NCBI GenBank assembly: GCA_937871935.1
Contig: CALMQI010000097.1
Location: 1 to 64,000 of the forward strand
Reading direction: 5' to 3'
Length of the DNA: 64,000 nt
Source of the DNA: an uncultured Burkholderiales bacterium
Lineage (GTDB): Bacteria > Pseudomonadota > Gammaproteobacteria > Burkholderiales > Burkholderiaceae_C
Part shown: in pieces, positions 1 to 64,000 of the stretch
Layout of the letters: each line of letters opens with the position of its first letter
How positions within the stretch are numbered: position 1 is the first letter of the stretch
Made by a program: the position numbers and the translations under genes
The notes under the pieces: model-generated
Databases searched by the model: none
Seen by the model: the letters and a program-made list of their open reading frames with translations, nothing else
What the model was told of the DNA's origin: nothing

Positions 1-18
1 GCCGGTGCATTCGACGCA

Positions 19-1095
19 ATGATCGACGCGTACGTCGAGACGGGGGAAAAGGAGTGGCTGGAGGTCGAGGTCATCATCGACGGGAACAACTATCGCCAGG
101 TCGGCATCCGCCTGAAGGGGAACTCGTCCCTGGCAGGCTTGGGTGGTGCAGGCGGGCAGTTTCCGGGAGCTGGCCAAACCGGCCAGACCGGCCAGACCGA
201 CCCAACTGGGGACACCGGCGCCAACATTCCAGTTGCAGGCGGGCCCGGCGGCTTCGGTGGCATCGCGTCAGCATCAGCCGATGAACCCGAAGGGCTCCCG
301 TGGTTGATCCGGCTCGACGAGTACGTCGAGGATCAGAACCACCACGGTATGACGGAGTTCGTGGTCAGGAGCAACTCCAGCGCGACAGCGATGAACGAGG
401 CGGTGTCGGTCGGGCTGCTGGATGCTGCCGGGTTGCCCACACAACTCGCGAGTGCTGTCGAGTTCACGGTGAACGATCGCACCCCCCGATTGCGTCTCGT
501 GCTCGAGAACCCGAACCAGGTGTGGACGTCCGACCGCCTCGGCGACGGGAAGCTGTACAAAGCCGATGCGTCAGGCGACTACAGCTACCGCGGCGACGAT
601 CCTGCGAGCTACACCGAGGCATGGGAGCAGGAGGCCGGCGAGGACGACCTCACACCGCTCATCGAGTTCCTCGACTTCGTAAACAACGCCGACGACGTCA
701 CGTTCCTGGCGGAACTCGATGGCCACCTCGATGTCGACGCCTTCGCCACCTACATGGCCATCGAGGACCTCCTCCAGAACTTCGACGACATCTCCGGCCC
801 GGGCAACAACTCGTACCTGTACCTCGACGAGGCCACTGGCCAGTTCACGGTCGTTGCGTGGGATCACAACCTCGCGCTCTCCAGCCTCGGCGCTGCTGGT
901 CGGAGCGGGTTCGACCCGTCGCAACTGCCGGGTGGCGCGCCCCCGGACGGCTTCGACCCATCGCAGTTTCCGGGTGGTGCGCCTCCGGAGGGCTTCGATC
1001 CGTCGCAACTGCCGGGTGGAGGGCCCCCGGAGGGCTTCGACCCGTCGCAGTTCACCGGCTTCGAGGACATCTTCAGCGGGCTCGGCGATATTTTC
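19..1095 (+). CDS. CotH-kinase-family (spore coat CotH-like) protein, partial, lacking its N-terminus; contains tandem GFDPSQxPGGxPPxG repeats
   Basis: Translation has CotH-type stretches (VGIRLKGNSS, LPWLIRLDEYVEDQNHHGMTEFVVRSNSS, FATYMAIEDLLQNFDDISGPGNNSYLYLDEATGQFTVVAWDHNLAL); coding quality degrades after ~1095. Confidence 0.75.
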
Positions 1096-1197
1096 GGCTT
1101 TGGCGGCGGCGCTCGCTGCGGCCGGTGCGGCCAGCGCGAGGCCGGCCAGTGCGGTGGCGAGGGTTGTGGTCAGCATCGAACGTCGTGTCGAGGTCAT
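1096..1197 (-). other. Inverted 5' end of a secreted-protein gene (signal peptide MTSTRRSMLTTTLATALAGLALAAPAAASAAAKA)
   Basis: Minus-strand translation gives a textbook signal peptide starting at 1197, but the downstream sequence is only the antisense of the CotH ORF. Confidence 0.5.
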
Positions 1198-1211
1198 GGT
1201 CAGGTCTCGTG

Positions 1212-1559
1212 GTGTTGTCAGTGGCCGAGCTGGCGCAACAGGTCTACAGCATCGAGCTGATCGACGAGCTGGCCGCGCAGGCGCGCCGGCGGCTGGCATC
1301 GCAGGGTTACAGCAACATCGAGATCAGGATCGGCAACGGCTGCGTCGGCTGGCCCGAACAAGCGCCGTTCGACAAGGTGATCGTCACGGCCGCGCCGGAG
1401 TTGATCCCGCCGGCGCTGCTCTACCAGCTCAAACCCGGCGGCACGATGGTGATCCCGGCGGGTTTGCCGGATTCGCAGCAGCTGATGCGGGTCGACAAAG
1501 ATGCGAGCGGCAAGCTGGCCACGAAGGACGTCATGCCGGTGCTGTTTTCGCTGCTGCGC
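1212..1559 (+). pseudogene. pcm: Protein-L-isoaspartate O-methyltransferase fragment (N-terminal half including the SAM motif I missing)
   Basis: VLSVAELAQQVYSIELIDELAAQARRRL...PFDKVIVTAAPELIPPALLYQLKPGGTMVIPAG...VMPVLFSLL within ORF 300..2018. Confidence 0.75.
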
Positions 1560-2018
1560 GCGCTCGCCGAGGCCTGGCCCGGTGACGCCGGTCGCGATGC
1601 ACTGATCGAGCGCGCATTCCGCACCCGGCGCCCGGACGACACCCATCGGGCCCGGCTGCGCGTGGAGATCGGCCGCCTGCGCGCGCTGGTCGCGCCGCTG
1701 ACCGGCATCGAGGCCACGCCCGCCGGCTTCGCGCTCAGGCCACGCCACGAACACCCCGTGGTCCTGCTGTTGCCGCCGATCGACGGCGAGCAGGCCTCGC
1801 TGCTGGCGCTGCTGGCCGACGGCGCGGCCTGGTCGACCTCGGCTCTCGCGCTGGCGCTCGATGCCAGCCAGCGCACCGTGCAACGCGCGCTCGTCGACCT
1901 CGAGCAGGCCGCTCGCGTGCGCTCGATCGGGCGCGCCCGTGCGCAACGCTGGCTGGCGCCACCGCTGACCGGATTCACGACGATCTTGTTACTCCCGGCC
2001 GCGCTGCCGCTTGAGTAG
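1560..2018 (+). pseudogene. C-terminal fragment of a helix-turn-helix regulator-like protein fused in frame to the Pcm fragment
   Basis: SALALALDASQRTVQRALVDLEQAARVRSIGRARAQRW resembles a winged HTH; no start of its own. Confidence 0.45.
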
Positions 2019-2065
2019 ATTGCGGTCCATGGCGCCGATGTCCGCGCGCCGGAAAGGAAACCGCG

Positions 2066-2743
2066 ATGACTCTCCCCCAAGGCAAGACCAACCCGGCGCA
2101 AGCCGTATCACCGGTGCACCGCGCCGAGATCGTGCGCGAGTACGGCCCGTTCGACGGCGCCGAGCGCGTGCACGGTGTCACGCACGACGGCCAGCGCGTC
2201 TGGGCCGCCGTGGGCGCTGCGATCGTCGCGTTCGATCCGGCCAGCGGCGAGGTTGACCGCACGCTCGACTGCGCCGGCGACGCCGGCACCGCATTCGACG
2301 GCAAGCACCTCTATCAGATCGCCGAGGCGCGCATCGACAAGATCGATCCGGCCAGCGGCCGCGTGGTGGCGTCGATCCCCGCGCCCGGCAAGGGCGGCGA
2401 CTCGGGCCTGGCCTGGGCCGAGGGCAGCCTGTGGGTCGGGCAGTACCGCGATCGCCGGATCCACCAGGTGGATCCGGCCACCGGCGCGGTGCTGCGCACC
2501 ATCGAGTCCAACCGCTTCGTCACCGGCGTCACCTGGGTCGACGGCGAGCTGTGGCACGGCACCTGGGAGGGCGACGAGAGCGACATCCGCCGCATCGACC
2601 CGGCCAGCGGCGCCGTGCTGCAGCGCCTGCAGATGCCGCCGGGCACCGGCGTCAGCGGCATGGAGTCCGACGGCGCCGACCTGTTCTATTGCGGCGGCGG
2701 ATCGAGCGGTACGGTCCGCGCGGTGCGCCGCACGAAGGCCTGA
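2066..2743 (+). CDS. Beta-propeller / glutamine-cyclotransferase-like protein
   Basis: Repeated IDPASGxVxxxI blades in the translation. Confidence 0.6.
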   Translation: MTLPQGKTNPAQAVSPVHRAEIVREYGPFDGAERVHGVTHDGQRVWAAVGAAIVAFDPASGEVDRTLDCAGDAGTAFDGKHLYQIAEARIDKIDPASGRVVASIPAPGKGGDSGLAWAEGSLWVGQYRDRRIHQVDPATGAVLRTIESNRFVTGVTWVDGELWHGTWEGDESDIRRIDPASGAVLQRLQMPPGTGVSGMESDGADLFYCGGGSSGTVRAVRRTKA

Positions 2744-2774
2744 CCCCCACCCTCGAGAAGCCCACGCGCCGCTG

Positions 2775-2895
2775 GGCGAGATCGAGCGCTTTCGGCGGCG
2801 CATGGGCTGGCAGTTCACCTGGGTCTCGGCCTATGGCAGCGACTTCAACCGCGACTTCCACGTGAACTTCACGCCAGAAGAGCGCAACCAGGGCA
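2775..2895 (+). pseudogene. DUF899 (thioredoxin-like) family gene fragment
   Basis: Frame of ORF 2175..3017 reads IERFRRRMGWQFTWVSAYGSDFNRDFHVNFTPEERNQG, a DUF899-type segment with no flanking domain. Confidence 0.6.
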
Positions 2896-2967
2896 AGGGT
2901 GGCGGTGCGCTAGACGCAACGGGCCTGCCATGCCGAATGCCGGTTCACCGCGTCGTCCGCCGTCCAC

Positions 2968-3996
2968 TCACTCGATCACCTCGTCCGCACTCACCAGCAC
3001 GCTTTGCGGAATCGTGATGCCGAGCGCCCGAGCGGCCCTGAGGTTGACGGCGAGGTTGAACTTGGTCGATTGCTCGAACGCGATGTCGCCCGGCTTGGTG
3101 CCCTTGAGGATCTTGTCGACCAGCGCGGCCGAGCGCCTGAACATGGCGGCGAAATCGCCCTGGTAGGAGACCAGCCCGCCACCCTCGAGATAGTCCTTGT
3201 GGCCCCACACAGACGGCAGGCGCTGCTTCTGGCACAGCTCGCCGAGCCGCATGCGGTGGGTGAACAAGGTGGGATCGGCGAGGATCGAGACGGCGTCGAC
3301 GTGGTCCTTCGCCATCGCGGCGAACGCAGAGTCGAAATCCTGCGGGCCGCGCGCCTCGAGCACCAGCACCGGCGCCGCGAGCGTGCGTTCGATCTCGGCA
3401 ATGCCGCCGACCAGGTCCGCTCGTGATGCGGTGTTGGGGTTGAACAGCAGGGCGAACTTTCGCGCCGACGGCACGATGTCCTTCAGCAACTGGAAACGCC
3501 TGGAGAGCAGACCGGAGAACGCCCCGGAGATGCCGGTGATGTTGCCGCCGGGGCGCGAGATGCTGGTGGCGAGACCCATCTGCACCGGATCATCGATCGC
3601 GACTGCGACGATCGGCAGCGTGCGCGTCGCCTGCTTGGCCAGCATCGGCGGGCGCGTGCCCGTGGTGACGAGCACATCGGGCTCGAGCCGGATCAGTTCT
3701 GTCAGCAGCCCGGGCAGGCGCTCCGGCTGTCCCTCGGCCCAGCGGAGGTCGATGACCAGGTTCTGGCCTTCGACGTAGCCCAGCTCCCGCATGCCGAGCC
3801 GGAAAGGATCGACCATGCCGCGCGTCGTGCTGGGGCCCGCGGCGGTGCCGCTGAGAAAGCCGATCCTGACCTTGCGCGCCACGGGCTGTGCCGGGCCGAC
3901 ATGGGGGCAGGTGATCAGCGCGAGCCCGGCTCCGAACAGTCTGCGCCTTCTCATCGCGTACCCTCCGCCACGCGGCATCGGTTCGTGGGAGGACAA
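2968..3996 (-). CDS. ABC transporter substrate-binding protein (TrpX/DUF534-like)
   Basis: Signal sequence plus RIGFLSG...FRLGMRELGYVEGQNLVIDLRWAEGQPERLPGLLTELIRLEPDVLV. Confidence 0.85.
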   Translation of the reverse strand: MSSHEPMPRGGGYAMRRRRLFGAGLALITCPHVGPAQPVARKVRIGFLSGTAAGPSTTRGMVDPFRLGMRELGYVEGQNLVIDLRWAEGQPERLPGLLTELIRLEPDVLVTTGTRPPMLAKQATRTLPIVAVAIDDPVQMGLATSISRPGGNITGISGAFSGLLSRRFQLLKDIVPSARKFALLFNPNTASRADLVGGIAEIERTLAAPVLVLEARGPQDFDSAFAAMAKDHVDAVSILADPTLFTHRMRLGELCQKQRLPSVWGHKDYLEGGGLVSYQGDFAAMFRRSAALVDKILKGTKPGDIAFEQSTKFNLAVNLRAARALGITIPQSVLVSADEVIE

Positions 3997-4092
3997 GCCT
4001 ACCTGGAATCAACCCGCTGCGCGAGCGCGCTGCGGGTGAGCACAGCGAAGACACGCCGCCGATCGGCGCAGATCTCGACCGCCGCGACGCCC

Positions 4093-6795
4093 TCAGTCGA
4101 GCGAACGCTTCAGCGCATGGACCCCACCCTCGAGCCCGGGCTCGACCGAGAACCCACTCGTACGCGCCAGTGCCACCATGCCGTGGTTCTCCAGCAGCGT
4201 CTCGCCCCACACCTCGCGCACGCCACGGCTGCGCAGGTGGCGCAGCAGCTTGTCCATCAGCGCGCGGCCGAGCCCCTGGCGCTGCATCGTCGTGGCGACC
4301 TGGATCGCGAACTCGGCGCGCTGGTTGTCGGGGTCGCACACCGCACGCGCCTCGCCGAGCAGGCCGTCATCGCCGTTGCCCGATGCCAGGGCGACGAATG
4401 TCATCTCGCGGTCGTAGTCGATCTGGCTGTAGCGCGCCAGCTCGCTGTGCGGCACCTCGCGCCGCGACATAAAGAAGCGCAGCCGCATGTCGGCCGGCGA
4501 CGCGTGCTCGTAGAACGCGTGGAGCAAGGGCTCGTCCTCGGGCCGGATCGGCCGCAGCAGCACCGTGCGATCGTCGCGCAGCCGCACGGTCTCCTCCAGC
4601 AGCGCCGGGTACGGCAGGATCGCCAGCCGGTCGCTCGCCTTGCCGACCACCACGCTCGCGCGCAGCTTCACGCGCGCGTCGAGCGCGAGCACGCCGCGCT
4701 CGTCGGCCAGCAGCGGGTTGATGTCGAGCTCTTCCAGCTCGGGCAGCTCGCACACCATCTGCGATACCTGGATCAGGCAGGTGGTGAGCGCCTCGAGGTC
4801 CACCGCCGCGCGGTCGCGATAACCGGCCAACAGCTGCGCCACGCGGGTGCGCGAGATCAGGTCGCGCGCCAGCACGCTGTTCAGCGGCGGCAGCGCGGTA
4901 GCGTTGTCGTTCAGCACCTCGACCGCCGTGCCGCCCTGGCCGAACATGATGACCGGGCCGAACACCGGGTCGGTGGCCACGCCGACGATCAGCTCGTGTG
5001 CACGCGGCCGGCTCACCATCGCCTGCACCGTGAAACCCTGCTGCAGCGCGTCGGGCCGCAACTCGGCCGCGCGGCGCAGGATGGCCGCCGCCGCGCCGCG
5101 CAGCTCGGCCTCGTTGGCCAGACCCAGGGCGACACCGCCGACGTCGCTCTTGTGCGAGATCTGCGGCGACAGGATCTTCAGCACCACCGGGTAGCCGATC
5201 TGCGCCGCCGCGGCAGCGGCCTCGTCGGCATCGCGCACCGTGCGTGTGTGCACCACCGGAATCGCATACGCCTCGAGCAGCGCCTTGGCCTGCACCTCGT
5301 CGAGCAGCGTGCGGCGCTGCGCGATCGCCTCATCGATGACCTGGCGCGCGCGGGCATGGTCGGGCGCGGCCGACGGCGCCACCTCCTGCGGGGTCTGCAT
5401 CAGCGCGGCCTGGTTGCGCCAGTACTGCACGCGGCGCACGAAGGCCTCGACCGCGCGCTCGGGCGTTGCGTACACCGGAATGCCGGCCGACGCGCAGGCC
5501 TGCATGGCCTGCTGCACGACCGCCGCGCCGAGCCAGCAGCTGAGCACCGGCTTGGCCGCCTCGCGCATCAGCGGCAGGCAGGCCTGCGCGATGTCCAGGC
5601 TCGGCACCACCGCGGTGGGTGCATGCATGAAGAGCACCGCGTCCACCTCGTCGGCACGCAGCAGCACACGCAGCGCGGCGACGTAACGCTCGATCGGTGC
5701 ATCACCGATCAGGTCCACCGGATTGGCGCGCGACCAGGTCGCCGGCAGGTGTGCGTCGAGTGCAGCCAGCGTGGCGTCGCCCAGGCGTGCCAGCGTGCCG
5801 CCGAAGCGCGACATCGCATCGGCCGCCAGCACGCCGGCGCCGCCGCCGTTGGTAACGATGGCCAGCCGCTCGCCGCGCAAGGGCCGCGCGCGCGCCACCG
5901 TCTCGGCGGCATCGAACAGATCGGCCAGCGTGTCGACGCGCAGCATGCCGGCGCGGCGGAACGCCGCGTCGTACACCGCATCCGACCCGGCCAGCGCGCC
6001 GGTGTGCGACGCGGCGGCCTTGGCCCCTTCGGGCGCCCGACCGGCCTTGACGACGATGAGCGGCTTGTTGCGCGCCGCCGCGCGCGCCGCCGACATGAAC
6101 TTGCGCGCGTGGCGCACGGCCTCCAGGTACATCAGCACTGCCGACGTGCCGGGGTCGCTGGCCAGGTAGTCGATCACGTCACCGATGTCGACGTCGGCGC
6201 TGTCGCCGAGCGTGACGAAGTGCGAGAAGCCGATCGAACGCGAGTTGGCCCAGTCGAGCAGCGCGGTGGCCAGTGCGCCCGACTGCGACACGAAGGCCAG
6301 CCGCCCCGGCAGCGCCTGCGCCTGCGCGAAGCTGGCGTTGAGCTTCAAGCCGGGCACCAGCAGGCCCAGGCAGTTGGGGCCGAGGATGCGCAGCAGATGC
6401 GGCCGCGCGGCGTCGAGCATGGTCTGCTGCAGCGTGCGCCCGTCGGTGCCCTTCACCGACAGGCCGGCCGTCAGCACGATCGCGGCGCGCGTGCCCTTGC
6501 GCCCGAGCGCCCCGATTAGCTCGGGCACCGTGGCGGCCGGGGTGCACAGCACGGCGAGGTCGGGCACCTCGGGCAACGCCGCCACGTCGGGCCAGGCCTT
6601 CAGGCCCGCCACCTGATCGTGCCGCGGGTTGACCGGCCACACCGGCCCGGCGAAACCCGCACGCAACAGGTTGCCCATCACCAGGCTGCCGAGGCTGCGC
6701 TCGCGGTCGGAGGCGCCGATGACGGCGATCGAGCCGGGTTGGAAGAGATGTTCGAGGTTGCGGATGCTCACGGCAGGGTCCGGGTATCGGCGCAA
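4093..6795 (-). CDS. Acyl-CoA synthetase (NDP-forming)/GNAT acetyltransferase fusion (Pat-like)
   Basis: N-terminal CoA-binding/ligase (IAVIGASDRERSLGSLVMGNL), ATP-grasp region, C-terminal GNAT (QGLGRALMDKLLRHLRSRG). Confidence 0.9.
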   Translation of the reverse strand: MRRYPDPAVSIRNLEHLFQPGSIAVIGASDRERSLGSLVMGNLLRAGFAGPVWPVNPRHDQVAGLKAWPDVAALPEVPDLAVLCTPAATVPELIGALGRKGTRAAIVLTAGLSVKGTDGRTLQQTMLDAARPHLLRILGPNCLGLLVPGLKLNASFAQAQALPGRLAFVSQSGALATALLDWANSRSIGFSHFVTLGDSADVDIGDVIDYLASDPGTSAVLMYLEAVRHARKFMSAARAAARNKPLIVVKAGRAPEGAKAAASHTGALAGSDAVYDAAFRRAGMLRVDTLADLFDAAETVARARPLRGERLAIVTNGGGAGVLAADAMSRFGGTLARLGDATLAALDAHLPATWSRANPVDLIGDAPIERYVAALRVLLRADEVDAVLFMHAPTAVVPSLDIAQACLPLMREAAKPVLSCWLGAAVVQQAMQACASAGIPVYATPERAVEAFVRRVQYWRNQAALMQTPQEVAPSAAPDHARARQVIDEAIAQRRTLLDEVQAKALLEAYAIPVVHTRTVRDADEAAAAAAQIGYPVVLKILSPQISHKSDVGGVALGLANEAELRGAAAAILRRAAELRPDALQQGFTVQAMVSRPRAHELIVGVATDPVFGPVIMFGQGGTAVEVLNDNATALPPLNSVLARDLISRTRVAQLLAGYRDRAAVDLEALTTCLIQVSQMVCELPELEELDINPLLADERGVLALDARVKLRASVVVGKASDRLAILPYPALLEETVRLRDDRTVLLRPIRPEDEPLLHAFYEHASPADMRLRFFMSRREVPHSELARYSQIDYDREMTFVALASGNGDDGLLGEARAVCDPDNQRAEFAIQVATTMQRQGLGRALMDKLLRHLRSRGVREVWGETLLENHGMVALARTSGFSVEPGLEGGVHALKRSLD

Positions 6796-6820
6796 GGCGC
6801 CAGTCGACGAAGGGGATTAT

Positions 6821-8353
6821 TCAGCCCGCACCGGGTCGGCGCTCGACGCGTAGCCACGCGGCCGCCAGTGCACCCGCCGACCACGGCTCGCGCGCCTCGA
6901 CCCGGATCGCGCAGGCCTGCTCGTCCGACTGCAACGGCTCCTCGCTGGCGCGCAGCAGGTCGAGCACCGCCTCGTCGGCCTCCGACGGGTCGACGCCGGC
7001 GGCCTTGCGCGCACGCAGCCGCTCGCGCAGAAGCGCCTCGTCGGCCTGGCAGTCGAGGATGGCGAACGCCGCGCCCTGCTCGGCCGCGAGCGCGCGCAGT
7101 GCGTCGCGCTGCGCACGCCGCAGGAAGGCCGCGTCGACGATCGCCGGGAACCCGGCCGCGAGCACCGCGCGCGCCGCGTCGACCAACCGAGCGTAGACCT
7201 GCTCGGTGTCGACCGCGCGATAGCGTCCGCCGCCGAGCAGCCGCCGCCGCTCGACGTCGGAGCGCACGCGCACTGCGCCGCTGCAGGCTGCCAGCCGCTC
7301 CGACACGTAGCTCTTGCCCGAGCCGGGCAGCCCGTGGGTGATCAGCAGGCGCGGGTCGGACTGCCGCGTGATGCGCAGGGCCAGGCCGAGATAGCTGCTG
7401 CCGCGCAGCGCCGCAGCCGGCCGCACGCCCTGCTGCTCGCGCAGCGACGCCACCAGCGCGCGCACGCCGGCGCGGTAGACCATGTAGAAGCGCAGCACGG
7501 GCAGCCCGGCATAGTCGCCGCTGTCTTCGAGGTAGGCGTTGAGGAACACGACGGCCAGGTCGGGTCGACGGTGGGCGTGCAGGTCCATCACCAGGAAGGC
7601 CACGTCGTTGAGCACGTCGATGAAGCGCAAGCCCTCGTCGAACTCGATGCAATCGAACGCGGTGAGCGCATCGTGCCAGCGCAGCACGTTGTCCAGATGC
7701 AAGTCGCCATGGCCTTCACGCACGAAACCATCGTCGCGCCGTGCCTGCCACAGCGGCGTCAGCTGCGGGGCCTGCGCCTCGAGCCAGCGCGCGAGGTCGG
7801 CGCCCTGTGCGGCCGCCGCACCGTCCGGCAGCGCGGCAAACGGCTGCAGCGCGTCGGCGGTGATGCGCGCAGGCGTGGCGTACGGCGATGTCGGCGCAGC
7901 CACGGCCGCCTGGCGATGGAAAGTCGCCAGGCGCCGGGCGAAGGCGGCCAGATCGTCGACAGCCAGGCGGCCTTGTTCCAGTTGCACACTGGCCAGCGCG
8001 TCGGCCGGAAAGCGCTGCAGCTTGACGGCGTAGTCGACCACGGGTCCGTCGCCGCCCAGGCGCGCCGAGCCGCCGGCATCGACGACAGGCTCGACGCCGA
8101 TGTACAGCCCGTCGGCAAGCCGGCGATTCAGCCGCAGCTCCTCGGTGCAGTAGTGATGCCGCGCCTGCAGCGTCGTGAAATCGAGAAAGCCGAAGCGCAC
8201 CGGCTTCTTCAGCTTGTAGGCCCACTCGCCGGCGAGCAAGACCCAGGAGATGTGTGTCTCGATCAGCTGCGGCTGCGCGCCCGCGGCCTCGAACTGCCGC
8301 AACAGCGCACGCACTCGCTCGGTCGCCGCCGCCAGGATGTCGGCGTCACTCAT
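6821..8353 (-). CDS. Aminoglycoside phosphotransferase-like / P-loop kinase fusion protein
   Basis: HGDLHLDNVL phosphotransferase motif and P-loop GLPGSGKSYVSERLA. Confidence 0.85.
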   Translation of the reverse strand: MSDADILAAATERVRALLRQFEAAGAQPQLIETHISWVLLAGEWAYKLKKPVRFGFLDFTTLQARHHYCTEELRLNRRLADGLYIGVEPVVDAGGSARLGGDGPVVDYAVKLQRFPADALASVQLEQGRLAVDDLAAFARRLATFHRQAAVAAPTSPYATPARITADALQPFAALPDGAAAAQGADLARWLEAQAPQLTPLWQARRDDGFVREGHGDLHLDNVLRWHDALTAFDCIEFDEGLRFIDVLNDVAFLVMDLHAHRRPDLAVVFLNAYLEDSGDYAGLPVLRFYMVYRAGVRALVASLREQQGVRPAAALRGSSYLGLALRITRQSDPRLLITHGLPGSGKSYVSERLAACSGAVRVRSDVERRRLLGGGRYRAVDTEQVYARLVDAARAVLAAGFPAIVDAAFLRRAQRDALRALAAEQGAAFAILDCQADEALLRERLRARKAAGVDPSEADEAVLDLLRASEEPLQSDEQACAIRVEAREPWSAGALAAAWLRVERRPGAG

Positions 8354-8382
8354 GGCGATTGCATCCGCCCGCGGCGACGCGG

Positions 8383-10179
8383 TCAGCTCTCGTGCACGTA
8401 GCGTCCGGGCGCGTCATCCAGGGGCTCGAGCCGGCGTGCGCCGGTGCCGCCGAACGCCGGCGCGTGGACCTTGCGGCCCGAACGCGCGGCCAGCCAGTCG
8501 GCCCAGTCGGTCCACCACGATCCGCGCTGCGGCGTCGTGCTGTCGAACCAGGCTTCGGGATCGCGGTAGCCGGCATGGGCGCGTCGGTCGGCGGCGCGAA
8601 ACGTGGCCTGCGCACTGGCGCCGGGACCGGACGGCGGGTTGACGATGCCCACATTGTGGCCGCCGGAGGTGAGCACGAAGCGCAAGGCCCCATCGGTGAG
8701 CAGGTGCATCTTGTAGACCGAGCGCCACGGCGACACGTGGTCGCGTTCGGTCGCCACCACGTACATCGGCTGCGCGATGTCGCGCACGGCCACCGGGTGC
8801 TCGCCGACCGGGAAACGCCCCTCGGCCAGATCGTTGTGCAGGTACAGGCGCCGCAGGTATTCGCCGTGCATGCGCGCGGGCATGCGGGTGGCGTCGGCGT
8901 TCCAGGCCCGCAGGTCGGTCAGCGGCGTCTGCGCGCCCATCAGGTACTCGCGCACGAGCTTCGACCACACCAGGTCCTTCGAGTTGATCAGCGCGAAGGC
9001 GCCGGCCATCTGCCGGCCGTCGAGGTAACCGCGCTCGGCCATCACGTCGTCGAGGAAGGCGATCTGGCTCTCGTCGATGAACAGGCCCAGCTCGCCGGGA
9101 TCCTCGAAGTCGATCTGTGCGGCCAGCAGCGACACCGTCTTCAGCGGCGAGCGGCCGTCGCGCGCCAGCGCGGCGGCGGCGATCGCCAGCAACGTGCCGC
9201 CCAGGCAGTAGCCCATCGCGTGCACCGGCGCACGCGGCAGGATCCGGCGCACTGCCGCCAGCGCGGCGAACACGCCGAGTTGCACGTAGTCCTCCATCGC
9301 CAGGTCGCGTTGCTCGGCGCCCGGGTTGCGCCACGACATCATGAACACCGTGTGACCGCGCTCGACGAGGTATTTCACCATCGAGTTGTGCGGCGACAGG
9401 TCGAGGATGTAGTACTTCATGATCCACGACGGCACGACCAGCACCGGCTCGGGATGGACCTGCCGGTGCGCCGGTGCGTACTGGATCAGCTCGATCAGCC
9501 GGTTGCGGAACACCACCTTGCCCGGCGTGGTCGCCACCGCCCGGCCGGGCGCGAACTGCTCGGCGTCCTTGGGCCGGCCGTCGGTGGCCACTGCCATCGC
9601 ATCGCGCCACCAATTGGCGGCGCCGCGCAGCAGGTTCTGCCCGCCGCTGGCGAGCGTCTCCTGCAGCACCTCGGGGTTGCTGGTCACGTAGTTCGACGGC
9701 GAGCTGATGTCGACCGCCTGGCGCAGCACGTAGGACGCCACCTCCTCGTGGTGGTGGGTCACGCCGCGCACGCCGGTGCCGGCCTCGTGCCACCACTGCT
9801 CCCACAGCAGGAAGGCCTGCGACCACTCGCGGTAGGGCCATTGCTGCCACTGCGGGCGTGCGAAGCGTTTGTCGTGCGGCGCCGGCGTCACGCAGGGCGA
9901 ACAATCGCCCAGCGCGGCCTGTTGCACGAACAACCCCCAGCGCAGCGTCTTCTGCACCGCGCTCTCGGCCAGCGCGACCTGCTTGCCGGGCGACGCCAGC
10001 AGGTGTGACCACCAGTCGAGCATCGCCGCCGACACGGCCGCCGGCGAGATGCCGTGCGTGGCCCGCGCCAGCGCCGACTTCAGCGGCACGTCGAGCGCCG
10101 GATAACTGTCCGCCTGTGGCGCCGGCGCTGCGTCCAGCGATTCGCCCGGCCCGGATTCGCGTGCTGCCATGCGTGGCAT
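8383..10179 (-). CDS. phaC: Poly(3-hydroxyalkanoate) synthase, alpha/beta hydrolase
   Basis: Lipase-like box GYCLGG, N-terminal PhaC domain, SWRNPG motif. Confidence 0.88.
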   Translation of the reverse strand: MPRMAARESGPGESLDAAPAPQADSYPALDVPLKSALARATHGISPAAVSAAMLDWWSHLLASPGKQVALAESAVQKTLRWGLFVQQAALGDCSPCVTPAPHDKRFARPQWQQWPYREWSQAFLLWEQWWHEAGTGVRGVTHHHEEVASYVLRQAVDISSPSNYVTSNPEVLQETLASGGQNLLRGAANWWRDAMAVATDGRPKDAEQFAPGRAVATTPGKVVFRNRLIELIQYAPAHRQVHPEPVLVVPSWIMKYYILDLSPHNSMVKYLVERGHTVFMMSWRNPGAEQRDLAMEDYVQLGVFAALAAVRRILPRAPVHAMGYCLGGTLLAIAAAALARDGRSPLKTVSLLAAQIDFEDPGELGLFIDESQIAFLDDVMAERGYLDGRQMAGAFALINSKDLVWSKLVREYLMGAQTPLTDLRAWNADATRMPARMHGEYLRRLYLHNDLAEGRFPVGEHPVAVRDIAQPMYVVATERDHVSPWRSVYKMHLLTDGALRFVLTSGGHNVGIVNPPSGPGASAQATFRAADRRAHAGYRDPEAWFDSTTPQRGSWWTDWADWLAARSGRKVHAPAFGGTGARRLEPLDDAPGRYVHES

Positions 10180-10345
10180 CGTCGCGCTTGCCGGGGCGGG
10201 CTTCGTTGCGCCGAGTCAATCGCCGCGTGCATCGAACGACGCGGCACTGAGAAAACGCATTGATGCCGCACCAGGTCGGGACTAGTCTTCATCGACGCAG
10301 CGCTGCCAGCACCTTTCGGTGTTGGAACGCCGCCCGGAGACAGCC

Positions 10346-10888
10346 ATGGCCACTCAACGACGGAAGACCAGCGGCCGCACCATCAAGGCCGGCAGGCGCG
10401 AACCCGCAGCAACCGCTGCGGCGTTGCCCGGCATACCGGCGCCCGAAGGCTGGGTCGGCCTCACACGCGACCAGCTCGAGTTGTCGCTGCAGTCGGCGAC
10501 GACCTGCCTGCGCGGGCTCGAGGCCGTGCGCAAGGTTCAGTGGGACATGACGCACCTGGCGCTCAAACGCTTCGAGGAACTGCAGCAACGGCTGCAGCAA
10601 GCCACCGAGTATTCCGACCTGATGGCCTTGCAGGTCGAGCTGATGCGCTTCGATTCGGCGCTGGCCATCAAATCGGCTCGTGATCTCTACGACGCGGCGG
10701 TCGAGGGTGCCACCGAGGCCTTGAACCAGGCACGGGCGAACATCGACTCGAGCCAGAGCGACGGCATCAAGACCTGGCTGCAGTCGATGCAGACGGTGAT
10801 GCACACCGGTGTGCGCCCGCTCGACGACGTGTTCGACCATTCGCTGCTGCGCGACCTGATGATTCCTCCCGGCAGCCGCGTTGTGTAA
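10346..10888 (+). CDS. Phasin family protein
   Basis: Helical protein divergent to phaC; FEELQQRLQQATEYSDLMALQVELMRFDSALAIKSARDLYDAA. Confidence 0.7.
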   Translation: MATQRRKTSGRTIKAGRREPAATAAALPGIPAPEGWVGLTRDQLELSLQSATTCLRGLEAVRKVQWDMTHLALKRFEELQQRLQQATEYSDLMALQVELMRFDSALAIKSARDLYDAAVEGATEALNQARANIDSSQSDGIKTWLQSMQTVMHTGVRPLDDVFDHSLLRDLMIPPGSRVV

Positions 10889-10973
10889 AGCTACGTTGCC
10901 GTTGTCATCGCAGCGTCGCGGCCGGTGGTTAACCGGCGAGCGACATCATCCAGATGGCGCACAGGGGATCTCG

Positions 10974-11315
10974 ATGACCCGCATCCGCATGGCGCTGTCG
11001 GCGCTGGCGCTGCTCGGCCTGTCGGCCTGCGTGGTGGCGCCGTACTACCCGTCTCAGAGCTACGGCGCCGCCGGCGAGCAGCCGCTCGCAGTGGCCGACG
11101 GCGCGCCGCCGGCGCCCTATGCTGAGGTGGTGCCGGTGGCACCGTTCATCGGCGCGGTCTGGCTCGGCGGCTACTGGGGCTGGCGCAGCGGACGCCACCA
11201 CTGGGTACCCGGCCGCTGGGACCAGCCGCGGCCCGGCTATCAGTGGCGGCCGCATCGCTGGCAGCCGATGGGCGGCCGCTGGCACCTGCACGGTGGCGGC
11301 TGGATGCGGCGCTGA
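10974..11315 (+). CDS. YXWGXW-type small lipoprotein
   Basis: Lipobox LSAC after signal; GGYWGWRSGRHHWVPGRW. Confidence 0.75.
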   Translation: MTRIRMALSALALLGLSACVVAPYYPSQSYGAAGEQPLAVADGAPPAPYAEVVPVAPFIGAVWLGGYWGWRSGRHHWVPGRWDQPRPGYQWRPHRWQPMGGRWHLHGGGWMRR

Positions 11316-11378
11316 CCCGCATCAACGCGGCGTCACCCGGCGCGTCGGCGGGCGGCGGCGGGCCGCGATACTGCGGCC

Positions 11379-14036
11379 ATGCCGTGGTCTGACGTTTCCT
11401 GGCATGCGCTCGAGATCGAGCCCGCGCTGCAGCGGCTGGACAGCGACGCTGCCGCCGGCCTGAGCGGGGCGGCCTGCCGCGCGCGGCAGGCCGAGCACGG
11501 CCCCAATGCGCTGCCGCAACCGCCGCGGCCGTCGGCCCTGCGCCTGCTGCTGCGCCAGTTCGCCAGCCCGCTGGTGCTGATCCTGTGCGTCGCCGCGGTG
11601 CTCGCGGTGGCGCTCGGCCATCTGGCCGATGCCGTGGTGATCCTGGTCGTCGTGATCGTCAACGCGATCGTCGGCATGGTGCAGGAAGGCCGCGCCGAGC
11701 GCTCGATGACGGCGCTGCAGCGGCTGTCGGCGCTGCAGGTGCGCGTGCAGCGCGACGCCCGCGAGCAGCGCGTGCCCGCGCACGAACTGGTGCCGGGCGA
11801 TGTGCTGCTGCTGGCTGCCGGCGACGCGGTGGCTGCCGATGCGCGCCTCGTCGAGGCCAGCGCGTTGCAGGTGGCCGAGGCCGCGCTCACTGGCGAGTCG
11901 GTGCCGGTGGCGAAGACCACGCGTACGCTGCACGAGGCCGCCGCGCTGGCCGACCGGCACAACATGGTGTTCTCGGGCACTTACGTCACCGCCGGCCGCG
12001 CCCGCGCCGTGGTGGTGGCCACCGGCGTGCACACCGAGGTCGGCCAGATCGCGCGGCTGACGGCGCAGGCGGTGGAACCGCCGACCCCGCTGCAGCGCCG
12101 GATCGATCGCTTCGGCCGCTGGCTGCTCGGCGTGGCACTGGCGCTGTTCGTCGCGGTGGTGCTGCTCGGACTCGCGCGCGAGCTGCCGCTGGCCGAGGTG
12201 CTGATGGTGGCGATCAGCCAGATGGTGTCGATGGTGCCCGAAGGCCTGCCGGTGGCGATGACGATCGCGCTGGCCGTCGGCATGCAGCGCATGGCCGCGC
12301 GCGGTGCGATCATCCGCCGCCTGTCGGCGGTGGAGACGCTCGGCTCGACCACGGTGATCTGCACCGACAAGACCGGCACGCTGACGCGCAACGAGATGAC
12401 GGTGGCCGCGCTGTGGTTGCCCGATGACCGCCGGATCGAGATCACCGGCTCCGGCTATGCCCCGCAGGGTGAACTGCGCCACGACGGCGCCACCCTCGGC
12501 GACGACGCGGCGGCCCGCGCGCTGCTGCAGGCGGCCGCGCTGTGCAACGACGCGCTGCTGCTGGCGCCGAGCGCCGAACGGGCCGGCTGGTCGGTGCAGG
12601 GCGACCCGACCGAGGGCGCGCTGCTGGTGGCCGCCGCCAAGGCCGGGCTCGACGTGGCCGCGCTGCGCGAAGCCGCGCCGCGCGAGGCCGAGCTGCCGTT
12701 CGACTCCGACCTGCGCTTGATGATCACGCGCCACGGTGGCGCCGGCGCGCCGGGCCGCGTGCTGCTGAAAGGCGCGCCCGAGGCGGTGCTGCCGCTGTGC
12801 GCCGCGCAGCCGGCGCTGCGCGACGCCACGCGGGCGGCGGCCGAGGCGATGGCGCAGCAGGCGCTGCGCGTGCTGGCGGTCGCAGCCACCGACGACGCGA
12901 CCTGGCACGGCGGTGATGACGTCGCATCGCTCGGCGGTCGCACGCGGCTGCTCGGCCTGGTCGGGCAGATCGACCCGCCGCGCGACGAGGTGAAGCGTGC
13001 GGTGACCGACTGCCGCGCCGCCGGCATCCGGCCGGTGATGGTGACCGGCGACCACCGGCTCACCGGCCTGGCCATCGCGCGGCAGCTCGGCATCGCAGGC
13101 GAGCACGACGCGGCGATCGACGGCGTCGAGCTCGCGCGCCTGGGCGAGGCCGAGCTGCTCGACCGGCTGGACCACATCGCGGTCTTCGCACGCGTGCAGC
13201 CGGCGCAGAAGCTGCGCATCGTCGAGGCGTTGCAAGCCCGCGGCGACGTGGTGGCGATGACCGGCGACGGCGTCAACGATGCGCCCGCGCTGGCGCGCGC
13301 CGACGTGGGCGTGGCGATGGGCATCACCGGGACCGACGTGGCCAAGAGCGCGGCGCGCATCGTGATCACCGACGACAACTTCGCCACGCTGGTCGGTGCG
13401 GTCGAGCAGGGCCGCGTGGTCTACGCCAACCTGAAGAAGGTGATCCTGTACCTCTTCGCCACCTCGCTCGACGAAGTCGTGCTGCTGCTGCTCGCGCTGC
13501 TGGCCGGTCTGCCGTTGCCGCTGGCCGCGGTGCAGATCCTGTGGATCAACATCGTCACCGAGGGCACGTTGACGATCAACCTGGTGATGGACCCGCCCGA
13601 GGGCGACGAGATGCGGCGCCCGCCGGTGCCGCGCGACGATGCGCTGCTCGACCGCACGATGCGCTGGCGCATCGCGCTGATGGCCTCGTGCGCGGTTGCC
13701 GTGTGCTTCGGCTGGTTCGCCTGGCGCCTGGCCCGTGGCGTGGCGATCGAGCAGGTGCGCACCGAGGTCTTCACGCTGCTTGCGGTGTGCCAGTGGTTCA
13801 ACGTGCTCAACTGCCAGTCGGCCACCCGCTCGGCACTGCGACTGGGCGTGCTGCGCAACCGCTGGCTGCTCGGCGGCCTGGCGGCGAGCGTGGCGCTGCA
13901 GGCCGCGGTGCTGTATGCGCCGCCGCTGAACGCGATGTTCCACACCGTGCCGCTGCCGCTGGCCACGCTGCTGCCGATCGTCGCGCTGGCCAGCGTGGTG
14001 CTGTGGGCCGAGGAGTTGCGCAAGCGCTTGATGTGA
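11379..14036 (+). CDS. Cation-transporting P-type ATPase (P-II-like)
   Basis: LTGESVPV, CTDKTGTLTRNE, MTGDGVNDAPAL motifs. Confidence 0.92.
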   Translation: MPWSDVSWHALEIEPALQRLDSDAAAGLSGAACRARQAEHGPNALPQPPRPSALRLLLRQFASPLVLILCVAAVLAVALGHLADAVVILVVVIVNAIVGMVQEGRAERSMTALQRLSALQVRVQRDAREQRVPAHELVPGDVLLLAAGDAVAADARLVEASALQVAEAALTGESVPVAKTTRTLHEAAALADRHNMVFSGTYVTAGRARAVVVATGVHTEVGQIARLTAQAVEPPTPLQRRIDRFGRWLLGVALALFVAVVLLGLARELPLAEVLMVAISQMVSMVPEGLPVAMTIALAVGMQRMAARGAIIRRLSAVETLGSTTVICTDKTGTLTRNEMTVAALWLPDDRRIEITGSGYAPQGELRHDGATLGDDAAARALLQAAALCNDALLLAPSAERAGWSVQGDPTEGALLVAAAKAGLDVAALREAAPREAELPFDSDLRLMITRHGGAGAPGRVLLKGAPEAVLPLCAAQPALRDATRAAAEAMAQQALRVLAVAATDDATWHGGDDVASLGGRTRLLGLVGQIDPPRDEVKRAVTDCRAAGIRPVMVTGDHRLTGLAIARQLGIAGEHDAAIDGVELARLGEAELLDRLDHIAVFARVQPAQKLRIVEALQARGDVVAMTGDGVNDAPALARADVGVAMGITGTDVAKSAARIVITDDNFATLVGAVEQGRVVYANLKKVILYLFATSLDEVVLLLLALLAGLPLPLAAVQILWINIVTEGTLTINLVMDPPEGDEMRRPPVPRDDALLDRTMRWRIALMASCAVAVCFGWFAWRLARGVAIEQVRTEVFTLLAVCQWFNVLNCQSATRSALRLGVLRNRWLLGGLAASVALQAAVLYAPPLNAMFHTVPLPLATLLPIVALASVVLWAEELRKRLM

Positions 14037-14123
14037 TCCCCCCGGAGCGCCTTCGGCGCCTCCCCCCAGGGGGCGCCGCCCACGGACCGGCAAAGCCGGA
14101 TCCGTGGCGGCCGCTGGCCTACG

Positions 14124-15305
14124 ATGGCGCGCATGAGAGCGTCGATGTCCCCGCCGGCCGCCTGGCGGATTGCCGCGATCGGCCTGCTCGGGCTGGCGGC
14201 GGCGATGGGCATCGGCCGCTTCGCCTTCACGCCGCTGCTGCCGCTGATGCAGCAGCAACTGGGCCTCACGCTCACCGAAGGCGGCTGGCTCGCCAGCGCC
14301 AACTACCTGGGCTACCTGGTCGGCGCGCTGGTCAGCGCCGCGCTCACGCCCGCGCCCCATCGGGCCGCGCGCTGGGGCCTGGCCGGCGTGGCCGTGCTCA
14401 CTGTGGCGACCGGCGTCACGCACTCGTTCAGCGCCTGGCTGCTGCTGCGCTTCGGCGCTGGCGTGGCCAGCGCGTTCGTGCTGGTGGGCATTGCAGCGTG
14501 GGCGCTGGCGGCGCTGGCTCGATTGCAGCGCGACGCGCTGGCCGGCGTGGTGTTCGCCGGCGTCGGCGTCGGCATCGTGCTGGCCGGCATGGTCGGCCTG
14601 GCTGCCGGCGTGTGGCAGGTCGCGTCGGACCGGGCCTGGATCGCGCTGGGCGTCATCGCGGCCATCGTGTGCGCCATCGGCTGGCCGGCGTTGCAGCCGG
14701 CCGGCACGACGTCGTCGGGTCCGCAGGCGACCGCCGCAGCCGATCGCGGGGCCGGACTGCAATGGCGGCTCATCCTGTGCTACGGCGCGTTCGGCTACGG
14801 CTACATCGTGCCAGCGACGTTCCTGCCGGCGTTCGCGCGGCAGCTGATCGACAATGCCGCGGTGTTCGGTTGGGTCTGGCCCGCCTTCGGTGCGGCGGCG
14901 GCGCTGTCGACCTGGCTGTCCACGCGATGGGCGGGTCAGGTCGCGCCGCATCGGCTGTGGGCCGGCAGCCAGCTGGTGATGGCCGTCGGCGTGCTTGCGC
15001 CGGCGCTTGCGCCCAGCCTGGCCAGTACGCTGCTGAGCGCGTTGTGCATCGGCGGTACCTTCATGGTTGCCACCATGGCCGGCCTGCAGCACGCACGCGC
15101 CAGCGCGGGCGCCGCCGCGCCGCGGCTGATCGCGGCCATGACCGCGGCCTTCGCGATCGGCCAGTTGATCGGACCCCTGACCATCCGCGGCAGCGCCACC
15201 GGCGCCACCATCGTGGGGCCGAGCGTGCTGGCCGCGCTGGTGCTGCTGGCCAGTTCGGCCGCGTTGTGGCGCTTGCCGTCACCCAGCGCGCCGGCTACCG
15301 TGTGA
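14124..15305 (+). CDS. YbfB/YjiJ family MFS transporter
   Basis: Multiple TM segments; GIGRFAFTPLLPLMQQQLGLTLTEGGWLASANYLGYLVGAL. Confidence 0.85.
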   Translation: MARMRASMSPPAAWRIAAIGLLGLAAAMGIGRFAFTPLLPLMQQQLGLTLTEGGWLASANYLGYLVGALVSAALTPAPHRAARWGLAGVAVLTVATGVTHSFSAWLLLRFGAGVASAFVLVGIAAWALAALARLQRDALAGVVFAGVGVGIVLAGMVGLAAGVWQVASDRAWIALGVIAAIVCAIGWPALQPAGTTSSGPQATAAADRGAGLQWRLILCYGAFGYGYIVPATFLPAFARQLIDNAAVFGWVWPAFGAAAALSTWLSTRWAGQVAPHRLWAGSQLVMAVGVLAPALAPSLASTLLSALCIGGTFMVATMAGLQHARASAGAAAPRLIAAMTAAFAIGQLIGPLTIRGSATGATIVGPSVLAALVLLASSAALWRLPSPSAPATV

Positions 15306-15328
15306 GGCCTGTCCATGAGGAGCCGACG

Positions 15329-15919
15329 ATGACCGCCGATGCCGCCCCGCACGCCGCCATGCGGATGCCGCCGCTGGCCAGCGAACAGATGAACGACGCG
15401 CAGCGCGCGGCGGCGGCCGCGCTGATCGCCGGCCCGCGCAAGGGCGTGAAGGGGCCGTTCATCGCGCTGCTGCGCAGCCCCGAGCTGATGGACCGGCTGC
15501 AGAAGGTGGGCGAATACCTGCGCTTCGACAGCGTGCTGCCGGCCCATGTGTCGGAGTTCGCGACGCTGCTCGTCGCGCGGCAGTGGACCCAGCAGTTCGA
15601 ATGGGCGGTGCACGTGCCGCTGGCGCTGAAGGCCGGCACCGCGCCGGCGGCGATCGACGCGGTGCGCGACGGCCGGCGACCCGACACGCTGAACGCCGAC
15701 GAACAGCTCGTCTACGATTTCGCGACCGAACTCGCCGCCCATCATGGCGTGTGCGATGCCACCTATGCCGCCGTGCGCGCACGCTTCGGCGAACAGGGCT
15801 GCATCGACCTGACCGCGCTGATCGGCTACTTCGCGCTGGTGTCGATGGTGCTCAACGTGGCGCACATCCCGGCCGAACCGAACAACGGTGTCGCCGCGCT
15901 GCCGCCGCTGCCGCGCTGA
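15329..15919 (+). CDS. Carboxymuconolactone decarboxylase family protein
   Basis: In-frame ATG within ORF 13541..15919; AHVSEFATLLVARQWTQQFEWAVHVPLALKAG. Confidence 0.75.
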   Translation: MTADAAPHAAMRMPPLASEQMNDAQRAAAAALIAGPRKGVKGPFIALLRSPELMDRLQKVGEYLRFDSVLPAHVSEFATLLVARQWTQQFEWAVHVPLALKAGTAPAAIDAVRDGRRPDTLNADEQLVYDFATELAAHHGVCDATYAAVRARFGEQGCIDLTALIGYFALVSMVLNVAHIPAEPNNGVAALPPLPR

Positions 15920-15924
15920 CGCGA

Positions 15925-16464
15925 TCAGCGGCCGGGGTGAACGTACACCCAGGTGTCGCCGCCGAGGAAGTCGATGCGCCCGCCCGGCACAGCGCCGAGC
16001 CGCTCGGCCAGGCGCAGCGAGCGTTCGTTGGCGGGCCGGATCAGGCTGATCAAGCGGCCGACACCGAGCGCACGCCGGCCGTGGTCGCGCGCCGCGCCGG
16101 CGGCCTCGAGCGCGTAACCGCGGCCCCAGAACTCGCGCCCGAGCAGCCAGCCGAGCTCGCAGTCGGGCCAGTCCGGCGGATGCAGGAAACCGGCTCGACC
16201 GACCAGGCGGCCGCTGGCCCGCTCCTCGATCGCCCACATGCCGTAGCCGAGCAGCGCCCACGAGCCGATGAAGATGGCCATCTGCCGCCACGCGTTGTCG
16301 CGCCCGACCGGGCCGCCGGCGCCGATGTGGCGCATCACCTCGGCGTCGGCGCACATCGCCGCATAGGCGTCGAGGTCGTCGGGGCGAAAGCCGCGCAGAC
16401 ACAGGCGCGGCGTGTCGACCCGCGGTGCCGACGGCGAGAGCGCCGGGTTCGCTGCTTCAGTCAT
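15925..16464 (-). CDS. GNAT family N-acetyltransferase (RimJ/RimL-like)
   Basis: TPRLCLRGFRPDDLDAY...GRGYALEAAGAARDHG...NERSLRLAERLGA. Confidence 0.85.
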   Translation of the reverse strand: MTEAANPALSPSAPRVDTPRLCLRGFRPDDLDAYAAMCADAEVMRHIGAGGPVGRDNAWRQMAIFIGSWALLGYGMWAIEERASGRLVGRAGFLHPPDWPDCELGWLLGREFWGRGYALEAAGAARDHGRRALGVGRLISLIRPANERSLRLAERLGAVPGGRIDFLGGDTWVYVHPGR

Positions 16465-17449
16465 CGTCGTCGACGACCAGCTGCGCGGCGGCCAGGTCTT
16501 CCAGCGCGCTGCCCACCGACTTGAACAGCGTGATCTCGTGCTCGCTGTCGCGCCCACGCCGTTCGCCGCGGCACAGGTCGGCCAGCGTGCCCTGCAGCCG
16601 TTCGCTGGAAAAGGCGCCCTCGGCGATCGCCTGCAGCACGTCGCCCGACTTGGCCAGTGCCTCGCGAGTGTCGACATAGACGCGGCTGCGCGCAAAGCAG
16701 GCAGCGTCGGCCTCGCGCATGTCGGGCGCGAAACTGCCGATCAGGTCGACATGCGTGCCCGGCTGCAGCCACGCGCCCTGTACCAGCGGCAGCGACGACA
16801 GCGTGGCGCAGCTGATCACGTCGGCTTCACCCGCGGCGGCACGCAGGTCGGTCACCGCCTCCGCGGCGAAGCCCTTCTCGACCAGGCGATCGGCCAGCGT
16901 GCGGGCCGAGGCAGGCGTGCGGTTCCACACCTGCACGCGGCGGATCGGCCGTACCGCGGCGTGGGCCTCGGCCGCCAGCGCCGCCACCCGGCCAGCGCCG
17001 ACGACGAGCAATCGCGACGCATCGCCGCGCGCCAGGTACGACGCCGCCAGCGCCGACGCCGCCGCCGTGCGGCGCGACGTGATCTGGTCACCGTCCATCT
17101 GGGCCAGCGGCTCGCCGGTGGCCGCGTCGTACAAGGTGTAGATCGAATGCAGCCCAGGCTTGCCGAGCACGCCATTGCCCGGAAAGATGGTCACCGTCTT
17201 GATGCCAAGCCGGCGGCCCGGTTGCCAGGCCGGCATCAACAGCACGGTGCCGGCGATGGTGCCGGGATGGTGGGCATCGGCGATGCGATGGCTGTGGCGC
17301 TGCGGCACCTCGCAGCCGGCGACGAACATGTTGCGCAGGGCATCGATCAACGCCGGAAACGCCAGCCGGTCGCGCGTGGTGTGGGCATCGAAGTGCTGCA
17401 CGCGGGCAGTATCGCGGCGAGCGCCCCGGTTACAAAACGACCCCCTCAA
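16457..17449 (-). CDS. Ornithine cyclodeaminase / mu-crystallin family protein
   Basis: GIKTVTIFPGN, LLVVGAGRVAALAAEAHAAVRPI, VDLIGSFAPDMREAD. Confidence 0.85.
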   Translation of the reverse strand: MRGSFCNRGARRDTARVQHFDAHTTRDRLAFPALIDALRNMFVAGCEVPQRHSHRIADAHHPGTIAGTVLLMPAWQPGRRLGIKTVTIFPGNGVLGKPGLHSIYTLYDAATGEPLAQMDGDQITSRRTAAASALAASYLARGDASRLLVVGAGRVAALAAEAHAAVRPIRRVQVWNRTPASARTLADRLVEKGFAAEAVTDLRAAAGEADVISCATLSSLPLVQGAWLQPGTHVDLIGSFAPDMREADAACFARSRVYVDTREALAKSGDVLQAIAEGAFSSERLQGTLADLCRGERRGRDSEHEITLFKSVGSALEDLAAAQLVVDDDD

Positions 17450-17592
17450 TCAGGGTGTTGTCGGCCGAACTAGGGGGGTGCACGCAGCGTGTTGGCAGCC
17501 GATCCGTCGCAAAATGCAACTGCTGTCGTTCGGACCCCGCGTCCCTGCTGTACCGACAGTCGTTCAACAACGGATCTACGCAAGGAAATGTC

Positions 17593-18132
17593 GTGAGCAA
17601 CGAGTCGACCGGCCTGAATGCCAAGGGCAGCGCGCGCCGCAAGCTCATTCGAGGTTCATTCGCCGTGCCGGCCGTGCTGACGCTGTACAACGGCGGCGCG
17701 ATGGCGGCCACGTCGATCAACAACAGCCTCAAGCGACAGAACAACCACCCGGTGACCAAGTACACGTCCAGCTCGGATGACCTGTGGTTCCGTGATCGGT
17801 TGTGGGGCTGGGTGAAGAACGGCGACGTCAAGTACGGCGCTGGACTCTGGATCAAGGGCTCCGGCCTGGTCAGATTCAGGGTTCAAGGCAATTCGGTTTG
17901 GCTCCCGAGCAATGGCTTTCAGCGATTCGACCGCATGACGAACTCGCTGGTCGGGAATGTGGTTTATGACATCCCGAGCGGCCCTCCTGAGTACAAGCTT
18001 GTTCAAGTCAATCACTGGGTCTCCCTGCGCGTCGACGCCAACGGCAACCTGACCGGCGCCGGCAGCACCGGCAGCGGCTCCGCGGTGGCCGACTCCTGCT
18101 GGAACTCGTTCGCGGCCGGCGTGCAGAGCTGA
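17593..18132 (+). CDS. Small exported protein of the HprK-related/PqqD-like cassette (function unknown)
   Basis: GTG start; N-terminus SARRKLIRGSFAVPAVLTLYNGGAMAATS is signal-peptide-like; C-terminus has a lone Cys (ADSCWNSFAAGVQS); 1-nt overlap with the next gene. Confidence 0.6.
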   Translation: MSNESTGLNAKGSARRKLIRGSFAVPAVLTLYNGGAMAATSINNSLKRQNNHPVTKYTSSSDDLWFRDRLWGWVKNGDVKYGAGLWIKGSGLVRFRVQGNSVWLPSNGFQRFDRMTNSLVGNVVYDIPSGPPEYKLVQVNHWVSLRVDANGNLTGAGSTGSGSAVADSCWNSFAAGVQS

Positions 18133-18398
18133 TGCGGTTCGTCTGCAGCGCCGGGCTGCGGATCGAGCCTTTCGGTGACAGCTGGGCCGCCTATTGCGCC
18201 CGGTCGGGCGAATCGCTGCAACTCAACACTGAAGCCGCGGCAGTACTGGAAGTGCTGGCCGAAGGCCCGCAGGACGCCGATGCGGTGCACCGCATCCTGG
18301 CAAGCGACAGCGAGACGCCGCTCGAGATCGTGCGCGAACGCATGCACGATGTCTGGTCTGAACTGCTCGCCAACGGTCTGGTCGTCGAGGTCGCCTGA
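18132..18398 (+). CDS. PqqD-related small protein (HPr-rel-A type cassette)
   Basis: 88 aa, LNTEAAAVLEVLAEGPQDADAVHRILASDSE...VWSELLANGLVVEVA; position next to HprK-like kinase. Confidence 0.7.
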   Translation: MRFVCSAGLRIEPFGDSWAAYCARSGESLQLNTEAAAVLEVLAEGPQDADAVHRILASDSETPLEIVRERMHDVWSELLANGLVVEVA

Positions 18399-18432
18399 CT
18401 AGAATCCGGCGATAGCCGGGGAGGCCGCGCCG

Positions 18433-19446
18433 TTGGCGCCTTCAAGCGATTCGCCCCAAAGTCTGGTCCAGACCGACCTGTCCACGATCCGGACCGCACT
18501 GAGCGATGCCGGCCTCTGGCTGGACTTCGGCGCCGCCATCCTGCGATTGCAGTCGGACTCACCCGCGCTCGCTGCGCAGGTGCAGAGCGTCTATCGGCAC
18601 TTTCCGCTGGTCACGCAGGCGCCCTGGGCCGACATCCACGTGCGCATCGGCCGGCAAGGCGGGATTCGCCGCTGGCTGCGCCCGCAGGTCACCTTCTCGT
18701 GCGACGGCAGCCGACCGTTCGATCCGTTTCCCGCGTCTGCACCGCTGCCATTGCTCGAGTGGGGCACCAACTGGGTCTTCGGCAGGCGGATGAACGACCT
18801 GCTGTTGTTCCATGCCGGGGCGGTGGAGCGCGACGGCCTGACGCTGCTGCTGCCCGCGCTGCCCGGATCAGGCAAGAGCACATTGACGGCCGCACTGGCG
18901 AGCAGCGGTTGGCGGCTGCTGTCCGACGAATTCGGCGCCTGGGATCCGCTTCGTCAGGAGTTTCGCGCCGTCCTGAAGCCGGTGGCGCTGAAGAACGAGT
19001 CGATCGCGGTCATCCGCCGATTCGCGCCGCAGGCGCATCTGGGGCCGGAGTTCCCGAACACGCGCAAGGGCACCGTCGTGCATCTGAGTGCCGATGCAGT
19101 GTCGGTTGCGCGGCGGCACCAGCCGGCCTCGCCGGGCGCGGTCGTGCTGCCCCAATGGAGCGAGGGCAGCGCCACGGTGCTGCAGCCGCTGTCGCCGGAC
19201 CGGGTGTTTGCGCTGCTCGCGTTCAACTCCTTCAACTACTCGGTACTGGCCGAAGTCGGCTTCGACGCCGTGGTGCAGCTCGTCCGCCGCTGTCCGGCCT
19301 GGCAGCTGACCTACAGTCGGCTGGACGAGGCGGTGGCCGCATTGAATGATCTGTGGACCGACGGGCGGGTCCGCCGGCGCAGCGGGCCGGCCGACGCCGA
19401 GGCCGAGGCCGATTCGATCGACCGGCACACCCATGACAGTGCCTGA
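18433..19446 (+). CDS. HprK-related kinase A
   Basis: HprK-like P-loop LLLPALPGSGKSTLTAALASSGWRLLSDEFG. Confidence 0.8.
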   Translation: MAPSSDSPQSLVQTDLSTIRTALSDAGLWLDFGAAILRLQSDSPALAAQVQSVYRHFPLVTQAPWADIHVRIGRQGGIRRWLRPQVTFSCDGSRPFDPFPASAPLPLLEWGTNWVFGRRMNDLLLFHAGAVERDGLTLLLPALPGSGKSTLTAALASSGWRLLSDEFGAWDPLRQEFRAVLKPVALKNESIAVIRRFAPQAHLGPEFPNTRKGTVVHLSADAVSVARRHQPASPGAVVLPQWSEGSATVLQPLSPDRVFALLAFNSFNYSVLAEVGFDAVVQLVRRCPAWQLTYSRLDEAVAALNDLWTDGRVRRRSGPADAEAEADSIDRHTHDSA

Positions 19447-20572
19447 GCCGCTGCGGTTTCTCGCCGCCATCCGCGAGCCCGGGCGTGCGCTCGACTGGAC
19501 GATCGAGGATTGGCAGCGCATCGTGCGCTTGAGCCGGCGGTTGCGACTGCTCTCGCGGCTGGCTGCGGGGCTGCAAGCACAGGCCTTGCTGGACGCCGTG
19601 CCGGCGCCCGCCCGCCGGCATCTGGTGGCCGAGCTGCAACTGTCGCGCTGGCGCGTGACGGCCATGCGCTGGGCCCTCGAGCGGGTCGGCGCGGCGCTCG
19701 CGGACTGCCACCACCCGATCGTCCTGCTCAAGGGCGCGGCTTACATCGGGCAGGACCTGTCGATCGCGCGGGGGCGCATGCCGGCCGACGTGGACATCCT
19801 GGTGCCGCGCGAGCACATCGCCGTCGCCCAGGATCGCCTGAGACAAGCCGGCTGGCAGGAGGTGGAACTCGACGCGCACGACCAGCGTTACTACCGCGAA
19901 TGGAGTCACGAGGTACCCCCGATGCGGCACCCGGTGCATCGCATCGAGCTCGACCTGCACCACAACGTGCTGCCGCCGGTGGCGAAGATCCATGTCGACG
20001 CAGCCCGGCTGCTCGGGCGCATCCGGCCGTCCCGGCTGCCGGGCTGGTCAGTCTTCGACCCGGTCGATCAGTTCCTGCATGCCGCTGCCCATCTCTTCTG
20101 CGACTCCGAACTGCGCGACCGCATCCGCGACCTGGTCGACCTCGACGAACTCGCCCGACATTTCGCGGACGCGGACGCGAGGTTCTGGCCGTCACTGGGC
20201 GAGCGCGCCGCGGAACTCGGCCTGTCGGAGCCGCTAGCGCTGGCCGCACACCTTCTGGTGACCTGGTTCAACACCCCGATCCCGGCGCAGACGCTGAATC
20301 AGGTGCGTCAGGCCGGCCCCGGCACCTGGCACCGCTGGTGGCTGCTGCCTGTCATGACGCGCGTGCTGATGCCGGTGGAACCCGATCGCGAGGCGGGCTG
20401 GCCGGTGCGCCTGGCCGACGCCCTGGTGCTGGCGCGCTACCACCGCAATCGCATGCCGCTGAAGTTGCTGGCGCCCCATCTGCTGCACAAGGCGTTCGGC
20501 CAGCGCCCGACGCCGCCCTTGCCGCAGGCGCCCCTGGGCGTGACCGAGCGACCCCGACCGCCCGACGCCTGA
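19433..20572 (+). CDS. Nucleotidyltransferase family protein (uncharacterised, cassette-associated)
   Basis: VLLKGAAYIGQDLSIARGRMPADVDILVPREHI; overlaps stop of the kinase gene. Confidence 0.75.
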   Translation: MTVPEPLRFLAAIREPGRALDWTIEDWQRIVRLSRRLRLLSRLAAGLQAQALLDAVPAPARRHLVAELQLSRWRVTAMRWALERVGAALADCHHPIVLLKGAAYIGQDLSIARGRMPADVDILVPREHIAVAQDRLRQAGWQEVELDAHDQRYYREWSHEVPPMRHPVHRIELDLHHNVLPPVAKIHVDAARLLGRIRPSRLPGWSVFDPVDQFLHAAAHLFCDSELRDRIRDLVDLDELARHFADADARFWPSLGERAAELGLSEPLALAAHLLVTWFNTPIPAQTLNQVRQAGPGTWHRWWLLPVMTRVLMPVEPDREAGWPVRLADALVLARYHRNRMPLKLLAPHLLHKAFGQRPTPPLPQAPLGVTERPRPPDA

Positions 20573-20653
20573 CGGCACACACCGGGGAGACTTCAGCGCA
20601 GGCCCGGCAGGGGCTCGCACGCGGCGCGAGCGATCGGCATTGCCGCGACGCGT

Positions 20654-21181
20654 TCAGTCGTCGCGCGCGGCACCGGCGCCGTCGAGGCATCGCTGCACGA
20701 AGACCAGGTCGAGCCAGCGGCCGAACTTGCGCCCCACCTCCCGGAAGTGCGCCACACGCTCGAAGCCGAGTGCCTCGTGCAAGCGCAGCGACGCGGCGTT
20801 GTCGGCATCGACACCGCCGACCATCACGTGCTTGCCCATCGCCAGCGCCCTGGGCAACAGCGATTGCAGCAACCCGCGGCCAACGCCGCGGCGGCGGCTG
20901 TCGGCGCGCACGTGCACCGAGTGCTCCACCGAGTAGCGATAACCCGGCCAGGTGCCCCGGAAATCGCCGAACGATGCGAAGCCGCACACCGCGCCGCCCT
21001 GCTCGGCCACCAGCACCGGGAAACCCGCCGCGCGACGGGCGTCGAACCAGGCGCTGCGCTCGGCCAGCGTGGTCGGCTGCAGCGAATAGACCGCGGTGGA
21101 CGTGGCGATCACGTCGTTGAAGATGTCCAGGACCGCGCCCAGGTCGTCGGGCGTGGCGTCGCGGATGTGCAGGGCGGGCAT
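20654..21181 (-). CDS. GNAT N-acetyltransferase (phosphinothricin acetyltransferase-like)
   Basis: IRDATPDDLGAVLDIFNDVIATSTAVYSLQPTTLAERSAWFDARRAAGFPVLVAE...HEALGFERVAHFREVGRKFGRWLDLVFVQR. Confidence 0.85.
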   Translation of the reverse strand: MPALHIRDATPDDLGAVLDIFNDVIATSTAVYSLQPTTLAERSAWFDARRAAGFPVLVAEQGGAVCGFASFGDFRGTWPGYRYSVEHSVHVRADSRRRGVGRGLLQSLLPRALAMGKHVMVGGVDADNAASLRLHEALGFERVAHFREVGRKFGRWLDLVFVQRCLDGAGAARDD

Positions 21182-21252
21182 CGATATCTCCAGTCAGGCC
21201 GTGCGGATTGACTATACGTACTCCGGCCGCGCTCTCGCCGCCCGAAGTTCGC

Positions 21253-21282
21253 TTGAACCGACTGGCCGCCGGCCGCAACCCA
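21253..21282 (+). promoter_or_regulatory. Putative shared regulatory element TTGAAC-N16-GCAACCCA (site 1, upstream of Ser/Thr kinase)
   Basis: TTGAACCGACTGGCCGCCGGCCGCAACCCA; same spacing as three other sites in the locus. Confidence 0.55.
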
Positions 21283-21349
21283 CTGCCAACCTGCCGCCCG
21301 CGCACCGGCGACACCGCGGCCCGGCCCCCCCTTTGCTTGAGGAGACACC

Positions 21350-23236
21350 ATGAGCGTAGCGAACTGGACGACGCGGTTGCTGGCCGATGGTGCGACGGGT
21401 GGCACCATGCGACGTCCGCTGCCCGTGGCGCGGCTCGATCCCACCTTCTCGGACGACAAGGCGCCAGCCGAGGCCGCAGCGCACCCGCTGATCGGCAGCC
21501 GCGTCGGCGCCTACCTGATCACCAAGCGGCTCGGCGCCGGCGGCGTCGGCGAGGTGTTCAAGGGCGTCGACGTGATGCTCAAGCGCGACGTGGCGATCAA
21601 GGTCCTGCGCGACGAACTGGCCGCCGACCCGTTGTTCCTCAAGCGCTTCAGCAACGAGGCCCAGCTGCAGGCCAAGCTGAGCCACCCCAACGTCGCGGCG
21701 CTGCATGCCTTCGTGCAGGAGGGCGACAAGCCGTTGATGGTGATGGAGTTCGTGGCCGGCGTCGCGCTGGACGAGTTCGTCCTGGCCGGCGGCCCGGTGC
21801 CGGTCGAACGGGCGCTGAACATCTTCCGCCGGGTGCTCGACGGCATCGAGCATGCGCACGGCTGCGGCATCGTGCACCGCGACATCAAGCCGGCCAACAT
21901 CATGCTGGCCGACAACGGCCAGGTGAAGGTGATGGACTTCGGCATCGCCCGGGCCATCGACAGCCAGGAGCACCTGACGCGCATCGGGCAGGTGGCCGGC
22001 ACCGCCAAGGCGATGTCGCCCGAGCAGATCCGCGGCGGCCAGGCCGATGCACGCTCCGACATCTACTCGCTCGGCATCGTGCTGTACACGCTGCTGGCCG
22101 GGCGCGCGCCCTTCGACGGCGACAACGACCACGCGCTGATGATGGCGCAGCTGCAGCACGCACCGCCGCCGCTGCGCGACGCGGTCGACGGCCTGTCGCC
22201 GGCCCTGGAGAGCGCGGTCATGCGCGCAATGGAAAAAGACCCGGCCGCGCGCTTCCAGACCGTGCGCGAGTTCGCCCGCGCCATCGACGCCTGCATGGCG
22301 GCGCCGAAGGTCCAGCCGTCCGATGCCACCGCGCACCCGTTCGGGACGCAGACGGACGCGCGAACCGTCATCAACCCCGTCCTGCAGGGTGTTCAGCGCC
22401 TGCCCGCCAGCGATGCCGGCGGGCCGCCGGCCACCGGGCCGAGCCGCGCGGCCCGTGTCTGGCCGCCCGTGAACAAGCGCGTGATCGCCGCAACCTTGAC
22501 CTTGCCCGCGCTCATCACCGGTGCGGTGCTGTCGTGGCCGCTGCTGTGGACGCCCGACGCGCCGCCGCCGGCCGCCGCCGCGCTGTCCTCAGCCGAGGTC
22601 GACTCGACGCCCGCCGTGCAACCGGCGCCAATCGCGCCGGCCCCGATCCAGACCCGCGCGACCGCCACGCCAGCGGACATGCCGCTGGCGGCCGACTCAC
22701 CGAGCCCGGTGCCTCCGACCCCACCCGCCACGGACCGTGCCACGCCGGCGCGCACCCTGGCGATCCTGCGCCTGGCTGCCGACGGCCGCGTCGATCCGGC
22801 GCGGGCCGCCGCCGGCCCGGCAACCGCGGCGACGAGTGACGACGACGTGCACCGCTTCGAGCCGGGCGAGCAGATCCGGCTGCTGGTCGCGCCGAGCAGC
22901 GACACCCATGTCTACTGCTATCTGCAGGACGAGGCCCGGCGCATCCTGCGCTTCTATCCCAATCGCTTCCACAAGAGCGCTCTGGTGAAGGCCGGCGCTG
23001 CACAGGAGATCCCGGGCAAGATGCGCTTCGAGCTGGTGGCCAACACCCTGGGCGTGCCGGAGACCGTCGCCTGCTTCGCCAGCGCGCGCGACGTGATGGC
23101 CGAGCTGCCACCGGCCGTGGTCGGCACCGACCTCACGCCGCTTCCGGTGGGCTCGCTGGACGAAGTCCGGGCGGCGTTCTCCGGCGTGGCCTCGCAGCCC
23201 CTGTCCGAAGGACGCTTCCGCATCGAGGTCCGTTGA
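21350..23236 (+). CDS. Membrane Ser/Thr protein kinase (Hanks type) with C-terminal DUF4384-like domain
   Basis: LGAGGVGEVFKG, VAIKVL, HRDIKPANIM, MDFGIAR; TM ~RVIAATLTLPALITGAVLSWPLLW; C-term FEPGEQIRLLVAPSSDTHVYCYLQDEARRILRFYPN. Confidence 0.9.
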   Translation: MSVANWTTRLLADGATGGTMRRPLPVARLDPTFSDDKAPAEAAAHPLIGSRVGAYLITKRLGAGGVGEVFKGVDVMLKRDVAIKVLRDELAADPLFLKRFSNEAQLQAKLSHPNVAALHAFVQEGDKPLMVMEFVAGVALDEFVLAGGPVPVERALNIFRRVLDGIEHAHGCGIVHRDIKPANIMLADNGQVKVMDFGIARAIDSQEHLTRIGQVAGTAKAMSPEQIRGGQADARSDIYSLGIVLYTLLAGRAPFDGDNDHALMMAQLQHAPPPLRDAVDGLSPALESAVMRAMEKDPAARFQTVREFARAIDACMAAPKVQPSDATAHPFGTQTDARTVINPVLQGVQRLPASDAGGPPATGPSRAARVWPPVNKRVIAATLTLPALITGAVLSWPLLWTPDAPPPAAAALSSAEVDSTPAVQPAPIAPAPIQTRATATPADMPLAADSPSPVPPTPPATDRATPARTLAILRLAADGRVDPARAAAGPATAATSDDDVHRFEPGEQIRLLVAPSSDTHVYCYLQDEARRILRFYPNRFHKSALVKAGAAQEIPGKMRFELVANTLGVPETVACFASARDVMAELPPAVVGTDLTPLPVGSLDEVRAAFSGVASQPLSEGRFRIEVR

Positions 23237-23262
23237 TCGCCGCGCCCGGCGACCATATTTCT

Positions 23263-23292
23263 TTGAACCGTCGGACGGCCGGGCGCAACTCA
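23263..23292 (+). promoter_or_regulatory. Putative shared regulatory element (site 2, upstream of peptide gene 1)
   Basis: TTGAACCGTCGGACGGCCGGGCGCAACTCA. Confidence 0.55.
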
Positions 23293-23353
23293 AGTATCGA
23301 GCAGCAGTGCTCAAGTCCCCAACCCAGCCCCTTTCACCAATTGGAGAATTGAA

Positions 23354-23629
23354 ATGCAAGTCAAAGACCTGTCTGTCGAACTCGATGCCAAGGCCATGAC
23401 CGCTGTGCACGGTGGCGGCGACGTCAACCAGGCCATCGGCCAGTACAACGTGGCGGGCGGCGCGGCTCAAGTGGTCGCCCCCGGCCTGAGCTTCGGCAGC
23501 ACGAACCTGAACGTGAATGCGCCGACGCAGACCAACCTGGCGTCGAACACCGCGTTCAACAGCGAAGTGGACCTGACCAAGTTCGACCTGGACGTGACCA
23601 AGGTTGCCATCGGCGGCATCGTCGGCTGA
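23354..23629 (+). CDS. Double-glycine-leader secreted peptide precursor 1
   Basis: MQVKDLSVELDAKAMTAVHGG|GDVNQAIGQYNVAGG...; paralogue of 23948..24223; RBS-like ggagaattgaaATG. Confidence 0.8.
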   Translation: MQVKDLSVELDAKAMTAVHGGGDVNQAIGQYNVAGGAAQVVAPGLSFGSTNLNVNAPTQTNLASNTAFNSEVDLTKFDLDVTKVAIGGIVG

Positions 23630-23652
23630 AAGCAGCCCCGGTGATGCCACGA

Positions 23653-23670
23653 CACGGCCCCCGGGCCGTG
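23653..23670 (+). other. Hairpin downstream of peptide gene 1
   Basis: CACGGCC-cccg-GGCCGTG. Confidence 0.4.
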
Positions 23671-23737
23671 CCGCTGGTCGATCGAAGCGAGGCCGCGCCC
23701 ACCGGAATCCCCGGCGAGCGCGGCCTTCGCACTCTCT

Positions 23738-23767
23738 CAAGCAAATGTGGCTCCGCCACTTTGCTTG
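23738..23767 (+). terminator. Hairpin CAAGCAAATGTGGC-TCC-GCCACTTTGCTTG (single bulge), possible terminator or REP-like element
   Basis: 13-bp inverted repeat between peptide genes 1 and 2. Confidence 0.5.
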
Positions 23768-23844
23768 CCCCCGCCGGGGGGCGGGCCGGGCTGGCCCAGC
23801 CCTGGGGGCGCTCAACACCGCCACCGCGAAACGCTGAAATCAGT

Positions 23845-23874
23845 TTGAACGCGCGACGCGCAGGCCGCAACTCA
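23845..23874 (+). promoter_or_regulatory. Putative shared regulatory element (site 3, upstream of peptide gene 2)
   Basis: TTGAACGCGCGACGCGCAGGCCGCAACTCA. Confidence 0.55.
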
Positions 23875-23947
23875 AGATTCGAGCAGCAACACAGTTGCTC
23901 AGATCCAAGCCCCACACCCTCACCCCCTACCTACCCGGAGATTCCAA

Positions 23948-24223
23948 ATGCTGATCAAAGACCTGTCCATCGAACTCGACGCCAAGGCCATGACCGCTGT
24001 GCACGGCGGCGGCGACATCAACCAAGCCATCGGCCAGTACAACGTGGCGGGCGGCGCGGCTCAAGTGGTCGCCCCCGGCCTGAGCTTCGGCAGCACGAAC
24101 CTGAACGTCAACGCCCCCACGCAAACCAACGCCGCCTCGAACACGGCATTCAACAGCGATGTGGACGTCGACCTGTTCAAGCTCGACATCACCAAGGTTG
24201 CCATCGGCGGCATCGTCCTCTAA
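23948..24223 (+). CDS. Double-glycine-leader secreted peptide precursor 2
   Basis: MLIKDLSIELDAKAMTAVHGG|GDINQAIGQYNVAGG...; near-identical to peptide 1. Confidence 0.8.
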   Translation: MLIKDLSIELDAKAMTAVHGGGDINQAIGQYNVAGGAAQVVAPGLSFGSTNLNVNAPTQTNAASNTAFNSDVDVDLFKLDITKVAIGGIVL

Positions 24224-24231
24224 GACAAGCC

Positions 24232-24263
24232 GGCCCCGGCACGGCGAAAGCCCTGCCGGGGCC
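24232..24263 (+). other. GAAA-tetraloop hairpin between peptide genes 2 and 3
   Basis: GGCCCCGGCA-c-GGC-GAAA-GCC-c-TGCCGGGGCC. Confidence 0.5.
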
Positions 24264-24294
24264 CCGTCGAAGCACACACTCCAGGAGCACTCTC

Positions 24295-24570
24295 ATGATG
24301 ATCAAGGACCTCGAAGTGGCGCGCGAAATGAGCCACGAAGAGCAGGCTGCCGTTCACGGCGGTACCGGCCCGTCGCTGACGCAACTGACCCAGGGCGTCA
24401 ACGTCAACGGCGATGCGACACTGATCGCTGAACAGTTCGGCATCGGCAACGTCGCCGTGCTGGTCGACGCACCCGTGCAGCTGAACCTCGGCGTGAACGT
24501 GGGCGCGAACATCGCCCCGGCCGTGAACGTGTCGCCCAAGATCGAAACCAACGGCGGCATCTTCTTCTGA
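24295..24570 (+). CDS. Double-glycine-leader secreted peptide precursor 3
   Basis: MMIKDLEVAREMSHEEQAAVHGG|TGPSLTQLTQGVNVNGD...; C-terminal part of ORF 23641..24570. Confidence 0.75.
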   Translation: MMIKDLEVAREMSHEEQAAVHGGTGPSLTQLTQGVNVNGDATLIAEQFGIGNVAVLVDAPVQLNLGVNVGANIAPAVNVSPKIETNGGIFF

Positions 24571-24618
24571 AGCCCGCCACGGCACAGCCCGTGCCGTCGT
24601 CCCTGAGAAGACTTGCGA

Positions 24619-24654
24619 GGCCGCACCCAAAGCACGAAGCTGGCGGGTGCGGCC
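24619..24654 (+). other. Hairpin between peptide genes 3 and 4
   Basis: GGCCGCACCC-16 nt-GGGTGCGGCC; preceded by ACGGCAC-agccc-GTGCCGT at 24579-24597. Confidence 0.45.
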
Positions 24655-24701
24655 CTCGTTCGACGAATCCTCGAACCTCCAACCCGGGAGACCCAGACAT
24701 G

Positions 24702-24983
24702 ATCGCCATTTCCGACCTGCCCGTCAGCCGCGCTCTGGACATCAGGGCCATGGGGTCCCTGCGCGGGGGCCTCGGCAGCGGCCTGTGGACGCTGGGTGCC
24801 TTCCAGCCCTACTCCGAGCCCGTGGTCAGCCAGATGCCCGGCGGCATCAACTTCTTCTCGATCACCAACAACACCACCTACATCGGCCAGGTCGTCAACA
24901 ACTACACGGTGTTCGACGTCGACAACTCCGGCGACGGCGCCAACGTCACCGCCCTGCTGATCGGCAACAGCCAGGGCGGCTGA
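24702..24983 (+). CDS. Double-glycine-leader secreted peptide precursor 4 (divergent)
   Basis: MIAISDLPVSRALDIRAMGSLRGG|LGSGLWTLGAF...; same leader spacing. Confidence 0.65.
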   Translation: MAISDLPVSRALDIRAMGSLRGGLGSGLWTLGAFQPYSEPVVSQMPGGINFFSITNNTTYIGQVVNNYTVFDVDNSGDGANVTALLIGNSQGG

Positions 24984-25007
24984 GCCCGCTTTCGAACGCA
25001 ACGCGCG

Positions 25008-25832
25008 GTGAAGCAAGCGGCCATGGGTTCCGGCGGAACACCCGGCGCGACAGCGCGCGAGACGAGCGAGGTCTGCTGGACCTCGGCGTCGCGCTCGCAT
25101 CCCGGCCGGGTGCGTGAAGTCAACGAGGATGCCTGCCTCGAACAGCCTCTGTGCGGCGTATGGGCCGTGGCCGACGGCATGGGCGGCCACTCGCTGGGCG
25201 AATTCGCCAGCCGCCTGGCCATCCGCAGCCTGATGGATCTGCCGCCCTCGGGCACGCTGGAACAGCGCGCGGCGCTGGTCGAAGCGCGCCTGCTGGAGGC
25301 TAACCGCCGGCTGCGCGCCGAAGCGGCGCGGCGCGACGTGCCGGTGATCGGCACCACGATCGCGGCCCTGCTGGTGGCGCAACGCCGCTTCGCCTGCGTG
25401 TGGGCCGGCGACAGCCGGGTCTACCTCTATCGCGAAGGACGGCTGTGGCAGCTGACGCGCGACCACAGCCAGCTCGAAGCGGTGCGCTCGGTACACGTGG
25501 CGTCGTCCGACGACACGCTCGACCGGCCCGCGGCCAATGTGATCACGCGCGCCCTCGGCGGCGGCGACAGCCTCGAACTCGACGCCGTGGGCGCCGATCT
25601 GGCCGACGGCGATGTCTTCCTGTTGTGCAGCGACGGCCTGACCAACGAGGTCGGCGACGTGGCCATCATGCAGGCGCTGATGCCGGGCAACTGCCGCCTG
25701 GCGGCCGACGCGCTGGTGGAGCTCGCGCTGGAGCGCGGCGGCCACGACAACATCACCGTCGTGGTGGCGCGTGCCGAAGACCTGTCGAGCCCGGACCGCA
25801 CCGTGCTGCATCCGGTGATGAAGGCGGACTGA
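25008..25832 (+). CDS. PP2C-family Ser/Thr protein phosphatase
   Basis: REVNEDACL, WAVADGMGGH, LLCSDGLTNEV, GGHDNITVVVAR. Confidence 0.9.
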   Translation: MKQAAMGSGGTPGATARETSEVCWTSASRSHPGRVREVNEDACLEQPLCGVWAVADGMGGHSLGEFASRLAIRSLMDLPPSGTLEQRAALVEARLLEANRRLRAEAARRDVPVIGTTIAALLVAQRRFACVWAGDSRVYLYREGRLWQLTRDHSQLEAVRSVHVASSDDTLDRPAANVITRALGGGDSLELDAVGADLADGDVFLLCSDGLTNEVGDVAIMQALMPGNCRLAADALVELALERGGHDNITVVVARAEDLSSPDRTVLHPVMKAD

Positions 25833-25911
25833 GGTCACTGCCTGTCGCGCGGCCTCCTGGCCGCTCGGGGGCCCCCGCCGCAGCAGTGTTTCGGGTGGCC
25901 CGCGAGGCGAG

Positions 25912-26955
25912 TCACCTCGCCCGCGGCAGCTGCAGGATCGCGCGCAGACCTCCGCTGCGCCTGTTTTCCAGGACGACGGTTCCGCCGTGGTAGGCCGCCG
26001 CGTCGCGCACGATCGCCAGACCCAGGCCCACGCCGCCGGTGTCCAGCCTGCGCGACGCGTCGAGGCGGACAAAGGGCTCGGTCACCCGGGTGAGGTCGCC
26101 TTGCGGGATCCCCGGCCCGTCGTCCTCGATGATCACGCGCAGGCAAGCCGCGCTGTCTTCGATCCGTACGGTCACGTTCTTGCCGTGCGCCACCGCGTTG
26201 TCGATCAGGTTGGTCACCGCACGCTTGAGGATCGACAGCTTGCCGGCATAGGGCGCGGGCATCTGCGGGCCCGGTGCCACGCCCTCCAGGCGCACCTGGC
26301 GCCCGAGGGCCCTCTCGTCCTCGACGATGCTGGACACCAGGGCCTCGATGTTGATCGGCTGCACCGGCTCGGCGTCCTCGATGCCGCGCAGGTAGGACAG
26401 CACGCTGTCGACCATGCCCTGCATGGCGTCGATGTCGGCGTTGAGCTTGGCCTGCAGTGCCGCGTCGTCCACCAGTTCGGCACGCAGGCGCATGCGCGTG
26501 AGCGGCGTGCGCAGGTCGTGCGAGACGGCGGCAAGAGCCCTGCCGCGCTCCACCACCAGCCGGCGCAGGCGCTGCTGCATGAAGTTGAACGCCTCGGCCG
26601 CACGCATCACTTCGGTCGGTCCGCTCACGGGCAGCGGCGCAGCGTCCAGGTCGTGGGCAAACGCGGTTGCGGCCGAGGCCATCTGCTGCAAGGGCTTCGT
26701 CGCCCAGCGCACGGCCACCAGCGCGACGACGATGACCGCCCCGAGCGTCAGCGAGACATGCCAGATGAAGCGCAGCGGCAGCGCGTCGAAGCCCGGCATG
26801 CCGGGGTGCACATGGCCGCCGGCCATCATCGCCGCGCGCTCCTGCAGGTGCAGCAGCAGGCTGGCGAACTGCGCCGCCAGCAGGCCCAGCACCAGGATCA
26901 GCGTCATGCGGCCCGACAGCGAGCGCGGCAGCAGTTTCACGAGCTTCAGTCGCAT
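25912..26955 (-). CDS. Sensor histidine kinase (EnvZ-like, HAMP)
   Basis: AVSHDLRTPLTRMRLRAEL H-box, NLIDNAVAHG, DDGPGIP, GGVGLGLAIVRD. Confidence 0.9.
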   Translation of the reverse strand: MRLKLVKLLPRSLSGRMTLILVLGLLAAQFASLLLHLQERAAMMAGGHVHPGMPGFDALPLRFIWHVSLTLGAVIVVALVAVRWATKPLQQMASAATAFAHDLDAAPLPVSGPTEVMRAAEAFNFMQQRLRRLVVERGRALAAVSHDLRTPLTRMRLRAELVDDAALQAKLNADIDAMQGMVDSVLSYLRGIEDAEPVQPINIEALVSSIVEDERALGRQVRLEGVAPGPQMPAPYAGKLSILKRAVTNLIDNAVAHGKNVTVRIEDSAACLRVIIEDDGPGIPQGDLTRVTEPFVRLDASRRLDTGGVGLGLAIVRDAAAYHGGTVVLENRRSGGLRAILQLPRAR

Positions 26956-27677
26956 GAGGGCAGGCCCTCCACGGCGGCAGCCAGCACGTAGCCTTCGCCA
27001 CGCACGGTCTTGATCAGGCCCGACTCGCGCCCCGTATCCTGCAGGCGCTGGCGCAAGCGGCTGATCTGCACGTCGATCGCGCGGTCGTAGGGCTCGGCCT
27101 CGCGGCCATGGATCAGCTCGACCAGCTGGTCGCGGTTGAGCACGCGATTCGGGTGATCGAGCAGGATGCGCAGCAAGCGGTACTCGGCGCCCGACAGCGG
27201 TGTGGCCACACCGTCGGCACCGGTGAGCACGCGGGTGGCCGTGTCCAGTTTCCAGCCCGCAAAGGCCAGGCAGCGCTGGCTGTCCGGCTTCAGGTTGGGC
27301 GGCAGCGAGCGGGTGCGGCGCAGGATGCTCTTGATGCGCGCCAGCAGCTCGCGCGGACTGAAGGGCTTGACGAGATAGTCGTCGGCGCCCATCTCGATGC
27401 CGAGAATGCGGTCGGTCTCCTCGCCGCGTGCCGTGAGCATCAGCACCGGCAGGTTGGACTTCGCACGCAGGTCGCGGCACAGCGTCAGGCCGTCGGCGTC
27501 GGGCAGCATCAGGTCGAGCACCACCAGGTCGACGGCGTGTTTGTCCAGCATCTGCCACATGTCGCGGCCGCTGCCCGCCGGCACGGGGTCGAAGCCGTTG
27601 CGCGCCAGGTAGTCCACCAGCAACTGGCGGATCTCGGGATCGTCGTCGACGATCAGGATGCTGTCTTTGCGGTCCAT
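26946..27677 (-). CDS. OmpR-family response regulator
   Basis: ILIVDDDPEIRQLL, VLDLMLPDADG, winged-helix C-term RLLRILLDHPNRVLNRDQLVELIHGREAEPYDRAIDVQISRLRQRL; overlaps kinase start. Confidence 0.92.
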   Translation of the reverse strand: MDRKDSILIVDDDPEIRQLLVDYLARNGFDPVPAGSGRDMWQMLDKHAVDLVVLDLMLPDADGLTLCRDLRAKSNLPVLMLTARGEETDRILGIEMGADDYLVKPFSPRELLARIKSILRRTRSLPPNLKPDSQRCLAFAGWKLDTATRVLTGADGVATPLSGAEYRLLRILLDHPNRVLNRDQLVELIHGREAEPYDRAIDVQISRLRQRLQDTGRESGLIKTVRGEGYVLAAAVEGLPSCD

Positions 27678-27849
27678 GGCGCTAGCGTCGCCGAGCGCGG
27701 TGCCCGGTTGCGGCGAGTTTTGTATCGCAGTGTTGCATGTGCCGGAATCGCAGGCTGGCGATGCAAATCGCCTAACTGCCGTCAACCTCGCCGGTGGCTT
27801 CTGCAGGTTCAATGCGTGTTGTCGCGACTCGGCCTCAGGCCCATCGAAC

Positions 27850-28605
27850 ATGTCGAACGTCTTTTCATTCGGAGAACGCCTCGACGGCTATGCCGTGCCG
27901 GTGTTGAACGAACGGGCCGTGCGCGCCGCCGCCGGCATCGTGTTCTTCTTCGCGATCGTCGCATTCATGAACGCCTGGCTGACCGGCAACTTCCAGCCGA
28001 CGCGGGTGTTCGTGGTCGCCTTCCTGGTCGACTTCACGATCCGCATCTTCGTCAACCCGAAGTTCGCGCCCAGCCTGATCCTCGGGCAATGGATGGTGCG
28101 CAAGCAGCAGCCCGAGTGGGTGGGCGCACCGCAGAAGCGCTTCGCGTGGGCGATCGGCTTCGTGCTCGCGCTGGTGATGCTGTACCTCATCGTCATCAAG
28201 CACGTGATCGGGCCGATCAACCTGATCGTCTGCGCAGCCTGCCTGGTGCTGCTGTTCTTCGAGACCGCCTTCGGCATCTGCATCGGCTGCAAGGTCTACA
28301 ACGTGTTCAACAAGAACCAGGCGCAGCTGTGCCCCGGCGGCGTCTGCGAGTTCGTACCTGCGCAAGGCGCCGGCGGCGGCTGGGCGCATGCGGCGGTGGT
28401 GCTCGCCTTCGTCGGCGTCGTCGGCGCGTGGACGAGCCACGTGGCGGCCAACGATCCCTATGTCCGGCGGGTCATGCCAGCCACGGCGCCGGCTGCGGCC
28501 TCGCCAGCGGTCGATGCGGCCGAGGCCGAGCGCTGCAAGGTACCCGACTTCGCCAAGGCCATCGGCCATGAAGAAAAGTGGAAGCTCCACAACAACTGCC
28601 AGTGA
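27850..28605 (+). CDS. DUF4395-domain membrane protein
   Basis: LNERAVRAAAGIVFFFAIVAFMNAWLTGNFQPTRVFVVAFLVDFTIRIFVNPKFAPS...CIGCKVYN. Confidence 0.8.
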   Translation: MSNVFSFGERLDGYAVPVLNERAVRAAAGIVFFFAIVAFMNAWLTGNFQPTRVFVVAFLVDFTIRIFVNPKFAPSLILGQWMVRKQQPEWVGAPQKRFAWAIGFVLALVMLYLIVIKHVIGPINLIVCAACLVLLFFETAFGICIGCKVYNVFNKNQAQLCPGGVCEFVPAQGAGGGWAHAAVVLAFVGVVGAWTSHVAANDPYVRRVMPATAPAAASPAVDAAEAERCKVPDFAKAIGHEEKWKLHNNCQ

Positions 28606-28612
28606 GACGCCC

Positions 28613-29317
28613 ATGAGTCTTGTCATTGCGGAAGGCCTGACCAAGACCTATCGCGCCGGCGACGTGGAGGTGCCCGCCATCAAGGGCGCCGATTTCGTCA
28701 TCGCGCCGGCGTCCTTCGTCGCCTTCGTCGGCCCATCGGGCAGCGGCAAGAGCACGCTGCTGAACATGATCGGCTGCCTCGACCATCCGACCGCCGGCAA
28801 GCTGAGCGTTCTGGGCACCGACATCGCCACGCTGGACCGCCGCGCCGCGGCCGACTTCCGCGGCAAGAACATCGGCTTCATCTTCCAGGACTTCAACCTG
28901 GTGCCGGTGCTCACCGCCTACGAGAACATCGAGTACCCGTTGATCATGGTGCAGGAGTGGCCCGCGGCGAAGCGCCGCGAGCAGGTGATGCGCCTGCTCA
29001 AGGCCGTGGGCATGGAGTCCCAGGCCGACAAGCGCCCCGACCAGATGTCGGGCGGGCAGAAGCAGCGTGTCGCGGTGGCGCGGGCCTTGGTGAGCAACGC
29101 CAAGATGGTGCTGGCCGACGAGCCCACCGCCAACCTCGACCACGATACGGCCCATCACGTGATCGACCTGATGAAGCAGATGCGTGACGAGTTCGGCACC
29201 ACTTTCATCTTCTCGACCCACGACCCGAAGATCATGGCCGAGGCCGAGACCACCTACACGCTGGAAGACGGCCACGTGCTGTCACGCGTCCATCACGCGC
29301 AGGCCGCCCATGCTTGA
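28613..29317 (+). CDS. ABC transporter ATP-binding protein (LolD/MacB-like)
   Basis: GPSGSGKSTLLNMIGCLD, MSGGQKQRVAVARAL, LADEPTANLD. Confidence 0.92.
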   Translation: MSLVIAEGLTKTYRAGDVEVPAIKGADFVIAPASFVAFVGPSGSGKSTLLNMIGCLDHPTAGKLSVLGTDIATLDRRAAADFRGKNIGFIFQDFNLVPVLTAYENIEYPLIMVQEWPAAKRREQVMRLLKAVGMESQADKRPDQMSGGQKQRVAVARALVSNAKMVLADEPTANLDHDTAHHVIDLMKQMRDEFGTTFIFSTHDPKIMAEAETTYTLEDGHVLSRVHHAQAAHA

Positions 29318-30617
29318 CGTGCTCAAGATCGCGGGGCGCAACCTCTCGCGCTACCGCCGCCGCACGATGCTGACGCTGCTGCTGATCATCATCGGCATGG
29401 TGGCGGTGCTGCTGTTCATCTCGGTCACCGGCTCCTTCAAGGCCATGATGGTGGGCCAGATCACCGACTCGGTGCTCGGGCACCTGCAGGTGCACCGCAG
29501 AGGCTACGTGGCCTCGATCGACACGCTGCCGCTGAACCTCAACATGAGGCCGATGGCCGTGGCCAACGTGGAGGCGGCGTTGAAGCAGGACCCGGCGGTC
29601 GAGACCTGGTCGCCGCGGATCAAGTTCGGTGGCATGTTCAGCAACTTCACCGAGACGACCAGCATCCGCATCAACGGCGTGGACCCGGTGCGCGAGGCGG
29701 CCACGGCGCCGCTGCTGCCGGGCCGCATGGCCGAAGGGCCGAAGGGTGGCGCACTGGTCGAGAAGGGGCAGATCGTGATCCCGCTGCTGCTGGCCCGCGG
29801 CATGAAGGTCAAGGTCGGCGACACCGCGGTGATCGTCGCGACCAACCGCGACGGCTCGGTCAATGGCAAGACCTTCGTCATCCGCAGCGTCACCGAGGCC
29901 ATCTCCGGCCCCGGCGGACGCGATGGCTACATGCACATCGACGATGCGCGCGAATTGCTGCGCATGAAGGACGCCGAGGTCAGCGAGATCGCGATCCGCC
30001 TGCGGGATCCGGCGCAGCTGGATCGCGTCACGGCCGCGCTCAGCGAAGCGCTGGGCTCCATGAAGGGCAAGTCGCCGAGTTCGCCTTCCGGCGCCTCGAG
30101 TGCGGGCACCGTCAACGTTGTGGGGCCGGGCAGCGGCCAGCCGCAACTGGAAGTGCACACCTGGGCCGATCTGTCGCCCTTTGCCAGCCTGGCGCGGATG
30201 ATCGATCTGATGACGGTGTTCATCAAGGTGGTGCTGGTGTCCATCGTGCTGGTCAGCGTGATGAACGTGATGGTCATGGCGGTGTACGAGCGCATCCGCG
30301 AGATCGGCACCATCGCGGCCATCGGCACCCGGCCCTCGCGCATCCTGTCGCTGTTACTCGCCGAAGGTCTGCTGCTGGGCCTCATCGGCACGGTGCTGGG
30401 CACGCTTGTCAGCCTGGCGGCGATCTATGCCATCAACCTGTGGCAGCCGCACTTCGCCTTCGGCCAGCAGTCCGACCTGGTGATGGCGCCGACCATCGCC
30501 GTCGCCCAGGTGGTCACGGTGGCGCTGCTCGTCGTGACGGTGGCGATCCTGGCCAGCCTGCAGCCGGCCTGGAAGGCCTCGCGACTCGACCCGATCAACG
30601 CGCTGCGCCATGTCTGA
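29310..30617 (+). CDS. ABC transporter permease (FtsX/MacB-like)
   Basis: RNLSRYRRRTMLTLLLIIIGMVAVLLF; C-term FtsX TMs and ASLQPAWKASRLDPINALRHV. Confidence 0.9.
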   Translation: MLDVLKIAGRNLSRYRRRTMLTLLLIIIGMVAVLLFISVTGSFKAMMVGQITDSVLGHLQVHRRGYVASIDTLPLNLNMRPMAVANVEAALKQDPAVETWSPRIKFGGMFSNFTETTSIRINGVDPVREAATAPLLPGRMAEGPKGGALVEKGQIVIPLLLARGMKVKVGDTAVIVATNRDGSVNGKTFVIRSVTEAISGPGGRDGYMHIDDARELLRMKDAEVSEIAIRLRDPAQLDRVTAALSEALGSMKGKSPSSPSGASSAGTVNVVGPGSGQPQLEVHTWADLSPFASLARMIDLMTVFIKVVLVSIVLVSVMNVMVMAVYERIREIGTIAAIGTRPSRILSLLLAEGLLLGLIGTVLGTLVSLAAIYAINLWQPHFAFGQQSDLVMAPTIAVAQVVTVALLVVTVAILASLQPAWKASRLDPINALRHV

Positions 30618-30636
30618 TCACAGCCTGGAGAACAAG

Positions 30637-31371
30637 ATGCGCAAGCTGTTGTCCCTGATCGCGCTGGCCTGGCTGCTGCTGGCCGCGCCCGCCTTCGCCG
30701 TCGACGGCACGGCGCTGCTGCAGCAGCTCGACCGCAAGCTGGAACCCGAGAGCTACGAGATGGTGCGCAAGCTCGTCAACATCGAGCCCGACGGTTCGCG
30801 CAAGGAGTTCGTGCTGTATTCGGTGAAGAAGGGCAAGGACAAAATCGCCGCGCTGTTCCTCGACCCGGCCAGCGAACGCGATCGCGCCACGCTGCGGCTG
30901 GGCGAGAACATGTGGCTGTACATCCCCAACGTCGGCAAGCCGCTGCGCATCACCAGCCTGCAATCGGTGACGGGCGGCATCTTCAACAACGCCGACATCC
31001 TGGCGCTGGAGTTCTCGGTCGAGTACACGGTGGAGAAGGTGGTCGAAGAAGCCACCAGCTACACGCTCTCGCTGAAGGCGCGCACCGGTGACGTGGCCTA
31101 CGACCGCCTGACGATGAGGGTCGACAGGAAGACCACGCTGCCACTCTCGATCGAGGCCTACGCGGCCAGCGGGCTGCTGATCAAGACGCTGACCTACAAG
31201 GACATCAAGGACTTCGGCGGCGGCATCAGGCGCCCGGCGACGCTGGAGACCGAGAGCCCGCTGCACAAGGGCTACAAGTCGTTGATGCTTTACGGCTCGA
31301 TCAAGGCACGCAAGGTGGCCGACGAAGTCTTCACGCTGGAGTACCTGCCGCGGTTGAAGGAACTGCGGTGA
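30637..31371 (+). CDS. Outer membrane lipoprotein-sorting (LolA-like) protein
   Basis: Signal peptide MRKLLSLIALAWLLLAAPAFA; LRLGENMWLYIPNVGKPLRITSLQSVTGGIFNNADIL. Confidence 0.75.
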   Translation: MRKLLSLIALAWLLLAAPAFAVDGTALLQQLDRKLEPESYEMVRKLVNIEPDGSRKEFVLYSVKKGKDKIAALFLDPASERDRATLRLGENMWLYIPNVGKPLRITSLQSVTGGIFNNADILALEFSVEYTVEKVVEEATSYTLSLKARTGDVAYDRLTMRVDRKTTLPLSIEAYAASGLLIKTLTYKDIKDFGGGIRRPATLETESPLHKGYKSLMLYGSIKARKVADEVFTLEYLPRLKELR

Positions 31372-32657
31372 GGCTCTGCGCGGCCGGCGCGCTGGCTGCC
31401 CTGACCGCGCTGCTGGCCTTGCCGGCGGCGGCCGCCGACGAGAGCTTCGACGCGTCGGCCTACGACAAGAAGGTGTTCGAGTGGACGGGCCTCGTCGAGG
31501 TGCGGCCCGAGCACCAGTGGTTGCGGCCCGGCTCTGCCGGCTATGTGCTGCAGTACCCGGCGCAGATGCGGCACAGCGCCGACCGGCTGGGCGCAGCGGC
31601 CGAGTTGTCGGCCGTGCTGCGCCACCAGTCGCTCAGCTTCGCTTACACCGGACATGCGAGCGCGATCGACGAACCCCGTGGCTCCGACAGCGACTACCGC
31701 CACTACGAGGCCTACGGTGCCTGGCAGATCGACGCGGGCATTCACGTGCTGGTCGGCAAGCGGGCGCTGCGCTGGGGCAAGGGTTACGCCTGGGCTCCGG
31801 TGGCCTTCCTGGAGCGTGCCAGGGATCCGACCGACCCGGAACTTGCACGCGAAGGCTTCGTGATGGCCACCGCTGCCTGGGTGCGCAGCTTCGACGGGCC
31901 GCTGCAGACGTTGTCGATGACCGCGGCCGCCGTGCCCACCACGTCGGGCCTGAATGAGGACTATGGCGGTGGCACCGGCAGCGCCGGGCACACCAATGCG
32001 GCCCTCAAGCTGTACGGTCTGGTCCTCGACACCGACGTCGACCTGATTTGGGCCGCCGCTGGCAGCCTGGGCCCGCGTTTGGGCATCGACTTCTCGCGCA
32101 ACGTCGGCAGCAATCTGGAGATCCACGGCGAGTGGGCACGTGTGCGCGATGCCGCTCGCGTGACGCTGACGTCCGCCAACGCGCTGCAGACGACGAGCCG
32201 GACCCACACCGCTGCGTTGATCGGCGCACGCTATCTGAACGAGCGCGACACCACGGTCATCGTCGAGTTCTACCGCAACGGCGGTGGCTACACGACGGAC
32301 GAGCTCGGCGCGTTCTACGACCTGGTGCACGCGGCAGCGACCGATCCGACACTCATGCCAGCGGCCGGCCGCGCCGCGGCCCAGGGCTACAACCGGCCGA
32401 ACGCCGCACAGCGCTACGCGTACCTGCGCGTGAGCCAGAAGGAGCCGTTCGACATCCTGGATTTCACGCCCTCGCTGAGCCTGATCGCCAACACCGGCGA
32501 CCACAGCTGGTCGCTGATTCCCGAGGTGCTGTACACGGGCGTCAAGAACATCGAATTGCGGGCGCGGCTGGCGCTGAACCGAGGCGACGCCGGCACCGAA
32601 TACGGCGAGCGCGCCGTGCGCTCGCGCCTGGAGCTGCGTGCACGCTGGTTCTTCTGA
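31368..32657 (+). CDS. Predicted outer membrane beta-barrel protein of the ABC/LolA-like module
   Basis: Signal peptide, beta-rich with C-terminal ...RLELRARWFF (terminal Phe); translationally coupled (overlap) to LolA-like gene. Confidence 0.65.
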   Translation: MRLCAAGALAALTALLALPAAAADESFDASAYDKKVFEWTGLVEVRPEHQWLRPGSAGYVLQYPAQMRHSADRLGAAAELSAVLRHQSLSFAYTGHASAIDEPRGSDSDYRHYEAYGAWQIDAGIHVLVGKRALRWGKGYAWAPVAFLERARDPTDPELAREGFVMATAAWVRSFDGPLQTLSMTAAAVPTTSGLNEDYGGGTGSAGHTNAALKLYGLVLDTDVDLIWAAAGSLGPRLGIDFSRNVGSNLEIHGEWARVRDAARVTLTSANALQTTSRTHTAALIGARYLNERDTTVIVEFYRNGGGYTTDELGAFYDLVHAAATDPTLMPAAGRAAAQGYNRPNAAQRYAYLRVSQKEPFDILDFTPSLSLIANTGDHSWSLIPEVLYTGVKNIELRARLALNRGDAGTEYGERAVRSRLELRARWFF

Positions 32658-32690
32658 CCGCGTCGCGGCCGAGCCGCACGCGAGCCGCTC

Positions 32691-35600
32691 TCAGGCCGCG
32701 CTCAGCTGCTTGTGCACCAGCTCGTAGTACATGCCGCGGCGCTGCACCAGCTCGTCGTGCTTGCCCTGCTCCACGACCTTGCCTTCGTACAGCACGAGGA
32801 TCTTGTCGGCCCGCATGATGGTGCTCAGGCGGTGCGCGATGATCACCGCGGTGCGCCCCTGCAGGATGTCGTTCATGCTGGCGATGATGTTGCTCTCCGA
32901 CTGGGTGTCCAGCGCCGAGGTCGCCTCGTCGAACACCAGCAGCCGCGGGTCGTGGTACAGCGCCCGCGCGATGCACAGGCGCTGGATCTGTCCACCGGAC
33001 AGCCCGGTGCCGCGCTCGCCCACCGTCTGCTCGTAGCCACGCGGCATCTTGCTGATGAAGCCGTGCGCGTCGGCGCGGCGGGCCACCTCTTCGATGCGGC
33101 GCCGGTCCGGCGTGTCGTCGCCGCAGGCGATGTTCTCGGCGATCGTGCCCGAGAACAGCAGGTTGGTCTGCATCACGTAGCCCACCTGTGCCCGGTAGTA
33201 CTCCTTGTCGATCACGTTGATGTCGTAGCCGTCGACCATCAGCTTGCCCTCGGTGGGCGTATAGAAGCCCACCAGCAGCTTGGCCAGCGTGGTCTTGCCC
33301 GAGCCGCTGCGCCCGACGATGGCCACCAGCTCGCCGGGCTTGATCTCGAGGTTGATGTTCTCCAGCACGTAGGGCGTGTCGGCACCGCCATATCGGAAGT
33401 ACACGCCGTCGAACTTGACCTCGCCGCGCAGGTCCGGCAGCGCGACGCGGGTGGCCAGGTCCTCGGGCTTCTGCTCGGGCTCGAGGTCGAGCACATCACC
33501 CAGGCGCTCCATCGCGACCGCGGCGTCGTTGAGCCGGCTCCACAAGCCCACCAGGCCCATCAGCGGCGCGAGCACGCTGCCCATCAGGGCATTGAAGGCC
33601 ATCAGCTGGCCGATGGTCAGCTCGCGCGAGAGCACCAGGCTGGCGCCGGCCCACAGAATGGCGATCGTGGTGGCGGCATTGAGCAGTTGCCCGGCCAGGC
33701 CGACCCAGTTGTTGAACGACTGCGCGCGGTACTGCACCTCGAGCGCCTTGGCGTACTTCATCTCCCACTTCAGCCGCACCGGCCGCTCGATGCCCATGCC
33801 CTTGACGGTCTCGGCGCCGCCCAGAGTTTCCATCAAGTACGACTTGGCGTCGGTCGACGCGCTGAACATCTCGCGCGCGTAGGCCTTGATCTTCGGCGTC
33901 ACCAGCACCGTCAGCACCATGATCGGGATCACGAAGGCGATCAGCAGCAACGTGAGCTTGACGTTGTAGAGGAACATCACCGAGAAGTAGATGAACACCA
34001 TCAACAGGTTCAGCACCGTGGTGACCGTCGACTCGGTGAGAAACGCGCGGATCGTCTGGTTCTCCTGGAAGCGCGCGAAGATATCGCCCGTCTGGCGCTT
34101 GGCGAAGAACGAATACGGCAGCGACAACGTGTGCCTGAAGAACTGCGACATCATCGTGAAGTCGAGCTTGCGCACCATGAAGTTCGACAACGCGGCGCGG
34201 ATCGTCGCCATCACCTGCGTGAACACGCTGGAGATCACCAGCCCGGCAATCAGCAGGTGCAGCAGGTTCACGTTCTGATGCACGATCACGCCGTCCAGGA
34301 TGTTCTGGATGATCATCGGCGGCACGATGCCGAGCACCTGGATCACGAAGGTCGCCAGCATCAGGTGCAGCAGGATCTTGCGGTGCGGAATCAGGTAGCG
34401 CGCGAAGCGCACCCAGGGCGAACGTGAGGCGGTTTCCTCGGCCAGGTTGCTGCGCGGCGTGAACGTCAGGCAGGTGCCGCTCCAGCCGCGCTCGAACTCC
34501 TCCAGGCTCAGCTTCTTGAAGCCGGTGGCCGGGTCGGCCAGCCACACGTGCCGCGCCGACACGCCGTACACCACGACGTAGTGGTAACCCTCCCAGTGGA
34601 CGATGAATGGCAGGTCGAAGCCGCGCAGCGCGTCGAAGGTGCACTGCACGCCGCGCGTGGTGAAGCCGAGCGACTCGCCGGTGCGCGCCAGGCTGTCGAG
34701 CGTGGCGCCCGACGTCGTCACGTTGGCCAGCTCGCGCAGCTTGCCCAGCGTCATGTTGATGCCGTAGTGCTTGCAGATCATGGCCAGGCAGGCCGCACCG
34801 CAGTCCATCTGCTCGGCCTGCTGGATCCAGGCAAAACGCTTGAGCACACGCTCGCCGAGCTCGGCCTTGGACTTCAGGTCGAGCAGCGACGCCGGCTTGC
34901 GTCGCTCGGCCAGGCGCTTCTGCCGCTGCAGTTCACGATCGAGCACCCGCACGCGCTCGGCCAGCACCTCGCGCAGCTTCGGGTTGCGCTCCAGGATGAA
35001 CGTCACCGTCTTTTCCGGGATCACCAGCAGCGCGGTCTCGGTGTGGGCGACCACCGCGGCATCGTGCTCCTGGCGCATCAGGCAGGCCCGCTCGCCGAAG
35101 GTGTCGCCATCGCGCAGCGTGGCCAGCGGGTAGTCGTTACCCTCCTCCTGCCGCACGATGCGCACTTCGCCGTGGCGCACCACGTACAGGCGCCGGTCGT
35201 CGCGCGAGCCCTGCTTGACGATCTCCTTGCCGGCGTCGACCTGCTTGACGCCGACGCTGCGGATGATCTCCTCGAGCTCGTCCTTGTCGACCTTGCCGCG
35301 CAGGTCGAACAGCTGGCTGATCAAGCCACCCGCCGAACCGATGGCGACCCGGCTCGCGACGAACGCACGCGCCGCCGGGTTGGCAGCGATGATCGGCGCC
35401 ACCACCGCGCGTGGGATGATCAGCAGCTCGGTCTTCGCCGACGCGCGCGCCGACACCTCGTGGCGGTGCTCGCGCAGCACCACCATCTCGCCGAACACGT
35501 CGCCGGCCTTGCGCACGCCCTGGCTGACCTCCTTGCCGGCCTCCTCGGCAAAGATGCGCACGGTGCCCGACTTGATCACGCAAAGACCGTCGGCCACGTC

Positions 35601-35747
35601 ACCCGCCTTGCAGGCGGTGTCGCCGAACGCCAGCCAGCGCGACTGCGCCGCCTCGGCGAGGCGCTCGATGTCCTTGCGCGTCAGCGCCGACAGCAGGTCG
35701 ACAGTGGCCAGGAAATCGGCGCGTGACTTCAGCTCTTGCGGGTCCAT
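32691..35747 (-). CDS. Peptidase-containing ABC exporter with two N-terminal cNMP-binding-like domains, C39 peptidase, TMD and NBD
   Basis: C39 triad: QAEQMDCGAACLAM, HWEGYHYVVVYGV, LADPATG; NBD GRSGSGKTTLAK, LSGGQIQRLCIARAL; two cNMP-like repeats (GDVFGEMVVLREH, GDTFGERACLMRQ). Confidence 0.93.
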   Translation of the reverse strand: MDPQELKSRADFLATVDLLSALTRKDIERLAEAAQSRWLAFGDTACKAGDVADGLCVIKSGTVRIFAEEAGKEVSQGVRKAGDVFGEMVVLREHRHEVSARASAKTELLIIPRAVVAPIIAANPAARAFVASRVAIGSAGGLISQLFDLRGKVDKDELEEIIRSVGVKQVDAGKEIVKQGSRDDRRLYVVRHGEVRIVRQEEGNDYPLATLRDGDTFGERACLMRQEHDAAVVAHTETALLVIPEKTVTFILERNPKLREVLAERVRVLDRELQRQKRLAERRKPASLLDLKSKAELGERVLKRFAWIQQAEQMDCGAACLAMICKHYGINMTLGKLRELANVTTSGATLDSLARTGESLGFTTRGVQCTFDALRGFDLPFIVHWEGYHYVVVYGVSARHVWLADPATGFKKLSLEEFERGWSGTCLTFTPRSNLAEETASRSPWVRFARYLIPHRKILLHLMLATFVIQVLGIVPPMIIQNILDGVIVHQNVNLLHLLIAGLVISSVFTQVMATIRAALSNFMVRKLDFTMMSQFFRHTLSLPYSFFAKRQTGDIFARFQENQTIRAFLTESTVTTVLNLLMVFIYFSVMFLYNVKLTLLLIAFVIPIMVLTVLVTPKIKAYAREMFSASTDAKSYLMETLGGAETVKGMGIERPVRLKWEMKYAKALEVQYRAQSFNNWVGLAGQLLNAATTIAILWAGASLVLSRELTIGQLMAFNALMGSVLAPLMGLVGLWSRLNDAAVAMERLGDVLDLEPEQKPEDLATRVALPDLRGEVKFDGVYFRYGGADTPYVLENINLEIKPGELVAIVGRSGSGKTTLAKLLVGFYTPTEGKLMVDGYDINVIDKEYYRAQVGYVMQTNLLFSGTIAENIACGDDTPDRRRIEEVARRADAHGFISKMPRGYEQTVGERGTGLSGGQIQRLCIARALYHDPRLLVFDEATSALDTQSESNIIASMNDILQGRTAVIIAHRLSTIMRADKILVLYEGKVVEQGKHDELVQRRGMYYELVHKQLSAA

Positions 35748-35769
35748 GTCGTTGACGCCGGTGCGCCTT

Positions 35770-36522
35770 TCAGCAGGTCTCGATCAGGTGTTCCTGGGCC
35801 CGGGCGCGCAGCCACCCTTCGCGCAGCACACGCTGGACTTCGGCGCGCGTGGCGTCGTCGAGCTGTGCCGGTTGCCGCGCGTCGACGCGAAAGATCTCGA
35901 ACACCGAGCGATCCGGCGAGACGAACGGCCCGAGCACCTCGCCGACGGCAGCATTGAACACCTTGGCCTCGACATCGCCGCGCAGCGCGCCACGCAGCAC
36001 CTTGCCGATGCGCCCGCCGTTGTCGCGCGTGGCGCCGATCGAATGCTCGCGTGCCATCTCCTCGAAACTGTCGGGGTCGTCGCTCAGCACCGAGATCATC
36101 TCCTTGGCCTTGCCTTCGGAGTCGAGCACCATGTGGCTGACCTCGATGCCGTCGAACTTGGGCGAATTGAGCTTGAAGTACGACTCCACCGCCTGATCGC
36201 TGCACACCTGCTGCAGCATCCTCTCCTGGTACAGGCTGTCGGAGATGAAGGCCTCGAACTCGTCCAGGCTGATGTGCAACGCGTCCAGGTACTTGTTGGT
36301 GTCGGCGGCACGGTGCAGGCCGCGCGCGCGGCGGAACTGGTCGGCTCGTTCCTGGACGTCCTGCTCGGACACGGAAATGCCCACCTTGCGGGCGGCCTGC
36401 ACGGTGAGCCGGTCGCGCACGATCTGCTCGATCAACGCGTCGTACTGGCCACTGAGCCTCAGCGTGCGGATGAAGTCGGTGACGGTGATCGCCTGACCGT
36501 CGATCTTGACGAGAGGGTCCAT
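35770..36522 (-). CDS. PpiC/SurA-like peptidylprolyl isomerase without obvious signal peptide
   Basis: SHMVLDSEGKAKEMISVLSDDPDSFEEMAREHSIGATRDNGGRIGKVLRG. Confidence 0.85.
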   Translation of the reverse strand: MDPLVKIDGQAITVTDFIRTLRLSGQYDALIEQIVRDRLTVQAARKVGISVSEQDVQERADQFRRARGLHRAADTNKYLDALHISLDEFEAFISDSLYQERMLQQVCSDQAVESYFKLNSPKFDGIEVSHMVLDSEGKAKEMISVLSDDPDSFEEMAREHSIGATRDNGGRIGKVLRGALRGDVEAKVFNAAVGEVLGPFVSPDRSVFEIFRVDARQPAQLDDATRAEVQRVLREGWLRARAQEHLIETC

Positions 36523-36556
36523 CTGAAATGCTCCGTGTCGTTGTGGTGTGTGTGTC

Positions 36557-37930
36557 TCAACCGCCGATTTCGCGGAACGGATCGAGCGCCAGGTCGATCA
36601 GGCGCCGCTCGCGCACGACCACCTCGGCGCTGGCCGTCATGCCGTAGCGCAGCGGCACCTTGGTGTCGGCCACCTTGTAGTGGTCGCGCGCCAGCGCCAC
36701 GCGCCCTTCGTACACCGGCAGCTTGGTCTGCGCCGATGGCTTGGTGGCCGGCGAGATGTACTCCAGCGTGCCCTGGATGACGCCGTAGCGCTGATACGGG
36801 AACGCCGCGAACTTCAGCTTGGCCGTCTGGCCCTCGCGCAGGAAGGCGCGGTCGTGTTCGGCGATCTCGATCCTGACCACCGCCTTGGCGCCGGCCGGCG
36901 CGATGCCGCCGAGCGGCATGTTGGCCTGGATCTTGTCGCCGGGCTGGGTCGAGGTGACATCGGTGACGATGCCCGACACCGGCGCCACGATCAGCAGGAA
37001 GTTGTCCTTGTCGATGTTCTCGAAGCGGATGCGCGCCGCCGCCTCGGCGGCCACACGCGCCGCGCTGAGCTGCAGGCGCAGCTTTTCTTCGGCGGTGGTC
37101 AGTTCGTTGGTCGCCGCCTCGTACTCCAGGCGCAGTCGCTTCAGCTCCTCGCCGCTCGATTCGATGCGCGCCTGCGCCTGCGTCAGGTCCTGGCTCTGCA
37201 GCGCGCTCAACTCGCCGACCCGCGACTGGGCCACGCGCAGCGCGTTCTCGGCGGCTTGCAGCGCGCTGCGTTTGCTGTCGACTTGCTGCTGCGACACACC
37301 GCCACCGCCGGTGGCCGAGAACACGCGCTCGAAGCGCTCCAACTCGGCGCGGGCGGCATCCCGCGCGCGGCGTGCGTCCTCGACGTTGGCACGCGCGCCG
37401 GACTCCTGCGCGCGTTGCGCCTCGACCAGCCGGGAGGTGCCGATCGACGTGCGCTTGGCATGCTGCTGTTCCTCGAGCTCCATCGCCTGGCGCAGGGTGG
37501 CCGCCTTGCGTTCGAGCAGCGCCTTCTTCTCGGGGAACTGGCGCCACTCGCGCTCGGCGTTCTCGAGTCGGAGCTGCGCCTGCAGCGAGTTGGCCGCGGC
37601 CTCGACGGCACCGCGCGCATTCAGCCGCGCCAGCACGTCGCCCTTGGACACCGGCTGGCCTTCGGCGATGTACAGGTTGGCCAGCTCGCCGTCGACCGGC
37701 GCGTAGAAGCGCCTGAGTTCGGAGTCCGGCATCAGCGCGCCTTGCGTGGTGACGATCACATCGGCGCGGCCGATGATCGACCAGCCCAGCCCCGCGACCA
37801 CCAGCGCGATCATCGTGTAGACCACGGCGTGCAGCACGCGCCAGGGCTCCGCGGTCAGGATCGCGATGCCTTCGGTGCTGTGGTCGCCGAGCGCCTCGGT
37901 CAGCGGCTTGAGTCGGTAGATGGTCGTCAT
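36557..37930 (-). CDS. HlyD-family membrane fusion protein
   Basis: N-terminal TM, APVDGELANLYIAEGQPVSKGDVLARL, long coiled coil, APVSGIVTDV. Confidence 0.9.
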   Translation of the reverse strand: MTTIYRLKPLTEALGDHSTEGIAILTAEPWRVLHAVVYTMIALVVAGLGWSIIGRADVIVTTQGALMPDSELRRFYAPVDGELANLYIAEGQPVSKGDVLARLNARGAVEAAANSLQAQLRLENAEREWRQFPEKKALLERKAATLRQAMELEEQQHAKRTSIGTSRLVEAQRAQESGARANVEDARRARDAARAELERFERVFSATGGGGVSQQQVDSKRSALQAAENALRVAQSRVGELSALQSQDLTQAQARIESSGEELKRLRLEYEAATNELTTAEEKLRLQLSAARVAAEAAARIRFENIDKDNFLLIVAPVSGIVTDVTSTQPGDKIQANMPLGGIAPAGAKAVVRIEIAEHDRAFLREGQTAKLKFAAFPYQRYGVIQGTLEYISPATKPSAQTKLPVYEGRVALARDHYKVADTKVPLRYGMTASAEVVVRERRLIDLALDPFREIGG

Positions 37931-40458
37931 TCGTTGCGCTCTCCCAGCAGCGCCAGCTTGTCCTTCACGAGCTGCGGATCGAGCACGTTGCGCAGGTCCT
38001 GCAGCGCCGTGCGCTGGGCCTGGGCTTCGGCCTGGATCTCGTCGCGGACCACGGCCGACGGGTCGGCCGCCGCCGCACCGAGCAGCGCGTGGATGCGGGC
38101 CGCCCGCTGCGCATTCTGGCGCGCGTCGGACAACAACCGGGCCTGGGCGCGGAAGCCGTTGGAGATCGTGGTCTCGATGCGCTGCCCCGCGGTGATGGCG
38201 CCATTGCCGCGGTAGTCCTGCCACAGCGCGCGTGCACGGCTCATCAGGCCGTCCGCGCGCGCAGCCACCTTGTCCCTGTTCTGCTCGAGCTCGGTCTGGG
38301 TCGCGCGCAGGAAGAAGGCATCCTCGTCGGCGTCGAGCGATTCGCGAAAGGCGATCAGCGTGTCGGCGTAGCCGCTGCCCGTGCGCGCCTGCTGCAGCGA
38401 CGCGTGCTGCGCGAGCACCGCCTGCTTGCGCTGCAGCTCGGTGGCGGCCGCCTCGGCCCACGGTCCGGTCACCAGCGCCTGCAGTCCGCTCAGCGCCTGC
38501 GCGGTGTGGCCGTCCTGCCAGGCCTTGACCGTGGCTTCGTAGGCGCGCATCACGTCGGCCGGCGGCAGCTGCCCGCTGGCCGTCATGGCCTGGATGCTGT
38601 CGCGAAACGGCGGCGTCACGATGTGCGCCTTGCGCAACAGGGCCAGCAGGCGCCCCGGCTTGCGCGCGCCGGCCTCGCGCTTGATCTCGATATAACGGGC
38701 CAGGTCCTGGCGCACACTGTCCAGGCCGCCCAGGCCGGGGTACTTTTCCGCGGTCTCCTTCAGCAGCGGTTGCAGGTCTTCGGCGCGATCGCGCGCCACC
38801 TCGGCCACCAGGCTGGCCTTCAGCCGGTCGATGGCCGCCAGGTACACGGTGGCATCGCTCTGCAGCTTGCGCAGGTGCGTCAGGGCCGCGGCATAGGGCG
38901 CGTTGAACTCGGGCACGAACGACGCGATGCGCCCGAGCGAGCGCTGGTGCTCGCGAGTCTCGCGGTTCCAGCGCTCGATCACCGCGGCGATGCGGTCCTC
39001 GTCGGCGTAGATGCGGATCGGTGCATCCGGCCCGCGGCTGCTCACCAGCTGCTCGAGCTGGCCCAGCCACTCGAGTTCGCTGACCAGCGGGCCCAGCTCG
39101 GGGTTGCGCCCGGCCAGGTCGCCCAGGTCGGCGAGCACGCCACGCACGCCGTCGAAGTCGCGCGCCGCCACCTTGGCCAGCCAGACGGGCACGTGGGCCT
39201 TCAGGGCCGCTTCGGTGGCGAGCGACTTGAGTTCGCTGTCGTCCGGGCTGCGCTGCAGGGCCTGGTCGGCCAAACGCGCGGCCTGCGCGTACTCGCCGCG
39301 TTCGAGCAGGTCCTTCAACTCGCGCTCCGAGCGCACCCACCACGACAGCCCGAGCGCCGCCACGGTCAGCCCGGCGATCAGTGCGGCCACCATCCACATC
39401 GTCCGTCGCACGCGTTCGCGCTGGCCACCGGCGGCCACCGCAGCCAGCTCGGCAACCATCGTCGCAACGCGGCCACGGCTGCGTGCCTTGCGGGCCGGTT
39501 CCGGTGCCGCCGCGGCAGCCGCCGCCGGCGCCGCGGCGTCGGGCAGTGCCTTGTCGGGCGCCTCGGCGTCGGCGCAGAAGATTTCCAGGAACGAGTCGGG
39601 CGCCGCGACGAAGGTGGTCTTGCCCGCGTTCACGCTCGGCGCCGCAGCCGGCGCGGCAGTGCGGGTCCCGCCGGCTTCGAACGAGGCCGCGCCCTTCTGG
39701 ATGCCGACCCGGTAGACGAAGTGATCACCTGCGAACGCCAGCAGCATGCCGTCCTGCAGCGGCACCGCGTGCTCCTGCAGGCGTTCGCCATCGAGGAAGG
39801 TGCCGTTGGCACTGGCCAGGTCTTCGATGTGCGCGTGGCCGCCCTTGAGGAAGATGTGCGCCTGGCGCCGTGACAGGAAGTCGAGCTGCTTGGGATGGAC
39901 GCCGCGATAGCGCGCGAACGCTGCATCGGCCTTGCTGATCAGGAACGGAAATCGTGCGATGACCAGCGGCTCCAGGCCCGAACCCTCGGCCGCGGGCGTC
40001 AAGGTCAGCGTGTAGCCTTGCGGGCGCTCTGCCGCCGCGCGCGAGGTGATCTGCACACGGTACGACAGCACGCCGCCGAAGCAGACCTCGTCGCCGTCGG
40101 CCAGGCGCGCCGGCTTGTGCTGCACGTTGGCGCGATTGACCGTGGTGCCGTTGCGGCTCTCCAGGTCGGCCAGATAGACGGCGCCGCCTTCGATGAAGAT
40201 GCGCGCGTGTCGGCGCGACAGCATCACCTGGATGTCGGGGGCATAGGAGGCGAAAGGCTGTTCGTTGCGGCCGACCGGGAACACGCTGTCGGTGATGCGG
40301 ATCTCGCCCAGCTCGGGCTGCGACAGCGGCTTGAGCACGACCTCGAGGTCGTGGCCCGGCGTCACCGGCACGGCGGCGGCCTTGGTTTCGTCGTGCACCA
40401 GCTGCGCGCGCCGACTGTCAACGGCCTGCATTCGCGACTTCGACGGGCGCCCAGCCAC
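37927..40458 (-). CDS. Membrane protein with two N-terminal FHA domains and long helical C-terminal region
   Basis: FHA1 ...VGRNEQPF..MLSRRHARIFIEGG..ADLESRNGTTVN; FHA2 ...LSRRQAHIFLKGGHAHIEDLASANGTFLDG; TM TMWMVAALIAGLTVAALGLSWWV. Confidence 0.88.
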   Translation of the reverse strand: MAGRPSKSRMQAVDSRRAQLVHDETKAAAVPVTPGHDLEVVLKPLSQPELGEIRITDSVFPVGRNEQPFASYAPDIQVMLSRRHARIFIEGGAVYLADLESRNGTTVNRANVQHKPARLADGDEVCFGGVLSYRVQITSRAAAERPQGYTLTLTPAAEGSGLEPLVIARFPFLISKADAAFARYRGVHPKQLDFLSRRQAHIFLKGGHAHIEDLASANGTFLDGERLQEHAVPLQDGMLLAFAGDHFVYRVGIQKGAASFEAGGTRTAAPAAAPSVNAGKTTFVAAPDSFLEIFCADAEAPDKALPDAAAPAAAAAAAPEPARKARSRGRVATMVAELAAVAAGGQRERVRRTMWMVAALIAGLTVAALGLSWWVRSERELKDLLERGEYAQAARLADQALQRSPDDSELKSLATEAALKAHVPVWLAKVAARDFDGVRGVLADLGDLAGRNPELGPLVSELEWLGQLEQLVSSRGPDAPIRIYADEDRIAAVIERWNRETREHQRSLGRIASFVPEFNAPYAAALTHLRKLQSDATVYLAAIDRLKASLVAEVARDRAEDLQPLLKETAEKYPGLGGLDSVRQDLARYIEIKREAGARKPGRLLALLRKAHIVTPPFRDSIQAMTASGQLPPADVMRAYEATVKAWQDGHTAQALSGLQALVTGPWAEAAATELQRKQAVLAQHASLQQARTGSGYADTLIAFRESLDADEDAFFLRATQTELEQNRDKVAARADGLMSRARALWQDYRGNGAITAGQRIETTISNGFRAQARLLSDARQNAQRAARIHALLGAAAADPSAVVRDEIQAEAQAQRTALQDLRNVLDPQLVKDKLALLGERNE

Positions 40459-41815
40459 CGCCGAGCGCCTTGTAGAGGGTGACCGTATCGGACAGCACCT
40501 GCTGGTGGCTCGCCAGCAGTTCCAGCTGCGCCGCCAGCAGCGACCGTTCGGTCTCGAACACCTCGAGCTGCGAAATCAGGCCGGCGGCAAGCTGCACCTG
40601 CGTCTGCGCTGCCACCCGTTCGAGCTGTTCGACCTGCTGGCGCAGCTCGACGTTCTGCTGGCGATGGGCATCCAGGTTGACCAGCGCGTTCTCGACTTCC
40701 TCGTACGCGGCGATCACCGTGCGCTTGTAGTCGTTCTCGAACACCTTCACCTGGGCTTCGGTGGTCACGACGCGCGCCTTGATGCCCGGGTTGAAGATCG
40801 GCAGGTTGATGCTCGGCAGCAGCCCGAAGGTGAACGATTTCAGCAGATCCCCCAGCGAGAAGGCCGCGGTGCCGCCACGGCCGGTGAGGCCGATCGACGG
40901 CAGCTGCGCCAGCTTGGCCTGACCGACCAGGTTGTGCGACTCGAGCACCCGGTATTCGGCGGCCACCACGTCGGGCCGCCGCGCCAGCAGATCCAGCGGC
41001 AGGCCGGCCGGCACCACCGGCGCCTGCACGTTGCCCTGCAGGCGGCCGGGCGGGACCTTCAGCTCGCCGGCCGGCACGCCCACCAGCGTGGCGAGCGCGT
41101 GCTCGGACACCAAACGCGCGCGCCGCAGCTCCAGCTCTTCCTTGGTCAGCCGGTTGATCTCGGCCCGCTGGCGCAGCACCTGGGTATCGGGCGCCAGGCC
41201 GTTGCGGTGCATCGTCTCGTAGATGGCAAGGATCTGCCGGTTCTTGACCAGCGCGCGCTGCTGCCGCTCGAGCTGTTCGTCGAGCTGCAGGATCTGGAAG
41301 TAGGTGGTCGACACGCCGGCCACGAGAGTCAGGTAGCCGGCGCGCCAGTCGGCCTCGCTGGCCCGGAACTCGGCCGTCTGCGCCTGCACACCCTTGGCCG
41401 TCTGGCCCCAGACGTCCAGATCCCAGCTCACCTGGGTGCCCAGACTGAACTGCTTGGAGAACCGCTGCCGGGTGGTCTTGTCGAAGTTGCCGCCGGCGCC
41501 GATGTCCACCGATGGCAGCGCCCCGGCACGTACCTCGGCGATCTGGGCGCCGGCCACGTCGATGCGCGAGGCCAGCACCTTGAGGTCGAAGTTACCGGCG
41601 ACGGCGCGCGTCACCAGCGCATCGAGCTGGGGATCGCGGAACTCCTGCCACCAGCTCGGCGAGATCGTGCCGACGGCCGACACCGCGGGATCCGCGGGCC
41701 GCGACCAGGCTGTCTTGGCCGGCGAGTCGGGCCGCTTGTAGTCGGTGGTCTGCACGTTGGCACAGCCGCCCAGCAGGGCGGCAAGCAGACCGGTCAGGAC
41801 AATCGGGTTCTTCAT
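40418..41815 (-). CDS. TolC/NodT-family outer membrane lipoprotein
   Basis: Lipobox LLGGCANVQ; TTYFQILQLDEQLERQQRAL, RPDVVAAEYRVLESHNLVGQAKLAQLPSIGLTG. Confidence 0.92.
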   Translation of the reverse strand: MKNPIVLTGLLAALLGGCANVQTTDYKRPDSPAKTAWSRPADPAVSAVGTISPSWWQEFRDPQLDALVTRAVAGNFDLKVLASRIDVAGAQIAEVRAGALPSVDIGAGGNFDKTTRQRFSKQFSLGTQVSWDLDVWGQTAKGVQAQTAEFRASEADWRAGYLTLVAGVSTTYFQILQLDEQLERQQRALVKNRQILAIYETMHRNGLAPDTQVLRQRAEINRLTKEELELRRARLVSEHALATLVGVPAGELKVPPGRLQGNVQAPVVPAGLPLDLLARRPDVVAAEYRVLESHNLVGQAKLAQLPSIGLTGRGGTAAFSLGDLLKSFTFGLLPSINLPIFNPGIKARVVTTEAQVKVFENDYKRTVIAAYEEVENALVNLDAHRQQNVELRQQVEQLERVAAQTQVQLAAGLISQLEVFETERSLLAAQLELLASHQQVLSDTVTLYKALGGGWAPVEVANAGR

Positions 41816-41923
41816 GTCGCCCCCAGCTGAAGGAACGGATCCGCCGACGGCCGATTCTTGCGCGGGAACCGCGGGCTGTCCGCCCCTAGTTACGCCAACC
41901 CGCCGCCGGGCATTTCCAGGGCT

Positions 41924-41953
41924 TGGGTTGCCTGGGTGGGCCAATCGGTTCAA
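41924..41953 (-). promoter_or_regulatory. Putative shared regulatory element (site 4, upstream of secretion operon)
   Basis: Minus strand reads TTGAACCGATTGGCCCACCCAGGCAACCCA. Confidence 0.55.
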
Positions 41954-42032
41954 GGAACCGTCAGCCGGGTGCCTAAGCTGGATGTGCGACCAGGGTCAGC
42001 GCCGGGAAGCAGGCGCCAGGCCGCCGCCGGCG

Positions 42033-42638
42033 TCAGCCTTTGCAGCGGGCGTTGTAGTTGGCCTCGAAGCGCTGCAGGTCGCCCTGCTCGCCCTCGGTCA
42101 TCGACCCCATGCGCTGACGCTTGCCGTGCAGGATGCGCAGCATCTCGTGGCATTGCTCGCGTTCGCGCTGCGTCAGGGCCTTCGCGCTCGCTCGCGCCTC
42201 GCGCTCCTTACGCTGCCCTTCGCGCTCGGCCGTTTGCGCATTCGCCAACTGCTGGCGAGCGTAGCGATCGTCCTCTCCGCACTTGTTCTGATACTCGAGC
42301 TGGAGATCACGCTGGACGGCATGGCCAACACCGCGCGTCGACGCGGTGCGCAGGGCATCATTGAGCTGGGCGCACTCCGGGCTCAGGTAGCCCAGGTGGT
42401 CTGGTGCACGGACCACCGAGCCCGTGTAGCCACCCTGGCGGCCGGGCACGTAGTCGCGCTGTGTCGGTCCGAACGCGCTCAGCTTCGTGCCGGCTCCCCC
42501 GCTGCAAGGTCTGTCGGAAAGTACCTGGCGACCATTGACGATGCAGCGATAGCTCGACTGCGCGTGGGCCGGCGACGCGGGCCACGCCGCGAGAACCAAA
42601 CAACAAGCCAGGAAGGTCGATGCAGATCGGATGTTCAT
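42033..42638 (-). CDS. Secreted DUF4124-like hypothetical protein
   Basis: Signal peptide ...PASPAHAQ; SSYRCIVNGRQVLSDRPCSGG. Confidence 0.65.
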   Translation of the reverse strand: MNIRSASTFLACCLVLAAWPASPAHAQSSYRCIVNGRQVLSDRPCSGGAGTKLSAFGPTQRDYVPGRQGGYTGSVVRAPDHLGYLSPECAQLNDALRTASTRGVGHAVQRDLQLEYQNKCGEDDRYARQQLANAQTAEREGQRKEREARASAKALTQREREQCHEMLRILHGKRQRMGSMTEGEQGDLQRFEANYNARCKG

Positions 42639-42806
42639 GTCGACGATGCGGTGCAAGGATGGGGTTCGAATCGGACTATCCGCCAGATCGAGCGGACACC
42701 GTCCGCCGCGAACACCGACCGGCGTGGAGGACTCCGCAGCCGGCACGGCCTTGATGCGACTGGACTCGCGACGAGTGGAGAGGCGTCGAATAATGCGCCC
42801 AATCCC

Positions 42807-43307
42807 ATGCCAAACCTGCGCTTGCCGGCTCGCGCCGCCGGATTCACGCTGATCGAGATCGTCGTCGTGCTGGCCGTCGTCGCCATCCTGGCCACGCTGG
42901 CTCTGCCGAGCTTCCAGGGGCCGTACGTGCGGCAACAGGTGGTGGACTCGGCCGCGCTGATCAACGTGGCCAAGACCGCCGTGAGCGGCCGGTGGTCGGC
43001 GAGCGGCACGCTGCCGGCCGACAACGACGAAGCCGCATTGCCGCCGGCCGACAAGCTGGTCGGCAGCTATGTCACCTCGGTCACGGTCGAGGCCGGCGCG
43101 TTGCACGTGGTGTTCGGCAACCAGGTCAACGGCGTCATCAAGGGCAAGACGCTGAGCTTTCGCCCGGCCGTGGTGGACAGTGCGCCGGTGGTGCCGATCG
43201 CCTGGGTCTGCGGGCACGCCGCCACGCCGGAGAAGATGAGCGTCAAGGGCGCCAACCGCACCGACATCGAGGCCAAGTACCTGCCGCTGAACTGTCGCGG
43301 CAGCTGA
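42807..43307 (+). CDS. Type IV pilin-like / prepilin-type N-terminal methylation protein
   Basis: ARAAGFTLIEIVVVLAVVAILATLALPSFQGPYVRQQV. Confidence 0.85.
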   Translation: MPNLRLPARAAGFTLIEIVVVLAVVAILATLALPSFQGPYVRQQVVDSAALINVAKTAVSGRWSASGTLPADNDEAALPPADKLVGSYVTSVTVEAGALHVVFGNQVNGVIKGKTLSFRPAVVDSAPVVPIAWVCGHAATPEKMSVKGANRTDIEAKYLPLNCRGS

Positions 43308-43322
43308 TCGCGCCCGGACCTC

Positions 43323-45797
43323 TCAGCCGCGCTGGCCGGCGCGACGCTGCAAGACCGGTTCGTCCCAGGCCGTGCCGGCAACAGGTTCACCCCACAGGTC
43401 GATCGTCACCGGCGTGCCGCGATGCGCACGCTGGGCCGCGGCACCGCGCACGTAAGCCAGCGCAACGCAGGCGCCGGCGTGCGGGCTCCAGCCGGCGGAG
43501 CCGAGCTCACCCACGCCTTCGCCGTTGATGGCCATCGACTCGCCGCCCCAGATCCACACCGCCGGGTCGTCGAGCACGATCGACACCAGCTTCTTGCGCA
43601 GCGGCTGGCCTTGCGCCTTGAGCAGTGCCTCGCGGCCGACGAAGGCAGCGGGTTTGTCGAGCTTCACGGCGAACGCCAGGCCCGCCTCCCACGGCGTCTC
43701 GTCGGGGCCGAGTTCGGCGCCCCAGGCGCGCCGGCCGGCCTCGATGCGCAGCGCGTCGATCGCGTAGTAGCCGGCGTCGACCGGGCCGCACGGCCGGCCA
43801 GCCGGATCTGTCAGATCGACGCCGGCTTCGTGCAGCGCCAGGTAGACGTGGCGCGCCATCTCGATCGGCACGTAGAGCTCGTAACCCGGCCCGCCCACGT
43901 AGCTGATGCGCGCGGCGCGCACGCGGGCCAGGCCGAGATCGATCTCGCGCGTCCAGCTGAACTTCAGGCCCTGCGGCGTCAGGTCGTCGGGCGACAGGCG
44001 GCGCATCAGCTCGGGCGCGCGCGGACCCATCACCGAGATCACCGAGCTCATCGCGCTGACGTCGGTGACCACCACGTGCTCGTGCGGCTCGACGTGGCGC
44101 AGGGTCCAGTCGCGGTCGCGCTGCGGCTGTGCCGAGCCGGTGATGATCTGGAAGCGCTCGTCGGCCAGGCGCATCACGGTCAGGTCGCTCTCGAAACCGC
44201 CGCGTGCATTGAGCATCGCGGTGTAGACCATCTTGCCCACCGGCACGTCGATCTCGTTGGCGCACAGCCGCTGCAGCAACGGCAAGGCGTCGCGGCCCTG
44301 CACCAGCAGCTTGCCGAACGAGGTCTGGTCGTAGATCGCGACGCCTTCGCGCGTGGCGCGTTGTTCGGCCTGCACCCACGGCAGCCAGCCCGGCGTGTCC
44401 AGGCCGTATGAAGGCCGCGCTTGCCCCGCCGGCTTGAAGTAGTTCGCCCGCTCCCAGCCGTTCTTGCTGCCCCACTCGGCGCCCTTGGCCGCCAGCAGGT
44501 CGTACAGCGGCGAGGTGCGCAGCGGGCGCACCGACTGAAGCTCCTGCCGCGGCCAGCGCATCGCGTAGTGCAGGCCCAGCGTCTCGGCCGTGCGCTCGGC
44601 GAGTTGGCGGCGGTTGGCGGTAAACGGGCCGAAGCGCCGCAGGTCCACGTCCCACAGGTCGCTGGGTGCCTCGCCGTCGGCGATCCACTGCGCGATCAGC
44701 CGCCCGGCGCCGCCGGAGTTGGCGATGCCGGCCGAGTTGAAGCCGGCGCAGACGAAGTACTGGCGCAACCCCGGCGCCTCGCCGATCATGAAGTTACCGT
44801 CGGGCGTGAAGCTCTCCGGCCCGTTGAGCAGCATCTTGATCTCGGCGGTCTCCAGGCACGGCGTGCGGTGGATCGCGTTGATCATCAGCGGCTCGAACTG
44901 CTGCCAGTCCTCGTCGAGCAGCTGGAACTGGAAGGTGCTGGGGATCGGGTCGACCCGCCACGGCTTGGCCACCGGCTCGAAGCCGCCCATCACCAGGCCG
45001 CCCACTTCCTCCTTGTAGTAGATGAAGCCGTCGGGGTCGCGCACCACCGGCGTCATCGGGTGCACGCCGGGGATCTTGCCGGTCACGATGTAGAAGTGTT
45101 CGGCCGAATACAGCGGCACGTTCACGCCGGCCGAGCCCGAGATGGCGCCGAACTGCCGCGCCCACTGGCCCGCGCAGTTGACGATCACCTCGCAGCGCAC
45201 GTCGCCCTCCTTCGTGCGCACGCCGGCCACCCGTTCGCCCGGGCCGGCACGCTCGGTGAGCACGCCGGTGACCTCGACGCCCTCGATGACCTTCACGCCG
45301 CGATTGCGCGCGCCCTTGGCCAGGCTCATGCACAGGTCGGCCGGGTTGGCCTTGCCGTCGCCGGGAATCCATTGCGCGCCCTGCAGGTCGTCGGTGCGCA
45401 TCACTTCGAACTTGTCGCCCGCCTCTTGCGGCGAGATGAGATGCACCTCGACGCCGAAGCCACGCGCCAGCGCGGCCTGCTTCTTCAGCAGCTGCCAGCG
45501 CTCGGGCGTGCGCGCGACGTTGACGCTGCCGCATTGTTTCCAGCCGGTGGCCAGGCCCGTCTCGGCTTCGAGCGAAGAATAAAGCTCGATGCCGTAGCGG
45601 CTCATCGCCGTCATGTTGCGGTTGGGCCGCATCTGGCCGACCAGCCCGGCCGCGTGCCAGGTCGTGCCGCTGGTGAGCTTGCCCTGCTCGAGCAGCAGCA
45701 CGTCGGTGATGCCTAAGCGGGCCAGGTGGTAGGCCGTGGAGCAGCCGGCGATGCCGCCGCCGACGATGACGACGCGGGCCTGGGTGGGTAGCGACAT
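43323..45797 (-). CDS. FAD-dependent oxidoreductase/GcvT-like (dimethylglycine/sarcosine dehydrogenase family)
   Basis: VVIVGGGIAGCSTAYHLARLGITDVLLLEQGKLTSGTTWHAAGLVGQ; C-terminal aminomethyltransferase fold residues. Confidence 0.9.
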   Translation of the reverse strand: MSLPTQARVVIVGGGIAGCSTAYHLARLGITDVLLLEQGKLTSGTTWHAAGLVGQMRPNRNMTAMSRYGIELYSSLEAETGLATGWKQCGSVNVARTPERWQLLKKQAALARGFGVEVHLISPQEAGDKFEVMRTDDLQGAQWIPGDGKANPADLCMSLAKGARNRGVKVIEGVEVTGVLTERAGPGERVAGVRTKEGDVRCEVIVNCAGQWARQFGAISGSAGVNVPLYSAEHFYIVTGKIPGVHPMTPVVRDPDGFIYYKEEVGGLVMGGFEPVAKPWRVDPIPSTFQFQLLDEDWQQFEPLMINAIHRTPCLETAEIKMLLNGPESFTPDGNFMIGEAPGLRQYFVCAGFNSAGIANSGGAGRLIAQWIADGEAPSDLWDVDLRRFGPFTANRRQLAERTAETLGLHYAMRWPRQELQSVRPLRTSPLYDLLAAKGAEWGSKNGWERANYFKPAGQARPSYGLDTPGWLPWVQAEQRATREGVAIYDQTSFGKLLVQGRDALPLLQRLCANEIDVPVGKMVYTAMLNARGGFESDLTVMRLADERFQIITGSAQPQRDRDWTLRHVEPHEHVVVTDVSAMSSVISVMGPRAPELMRRLSPDDLTPQGLKFSWTREIDLGLARVRAARISYVGGPGYELYVPIEMARHVYLALHEAGVDLTDPAGRPCGPVDAGYYAIDALRIEAGRRAWGAELGPDETPWEAGLAFAVKLDKPAAFVGREALLKAQGQPLRKKLVSIVLDDPAVWIWGGESMAINGEGVGELGSAGWSPHAGACVALAYVRGAAAQRAHRGTPVTIDLWGEPVAGTAWDEPVLQRRAGQRG

Positions 45798-45808
45798 CGC
45801 GGCCCGCT

Positions 45809-46438
45809 CTAGCGGTGCAGCTCGCCGCCGGCGAGCCACGCCGCGCCGCGCCGATAGAGCTCTTCGACCACGGGACCCTTCAACATCGGCATGTCCAGCT
45901 TGACCTTGTAGCCGATGCGCGTCTGGATGTAGGCCAGGTGCCGGTAGCCCTCGGGGAAGGTGGCGAGCAGCTCGGCGTCGAGCTTCAAGGTGGCCGACGG
46001 GTCGAGCGGGTCGATGCGGTCCTTCTCGTAGATGGGCTGGCGGTGCAGCAGCTTCCACTGCCCGTGGTGGCGCACGACGAAGTCGTAGAAGCGGCCGGTG
46101 CACACCACGTCGCACGGCACACCGTCGACCGGGCCACGCTGCGAGATCGTCATCTTGGTCTGCGCGACCGCGCGGTCGCCGACGAGCTCGATCGCCGAGC
46201 CGCCCAGGAAGTGCAGGATGTTGACGCCGCGCGCCCAGCCTTCCTGCGTGACGCGGATGAAGTCCTCGAACGGGCCCTGGAACCAGGTGGCCATCATCAC
46301 GCCCTCGGGATGCCACAGGCTGCGAAAGCGCGCCCAGTCGCCGGCGTCGCGCCACACCGCCCAACGCTCGACCAGGCGGCGGATGCGCTGCTCGTCGCGC
46401 AGCAGCGTCTCGTCAGCAGCAGCGGATGCGTCGCTCAT
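45809..46438 (-). CDS. SnoaL/NTF2-like protein
   Basis: IRRLVERWAVWRDAGDWARFRSLWHPEGVMMATWFQGPFEDFI. Confidence 0.75.
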   Translation of the reverse strand: MSDASAAADETLLRDEQRIRRLVERWAVWRDAGDWARFRSLWHPEGVMMATWFQGPFEDFIRVTQEGWARGVNILHFLGGSAIELVGDRAVAQTKMTISQRGPVDGVPCDVVCTGRFYDFVVRHHGQWKLLHRQPIYEKDRIDPLDPSATLKLDAELLATFPEGYRHLAYIQTRIGYKVKLDMPMLKGPVVEELYRRGAAWLAGGELHR

Positions 46439-46671
46439 CGGGGCTCCCTCCCATCGTCGATCGTCCGATCGTCGGCTGTCGGCCAGCGTGCATGGTATCG
46501 ACAGCCGACGCGCAGGCCCATTGGCGCAAGCCCGTGCAGGACCCGCATTGTCGTCGTGGGCACTGTCTCGCGACCGCGACCGCGGCGCTACAGTGGCCGC
46601 GATGGGCGCGCACGCTCGCCCACGACGATGTGGCATTCGCACACGCGGCAGCGGGCCACGAGGAGTACGTC

Positions 46672-46923
46672 ATGCCCTTTCGCGAACGAGCGCCGATCGA
46701 TCCGATCGCGCTGGCCTATCCCGGGTTCTATCGGGTGCGCCCCGGCACGCTGGTCGAAGTGGGCGACCAGGTCGTCGACGACGCAGGTCGCACCCGGCAT
46801 TGCACGCTCGATCAGGTGGGCCGACTGGTCTCCGCCGAGCAGGTGGTGCTGCGCGCCGATCGCCGGCGGCCCGGCGACGAAGTCGCGCCGCCGCCGCGGC
46901 CACGTGGCGTGCCCGGTCCCTAG
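46672..46923 (+). CDS. Small hypothetical protein
   Basis: MPFRERAPIDPIALAYPGFYRVRPGTLVEVGDQVVDDAGRTRHCTLDQVGRLV; plausible codon usage only. Confidence 0.4.
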   Translation: MPFRERAPIDPIALAYPGFYRVRPGTLVEVGDQVVDDAGRTRHCTLDQVGRLVSAEQVVLRADRRRPGDEVAPPPRPRGVPGP

Positions 46924-46959
46924 AATGCGGCGACCGCACGCATCGCGATCGAAAACGCC

Positions 46960-47370
46960 ATGTCGCCGCAGGAGCAGCCTTCCGTCGTCCAACCCACGGT
47001 CCGCGCCATCCGGCCCTCGCGCGAGGTGCAGACGCTGCAGCGCCTGCCCTACTTCGTCGGCGTGTCGGGCGAGACGGTGGGTGCACGCGGGATGTCGATG
47101 CACCTGGTGGTCATTCCGCCCGGTGCGCGGTCCGACCCGCACGCGCACCGCGGCTACGAGACCTCGATCTATGTGCTGCAGGGCCGTGTCGAAACGCGGT
47201 ATGGCGAGGGCCTGGCGCAGTCGGTGGTGTCCGAGACGGGTGACTTCCTGTTCATCCCCGCCGGCGTGGCGCACGAGGCGATCAACCTGAGCGCCACCGA
47301 GCCGGCGCGCGCGATCGTCGCGCGCAACGACCCGGCGGAGCAGGACAACGTGGTGCCGTACCGGCCCTGA
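46960..47370 (+). CDS. Cupin domain protein
   Basis: VVIPPGARSDPHAHRGYETSIYVLQGRVETRYG...GDFLFIPAGVAHEAINLS. Confidence 0.88.
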   Translation: MSPQEQPSVVQPTVRAIRPSREVQTLQRLPYFVGVSGETVGARGMSMHLVVIPPGARSDPHAHRGYETSIYVLQGRVETRYGEGLAQSVVSETGDFLFIPAGVAHEAINLSATEPARAIVARNDPAEQDNVVPYRP

Positions 47371-47392
47371 CGGCGGGCGCCACAAGCACGGG

Positions 47393-48847
47393 CTACCAGG
47401 GCAGCGAATAGGTCTTCACGTTGGTGAAGGCCTTGCAGCACTCCTGCACGCCCTCTTTCACGCCGGTGCCGGAGTCCTTGATGCCACCGAACGGCGTCAC
47501 CTCGAGCCGGTATCCCGGCACTTCCCAGACGTTGACCGAGCCGACGTGGAGCTGCTTCACGAAGCGCATGATGTCGTCGAGCCGGTTGGTGCACACGCCC
47601 GAGCTCAGGCCGTAGGCGGTGGAGTTGACCTGCGCGATCGCGTCGTCCACGTCCTTGAACGTGATCACCGGCGACACCGGGCCGAAGGTCTCCTGCTTCA
47701 CCACCTCCATCTCGCCGCGCACGCGGTCGATCAGCGTCGGCGAGTACGACGCACCCTCGCGCTGGTTGCCGTGCAGCAGCCGCGCGCCCTGCGCCACCGC
47801 GTCGTTGACGCGGCGCTCGAACAGCTTGGCGGCCTGCACGTCGATCACCGTGCCCATGTCCACCTTCGGGTCCAGCGGGTCGCCGTAGGTCCAGGATCGT
47901 GTCTTGGCCAGCAGCGCCTCGGTGAAGTCAGCCGCGACTCTCTCGTGCGCGAAGATGCGCTTCACAGCCGTGCAGCGCTGGCCGGAGTTCTTGTACGAGC
48001 CGTTGGCGGCCAGGTCGGCGGCCTTCGCCACGTCGGCGTCGTCCATCACCACGATCGGATCGTTGCCGCCGAGTTCGAGCACCTGCCGCTTGTAGACCGC
48101 CTTGCCGGCGATGTACTTGCCGACGGCCACGCCACCGGTGAAGGTGACGACGTCGACCATCGGATTGGTCAGCATCTCGTCGGCGATCTCCTTGGGGTCG
48201 CCGGTGATCACGCTCAACATCTCGGGCGGCAGACCCGCCTCGTACAGCACGTCGGCCAGCGCGATCGCGGCCAGCGGCGTCTTCTCGGTGGGTTTGAGCA
48301 CCATGCGGTTGTTGGTGGCGATCGACGGCGCCACCTTGTGGATCACCTGGTTCAGCGGGTGGTTGAACGGCGTGATGGCACTGATGACGCCCATCATTGG
48401 CTCACGCATGGTGTGCACGCGGCGCTGCTTGCCGTGGTGCGTGAGATCACACGCGAAGGTCTGCCCGTCGTCGACCAGCGCCTGCTGCGCCGAGAACAGC
48501 AACACGTCGCTGGCGCGCCCCACCTCGTACAGTGTGTCCTTGATGCACAGGCCCGACTCGAGCGTGATCAGCCGTGCCAGTTCGTCGCGGCGCGACGCGA
48601 TGATGTCGCCGGCCTTCATCAGGATCCTGTAGCGCTCGTGGCGCGTGAGCTTGGGCTTGTACTGGTGCGCGATCTTGAACGCGCGCCGGACGTCCTCGAC
48701 CGAGGCCTTGGGCACGGTGGCCACCACCTCGCCGGTGTAGGGGTAGCGGATCTCGATCACGCGGTCGGTGTGGACCTTCTCGCCGGCGATGCGCATGGCC
48801 TCGCGCTGGGGGGCGTCGACGACGGGGACTCGGGCGTTCATAGGCAA
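47393..48847 (-). CDS. phnY: Aldehyde dehydrogenase, phosphonoacetaldehyde dehydrogenase-like
   Basis: ALDH motifs LELGGNDPIVV, GQRCTAVKR; adjacent to phnE. Confidence 0.75.
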   Translation of the reverse strand: MPMNARVPVVDAPQREAMRIAGEKVHTDRVIEIRYPYTGEVVATVPKASVEDVRRAFKIAHQYKPKLTRHERYRILMKAGDIIASRRDELARLITLESGLCIKDTLYEVGRASDVLLFSAQQALVDDGQTFACDLTHHGKQRRVHTMREPMMGVISAITPFNHPLNQVIHKVAPSIATNNRMVLKPTEKTPLAAIALADVLYEAGLPPEMLSVITGDPKEIADEMLTNPMVDVVTFTGGVAVGKYIAGKAVYKRQVLELGGNDPIVVMDDADVAKAADLAANGSYKNSGQRCTAVKRIFAHERVAADFTEALLAKTRSWTYGDPLDPKVDMGTVIDVQAAKLFERRVNDAVAQGARLLHGNQREGASYSPTLIDRVRGEMEVVKQETFGPVSPVITFKDVDDAIAQVNSTAYGLSSGVCTNRLDDIMRFVKQLHVGSVNVWEVPGYRLEVTPFGGIKDSGTGVKEGVQECCKAFTNVKTYSLPW

Positions 48848-48878
48848 CCTCGATGGAATGGAGACAACTGCGAGCAGA

Positions 48879-49730
48879 CTAGGCGACCGCCTTGGCGATT
48901 CTGGACCTGGCCCAAGCCGACAACAACTCGGCGACGATGACGATGACCACGATGGTCAGGATGATCGCGCTGACCTGGCGCGACTCGACCTTCTGCACGC
49001 TCTCGCGCAGGTAGTGGCCCATGCCGCCGGCGCCGAAGAAGCCGACCACGGTGGAAGCGCGGAACACAACGTCCCAGGTGTAGATGGCAATGCCGGCCCA
49101 GGCCACGCGCACCTGCGGCAGCACGGCGAAGACAAAGGTCTGCAGGTGCCCGGCCCCAGTGGCGCGGATGGCCTCGACCGGCCCCTTGCGGATGGACTCG
49201 ATGGCCTCGGACATCAGCTTGCCGCCGAAGCCGATGCAGAACAGCGTCATCGCCAGCGTGCCGGGCAGCATGCCGAAGCCGACGATGGCCACCAGCACGA
49301 TGGTCCAGATCATCTCGTGCACTGAGCGGCAGGCCATCACGAACAGCCGGCACACGGGGTAGAGGAAGCGCCGGCTCGGTGTCATGTTGAACGAAGCAAA
49401 CCAAGCGAGCGGAATCGCCAGCAGCAGCCCGACCACCGTGGCCACGTACGACATCTGGAAGGTGTCGACTATGGCGTCGACGAAGTCGGGCTTCAGCACA
49501 TGCGCCACATCGGGCGGCCAATAGCGGTTGGCCAGCACGCTGGCGATGCGCTCGAACAGGCCAGGCAGCCGATCGACGTCGATGCGCAGCACCTCGAGCG
49601 ACCAGCTGACGAACCATATCGCCGCCAGCAGCGCGCCCCACTTGTACAGGCTTTGCGGGAAGCGGAAGCGCTTCCATGTGGGCAAGGGAGTGGCGGCGCG
49701 GGTCATCTGCTCAGAGGGTCGATGAGCCAT
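48879..49730 (-). CDS. phnE: Phosphonate ABC transporter permease PhnE-like
   Basis: MSYVATVVGLLLAIPLAWFAS...RSVHEMIWTIVLVAIVGFGMLPGTLAM...VEAIRATGAGHLQTF. Confidence 0.85.
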   Translation of the reverse strand: MAHRPSEQMTRAATPLPTWKRFRFPQSLYKWGALLAAIWFVSWSLEVLRIDVDRLPGLFERIASVLANRYWPPDVAHVLKPDFVDAIVDTFQMSYVATVVGLLLAIPLAWFASFNMTPSRRFLYPVCRLFVMACRSVHEMIWTIVLVAIVGFGMLPGTLAMTLFCIGFGGKLMSEAIESIRKGPVEAIRATGAGHLQTFVFAVLPQVRVAWAGIAIYTWDVVFRASTVVGFFGAGGMGHYLRESVQKVESRQVSAIILTIVVIVIVAELLSAWARSRIAKAVA

Positions 49731-50181
49731 TCAGGACGAGCACCCGCTGTCGGCCCGTTGCGGGCGTTCGCGAGAGGCCCTTGGACCGAGTACTGCGCAT
49801 CGCGCCAGGCGGCTTGACGATTCAACCCACTCGGTGCGGCCGGCAAGGCTGTGGGCGGGCATGTCCTGGCGCGAATGGCCGGCGCCGAGAAGCGCAGCCG
49901 CGCGAGGGTTGCCCGCCGCCCCAAGGCGGCGGGACGGCGAGGACTGTTCGAGTTCGAGCGCAAGCGGCGGGCGACAGCCCGACGCTGGCCGCGCGAGGAC
50001 GAGGACCGCAGCCGCCCTCGCGCGGCGAGCATCGCAGGGTATCCCGGCCCGCAGGGCCGGGACGCCGGCGGTTGAGCGCCAGGGCGTGCCCGCCCGCAGC
50101 CTTGCACGCTCTGTCATACGAAGGCGCGCACGGCGGACAGCAAACGACCGCAACGAGCCGAAAGGCGTCGCGGACCGATCC

Positions 50182-51288
50182 ATGACCCGCATCTCCGCCA
50201 TCGAGATCCTGCAGGTCGACCTGCCGCCGCCGGTGCCGCGCAGCGACGCGATCCAGGCCTTCGTGACGCAGGAGACGCCCATCGTGCGGCTGACGATGGA
50301 CGACGGCTCCAGCGGCACCGGCTACAGCTACACCATCGGCACCGGCGGCTCGTCGGTGGTGGCGCTGCTGAAGGACCACCTGTGCCCGCGGCTGATCGGC
50401 CGCGACCCGGCGCTGATCGAGTCGATCTGGCACGACCTGTTGTTCGCCACGCATGCCACCACGGTGGGCGCGATCACGAGCCTGGCACTGGCTGCCATCG
50501 ACACCGCGCTGTGGGACTGGCGCTGCCGACGCGACGGCCAGCCGCTGTGGCGTGCGGCCGGCGGCGCCAAGCAGCGCATTCCCGTCTACACCACCGAGGG
50601 CGGCTGGCTGCACCTGTCGCCTGACGACCTGGTGCGCGAGACGCTCGCGGCGCAGCAGGCCGGCTTCAAGGGCGCCAAGATCAAGGTCGGCAAGCCGCAC
50701 GTGAGCGAAGACCTGGCCCGGCTGCGCGCGGTGCGCGAGGCGGTGGGCGATGGCTTCGAGATCATGGTCGACGCCAACCAGTGCTTCACGTTGAGCGAGG
50801 CGTTGCGTCGCGCGCCGCGTTATGCCGAGCTTGGCATCGCCTGGTTCGAGGAGCCGCTGCCGGCCGACGATATCACCGGCCACGCACGCCTGGCCGCGGC
50901 GAGCGCGGTGCCGATCGCGGTCGGTGAGTCGCTGTACTCGCCGGCGCAGTTCGCTGCCTACGTGCAGCAGGGCGCCTGCTCGATCGTGCAGGTCGACGTG
51001 GCGCGCATCGGCGGCATCACGCCGTGGCTGAAGGTGGCGCATCTGGCCGAGACCTTCAACCTCGCGGTGTGTCCGCACTTCCTGATGGAGCTGCACGTCT
51101 CGCTGACCGCCGCCGCGCCGAGCGCCGCATGGGTGGAATACATTCCGCAGCTCGACGCCGTGGCCACCAGCCGCATGGTGATCGAGGACGGCCATGCCGT
51201 GGCGCCCGACCGACCGGGCCTGGGCATCGAGTGGCGCCACGACGAACTGGACCGCCGCGCCCGGGCGCGGCATTGCATCAACGCCTGA
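50182..51288 (+). CDS. Mandelate racemase / muconate lactonizing enzyme superfamily (sugar-acid dehydratase-like)
   Basis: FKGAKIKVGKPHVSEDLARLRAVREAVGDGFEIMVDANQCF...WFEEPLPADDITGHARL. Confidence 0.88.
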   Translation: MTRISAIEILQVDLPPPVPRSDAIQAFVTQETPIVRLTMDDGSSGTGYSYTIGTGGSSVVALLKDHLCPRLIGRDPALIESIWHDLLFATHATTVGAITSLALAAIDTALWDWRCRRDGQPLWRAAGGAKQRIPVYTTEGGWLHLSPDDLVRETLAAQQAGFKGAKIKVGKPHVSEDLARLRAVREAVGDGFEIMVDANQCFTLSEALRRAPRYAELGIAWFEEPLPADDITGHARLAAASAVPIAVGESLYSPAQFAAYVQQGACSIVQVDVARIGGITPWLKVAHLAETFNLAVCPHFLMELHVSLTAAAPSAAWVEYIPQLDAVATSRMVIEDGHAVAPDRPGLGIEWRHDELDRRARARHCINA

Positions 51289-51304
51289 TCTCACTGCACA
51301 CATC

Positions 51305-52060
51305 ATGAGCAATCGACTGGCCGGCAAGACGGCTTTCCTGACCGCCGCTGCGCAGGGCATCGGCCGCGCCACCGCGCTGGCCTTCGCCCGCGAGGGTGCC
51401 CGCGTGATCGCCACCGACGTCGACGAGGGCGGCCTGGCCAGCCTGGCGCGCGAATGCGGCTGCACGGTGCGCCGGCTCGATGCGACCGACGGCGCGGCCA
51501 TCGCGACGGCAGCGCGCGAGGTCGGCGCGATCCAGGTGCTGTTCAACGCCGCCGGCTACGTGCACGCCGGCACCGTGCTCGACTACACCGAGGCCGACTG
51601 GGACCTCGCCTTCGACCTCAACGCGCGCTCGATGGCGCGCACGATCCGCGCCTTCCTGCCGGGCATGCTGGCGGCCGGCGGTGGTTCGATCGTCAACATC
51701 GCGTCGGTCGCCGGCAGCGTCAAGGGCGTGCCCAACCGGTTTGTCTACGCCGCCAGCAAGGCCGCGGTGATCGGCCTGACCAAGGCAGTGGCCGCCGACT
51801 TCGTGACCCGCGGCGTGCGCTGCAACGCCATCTGCCCGGGCACCGTCGATTCACCCTCGCTGGCGGCGCGCATCAAGGCGCAGGCCCTGGCCGGCGGCAA
51901 GACCGAGGCCGAGGTGCGCGCCGCCTTCGTCGCGCGCCAGCCGATGGGGCGGTTGGGCAGCGCCGACGAAATCGCCTCACTGGCCGTATACCTTGCCAGC
52001 GACGAGGCCGCGTTCACCACCGGCAGTGTCATGATTGCCGATGGCGGCATGGCCAACTGA
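51305..52060 (+). CDS. SDR family oxidoreductase (2-keto-3-deoxy-L-fuconate dehydrogenase-like)
   Basis: TAAAQGIGRATALAFAREGARVIATDVDE; YAASKAAVIGLTKAVAADF. Confidence 0.85.
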   Translation: MSNRLAGKTAFLTAAAQGIGRATALAFAREGARVIATDVDEGGLASLARECGCTVRRLDATDGAAIATAAREVGAIQVLFNAAGYVHAGTVLDYTEADWDLAFDLNARSMARTIRAFLPGMLAAGGGSIVNIASVAGSVKGVPNRFVYAASKAAVIGLTKAVAADFVTRGVRCNAICPGTVDSPSLAARIKAQALAGGKTEAEVRAAFVARQPMGRLGSADEIASLAVYLASDEAAFTTGSVMIADGGMAN

Positions 52061-52098
52061 CGGAAAACCTCTTCAACGACGACAACAGGAGCTGACGA

Positions 52099-52965
52099 AT
52101 GAAGCTGATGCGCTACGGTGCCAAGGGTGCCGAGAAACCCGGGCTGGTCGACGCGCAAGGGCGCGTGCGCGCGCTGTCGGGCGTGATCACCGACATCGAT
52201 GCACAGGCGCTGTCGCCGGCGAGTCTGGCCAAGCTGAGCGCGCTCGACCCGGCGACGCTGCCGCTGGTCGACAAACCCGGGCGCATTGCGCCGCCGTGGG
52301 CCTGGTGCGGCAAGTTCCTGTGCATCGGCCTGAACTACGCAGACCATGCTGCCGAAGCGGGTATGCCCTTGCCCAAGGAACCCATCCTCTTCATGAAGCC
52401 GATCAGCGCGCGTGTCGGCCCCGACGACGCGGTGGTGCTGCCGCAGAACTCGGTCAAGGGCGACTGGGAGATCGAGCTCGGCGTGGTGATCGGCACCCGC
52501 GCGCGTTATGTCTCCGAGGCCGACGCGCTCAAGCACGTGGCCGGCTATTGCGTGGTGAACGACGTGTCGGAGCGCGAGTTCCAGCTCGAGCGCGGCGGTC
52601 AATGGGACAAGGGCAAGGGCTGCGACACCTTCGGCCCCGTCGGTCCGTGGCTCGTCACGAGTGAGGAAATTCCCGACCCGCAGGCATTGCCGATGTGGTG
52701 CGAGGTCAACGGCAAGCGCATGCAGAACGGAAACACGCGTACGATGGTATTCGGCGTGAAGCAGCTCGTCAGTTACCTGAGCCGCTTCATGACTCTGGAG
52801 CCGGGGGACTTGATCGCGACGGGCACACCGCCCGGCGTGGGCATGGGCGTCAAGCCGACACCGCAATTCCTGAAGGCCGGCGACACCATGCGCCTGGGCA
52901 TCGAGGGGTTGGGCGTTCAGCAGCAGACCGTGCATGCTTGGAACCCGGCACTCATCGACAACTAG
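52099..52965 (+). CDS. Fumarylacetoacetate hydrolase family protein
   Basis: FLCIGLNYADHAAEAGMPLPKEPILFMKP; GDLIATGTPPGVGMG. Confidence 0.9.
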   Translation: MKLMRYGAKGAEKPGLVDAQGRVRALSGVITDIDAQALSPASLAKLSALDPATLPLVDKPGRIAPPWAWCGKFLCIGLNYADHAAEAGMPLPKEPILFMKPISARVGPDDAVVLPQNSVKGDWEIELGVVIGTRARYVSEADALKHVAGYCVVNDVSEREFQLERGGQWDKGKGCDTFGPVGPWLVTSEEIPDPQALPMWCEVNGKRMQNGNTRTMVFGVKQLVSYLSRFMTLEPGDLIATGTPPGVGMGVKPTPQFLKAGDTMRLGIEGLGVQQQTVHAWNPALIDN

Positions 52966-52987
52966 GCCAGACAAGGAGTGACCCGGC

Positions 52988-53506
52988 GTGAAGACGCGTG
53001 CAGTCAAGATCTTCACGGGAGCATCGTTTCGAGTCCCAGAACACATACAACGCATCGACTCGTATCACACACACGGCTGGCAACTGCGCTATGGGCAGTC
53101 GAAGATGTTCTCCGACCATAGCAACGACGGCAGCGGCGCTCGCGCGGCACTCAAGCTCGCGATCGTCGAGCTGCGCAAGCGCATCGCCAAGCTGGCGGCG
53201 CCGTCGGGCCTGCGGCGCGGCATCGGCAGCAACAAGACCAGCAACCTGCCGGTGGGCATCTCCGGGCCCATCGTGCGGCAACGTGCCGGGCGCAATACGC
53301 GCGACGCCAGCTTCGGCGTCTCGCTGCCGCGCTTCGGCATGAAGCCGACCACGCGCAACGTGTACATCGCGACCGAGAACACCTACACGGTCGAGAAGTA
53401 CAAGCGCGCGCTGGCCAAGGCGATCGAGCTGCGGCAGGAGGCCGAGCGCGCCTACCAGACCGCCGCCACCAAGGCCAAGCGCGCAGACGCGCGCAAGCTG
53501 AAGTAG
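52988..53506 (+). CDS. Hypothetical basic protein, AP2-like sequence features
   Basis: GWQLRYGQSKMFSD...; NVYIATENTYTVEKYKRALAKAIELRQEAERAYQTAATKAKR. Confidence 0.5.
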   Translation: MKTRAVKIFTGASFRVPEHIQRIDSYHTHGWQLRYGQSKMFSDHSNDGSGARAALKLAIVELRKRIAKLAAPSGLRRGIGSNKTSNLPVGISGPIVRQRAGRNTRDASFGVSLPRFGMKPTTRNVYIATENTYTVEKYKRALAKAIELRQEAERAYQTAATKAKRADARKLK

Positions 53507-53518
53507 GCTTGACGCGTC

Positions 53519-55063
53519 ATGAGCGCCGTCGACCTCGCCAACCTGCCCGTCATCCGCATCCATCCGGCCGACGACGTGGTGATCGCGCGGCGGCAGCTGC
53601 TGGGCGGCACGGTGGTCGCCAGCGAAGGGATCACCGTGGCCGGCCTGGTGCCGCCGGGGCACAAGATCGCCGTGCGGCCCATCGCCGCCGGCGCATCGGT
53701 GCGCCGCTACAACCAGATCATCGGCACCGCAACCCAGGCCATCGCGCCGGGGCAGCATGTGCACACGCACAACCTGGCGTTCAGCCACTTCGAGCGCGCG
53801 CACGAGGTCGGCACCGCCGTGCAGCCGACGGCCTACGTGGCGCAGCCGGCTACCTTCCAGGGCATCGTGCGCGCCGACGGCCGGGTGGCCACGCGCAACT
53901 ACATCGGCGTGCTGACCAGCGTGAACTGCTCGGCCACCGCGGCACGCGCGATCGCCGACCACTTTCGCCGCGACGTGCATCCCGAGGCGCTGGCCGACTA
54001 CCCAAATGTCGACGGTGTCGTCGCGCTGACCCATGGCGCCGGCTGCGCCACCGACAGCGAGGGCGAGGAGCTGCAGGTGCTGCGGCGCACGCTCGGCGGC
54101 TACGCGCGGCACCCCAACTTCGCCGCCGTGCTGGTGGTCGGCCTGGGCTGCGAGACCAACCAGATCCAGGGCCTGATGGCGCAGGAGGGTCTGCAAGCCG
54201 GTGCGCGGCTGCACGCCTTCAGCATCCAGGACACCGGCGGCACCGCCAAGACGGTGGCGCGCGGGGTCGAGATCATCGAGGGTCTGCTCAAGGAGGCCAA
54301 CCGCGTGCAGCGCGTGCCGGTGCCGGCGAGCCATCTCACGGTGGGCCTGCAGTGCGGCGGCAGCGACGGCTACTCGGGCATCAGCGCCAACCCGGCGCTC
54401 GGCGCGGCGGTCGACCGGCTGGTACGCCATGGCGGCGCGGCGATCCTGTCGGAGACGCCCGAGATCTACGGCGGCGAGCACCTGCTGACGCGCCGTGCGG
54501 TGTCGCAGGCGGTGGCCGACAAGCTGATCACCCGAATCCGCTGGTGGGAGCAGTATACCGCGCGCAACGGCATGTCGATGGACAACAACCCCTCGGCCGG
54601 CAACAAGGCCGGCGGGCTGACGACGATCCTGGAGAAGTCGCTCGGCGCGATCGCCAAGAGCGGTACCACCAACCTGGTGGACGTGGTCGAGTTCGCGCAA
54701 GCTGTCGGCGCACGCGGCCTGGTCTACATGGACACGCCGGGCTACGACCCGGTGTCGGCCACCGGCCAGGTGGCCGGTGGCGCCAACCTGATCTGCTTCA
54801 CCACCGGTCGCGGTTCGGCCTACGGGTGCGCGCCGAGCCCGTCGCTGAAGCTGTCGACCAACAGCGCGCTGTGGCGTAAGCAGGGCGACGACATCGACAT
54901 CGACTGCGGCGGCATCATCGATGCCGGCGAGACCATCGACGAGGTCGGCGAGCGCATCTTCGCGCTGATGCTGGCTGCCGCATCGGGCCGCAAGACCAAG
55001 AGCGAGCTGCACGGTTATGGGCAGAACGAGTTCGTGCCCTGGCAGCTCGGCGCGGTGATGTAG
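53519..55063 (+). CDS. UxaA family hydrolyase (altronate/galactarate dehydratase-like)
   Basis: GIVRADGRVATRNYIGVLTSVNCSATAARAIAD; GLQCGGSDGYSGISANPALGAAVD. Confidence 0.9.
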   Translation: MSAVDLANLPVIRIHPADDVVIARRQLLGGTVVASEGITVAGLVPPGHKIAVRPIAAGASVRRYNQIIGTATQAIAPGQHVHTHNLAFSHFERAHEVGTAVQPTAYVAQPATFQGIVRADGRVATRNYIGVLTSVNCSATAARAIADHFRRDVHPEALADYPNVDGVVALTHGAGCATDSEGEELQVLRRTLGGYARHPNFAAVLVVGLGCETNQIQGLMAQEGLQAGARLHAFSIQDTGGTAKTVARGVEIIEGLLKEANRVQRVPVPASHLTVGLQCGGSDGYSGISANPALGAAVDRLVRHGGAAILSETPEIYGGEHLLTRRAVSQAVADKLITRIRWWEQYTARNGMSMDNNPSAGNKAGGLTTILEKSLGAIAKSGTTNLVDVVEFAQAVGARGLVYMDTPGYDPVSATGQVAGGANLICFTTGRGSAYGCAPSPSLKLSTNSALWRKQGDDIDIDCGGIIDAGETIDEVGERIFALMLAAASGRKTKSELHGYGQNEFVPWQLGAVM

Positions 55064-55235
55064 CCGCCGCCACCGCGGACGATCCGCGGGTATCGGCGAG
55101 CCGTGCCGATACGGCCACATCGGGCCGCCTCGATGACCACTTCTCCCTAGATTGCGGGCACCCAACCATCGTATTGGGGTTGGCACGGGCGTAGGATTTG
55201 CTTATCGCTCGTCGGCATCGCAAGGGGTCGTCAGC

Positions 55236-55424
55236 ATGTTGATTCGATTCACCTGGGCCGTCGTGGCGTCGGTCATCGCGCTGTCGGTGGGCTCGGCGCT
55301 GTTTCGTGTGGCGACAGCACCCGAGCGCATCGCCGAGCGGCGCAATACCGCCAAGGAGGTCTGCGCCAAGTCGGGTGGCGAGTGGGTCCGCGTCGGCCGC
55401 GAAGAGGTGTGCAAGCGCACCTGA
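55236..55424 (+). CDS. Small membrane-anchored hypothetical protein
   Basis: TM MLIRFTWAVVASVIALSVGSALF and two Cys. Confidence 0.45.
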   Translation: MLIRFTWAVVASVIALSVGSALFRVATAPERIAERRNTAKEVCAKSGGEWVRVGREEVCKRT

Positions 55425-55444
55425 GCCCGGGCAGGGCCTGACCC

Positions 55445-58400
55445 TCAGGCCGCTCGCGCCCGGCGTTCGCCGGACTTGTCTGCACCACGGACGCGCAGCG
55501 CGAGCCGCCACAGGGTGCGCAGCAGCACCAGCGTGGCAAGTCCTTCCAGCAGCGTCAGCGCGAACGCCAGCGCAACAGGACCACGCAGCGCGCGGCCGCG
55601 GAACTTGGCCACCGCGCGGTCGCGCGCAATCTCGATCGAGTCGTAGAAGCTCGGGATCACCAGCAGCGTCAGCAGCGTCGAGGTGATTGTGCCGCCGATG
55701 ATGGCCACGGCCATGGGGCGATAGAACTCCCCGCCTTCGCCGACGCCGACGGCCACCGGCATCATGCCGGCGATCAATGCAAAGGTCGTCATCAGGATCG
55801 GGCGCAACCGTTTCCGGCCGGCGTACATCAGCGCCTCCTCGCGGTCGACGCCTTCGCGCTCGCGCACTCGCGCCGCGTCGAGCAGCAGGATCGCGTTCTT
55901 GGCGACCAGCCCCATCAGCATGATCACGCCGATGAAGCTCATCAGGTTGAGCGTGCCGCGGGTCAGCAGCAGTGCCACCACCACGCCGATCAGCGACAGC
56001 GGCAACGACAGCATCACCGGCAGCGGCGCCGTGAACGAGCCGAACTGCACCACCAGGATCAGGTACATCAGCGCGACGCCGCTGACCAGCGCCGTGCCCA
56101 TGCTGCGAAACACCTCCTGCTGGTCACGCGAGGCACCGGCCAGCTCGACGCCGAAGCCGGGCGGAAACGGGATCGCCTGCGCCATCTTCAGTGCGTCGGC
56201 GGTCACCTCGCCGGGCGAGCGGCCCTGCGCGTTGGCCGTCACCGAGATCGTGCGCCGCCCTTCCGAATGCTGGATCTGGCTCGGCCCCTTGCCCATCGTG
56301 ATGGTGGCGATCTGCTCGAGCGGCACGATGCGGTTGCTGCCGCTCACCGCGATCGGCAACCGCTCGATGTTGCTCGCGTCCACCCGGTCGGCCGGGTCGA
56401 GCCGCACCGCCACGTCGCGCGTCTCGCCGGCCGGGTCGACCCAGTCGCCGACCTCGACGCCGGCGAACGCGACGCGCAGCGCCTGCGCCGCATCGGCCAC
56501 CGCGATGCCGAGCGCGTTGGCCAGGCCGCGGTCGAGTTCGATCTTCAGCTCGTCCTGCGGGTCCTGCTCCGACAACCCCACGTCGACCGCACCGGGCACC
56601 TGGCGCAGCTCGGCCATGAAGGCGTTGGTGATCTCCAGCAGCTTGCGGGCATCGCTGCCGGTGAAGCGCACCTGCACGGGCTTTTGCGCACCCATGTTGA
56701 GGTCGTCGAGCACGGTGTACTCGGCGCCGACCAGGCGCGCGGTCAGCGTGCGCAACTCGGCGGCGATCTCGGCGGCGGAGCGTTGCCGCTGCGTGCTCTT
56801 GCCGATGTCGACGTAGACACGACCACCGGTCGGGTTCACCGAGGCATTGGTCGCCACCGTCTCGCGGATCGTGCGCGCCAGCGCGGCAGCGCCCTCGACC
56901 TTCATGCGCGAGTACTCCAGGCTCGCCGACGACGGCGAGCGCACGTCGATGACCACCGTGCCGGCGTCGGACGCCGGCAGGAAGCTCGAGCCGCCGAAGC
57001 GCATCTGCAGCGCCATCGCGGCGGCGAAGCTGGCGATCGCGATGACGAACATCCAGCGCCGGTGGTGCAGCGCCCAGGCGATGACGCGGCCATAACGATC
57101 GGCCTGGTGGTCGAACCAGTCGTTGAAGCGCTGCAGCCAGCGGCTCAAGCCCGTGCGCGGCTGCAGGTGATGCCCGGGCGGGTCGCCCCAGTAGGCCGAC
57201 AGCATCGGGTCGAGCGTGAACGAGATGAACAGGCTCACCAGCACCGAGGCCACCACCGTCAGCCCGAACGGACGGAACCACTCGCCCGACACGCCCGGCA
57301 TGAACGCCACCGGCACGAACACCGCGACGATCGAGAAGGTGGTCGCCGCCACCGCCAGCCCGATCTCGGCGGTGCCGTTGAGCGCGGCCACGCGCCGCTC
57401 TTCGCCGGCCTGCATGTGGCGCACGATGTTCTCGCGCACGACGATGGCGTCGTCGATCAGCACGCCGATCGCCAGGCTCAGGCCCAGCAGGCTCATGAAG
57501 TTGAGCGTGAAGCCGCAGGCCCATACCGCGATGAAGGCAGCGATCACGCTGGTCGGCAGGCTCAGCGCGGTGATCAGCGTCGAGCGCCACGAGTTCAGGA
57601 AGATGTAGACCACCAGCACCGTGAGGCCGGCGCCGAAGACCAGCGCATGGATCACGTTGTTCAGGCTGCTCTGCGCGTCCTTGCCGCCGTCCTGCGTGAT
57701 CTCGAGCGTGGTGCCGGCGGGCAGCGTCCGGCGGATGTCGTCGACCAGCTGGCGCGCCTGGTCGGCCACCGCCACCGTGCTGGCGTCGCGCGAGCGGGTG
57801 ATCGACAGGCCCACGTTGGGGTTGCCGTTGCGCAGCGAATAACCCGTCAGCTCGGCAAAGCCGTCGCGCACGGTGGCGAGCTGGCCCAGGCGCACGATCT
57901 CCTCGCCGCGCCGCTTGACGACGATCTGCTCGAACTCGCTCGGCGACTCGATGCGCCCGACCAGGCGGATGCTCTGGTCCTCCAGCCGGCCGCGCACCTT
58001 GCCCACCGGCGCGGTGGTGTTCTGCTTCTGCAGCGCCGCCACCACCTCGGTGACCGAGATCGCGTACTCGCGCAGCTTCTCGGCGCGCAGCAGCACCGAC
58101 AGCTCGCGCCGCAGCGCACCGTTGACGTTGACCACCGCCACGCCGGGAATGCCGCGAAATCGATCGGCCAGGTCGTCCTCGGCCAGCCGCGAGATCGCGG
58201 CGTGACTCAGCGCGGTGCTCGACAGCGCTAGCTGCAGGATCGGCTGCGCCGACGGATCCACCCGGGTCAGCACCGGCTCGCGCATCTCGAGCGGCAATTT
58301 GTGGCGCACGCTGCCGATCGCGTTGCGCACCTCGTCGGCGGCCTCGATCATGTTCTTGTCGAAGTTGAAGATCAGCACGATCTGCGCGCTGCCTTCCTTG

Positions 58401-58651
58401 GCGGTCGAGCGCACCTGGTCGACGCCGCTGATCGTCTGCATCGACTTCTCGATGCGATTGATCAGCTCGCGCTCCACCGTCTCGGGCGACGCGCCGGGGT
58501 AGGTGATGCCGACCACCAGCACCGGCTGCTCGACGTCGGGGATCTGGTTGACGCGCAGCTTGGTCAGCGCGATCAGGCCCGCGCCCATCAGCGCGATGAT
58601 GATCACGATCATCGCGATCGGCCGCTTGATGCTGAAGTCGGAGAGGAACAT
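55445..58651 (-). CDS. RND efflux transporter permease (AcrB-like)
   Basis: FSIKRPIAMIVIIIALMGAGLIALTKLRVNQIPDVEQP; full-length RND organisation. Confidence 0.93.
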   Translation of the reverse strand: MFLSDFSIKRPIAMIVIIIALMGAGLIALTKLRVNQIPDVEQPVLVVGITYPGASPETVERELINRIEKSMQTISGVDQVRSTAKEGSAQIVLIFNFDKNMIEAADEVRNAIGSVRHKLPLEMREPVLTRVDPSAQPILQLALSSTALSHAAISRLAEDDLADRFRGIPGVAVVNVNGALRRELSVLLRAEKLREYAISVTEVVAALQKQNTTAPVGKVRGRLEDQSIRLVGRIESPSEFEQIVVKRRGEEIVRLGQLATVRDGFAELTGYSLRNGNPNVGLSITRSRDASTVAVADQARQLVDDIRRTLPAGTTLEITQDGGKDAQSSLNNVIHALVFGAGLTVLVVYIFLNSWRSTLITALSLPTSVIAAFIAVWACGFTLNFMSLLGLSLAIGVLIDDAIVVRENIVRHMQAGEERRVAALNGTAEIGLAVAATTFSIVAVFVPVAFMPGVSGEWFRPFGLTVVASVLVSLFISFTLDPMLSAYWGDPPGHHLQPRTGLSRWLQRFNDWFDHQADRYGRVIAWALHHRRWMFVIAIASFAAAMALQMRFGGSSFLPASDAGTVVIDVRSPSSASLEYSRMKVEGAAALARTIRETVATNASVNPTGGRVYVDIGKSTQRQRSAAEIAAELRTLTARLVGAEYTVLDDLNMGAQKPVQVRFTGSDARKLLEITNAFMAELRQVPGAVDVGLSEQDPQDELKIELDRGLANALGIAVADAAQALRVAFAGVEVGDWVDPAGETRDVAVRLDPADRVDASNIERLPIAVSGSNRIVPLEQIATITMGKGPSQIQHSEGRRTISVTANAQGRSPGEVTADALKMAQAIPFPPGFGVELAGASRDQQEVFRSMGTALVSGVALMYLILVVQFGSFTAPLPVMLSLPLSLIGVVVALLLTRGTLNLMSFIGVIMLMGLVAKNAILLLDAARVREREGVDREEALMYAGRKRLRPILMTTFALIAGMMPVAVGVGEGGEFYRPMAVAIIGGTITSTLLTLLVIPSFYDSIEIARDRAVAKFRGRALRGPVALAFALTLLEGLATLVLLRTLWRLALRVRGADKSGERRARAA

Positions 58652-58672
58652 GGCCCGCTGGCTCCGCCCGGG

Positions 58673-59815
58673 TCAGGGCCTGGCCGGCGTCGCGCCGGTG
58701 GCCAGCGCGGCCGCCAGCTCGACCTGCTGGCCATCGAGCAGCGCGCTCGACGGGTTGCGCAGCACGCGATCCCCCTCGGCCAGCCCCGCGATCACCGGGT
58801 ACTCGCCGCGGCGCGGATCGCGCTCGCCGAGCTGCACCGGTACTTTCTGCAATTTCAGGTCCTGCACCCGCCAGACATGCGTGGCGTCGCCGGCGCGCAC
58901 CACCGACGACTCGCCGACCGTCAGCACACGCGTGGTGGCCGACTCGATGCGGCCCTCGGCATACAGTCCCGCCACCCGCGGCACCTCGCCGCCGGCAAAC
59001 GCCACCAGCACCTCGACCTGCCGGGTCGTGGCGTTGGCCGCCGCGTCGATGCGCCGCACGGTGCCGGCGAACTCGCCTTGCGGGTAGCCGTTGATGCGAA
59101 ACGCCACCTTCTGGCCGACCTTCAGTTCGTGCAGCCGGTCGGCCGACACCAGGCCCTCGAGGCGCATGCTGCGCGGGTCGATCACCTTGACCAGCTCCTT
59201 GCCGACCTGCGCCGTGTCGCCGGCCGACACCAGGCGCCCGCTGACCACGCCGTCGAACGGCGCGCGCACCTCGGTACGCTGCAGCATCTGGCGCGCCGAC
59301 ACCACGCGCGCTCGGGCGGCGACCAGGTCGCTCTGCGCGTTGTTGCGGCGCACTTCGGCATCCTCCAGCGCCTGCAACGAGGTCATGCCCTGCGCCTGCA
59401 GCGTCTTCAGCCGCTGCACCTGGCGTTCGGCCTGGTCGAATGCCTGGTTCAGCGCGCGCACCGACTCGTCGGCCGAGGTGAGGCTGTCGCGGATCGCGGT
59501 GTCGTCCAGGCGCACCAGCAGATCGCCGCGGCGCACCGCCTCGCCGTTGTCCTTGAGCACCGTGAGCACCACCGAAGAGACCTCGGCCCGCAGATCGGCG
59601 CGCCGCTCGGGCTGGATCGAACCAGTGATCACCGGGCCCTGGGCGCGATCGGTCAGCGCGACGGTGCGCAAGTCCTCCGGGGCCAGCAGCAGCGTGGGCG
59701 CGCTTGCCGCGGCGCGCGGCTGGCTTGCCGCCGGGCTGCCGGCGCCGCCGCCCTTGCCGCAGCCCGCCAGCAGCGCAGGCAACAACACGATCAGACAAAG
59801 GGCGTGGCGCGTCAT
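58673..59815 (-). CDS. RND efflux periplasmic adaptor (lipoprotein)
   Basis: Lipobox LLAGCGKG; VSSVVLTVLKDNGEAVRRGDLLVRLDDT. Confidence 0.92.
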   Translation of the reverse strand: MTRHALCLIVLLPALLAGCGKGGGAGSPAASQPRAAASAPTLLLAPEDLRTVALTDRAQGPVITGSIQPERRADLRAEVSSVVLTVLKDNGEAVRRGDLLVRLDDTAIRDSLTSADESVRALNQAFDQAERQVQRLKTLQAQGMTSLQALEDAEVRRNNAQSDLVAARARVVSARQMLQRTEVRAPFDGVVSGRLVSAGDTAQVGKELVKVIDPRSMRLEGLVSADRLHELKVGQKVAFRINGYPQGEFAGTVRRIDAAANATTRQVEVLVAFAGGEVPRVAGLYAEGRIESATTRVLTVGESSVVRAGDATHVWRVQDLKLQKVPVQLGERDPRRGEYPVIAGLAEGDRVLRNPSSALLDGQQVELAAALATGATPARP

Positions 59816-60060
59816 CGGGGCTCGGTCTCCGGAGGGTGTCGGGGAGTCGCACGACCGGCCGGCGCCAAAGGGGCGGCGGTAGCCACCCCGGGGCCGGGCC
59901 GTGCGCGAGGGCGCCAGTCTCGCACCGAACCGGCGTCGGGCGGACGTCGATGCGACGAACTGTCGAATGGCCGGCGCCGAACGGCATCCGCCGGCAGCGC
60001 CCGGACACAGACCGCCTCAGCGGTGGGGTCTCGCAACGCCCGGGTGGCGCCTGGCGGAGG

Positions 60061-60312
60061 TCAGGGCAGGTCGAGTTCGTCGAGCCACTCGGCCGGGATC
60101 GTGTCGGGCGCATCCTCGCGCACCTCGAGCCCGTGCCACAGATCGTAGGACGACTCGCGCCACCAGCGGTCGACCTTGACCGGCCTGAGTTCGTCTCCCG
60201 CCGCGCTGGCTTCGTTGGCTGCTGCCGCGGCCACCGCCGCCGTCGGGGCGGGTTCGACGGGCCTGCGGCCGGCCGCATCGGGCGTTCGATAGGTGAACTT
60301 GATGGTGGCCAT
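60061..60312 (-). CDS. Small hypothetical protein
   Basis: MATIKFTYRTPDAAGRRPVEP...VDRWWRESSYDLWHGLEVREDAPDTIPAEWLDELDLP. Confidence 0.55.
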   Translation of the reverse strand: MATIKFTYRTPDAAGRRPVEPAPTAAVAAAAANEASAAGDELRPVKVDRWWRESSYDLWHGLEVREDAPDTIPAEWLDELDLP

Positions 60313-60475
60313 GCGGCCTTCTCCGCTGACGCCGCACCGAGACGCCGGTGCGGCTTGGGTGCATTTATACGCCCGAACGATGCCGCATTGAAGCAGGGTT
60401 GACCAAGGACTCTCCGGCGCCTGCCCGCGACGAGCTGGAGCGCCGGTGGGCGGCCGGCCTGGGCGATGATGTCGC

Positions 60476-61363
60476 ATGTTCGCATGCACGAAACATGCCG
60501 CCCGCGGGGTGCACCGCGAGTCGCGGCGGCGTTCGCAGCTGCGCCGCCTCGTGACCGCGCTGCTGCTGGCGCTGCCGCTGGCGCCGGCAGCGCAGGAGGA
60601 CGTCCCGTTCATCGTCACGCCAGACCATGTGACGCTGGCCATGCTGGAGCTGGCGCGGGTGGGCCCGGGCGACACGGTGCTCGATCTCGGCTCGGGCGAC
60701 GGCCGCATCGTCATCACGGCGGCGCGCCGCTTCGGTGCACGCGGCCTCGGCGTCGAGCTGGTGCCCGAACTGGTGCAACGCAGTCGCGAGTTCGCACGCC
60801 GCGCCGGCGTGGCCGATCGCGCCGAGTTCCGCGAGCAGGATCTGTTCAAGACCGATCTCAGCCAGGCCAGCGTGATCACGATGTACCTGCTGCCGGAGGT
60901 GAACCTGCAGTTGCGGCCGGCGCTGCTGCGACTGGCGCCGGGCACGCGGGTGGTCTCGCACGACTGGGACATGGGCGACTGGCCGCCCGACCGCACACTC
61001 ACGCTCGACGTGCCGGACAAGTCCGTCGGCCTCGAGAAGAAGAGCCGCGTGCACCTGTGGACGGTGCCGGCCCGCGTCGCCGGGCTCTGGTGCGCCGTCG
61101 ACGGCTCGCGGCTGCGGCTGGCGCAGACCTACCAGACGGTGCGTGGCGAGTGGACGCGGGTTGGCGCGCCGGGCGCCACCGGGCACGCGCTCACCGGGCG
61201 GCTCGCCGGGCGTGTGCTGCGCCTCGAGGCTCGCACGCCGGCTGACCGGCTGCAGCTCGATTGGCACGACGCCGGACACCTGCGGGTCGTCGCGGCGCAG
61301 GGCGCATTTGCGTCGCTGGCTGGCACCGGCCTGACCCCCGCACATGAGGGGGCCTGCGCATGA
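60476..61363 (+). CDS. SAM-dependent class I methyltransferase, possibly exported
   Basis: VLDLGSGDGRIVITAARRFGARGLGVELVPELVQ; N-terminal hydrophobic segment LLLALPLAPAAQE. Confidence 0.8.
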   Translation: MFACTKHAARGVHRESRRRSQLRRLVTALLLALPLAPAAQEDVPFIVTPDHVTLAMLELARVGPGDTVLDLGSGDGRIVITAARRFGARGLGVELVPELVQRSREFARRAGVADRAEFREQDLFKTDLSQASVITMYLLPEVNLQLRPALLRLAPGTRVVSHDWDMGDWPPDRTLTLDVPDKSVGLEKKSRVHLWTVPARVAGLWCAVDGSRLRLAQTYQTVRGEWTRVGAPGATGHALTGRLAGRVLRLEARTPADRLQLDWHDAGHLRVVAAQGAFASLAGTGLTPAHEGACA

Positions 61364-61385
61364 ACCGGCCGTCCACCCGGCAGCC

Positions 61386-62837
61386 ATGAACAACGACCTG
61401 CCCCGGCTTGGCCCCGATGCGCTGGCACGGCTGGACGCCACCATCGAGCGGCCGCGTTATCGCCGCGAATCGCTGCACACCGGCATCGTGCACCTGGGCA
61501 TCGGTGCGTTCGCCCGCGCCCACCTGGCACTGGCCACCGAGCAGGCGATCACGCGCACGCAGGACCTGCGCTGGGGCATCACCGGTGTCTCGATGCGGCA
61601 GCCCGACACCTGCGACGCGCTGGCGCCGCAGGCCGGCCTGTACACGCTGGCCGAGCGTGATGCCGGCGCCGACGGTGCGCCGCGTGAGCGGCTGCAGGTG
61701 ATCGGCTGCCTGCGCGAGCTGCTGGTGGCGCCGCGCGACGCGGCCGTCGTCGTCGAGCGGCTGGCCGATGCCGCCACCCGCATCGTCAGTCTCACCATCA
61801 CCGAGAAGGGCTATGCCTCGCTTGGCGAGGGCAGCGCGGTCGACCTGATCGTGCGTGCGCTCGCGCGGCGGCGCGAGCAGGCCCGCGGCGGCCTCACGTT
61901 GCTGTCGCTCGACAACCTGCCCGGCAACGGCCGCCACCTGCAGCAGCGGGTGCACGAGCGCGCGGCACACGACGCTGCAGCGCTCGCCGCGTGGATCGAC
62001 GCGCAATGCAGCTTTCCGAACTCGATGGTCGATCGCATCGTGCCGCGCACCACGCCAGCCGATGTGGCCGCGGTGTCGCGCCGGCTCGGCCGGCACGACG
62101 CCTGGCCGGTGGTGGCCGAGCCGTTCTTCGACTGGGTGGTCGAGGACCACTTCGTCGCCGGCCGGCCCGGCTGGCAGCTCCCGGTGCGCTTCGCCGACGA
62201 CGCGGCGCCATGGGAGCAGGTGAAGCTGCGCCTCGTCAACGGGGCTCATTCGCAGATTGCCTACAGCGGGGCCATGGCCGGCTGGCCGACGGTGGACGCC
62301 GCGATCGCCCGGCCCGCGCTGGCCGCGCATGTCGAGGCGCTGCTGCGCGACGAGATGGAACCCACGCTGCCCGGGTTGGCCGGCTGGGACCGCGACGCCT
62401 ATCGAGCGGCGCTGCTGCAACGCTGGCGCAATCCGGCCCTGGCGCACCGCTGCCAGCAGATCGCGATGGACGGCTCGCAGAAGATTCCGCAGCGCTGGGT
62501 CGCGCCGCTCGCGCACCGGCTGGCGGCCGGCGCGCCGATCGGCCGGCTGGCCTTCGGCGTCGCGGCCTGGCTCCACTATCTGCGCGGCGTCGATGAGGCG
62601 GGCGCCGCCTACGCCATCGACGACCCGCTCGCCGACCCGCTGCGTGCCGCGCTGCCGGGCCGGGATGCAGCCGCCGATGCCCGTGCAGGGGTCGGGCTGG
62701 CGGCGGTGTTCGGCCCGCTCGCCGGGCATCCGCAGCTGACGGCGGAGGTGGCCGTGCAGCTGCAGCGCCTGCGTGCGGGCGGGGTGGAAGCCGCACTGGC
62801 CGCCCTGGCGGCCGGTGCGATGCGGCCGCGAGCCTGA
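61386..62837 (+). CDS. Mannitol dehydrogenase / fructuronate reductase family protein
   Basis: IVHLGIGAFARAHLALATEQAI; FPNSMVDRIVPRTT; KLRLVNGAHSQIAYSGAMAGW. Confidence 0.9.
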   Translation: MNNDLPRLGPDALARLDATIERPRYRRESLHTGIVHLGIGAFARAHLALATEQAITRTQDLRWGITGVSMRQPDTCDALAPQAGLYTLAERDAGADGAPRERLQVIGCLRELLVAPRDAAVVVERLADAATRIVSLTITEKGYASLGEGSAVDLIVRALARRREQARGGLTLLSLDNLPGNGRHLQQRVHERAAHDAAALAAWIDAQCSFPNSMVDRIVPRTTPADVAAVSRRLGRHDAWPVVAEPFFDWVVEDHFVAGRPGWQLPVRFADDAAPWEQVKLRLVNGAHSQIAYSGAMAGWPTVDAAIARPALAAHVEALLRDEMEPTLPGLAGWDRDAYRAALLQRWRNPALAHRCQQIAMDGSQKIPQRWVAPLAHRLAAGAPIGRLAFGVAAWLHYLRGVDEAGAAYAIDDPLADPLRAALPGRDAAADARAGVGLAAVFGPLAGHPQLTAEVAVQLQRLRAGGVEAALAALAAGAMRPRA

Positions 62838-62943
62838 AGCGCCGCGAGGGCGGCCGGCAGCGCCGCTTGACGCAGGTCATTTCGCGCGCCGCACGCCAAG
62901 CCAAGAATGGCGGCGAACACGATCCTCTGGACGGCGCCAAGAC

Positions 62944-63642
62944 ATGGACCTCGAAAAATTCGATCTGCCGCGCTACCTGTCGGTGCTGCCGCTGTTCAGC
63001 GACCTGGAGCCGACCGAATTGAAGCGCATGGCCGACGGCTGCGCGCTGCGGCGGCTGGCACGCGGCGAGATGGTGTTCCGTGTCGGCACGCCGTGCGAGG
63101 AGTTCCACGTCACCGTGCTCGGGCAAGTCAAGCTGTTCGGCCTGTCGCCCGCCGGGCAGGAGAAGGTGATCGAGCTGGTCGGCCCGGGGCAGAGCTTCGC
63201 CGAGGCGTTGATGTTCACCGGCCGGCCCTACATCGTCAACGCGCAGGCGCTCACCGACACGCTGCTGCTGACGGTGAAGAAGCACGCGGTGTTGACCGAG
63301 ATCGACCACGACTCGAGGTTCGCGCTGCGCATGCTGGCCGGCATCTCGCGCCGGCTGCACGGGCTGGTGCACGACGTGCAGGCCTACGCGCTGCACAGCG
63401 GCGCGCAGCGCGTGATCGGCTACCTGCTGCGCGACCAGGCGGCGGAGGACTGCGTCAGCGGCGAGGTCTTCACCGTGTCGCTGCCGGTCAGCAAGGCGAC
63501 GATCGCCTCGCGGCTGTCGCTCACGCCCGAGTACTTCTCGCGCGTGCTGCACGACCTGGAAGACGCGGGGCTGATCGAGATCGACAAGCGCGACATCCGC
63601 ATCCTCGACGCCAGGCGACTGGCCGAGCACCCGTTGCACTGA
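62944..63642 (+). CDS. Crp/Fnr family transcriptional regulator
   Basis: cNMP-binding fold and HTH VSKATIASRLSLTPEYFSRVLHDLEDAGLIEI. Confidence 0.9.
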   Translation: MDLEKFDLPRYLSVLPLFSDLEPTELKRMADGCALRRLARGEMVFRVGTPCEEFHVTVLGQVKLFGLSPAGQEKVIELVGPGQSFAEALMFTGRPYIVNAQALTDTLLLTVKKHAVLTEIDHDSRFALRMLAGISRRLHGLVHDVQAYALHSGAQRVIGYLLRDQAAEDCVSGEVFTVSLPVSKATIASRLSLTPEYFSRVLHDLEDAGLIEIDKRDIRILDARRLAEHPLH

Positions 63643-63691
63643 ATGCCGGCTGCGCGGGCCGCGCAGACCGCTTCGGGCGCGCAGCGGCGGA

Positions 63692-64000
63692 TCAGTCGCG
63701 TGTCGATGCAGCGGCCACGCGCCGCTGAGCCGGCGGGCTCTGAGCGCGGCTTTCGCGCAGTGCGGCATCGATCAGCGCGTCGGCCATCCACAGCGCCGTG
63801 CGTTCCACCTCGCGGTCCGACAGGCCCCAGATGTCCTTGAAGATCACGTAGGGCTCGATGCCGTAGACGACCGACAGCGCGTGATGCAGCCGCTTGTGCA
63901 GATGGGCCGGCAGCTGCTGAGCGAGCGGCGCCAGCGCGTGCCCGAGGATGCGCACGCGGTGGCCGCGCCGGTAGGGCTCCTCCTCCAGCAGGCCGGCGCG
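63692..64000 (-). CDS. C-terminal part of a protein running off the window (regulator-like, unassigned)
   Basis: Open frame to the edge: ...HHALSVVYGIEPYVIFKDIWGLSDREVERTALWMADALIDAAL. Confidence 0.4.
   Translation of the reverse strand, partial: RAGLLEEEPYRRGHRVRILGHALAPLAQQLPAHLHKRLHHALSVVYGIEPYVIFKDIWGLSDREVERTALWMADALIDAALRESRAQSPPAQRRVAAASTRD

Follow-up and report, generated by a model that had tools for sequence, protein, structure and literature searches.

Four tandem double-glycine proteins are probable substrates of a C39 exporter encoded with FHA, phosphatase and kinase genes in Burkholderiales

Four small proteins with double-glycine (GG) leaders, which we call A to D, are encoded in tandem in the window (the whole stretch of Burkholderiales DNA that was analyzed, 64,000 nucleotides), and they are very probable substrates of the C39-type export system encoded at 32691-41815. 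Unmodified, C39-processed export had been proposed in an earlier note on this DNA, and the proposal, including the view that no RiPP chemistry is involved, is well supported by the intact exporter operon, the near-perfect co-occurrence of D with the exporter, the conserved GG leaders on diverging cores and the lack of a RiPP enzyme among conserved neighbors. That account held in part, in that it recognized the GG proteins and missed the FHA/phosphatase/kinase module, the existence of two substrate types and the promoters, all of which are described below.

The GG proteins and their leaders

The four genes lie on the forward strand:

23354-23629, + strand: GG protein A, variable "abc" type, 91 aa (leader 23354-23416, mature part 70 aa)
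23948-24223, + strand: GG protein B, variable "abc" type, paralogue of A, 91 aa (leader 23948-24010, mature part 70 aa)
24295-24570, + strand: GG protein C, variable "abc" type with a divergent core, 91 aa (leader 24295-24363, mature part 68 aa)
24699-24983, + strand: GG protein D, conserved type, 94 aa (leader 24699-24770, mature part 70 aa)

All four ORFs, their positions and their leaders were confirmed as first described, with an alternative second ATG at 24298 in C and a longer frame starting with GTG at 24591 listed for D. The leader had been called shared, which is exact for A and B only, while C and D carry leaders of the same family on different cores. A strict leader pattern applied to both strands of the 64 kb matched exactly four ORFs, namely A to D, compared with a chance level of 0.02–0.08 ORFs per 64 kb in 60 first-order Markov sequences with matched dinucleotide composition. 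Leader positions -4 and -12 are hydrophobic in all four proteins and position -7 is Met in A, B and D; C39 peptidases recognize leaders of this kind, with hydrophobic residues at -4 and -12 and Met at -7. A and B are 88% identical, with dN/dS values of 0.065/0.334 (about 0.2) in the leader and 0.098/0.285 (about 0.34) in the core, and these low ratios, a sign of purifying selection, indicate that both are maintained coding genes. Between A and B, the stretch 23640-23840 is G+C-rich with hairpin-like repeats, and no such stretch separates the other GG genes.

The mature parts proved to be 68–70 aa long (70, 70, 68 and 70 aa), free of Cys and rich in N and Q (N+Q 17–18%), as had been noted, and they contain 6–10% charged residues with a net charge of -3 to -4. 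The alternating hydrophobicity ascribed to them was significant for C alone (z = 4.65), and not for A (1.6), B (1.3) or D (-0.95); across the family, beta-type alternation was weak (mean z 0.4–0.5). AlphaFold2 predictions gave pLDDT values of 46 and 51, leaving the cores without a fold. Comparison of the cores with Pfam, NCBIfam and PDB profiles returned weak, scattered matches only and no known structural family, a Pfam scan of 42 members detected no curlin repeats, and the GG proteins did not match the NHLP or Nif11-type leader families of NCBIfam.

The exporter operon and its relatives

The exporter is encoded in an operon (32691-41815) whose genes overlap or are closely spaced:

32691-35747, - strand: exporter with two cNMP_binding domains, Peptidase_C39, and ABC membrane and ATPase domains (C39 residues C316/H389/D405)
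35770-36522, - strand: SurA_N/rotamase peptidyl-prolyl isomerase without a TM-like segment
36557-37930, - strand: HlyD-type membrane-fusion protein
37927-40458, - strand: double-FHA protein with a single TM segment around residue 353 (translation may start later, at the ATG at 40431)
40418-41815, - strand: TolC-type outer-membrane efflux protein (OEP)

The C39 domain is fused to the ABC membrane and ATPase domains, its residues C316, H389 and D405 align with the catalytic residues of PCAT1, and the ATPase motifs are intact. Since the operon is encoded on the strand opposite to the GG genes, with some 7 kb between it and the PP2C phosphatase gene that follows D, transcription shared with the GG genes is excluded. 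The intervening stretch (25835-32657, ~7 kb) encodes OmpR/EnvZ-type two-component proteins, an ABC transporter, a LolA-like protein and a possible outer-membrane protein.

Using B as a query directly against genome contigs, we found no relative; because the cores diverge too fast for such a scan, the search was switched to the exporter. The exporter was then found in three other genomes of the window's genus, where the PP2C gene adjoins the exporter without the ~7 kb present in the window and where the slot between kinase and phosphatase holds 3–5 GG ORFs in each. A wider scan with one genome per species yielded 65 loci, including loci from Paraburkholderia, Caballeronia, Noviherbaspirillum, Cupriavidus, Rhizobacter, Nitrococcus, Haliea, Competibacter and Desulfonema, and roughly 60 loci of beta-, gamma- and deltaproteobacteria share the operon of TolC, double-FHA, HlyD, SurA-type isomerase and exporter genes. 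Among 48 loci (window included), the isomerase was present in 47, TolC in 45, FHA in 45 and HlyD in 44. Most exporters with long enough flanks have GG-leader ORFs alongside, and these fall into a variable, often multi-copy type, to which A, B and C belong, and a conserved, mostly single-copy type, represented by D, with the core motif ..APWVFGWI..NNFYADQMINQFQ... The conserved type occurs also in two gamma loci.

Co-occurrence of D with the exporter

D matched a profile of its homologues with an E value of 1e-28. Of the 251 genomes compared within one Burkholderiales family, 81 encoded both D and the exporter, 169 encoded neither and none encoded the exporter alone; the remaining genome contained a D fragment with a stop, without an exporter. 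The association (Fisher p = 4e-66) is uncorrected for phylogeny, and because close relatives among these genomes are not independent the p-value overstates its strength, although the pattern spans seven genera. D and exporter lay on the same contig in 76 of the 81 pairs, with a median gap of 3.9 kb. An order-wide sample gave the same picture, D and the exporter both being found in the same 3 of 300 genomes. In plasmid records containing D, the gene table, which is incomplete, annotated no gene at D. In about one third of the genomes sampled from a large Burkholderiales family associated with soil and plants, the GG proteins seem to be a component of the exoproteome that has gone unnoticed.

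A kinase and a phosphatase flank the GG genes

The GG genes are flanked by a kinase gene to the left of A and a PP2C gene to the right of D:

21350-23236, + strand: receptor-type Ser/Thr kinase with a cytoplasmic kinase domain, one predicted TM segment near residue 378 and a C-terminal DUF4384 domain
25008-25832, + strand: PP2C-type protein phosphatase

Ser/Thr kinase, PP2C and FHA proteins are thus co-encoded in the window with their key motifs present, those of the kinase and phosphatase being intact in a sequence check. The DUF4384 kinase was found at 7 of 8 Ideonella-type loci but was rare at the others, being largely limited to the window's genus and near relatives; given this rarity, we do not regard it as a core part of the system. 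Beside the kinase gene, the region 17455-20572 holds an HPr-rel-A-type cluster (PqqD-like protein, HprK-related kinase A and NTP_transf_5).

Promoters and a genus-specific upstream element

At beta, gamma and delta loci, the exporter gene is followed by a gene for a sigma-54 activator (Sigma54_activat, E 2e-70), and outside the window's genus -24/-12 boxes (TGGCAC-N5-TTGCA-like) precede D and the first GG gene of the cluster. These boxes lie mostly 55–107 bases upstream, and we counted 35 strong sites compared with 0.27 expected from shuffles. The window's genus lacks both the activator gene after the exporter and the -24/-12 boxes, and before the window's own GG genes no sigma-54 promoter was found (best 6–8 of 11). 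Here, a different element precedes the variable GG genes:

23285-23306, + strand: genus-specific 22-bp element upstream of A, GCAACTCAAGTATCGAGCAGCA, followed by a GAGCA...TGCTC dyad
23867-23888, + strand: the same 22-bp element upstream of B

Its general form in the genus is GCAACTCAAG-N-TTCGAGCAGCA plus a short dyad. Allowing up to 3 mismatches, six whole genomes of the genus contained four copies, before A, before B and before the first "abc" genes of two relatives (G099 and G202); a further genome (G200) held degenerate copies only, and the element was absent from the two genus genomes without the exporter. The consensus hairpin is nearly sequence-invariant and therefore gains no support from covariation. 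The simplest reading of these data is that sigma-54 control would have been lost in the window's genus and another input gained.

Proposed mechanism

In the mechanism that we propose, the C39 domain of the exporter would cut each precursor after the double glycine, and the ABC exporter, HlyD and TolC proteins would move the mature part of about 70 residues out of the cell in a single step, with the cytoplasmic isomerase and the FHA protein possibly assisting or gating export. Activity may be switched by protein phosphorylation, a step suggested by the kinase and PP2C genes that flank the GG genes and by the FHA protein encoded in the exporter operon; judged from these genes, phosphorylation-gated export has an even chance of being correct. 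Once outside, A to D would most likely be components of a structure assembled at the cell surface or in the extracellular space. In this structure, A to C would be the main, variable subunits, and D would be an invariant partner that might nucleate the assembly, form its tip or anchor it.

On our analysis the structural role is about evenly balanced, and the same holds for export and structural role taken jointly. Its plausibility comes from the Cys-free, N/Q-rich, low-charge cores, the lack of a conserved immunity-like ORF, purifying selection on the cores and the precedent of the EbfG proteins discussed below, while the missing AlphaFold2 fold, the failure to match a known structural family and the weak alternation speak against it; the fiber-forming matrix proteins suggested in the earlier note would be compatible with this picture. 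The cores of tandem paralogues were under purifying selection (omega 0.44, 95% 0.32–0.60). We also considered whether cores within a locus are more conserved than leaders, as co-polymerizing subunits might be. The effect was striking in single loci, but pooling the loci left it non-significant (omega, leader minus core, 95% -0.05 to 0.39), and we dropped it as evidence.

Alternative roles for the GG proteins

Three other roles were weighed, each of which we consider less likely than a structural one. A to D could be bacteriocins resembling class II microcins, unmodified and sent out through the same C39 system against competing bacteria; a bacteriocin role had also been raised in the earlier note. 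Class II microcins combine GG leaders with a C39-HlyD-TolC exporter, and both are present here; the best PDB match of one family profile (A4) was precarnobacteriocin B2 (E 0.017, with the match extending into the leader), and C weakly matched a CTB family bacteriocin (E 0.065). This option was weakened by the finding that no small immunity-like ORF is conserved with the GG proteins among the neighbor families of 48 loci, a comparison that an unconserved immunity gene could escape. Moreover, all four cores are acidic, the cores of tandem copies are often near-identical (99% at L025, 89% at L024), and D is kept across genera and present in every sampled exporter genome, so that a bacteriocin role appears unlikely.

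Less likely still is that A to D, or D alone, are secreted signals of population or developmental state. A signaling role would fit the precedent of HetC, which is a C39 exporter, drives cell differentiation and carries a cNMP-type domain at its N terminus (PMC10986499), as the exporter described here carries two cNMP-type domains and the gene beside A encodes a receptor kinase whose DUF4384 domain faces outward; however, mature parts of ~70 aa in several near-identical tandem copies would be atypical of signals, the loci have no conserved dedicated receptor in common, and most of them lack the kinase. It is very improbable that A to D are RiPP precursors whose modifying enzymes are encoded elsewhere. 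Nine of 42 "abc" proteins did give weak hits to TIGR04149, a family modified by rSAM enzymes (best E 2e-4), probably via the leader, and a PqqD-like protein is encoded at 18132-18398, but the conserved neighbors include no modification enzyme, the cores are almost throughout without Cys, and the three genus relatives showed no PqqD/HprK cluster in the matching stretch.

Comparison with known systems

In machinery, the closest known systems are the long-type C39 clusters of cyanobacteria and HetC (PMC3140520, PMC10986499). Cyanobacterial clusters of groups I, II and VI combine a CAP_ED (cNMP-type)-C39-ABC exporter, HlyD, SurA/rotamase and GG precursors (Wang et al. 2011, PMC3140520), all of which are present here too; the loci described here differ in being proteobacterial, in having TolC and double-FHA genes in the operon, in the PP2C and often sigma-54 activator genes alongside, and in substrates without NHLP or Nif11 matches. 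The cNMP-type domain of HetC from Nostoc PCC 7120 binds ppGpp, and the substrate of HetC, for which a signal role has been proposed, is unknown (PMC10986499). The exporter here shares with HetC an N-terminal cNMP-type domain on a C39 exporter, but carries two such domains and has candidate substrates encoded nearby. As D occurs in every sampled exporter genome, a C39 exporter with cNMP-type domains gains a named, testable substrate, which HetC still lacks.

For the substrates, a parallel had been drawn with the EbfG proteins of Synechococcus elongatus, and it is reasonable there, whereas the machinery instead matches the cyanobacterial long-type clusters. EbfG1-4 are four small tandem GG proteins that require the C39 exporter PteB (PMC4997328, PMC9981879), and EbfG1-3 form amyloid while EbfG4 does not (PMC9981879). 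Both systems have the same leader type and four tandem GG proteins in a two-type set, a likeness in behavior; in the accessible parts of those sources, no FHA/PP2C/kinase proteins or cNMP domain like those found here are reported. If the GG proteins do assemble, they would represent a bacterial fiber system exported in one step and not via Sec.

The nearest regulatory kit is the PpkA (kinase)-Fha-PppA (phosphatase) threonine phosphorylation pathway of type VI secretion (T6SS; PMC10482370), in which, as here, a Ser/Thr kinase, an FHA protein and a PP2C phosphatase accompany a secretion machine, and sigma-54 control is likewise found in many T6SS. Here, however, the machine is a type I system, and no T6SS genes were found among the annotated neighbors. 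Such a kit would put type I secretion under phosphorylation control. A literature search, conducted mostly outside subscription journals, returned no publication joining FHA, type I secretion and GG peptides. More tentatively, and on balance doubtfully, the parts may combine into a scheme in which the export of fiber-forming subunits would be gated by T6SS-like threonine phosphorylation (kinase, double-FHA membrane protein and PP2C) and by the nucleotide-sensing domains of the exporter. In this scheme the variable subunits would be built on an invariant D, and the loss of sigma-54 control in the window's genus would go together with kinase linkage and a 22-bp element private to that genus.

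Further GG proteins and neighbors at related loci

A third GG type, short, basic and Arg-rich after ..GGAR.., is common to beta and gamma loci and not present in the window:

L028:17175-17375, L029:265-456, L067:1668-1859, L055:15813-16004, L056:18681-18845, L086:16632-16802: third GG type (..GGAR..)

On a Desulfatirhabdium contig (L073:6674-7048), GG-leader peptides beside a related exporter have Cys/Tyr/Arg-rich cores, unlike the Cys-free cores elsewhere. In Paraburkholderia and Caballeronia, genes recurring beside the locus encode an LRAT-domain protein (L039:16184-16687), a caspase-like C14 protein with an FGE-sulfatase domain (L030:1-1503) and a DUF4399 protein (L042:1938-2363).
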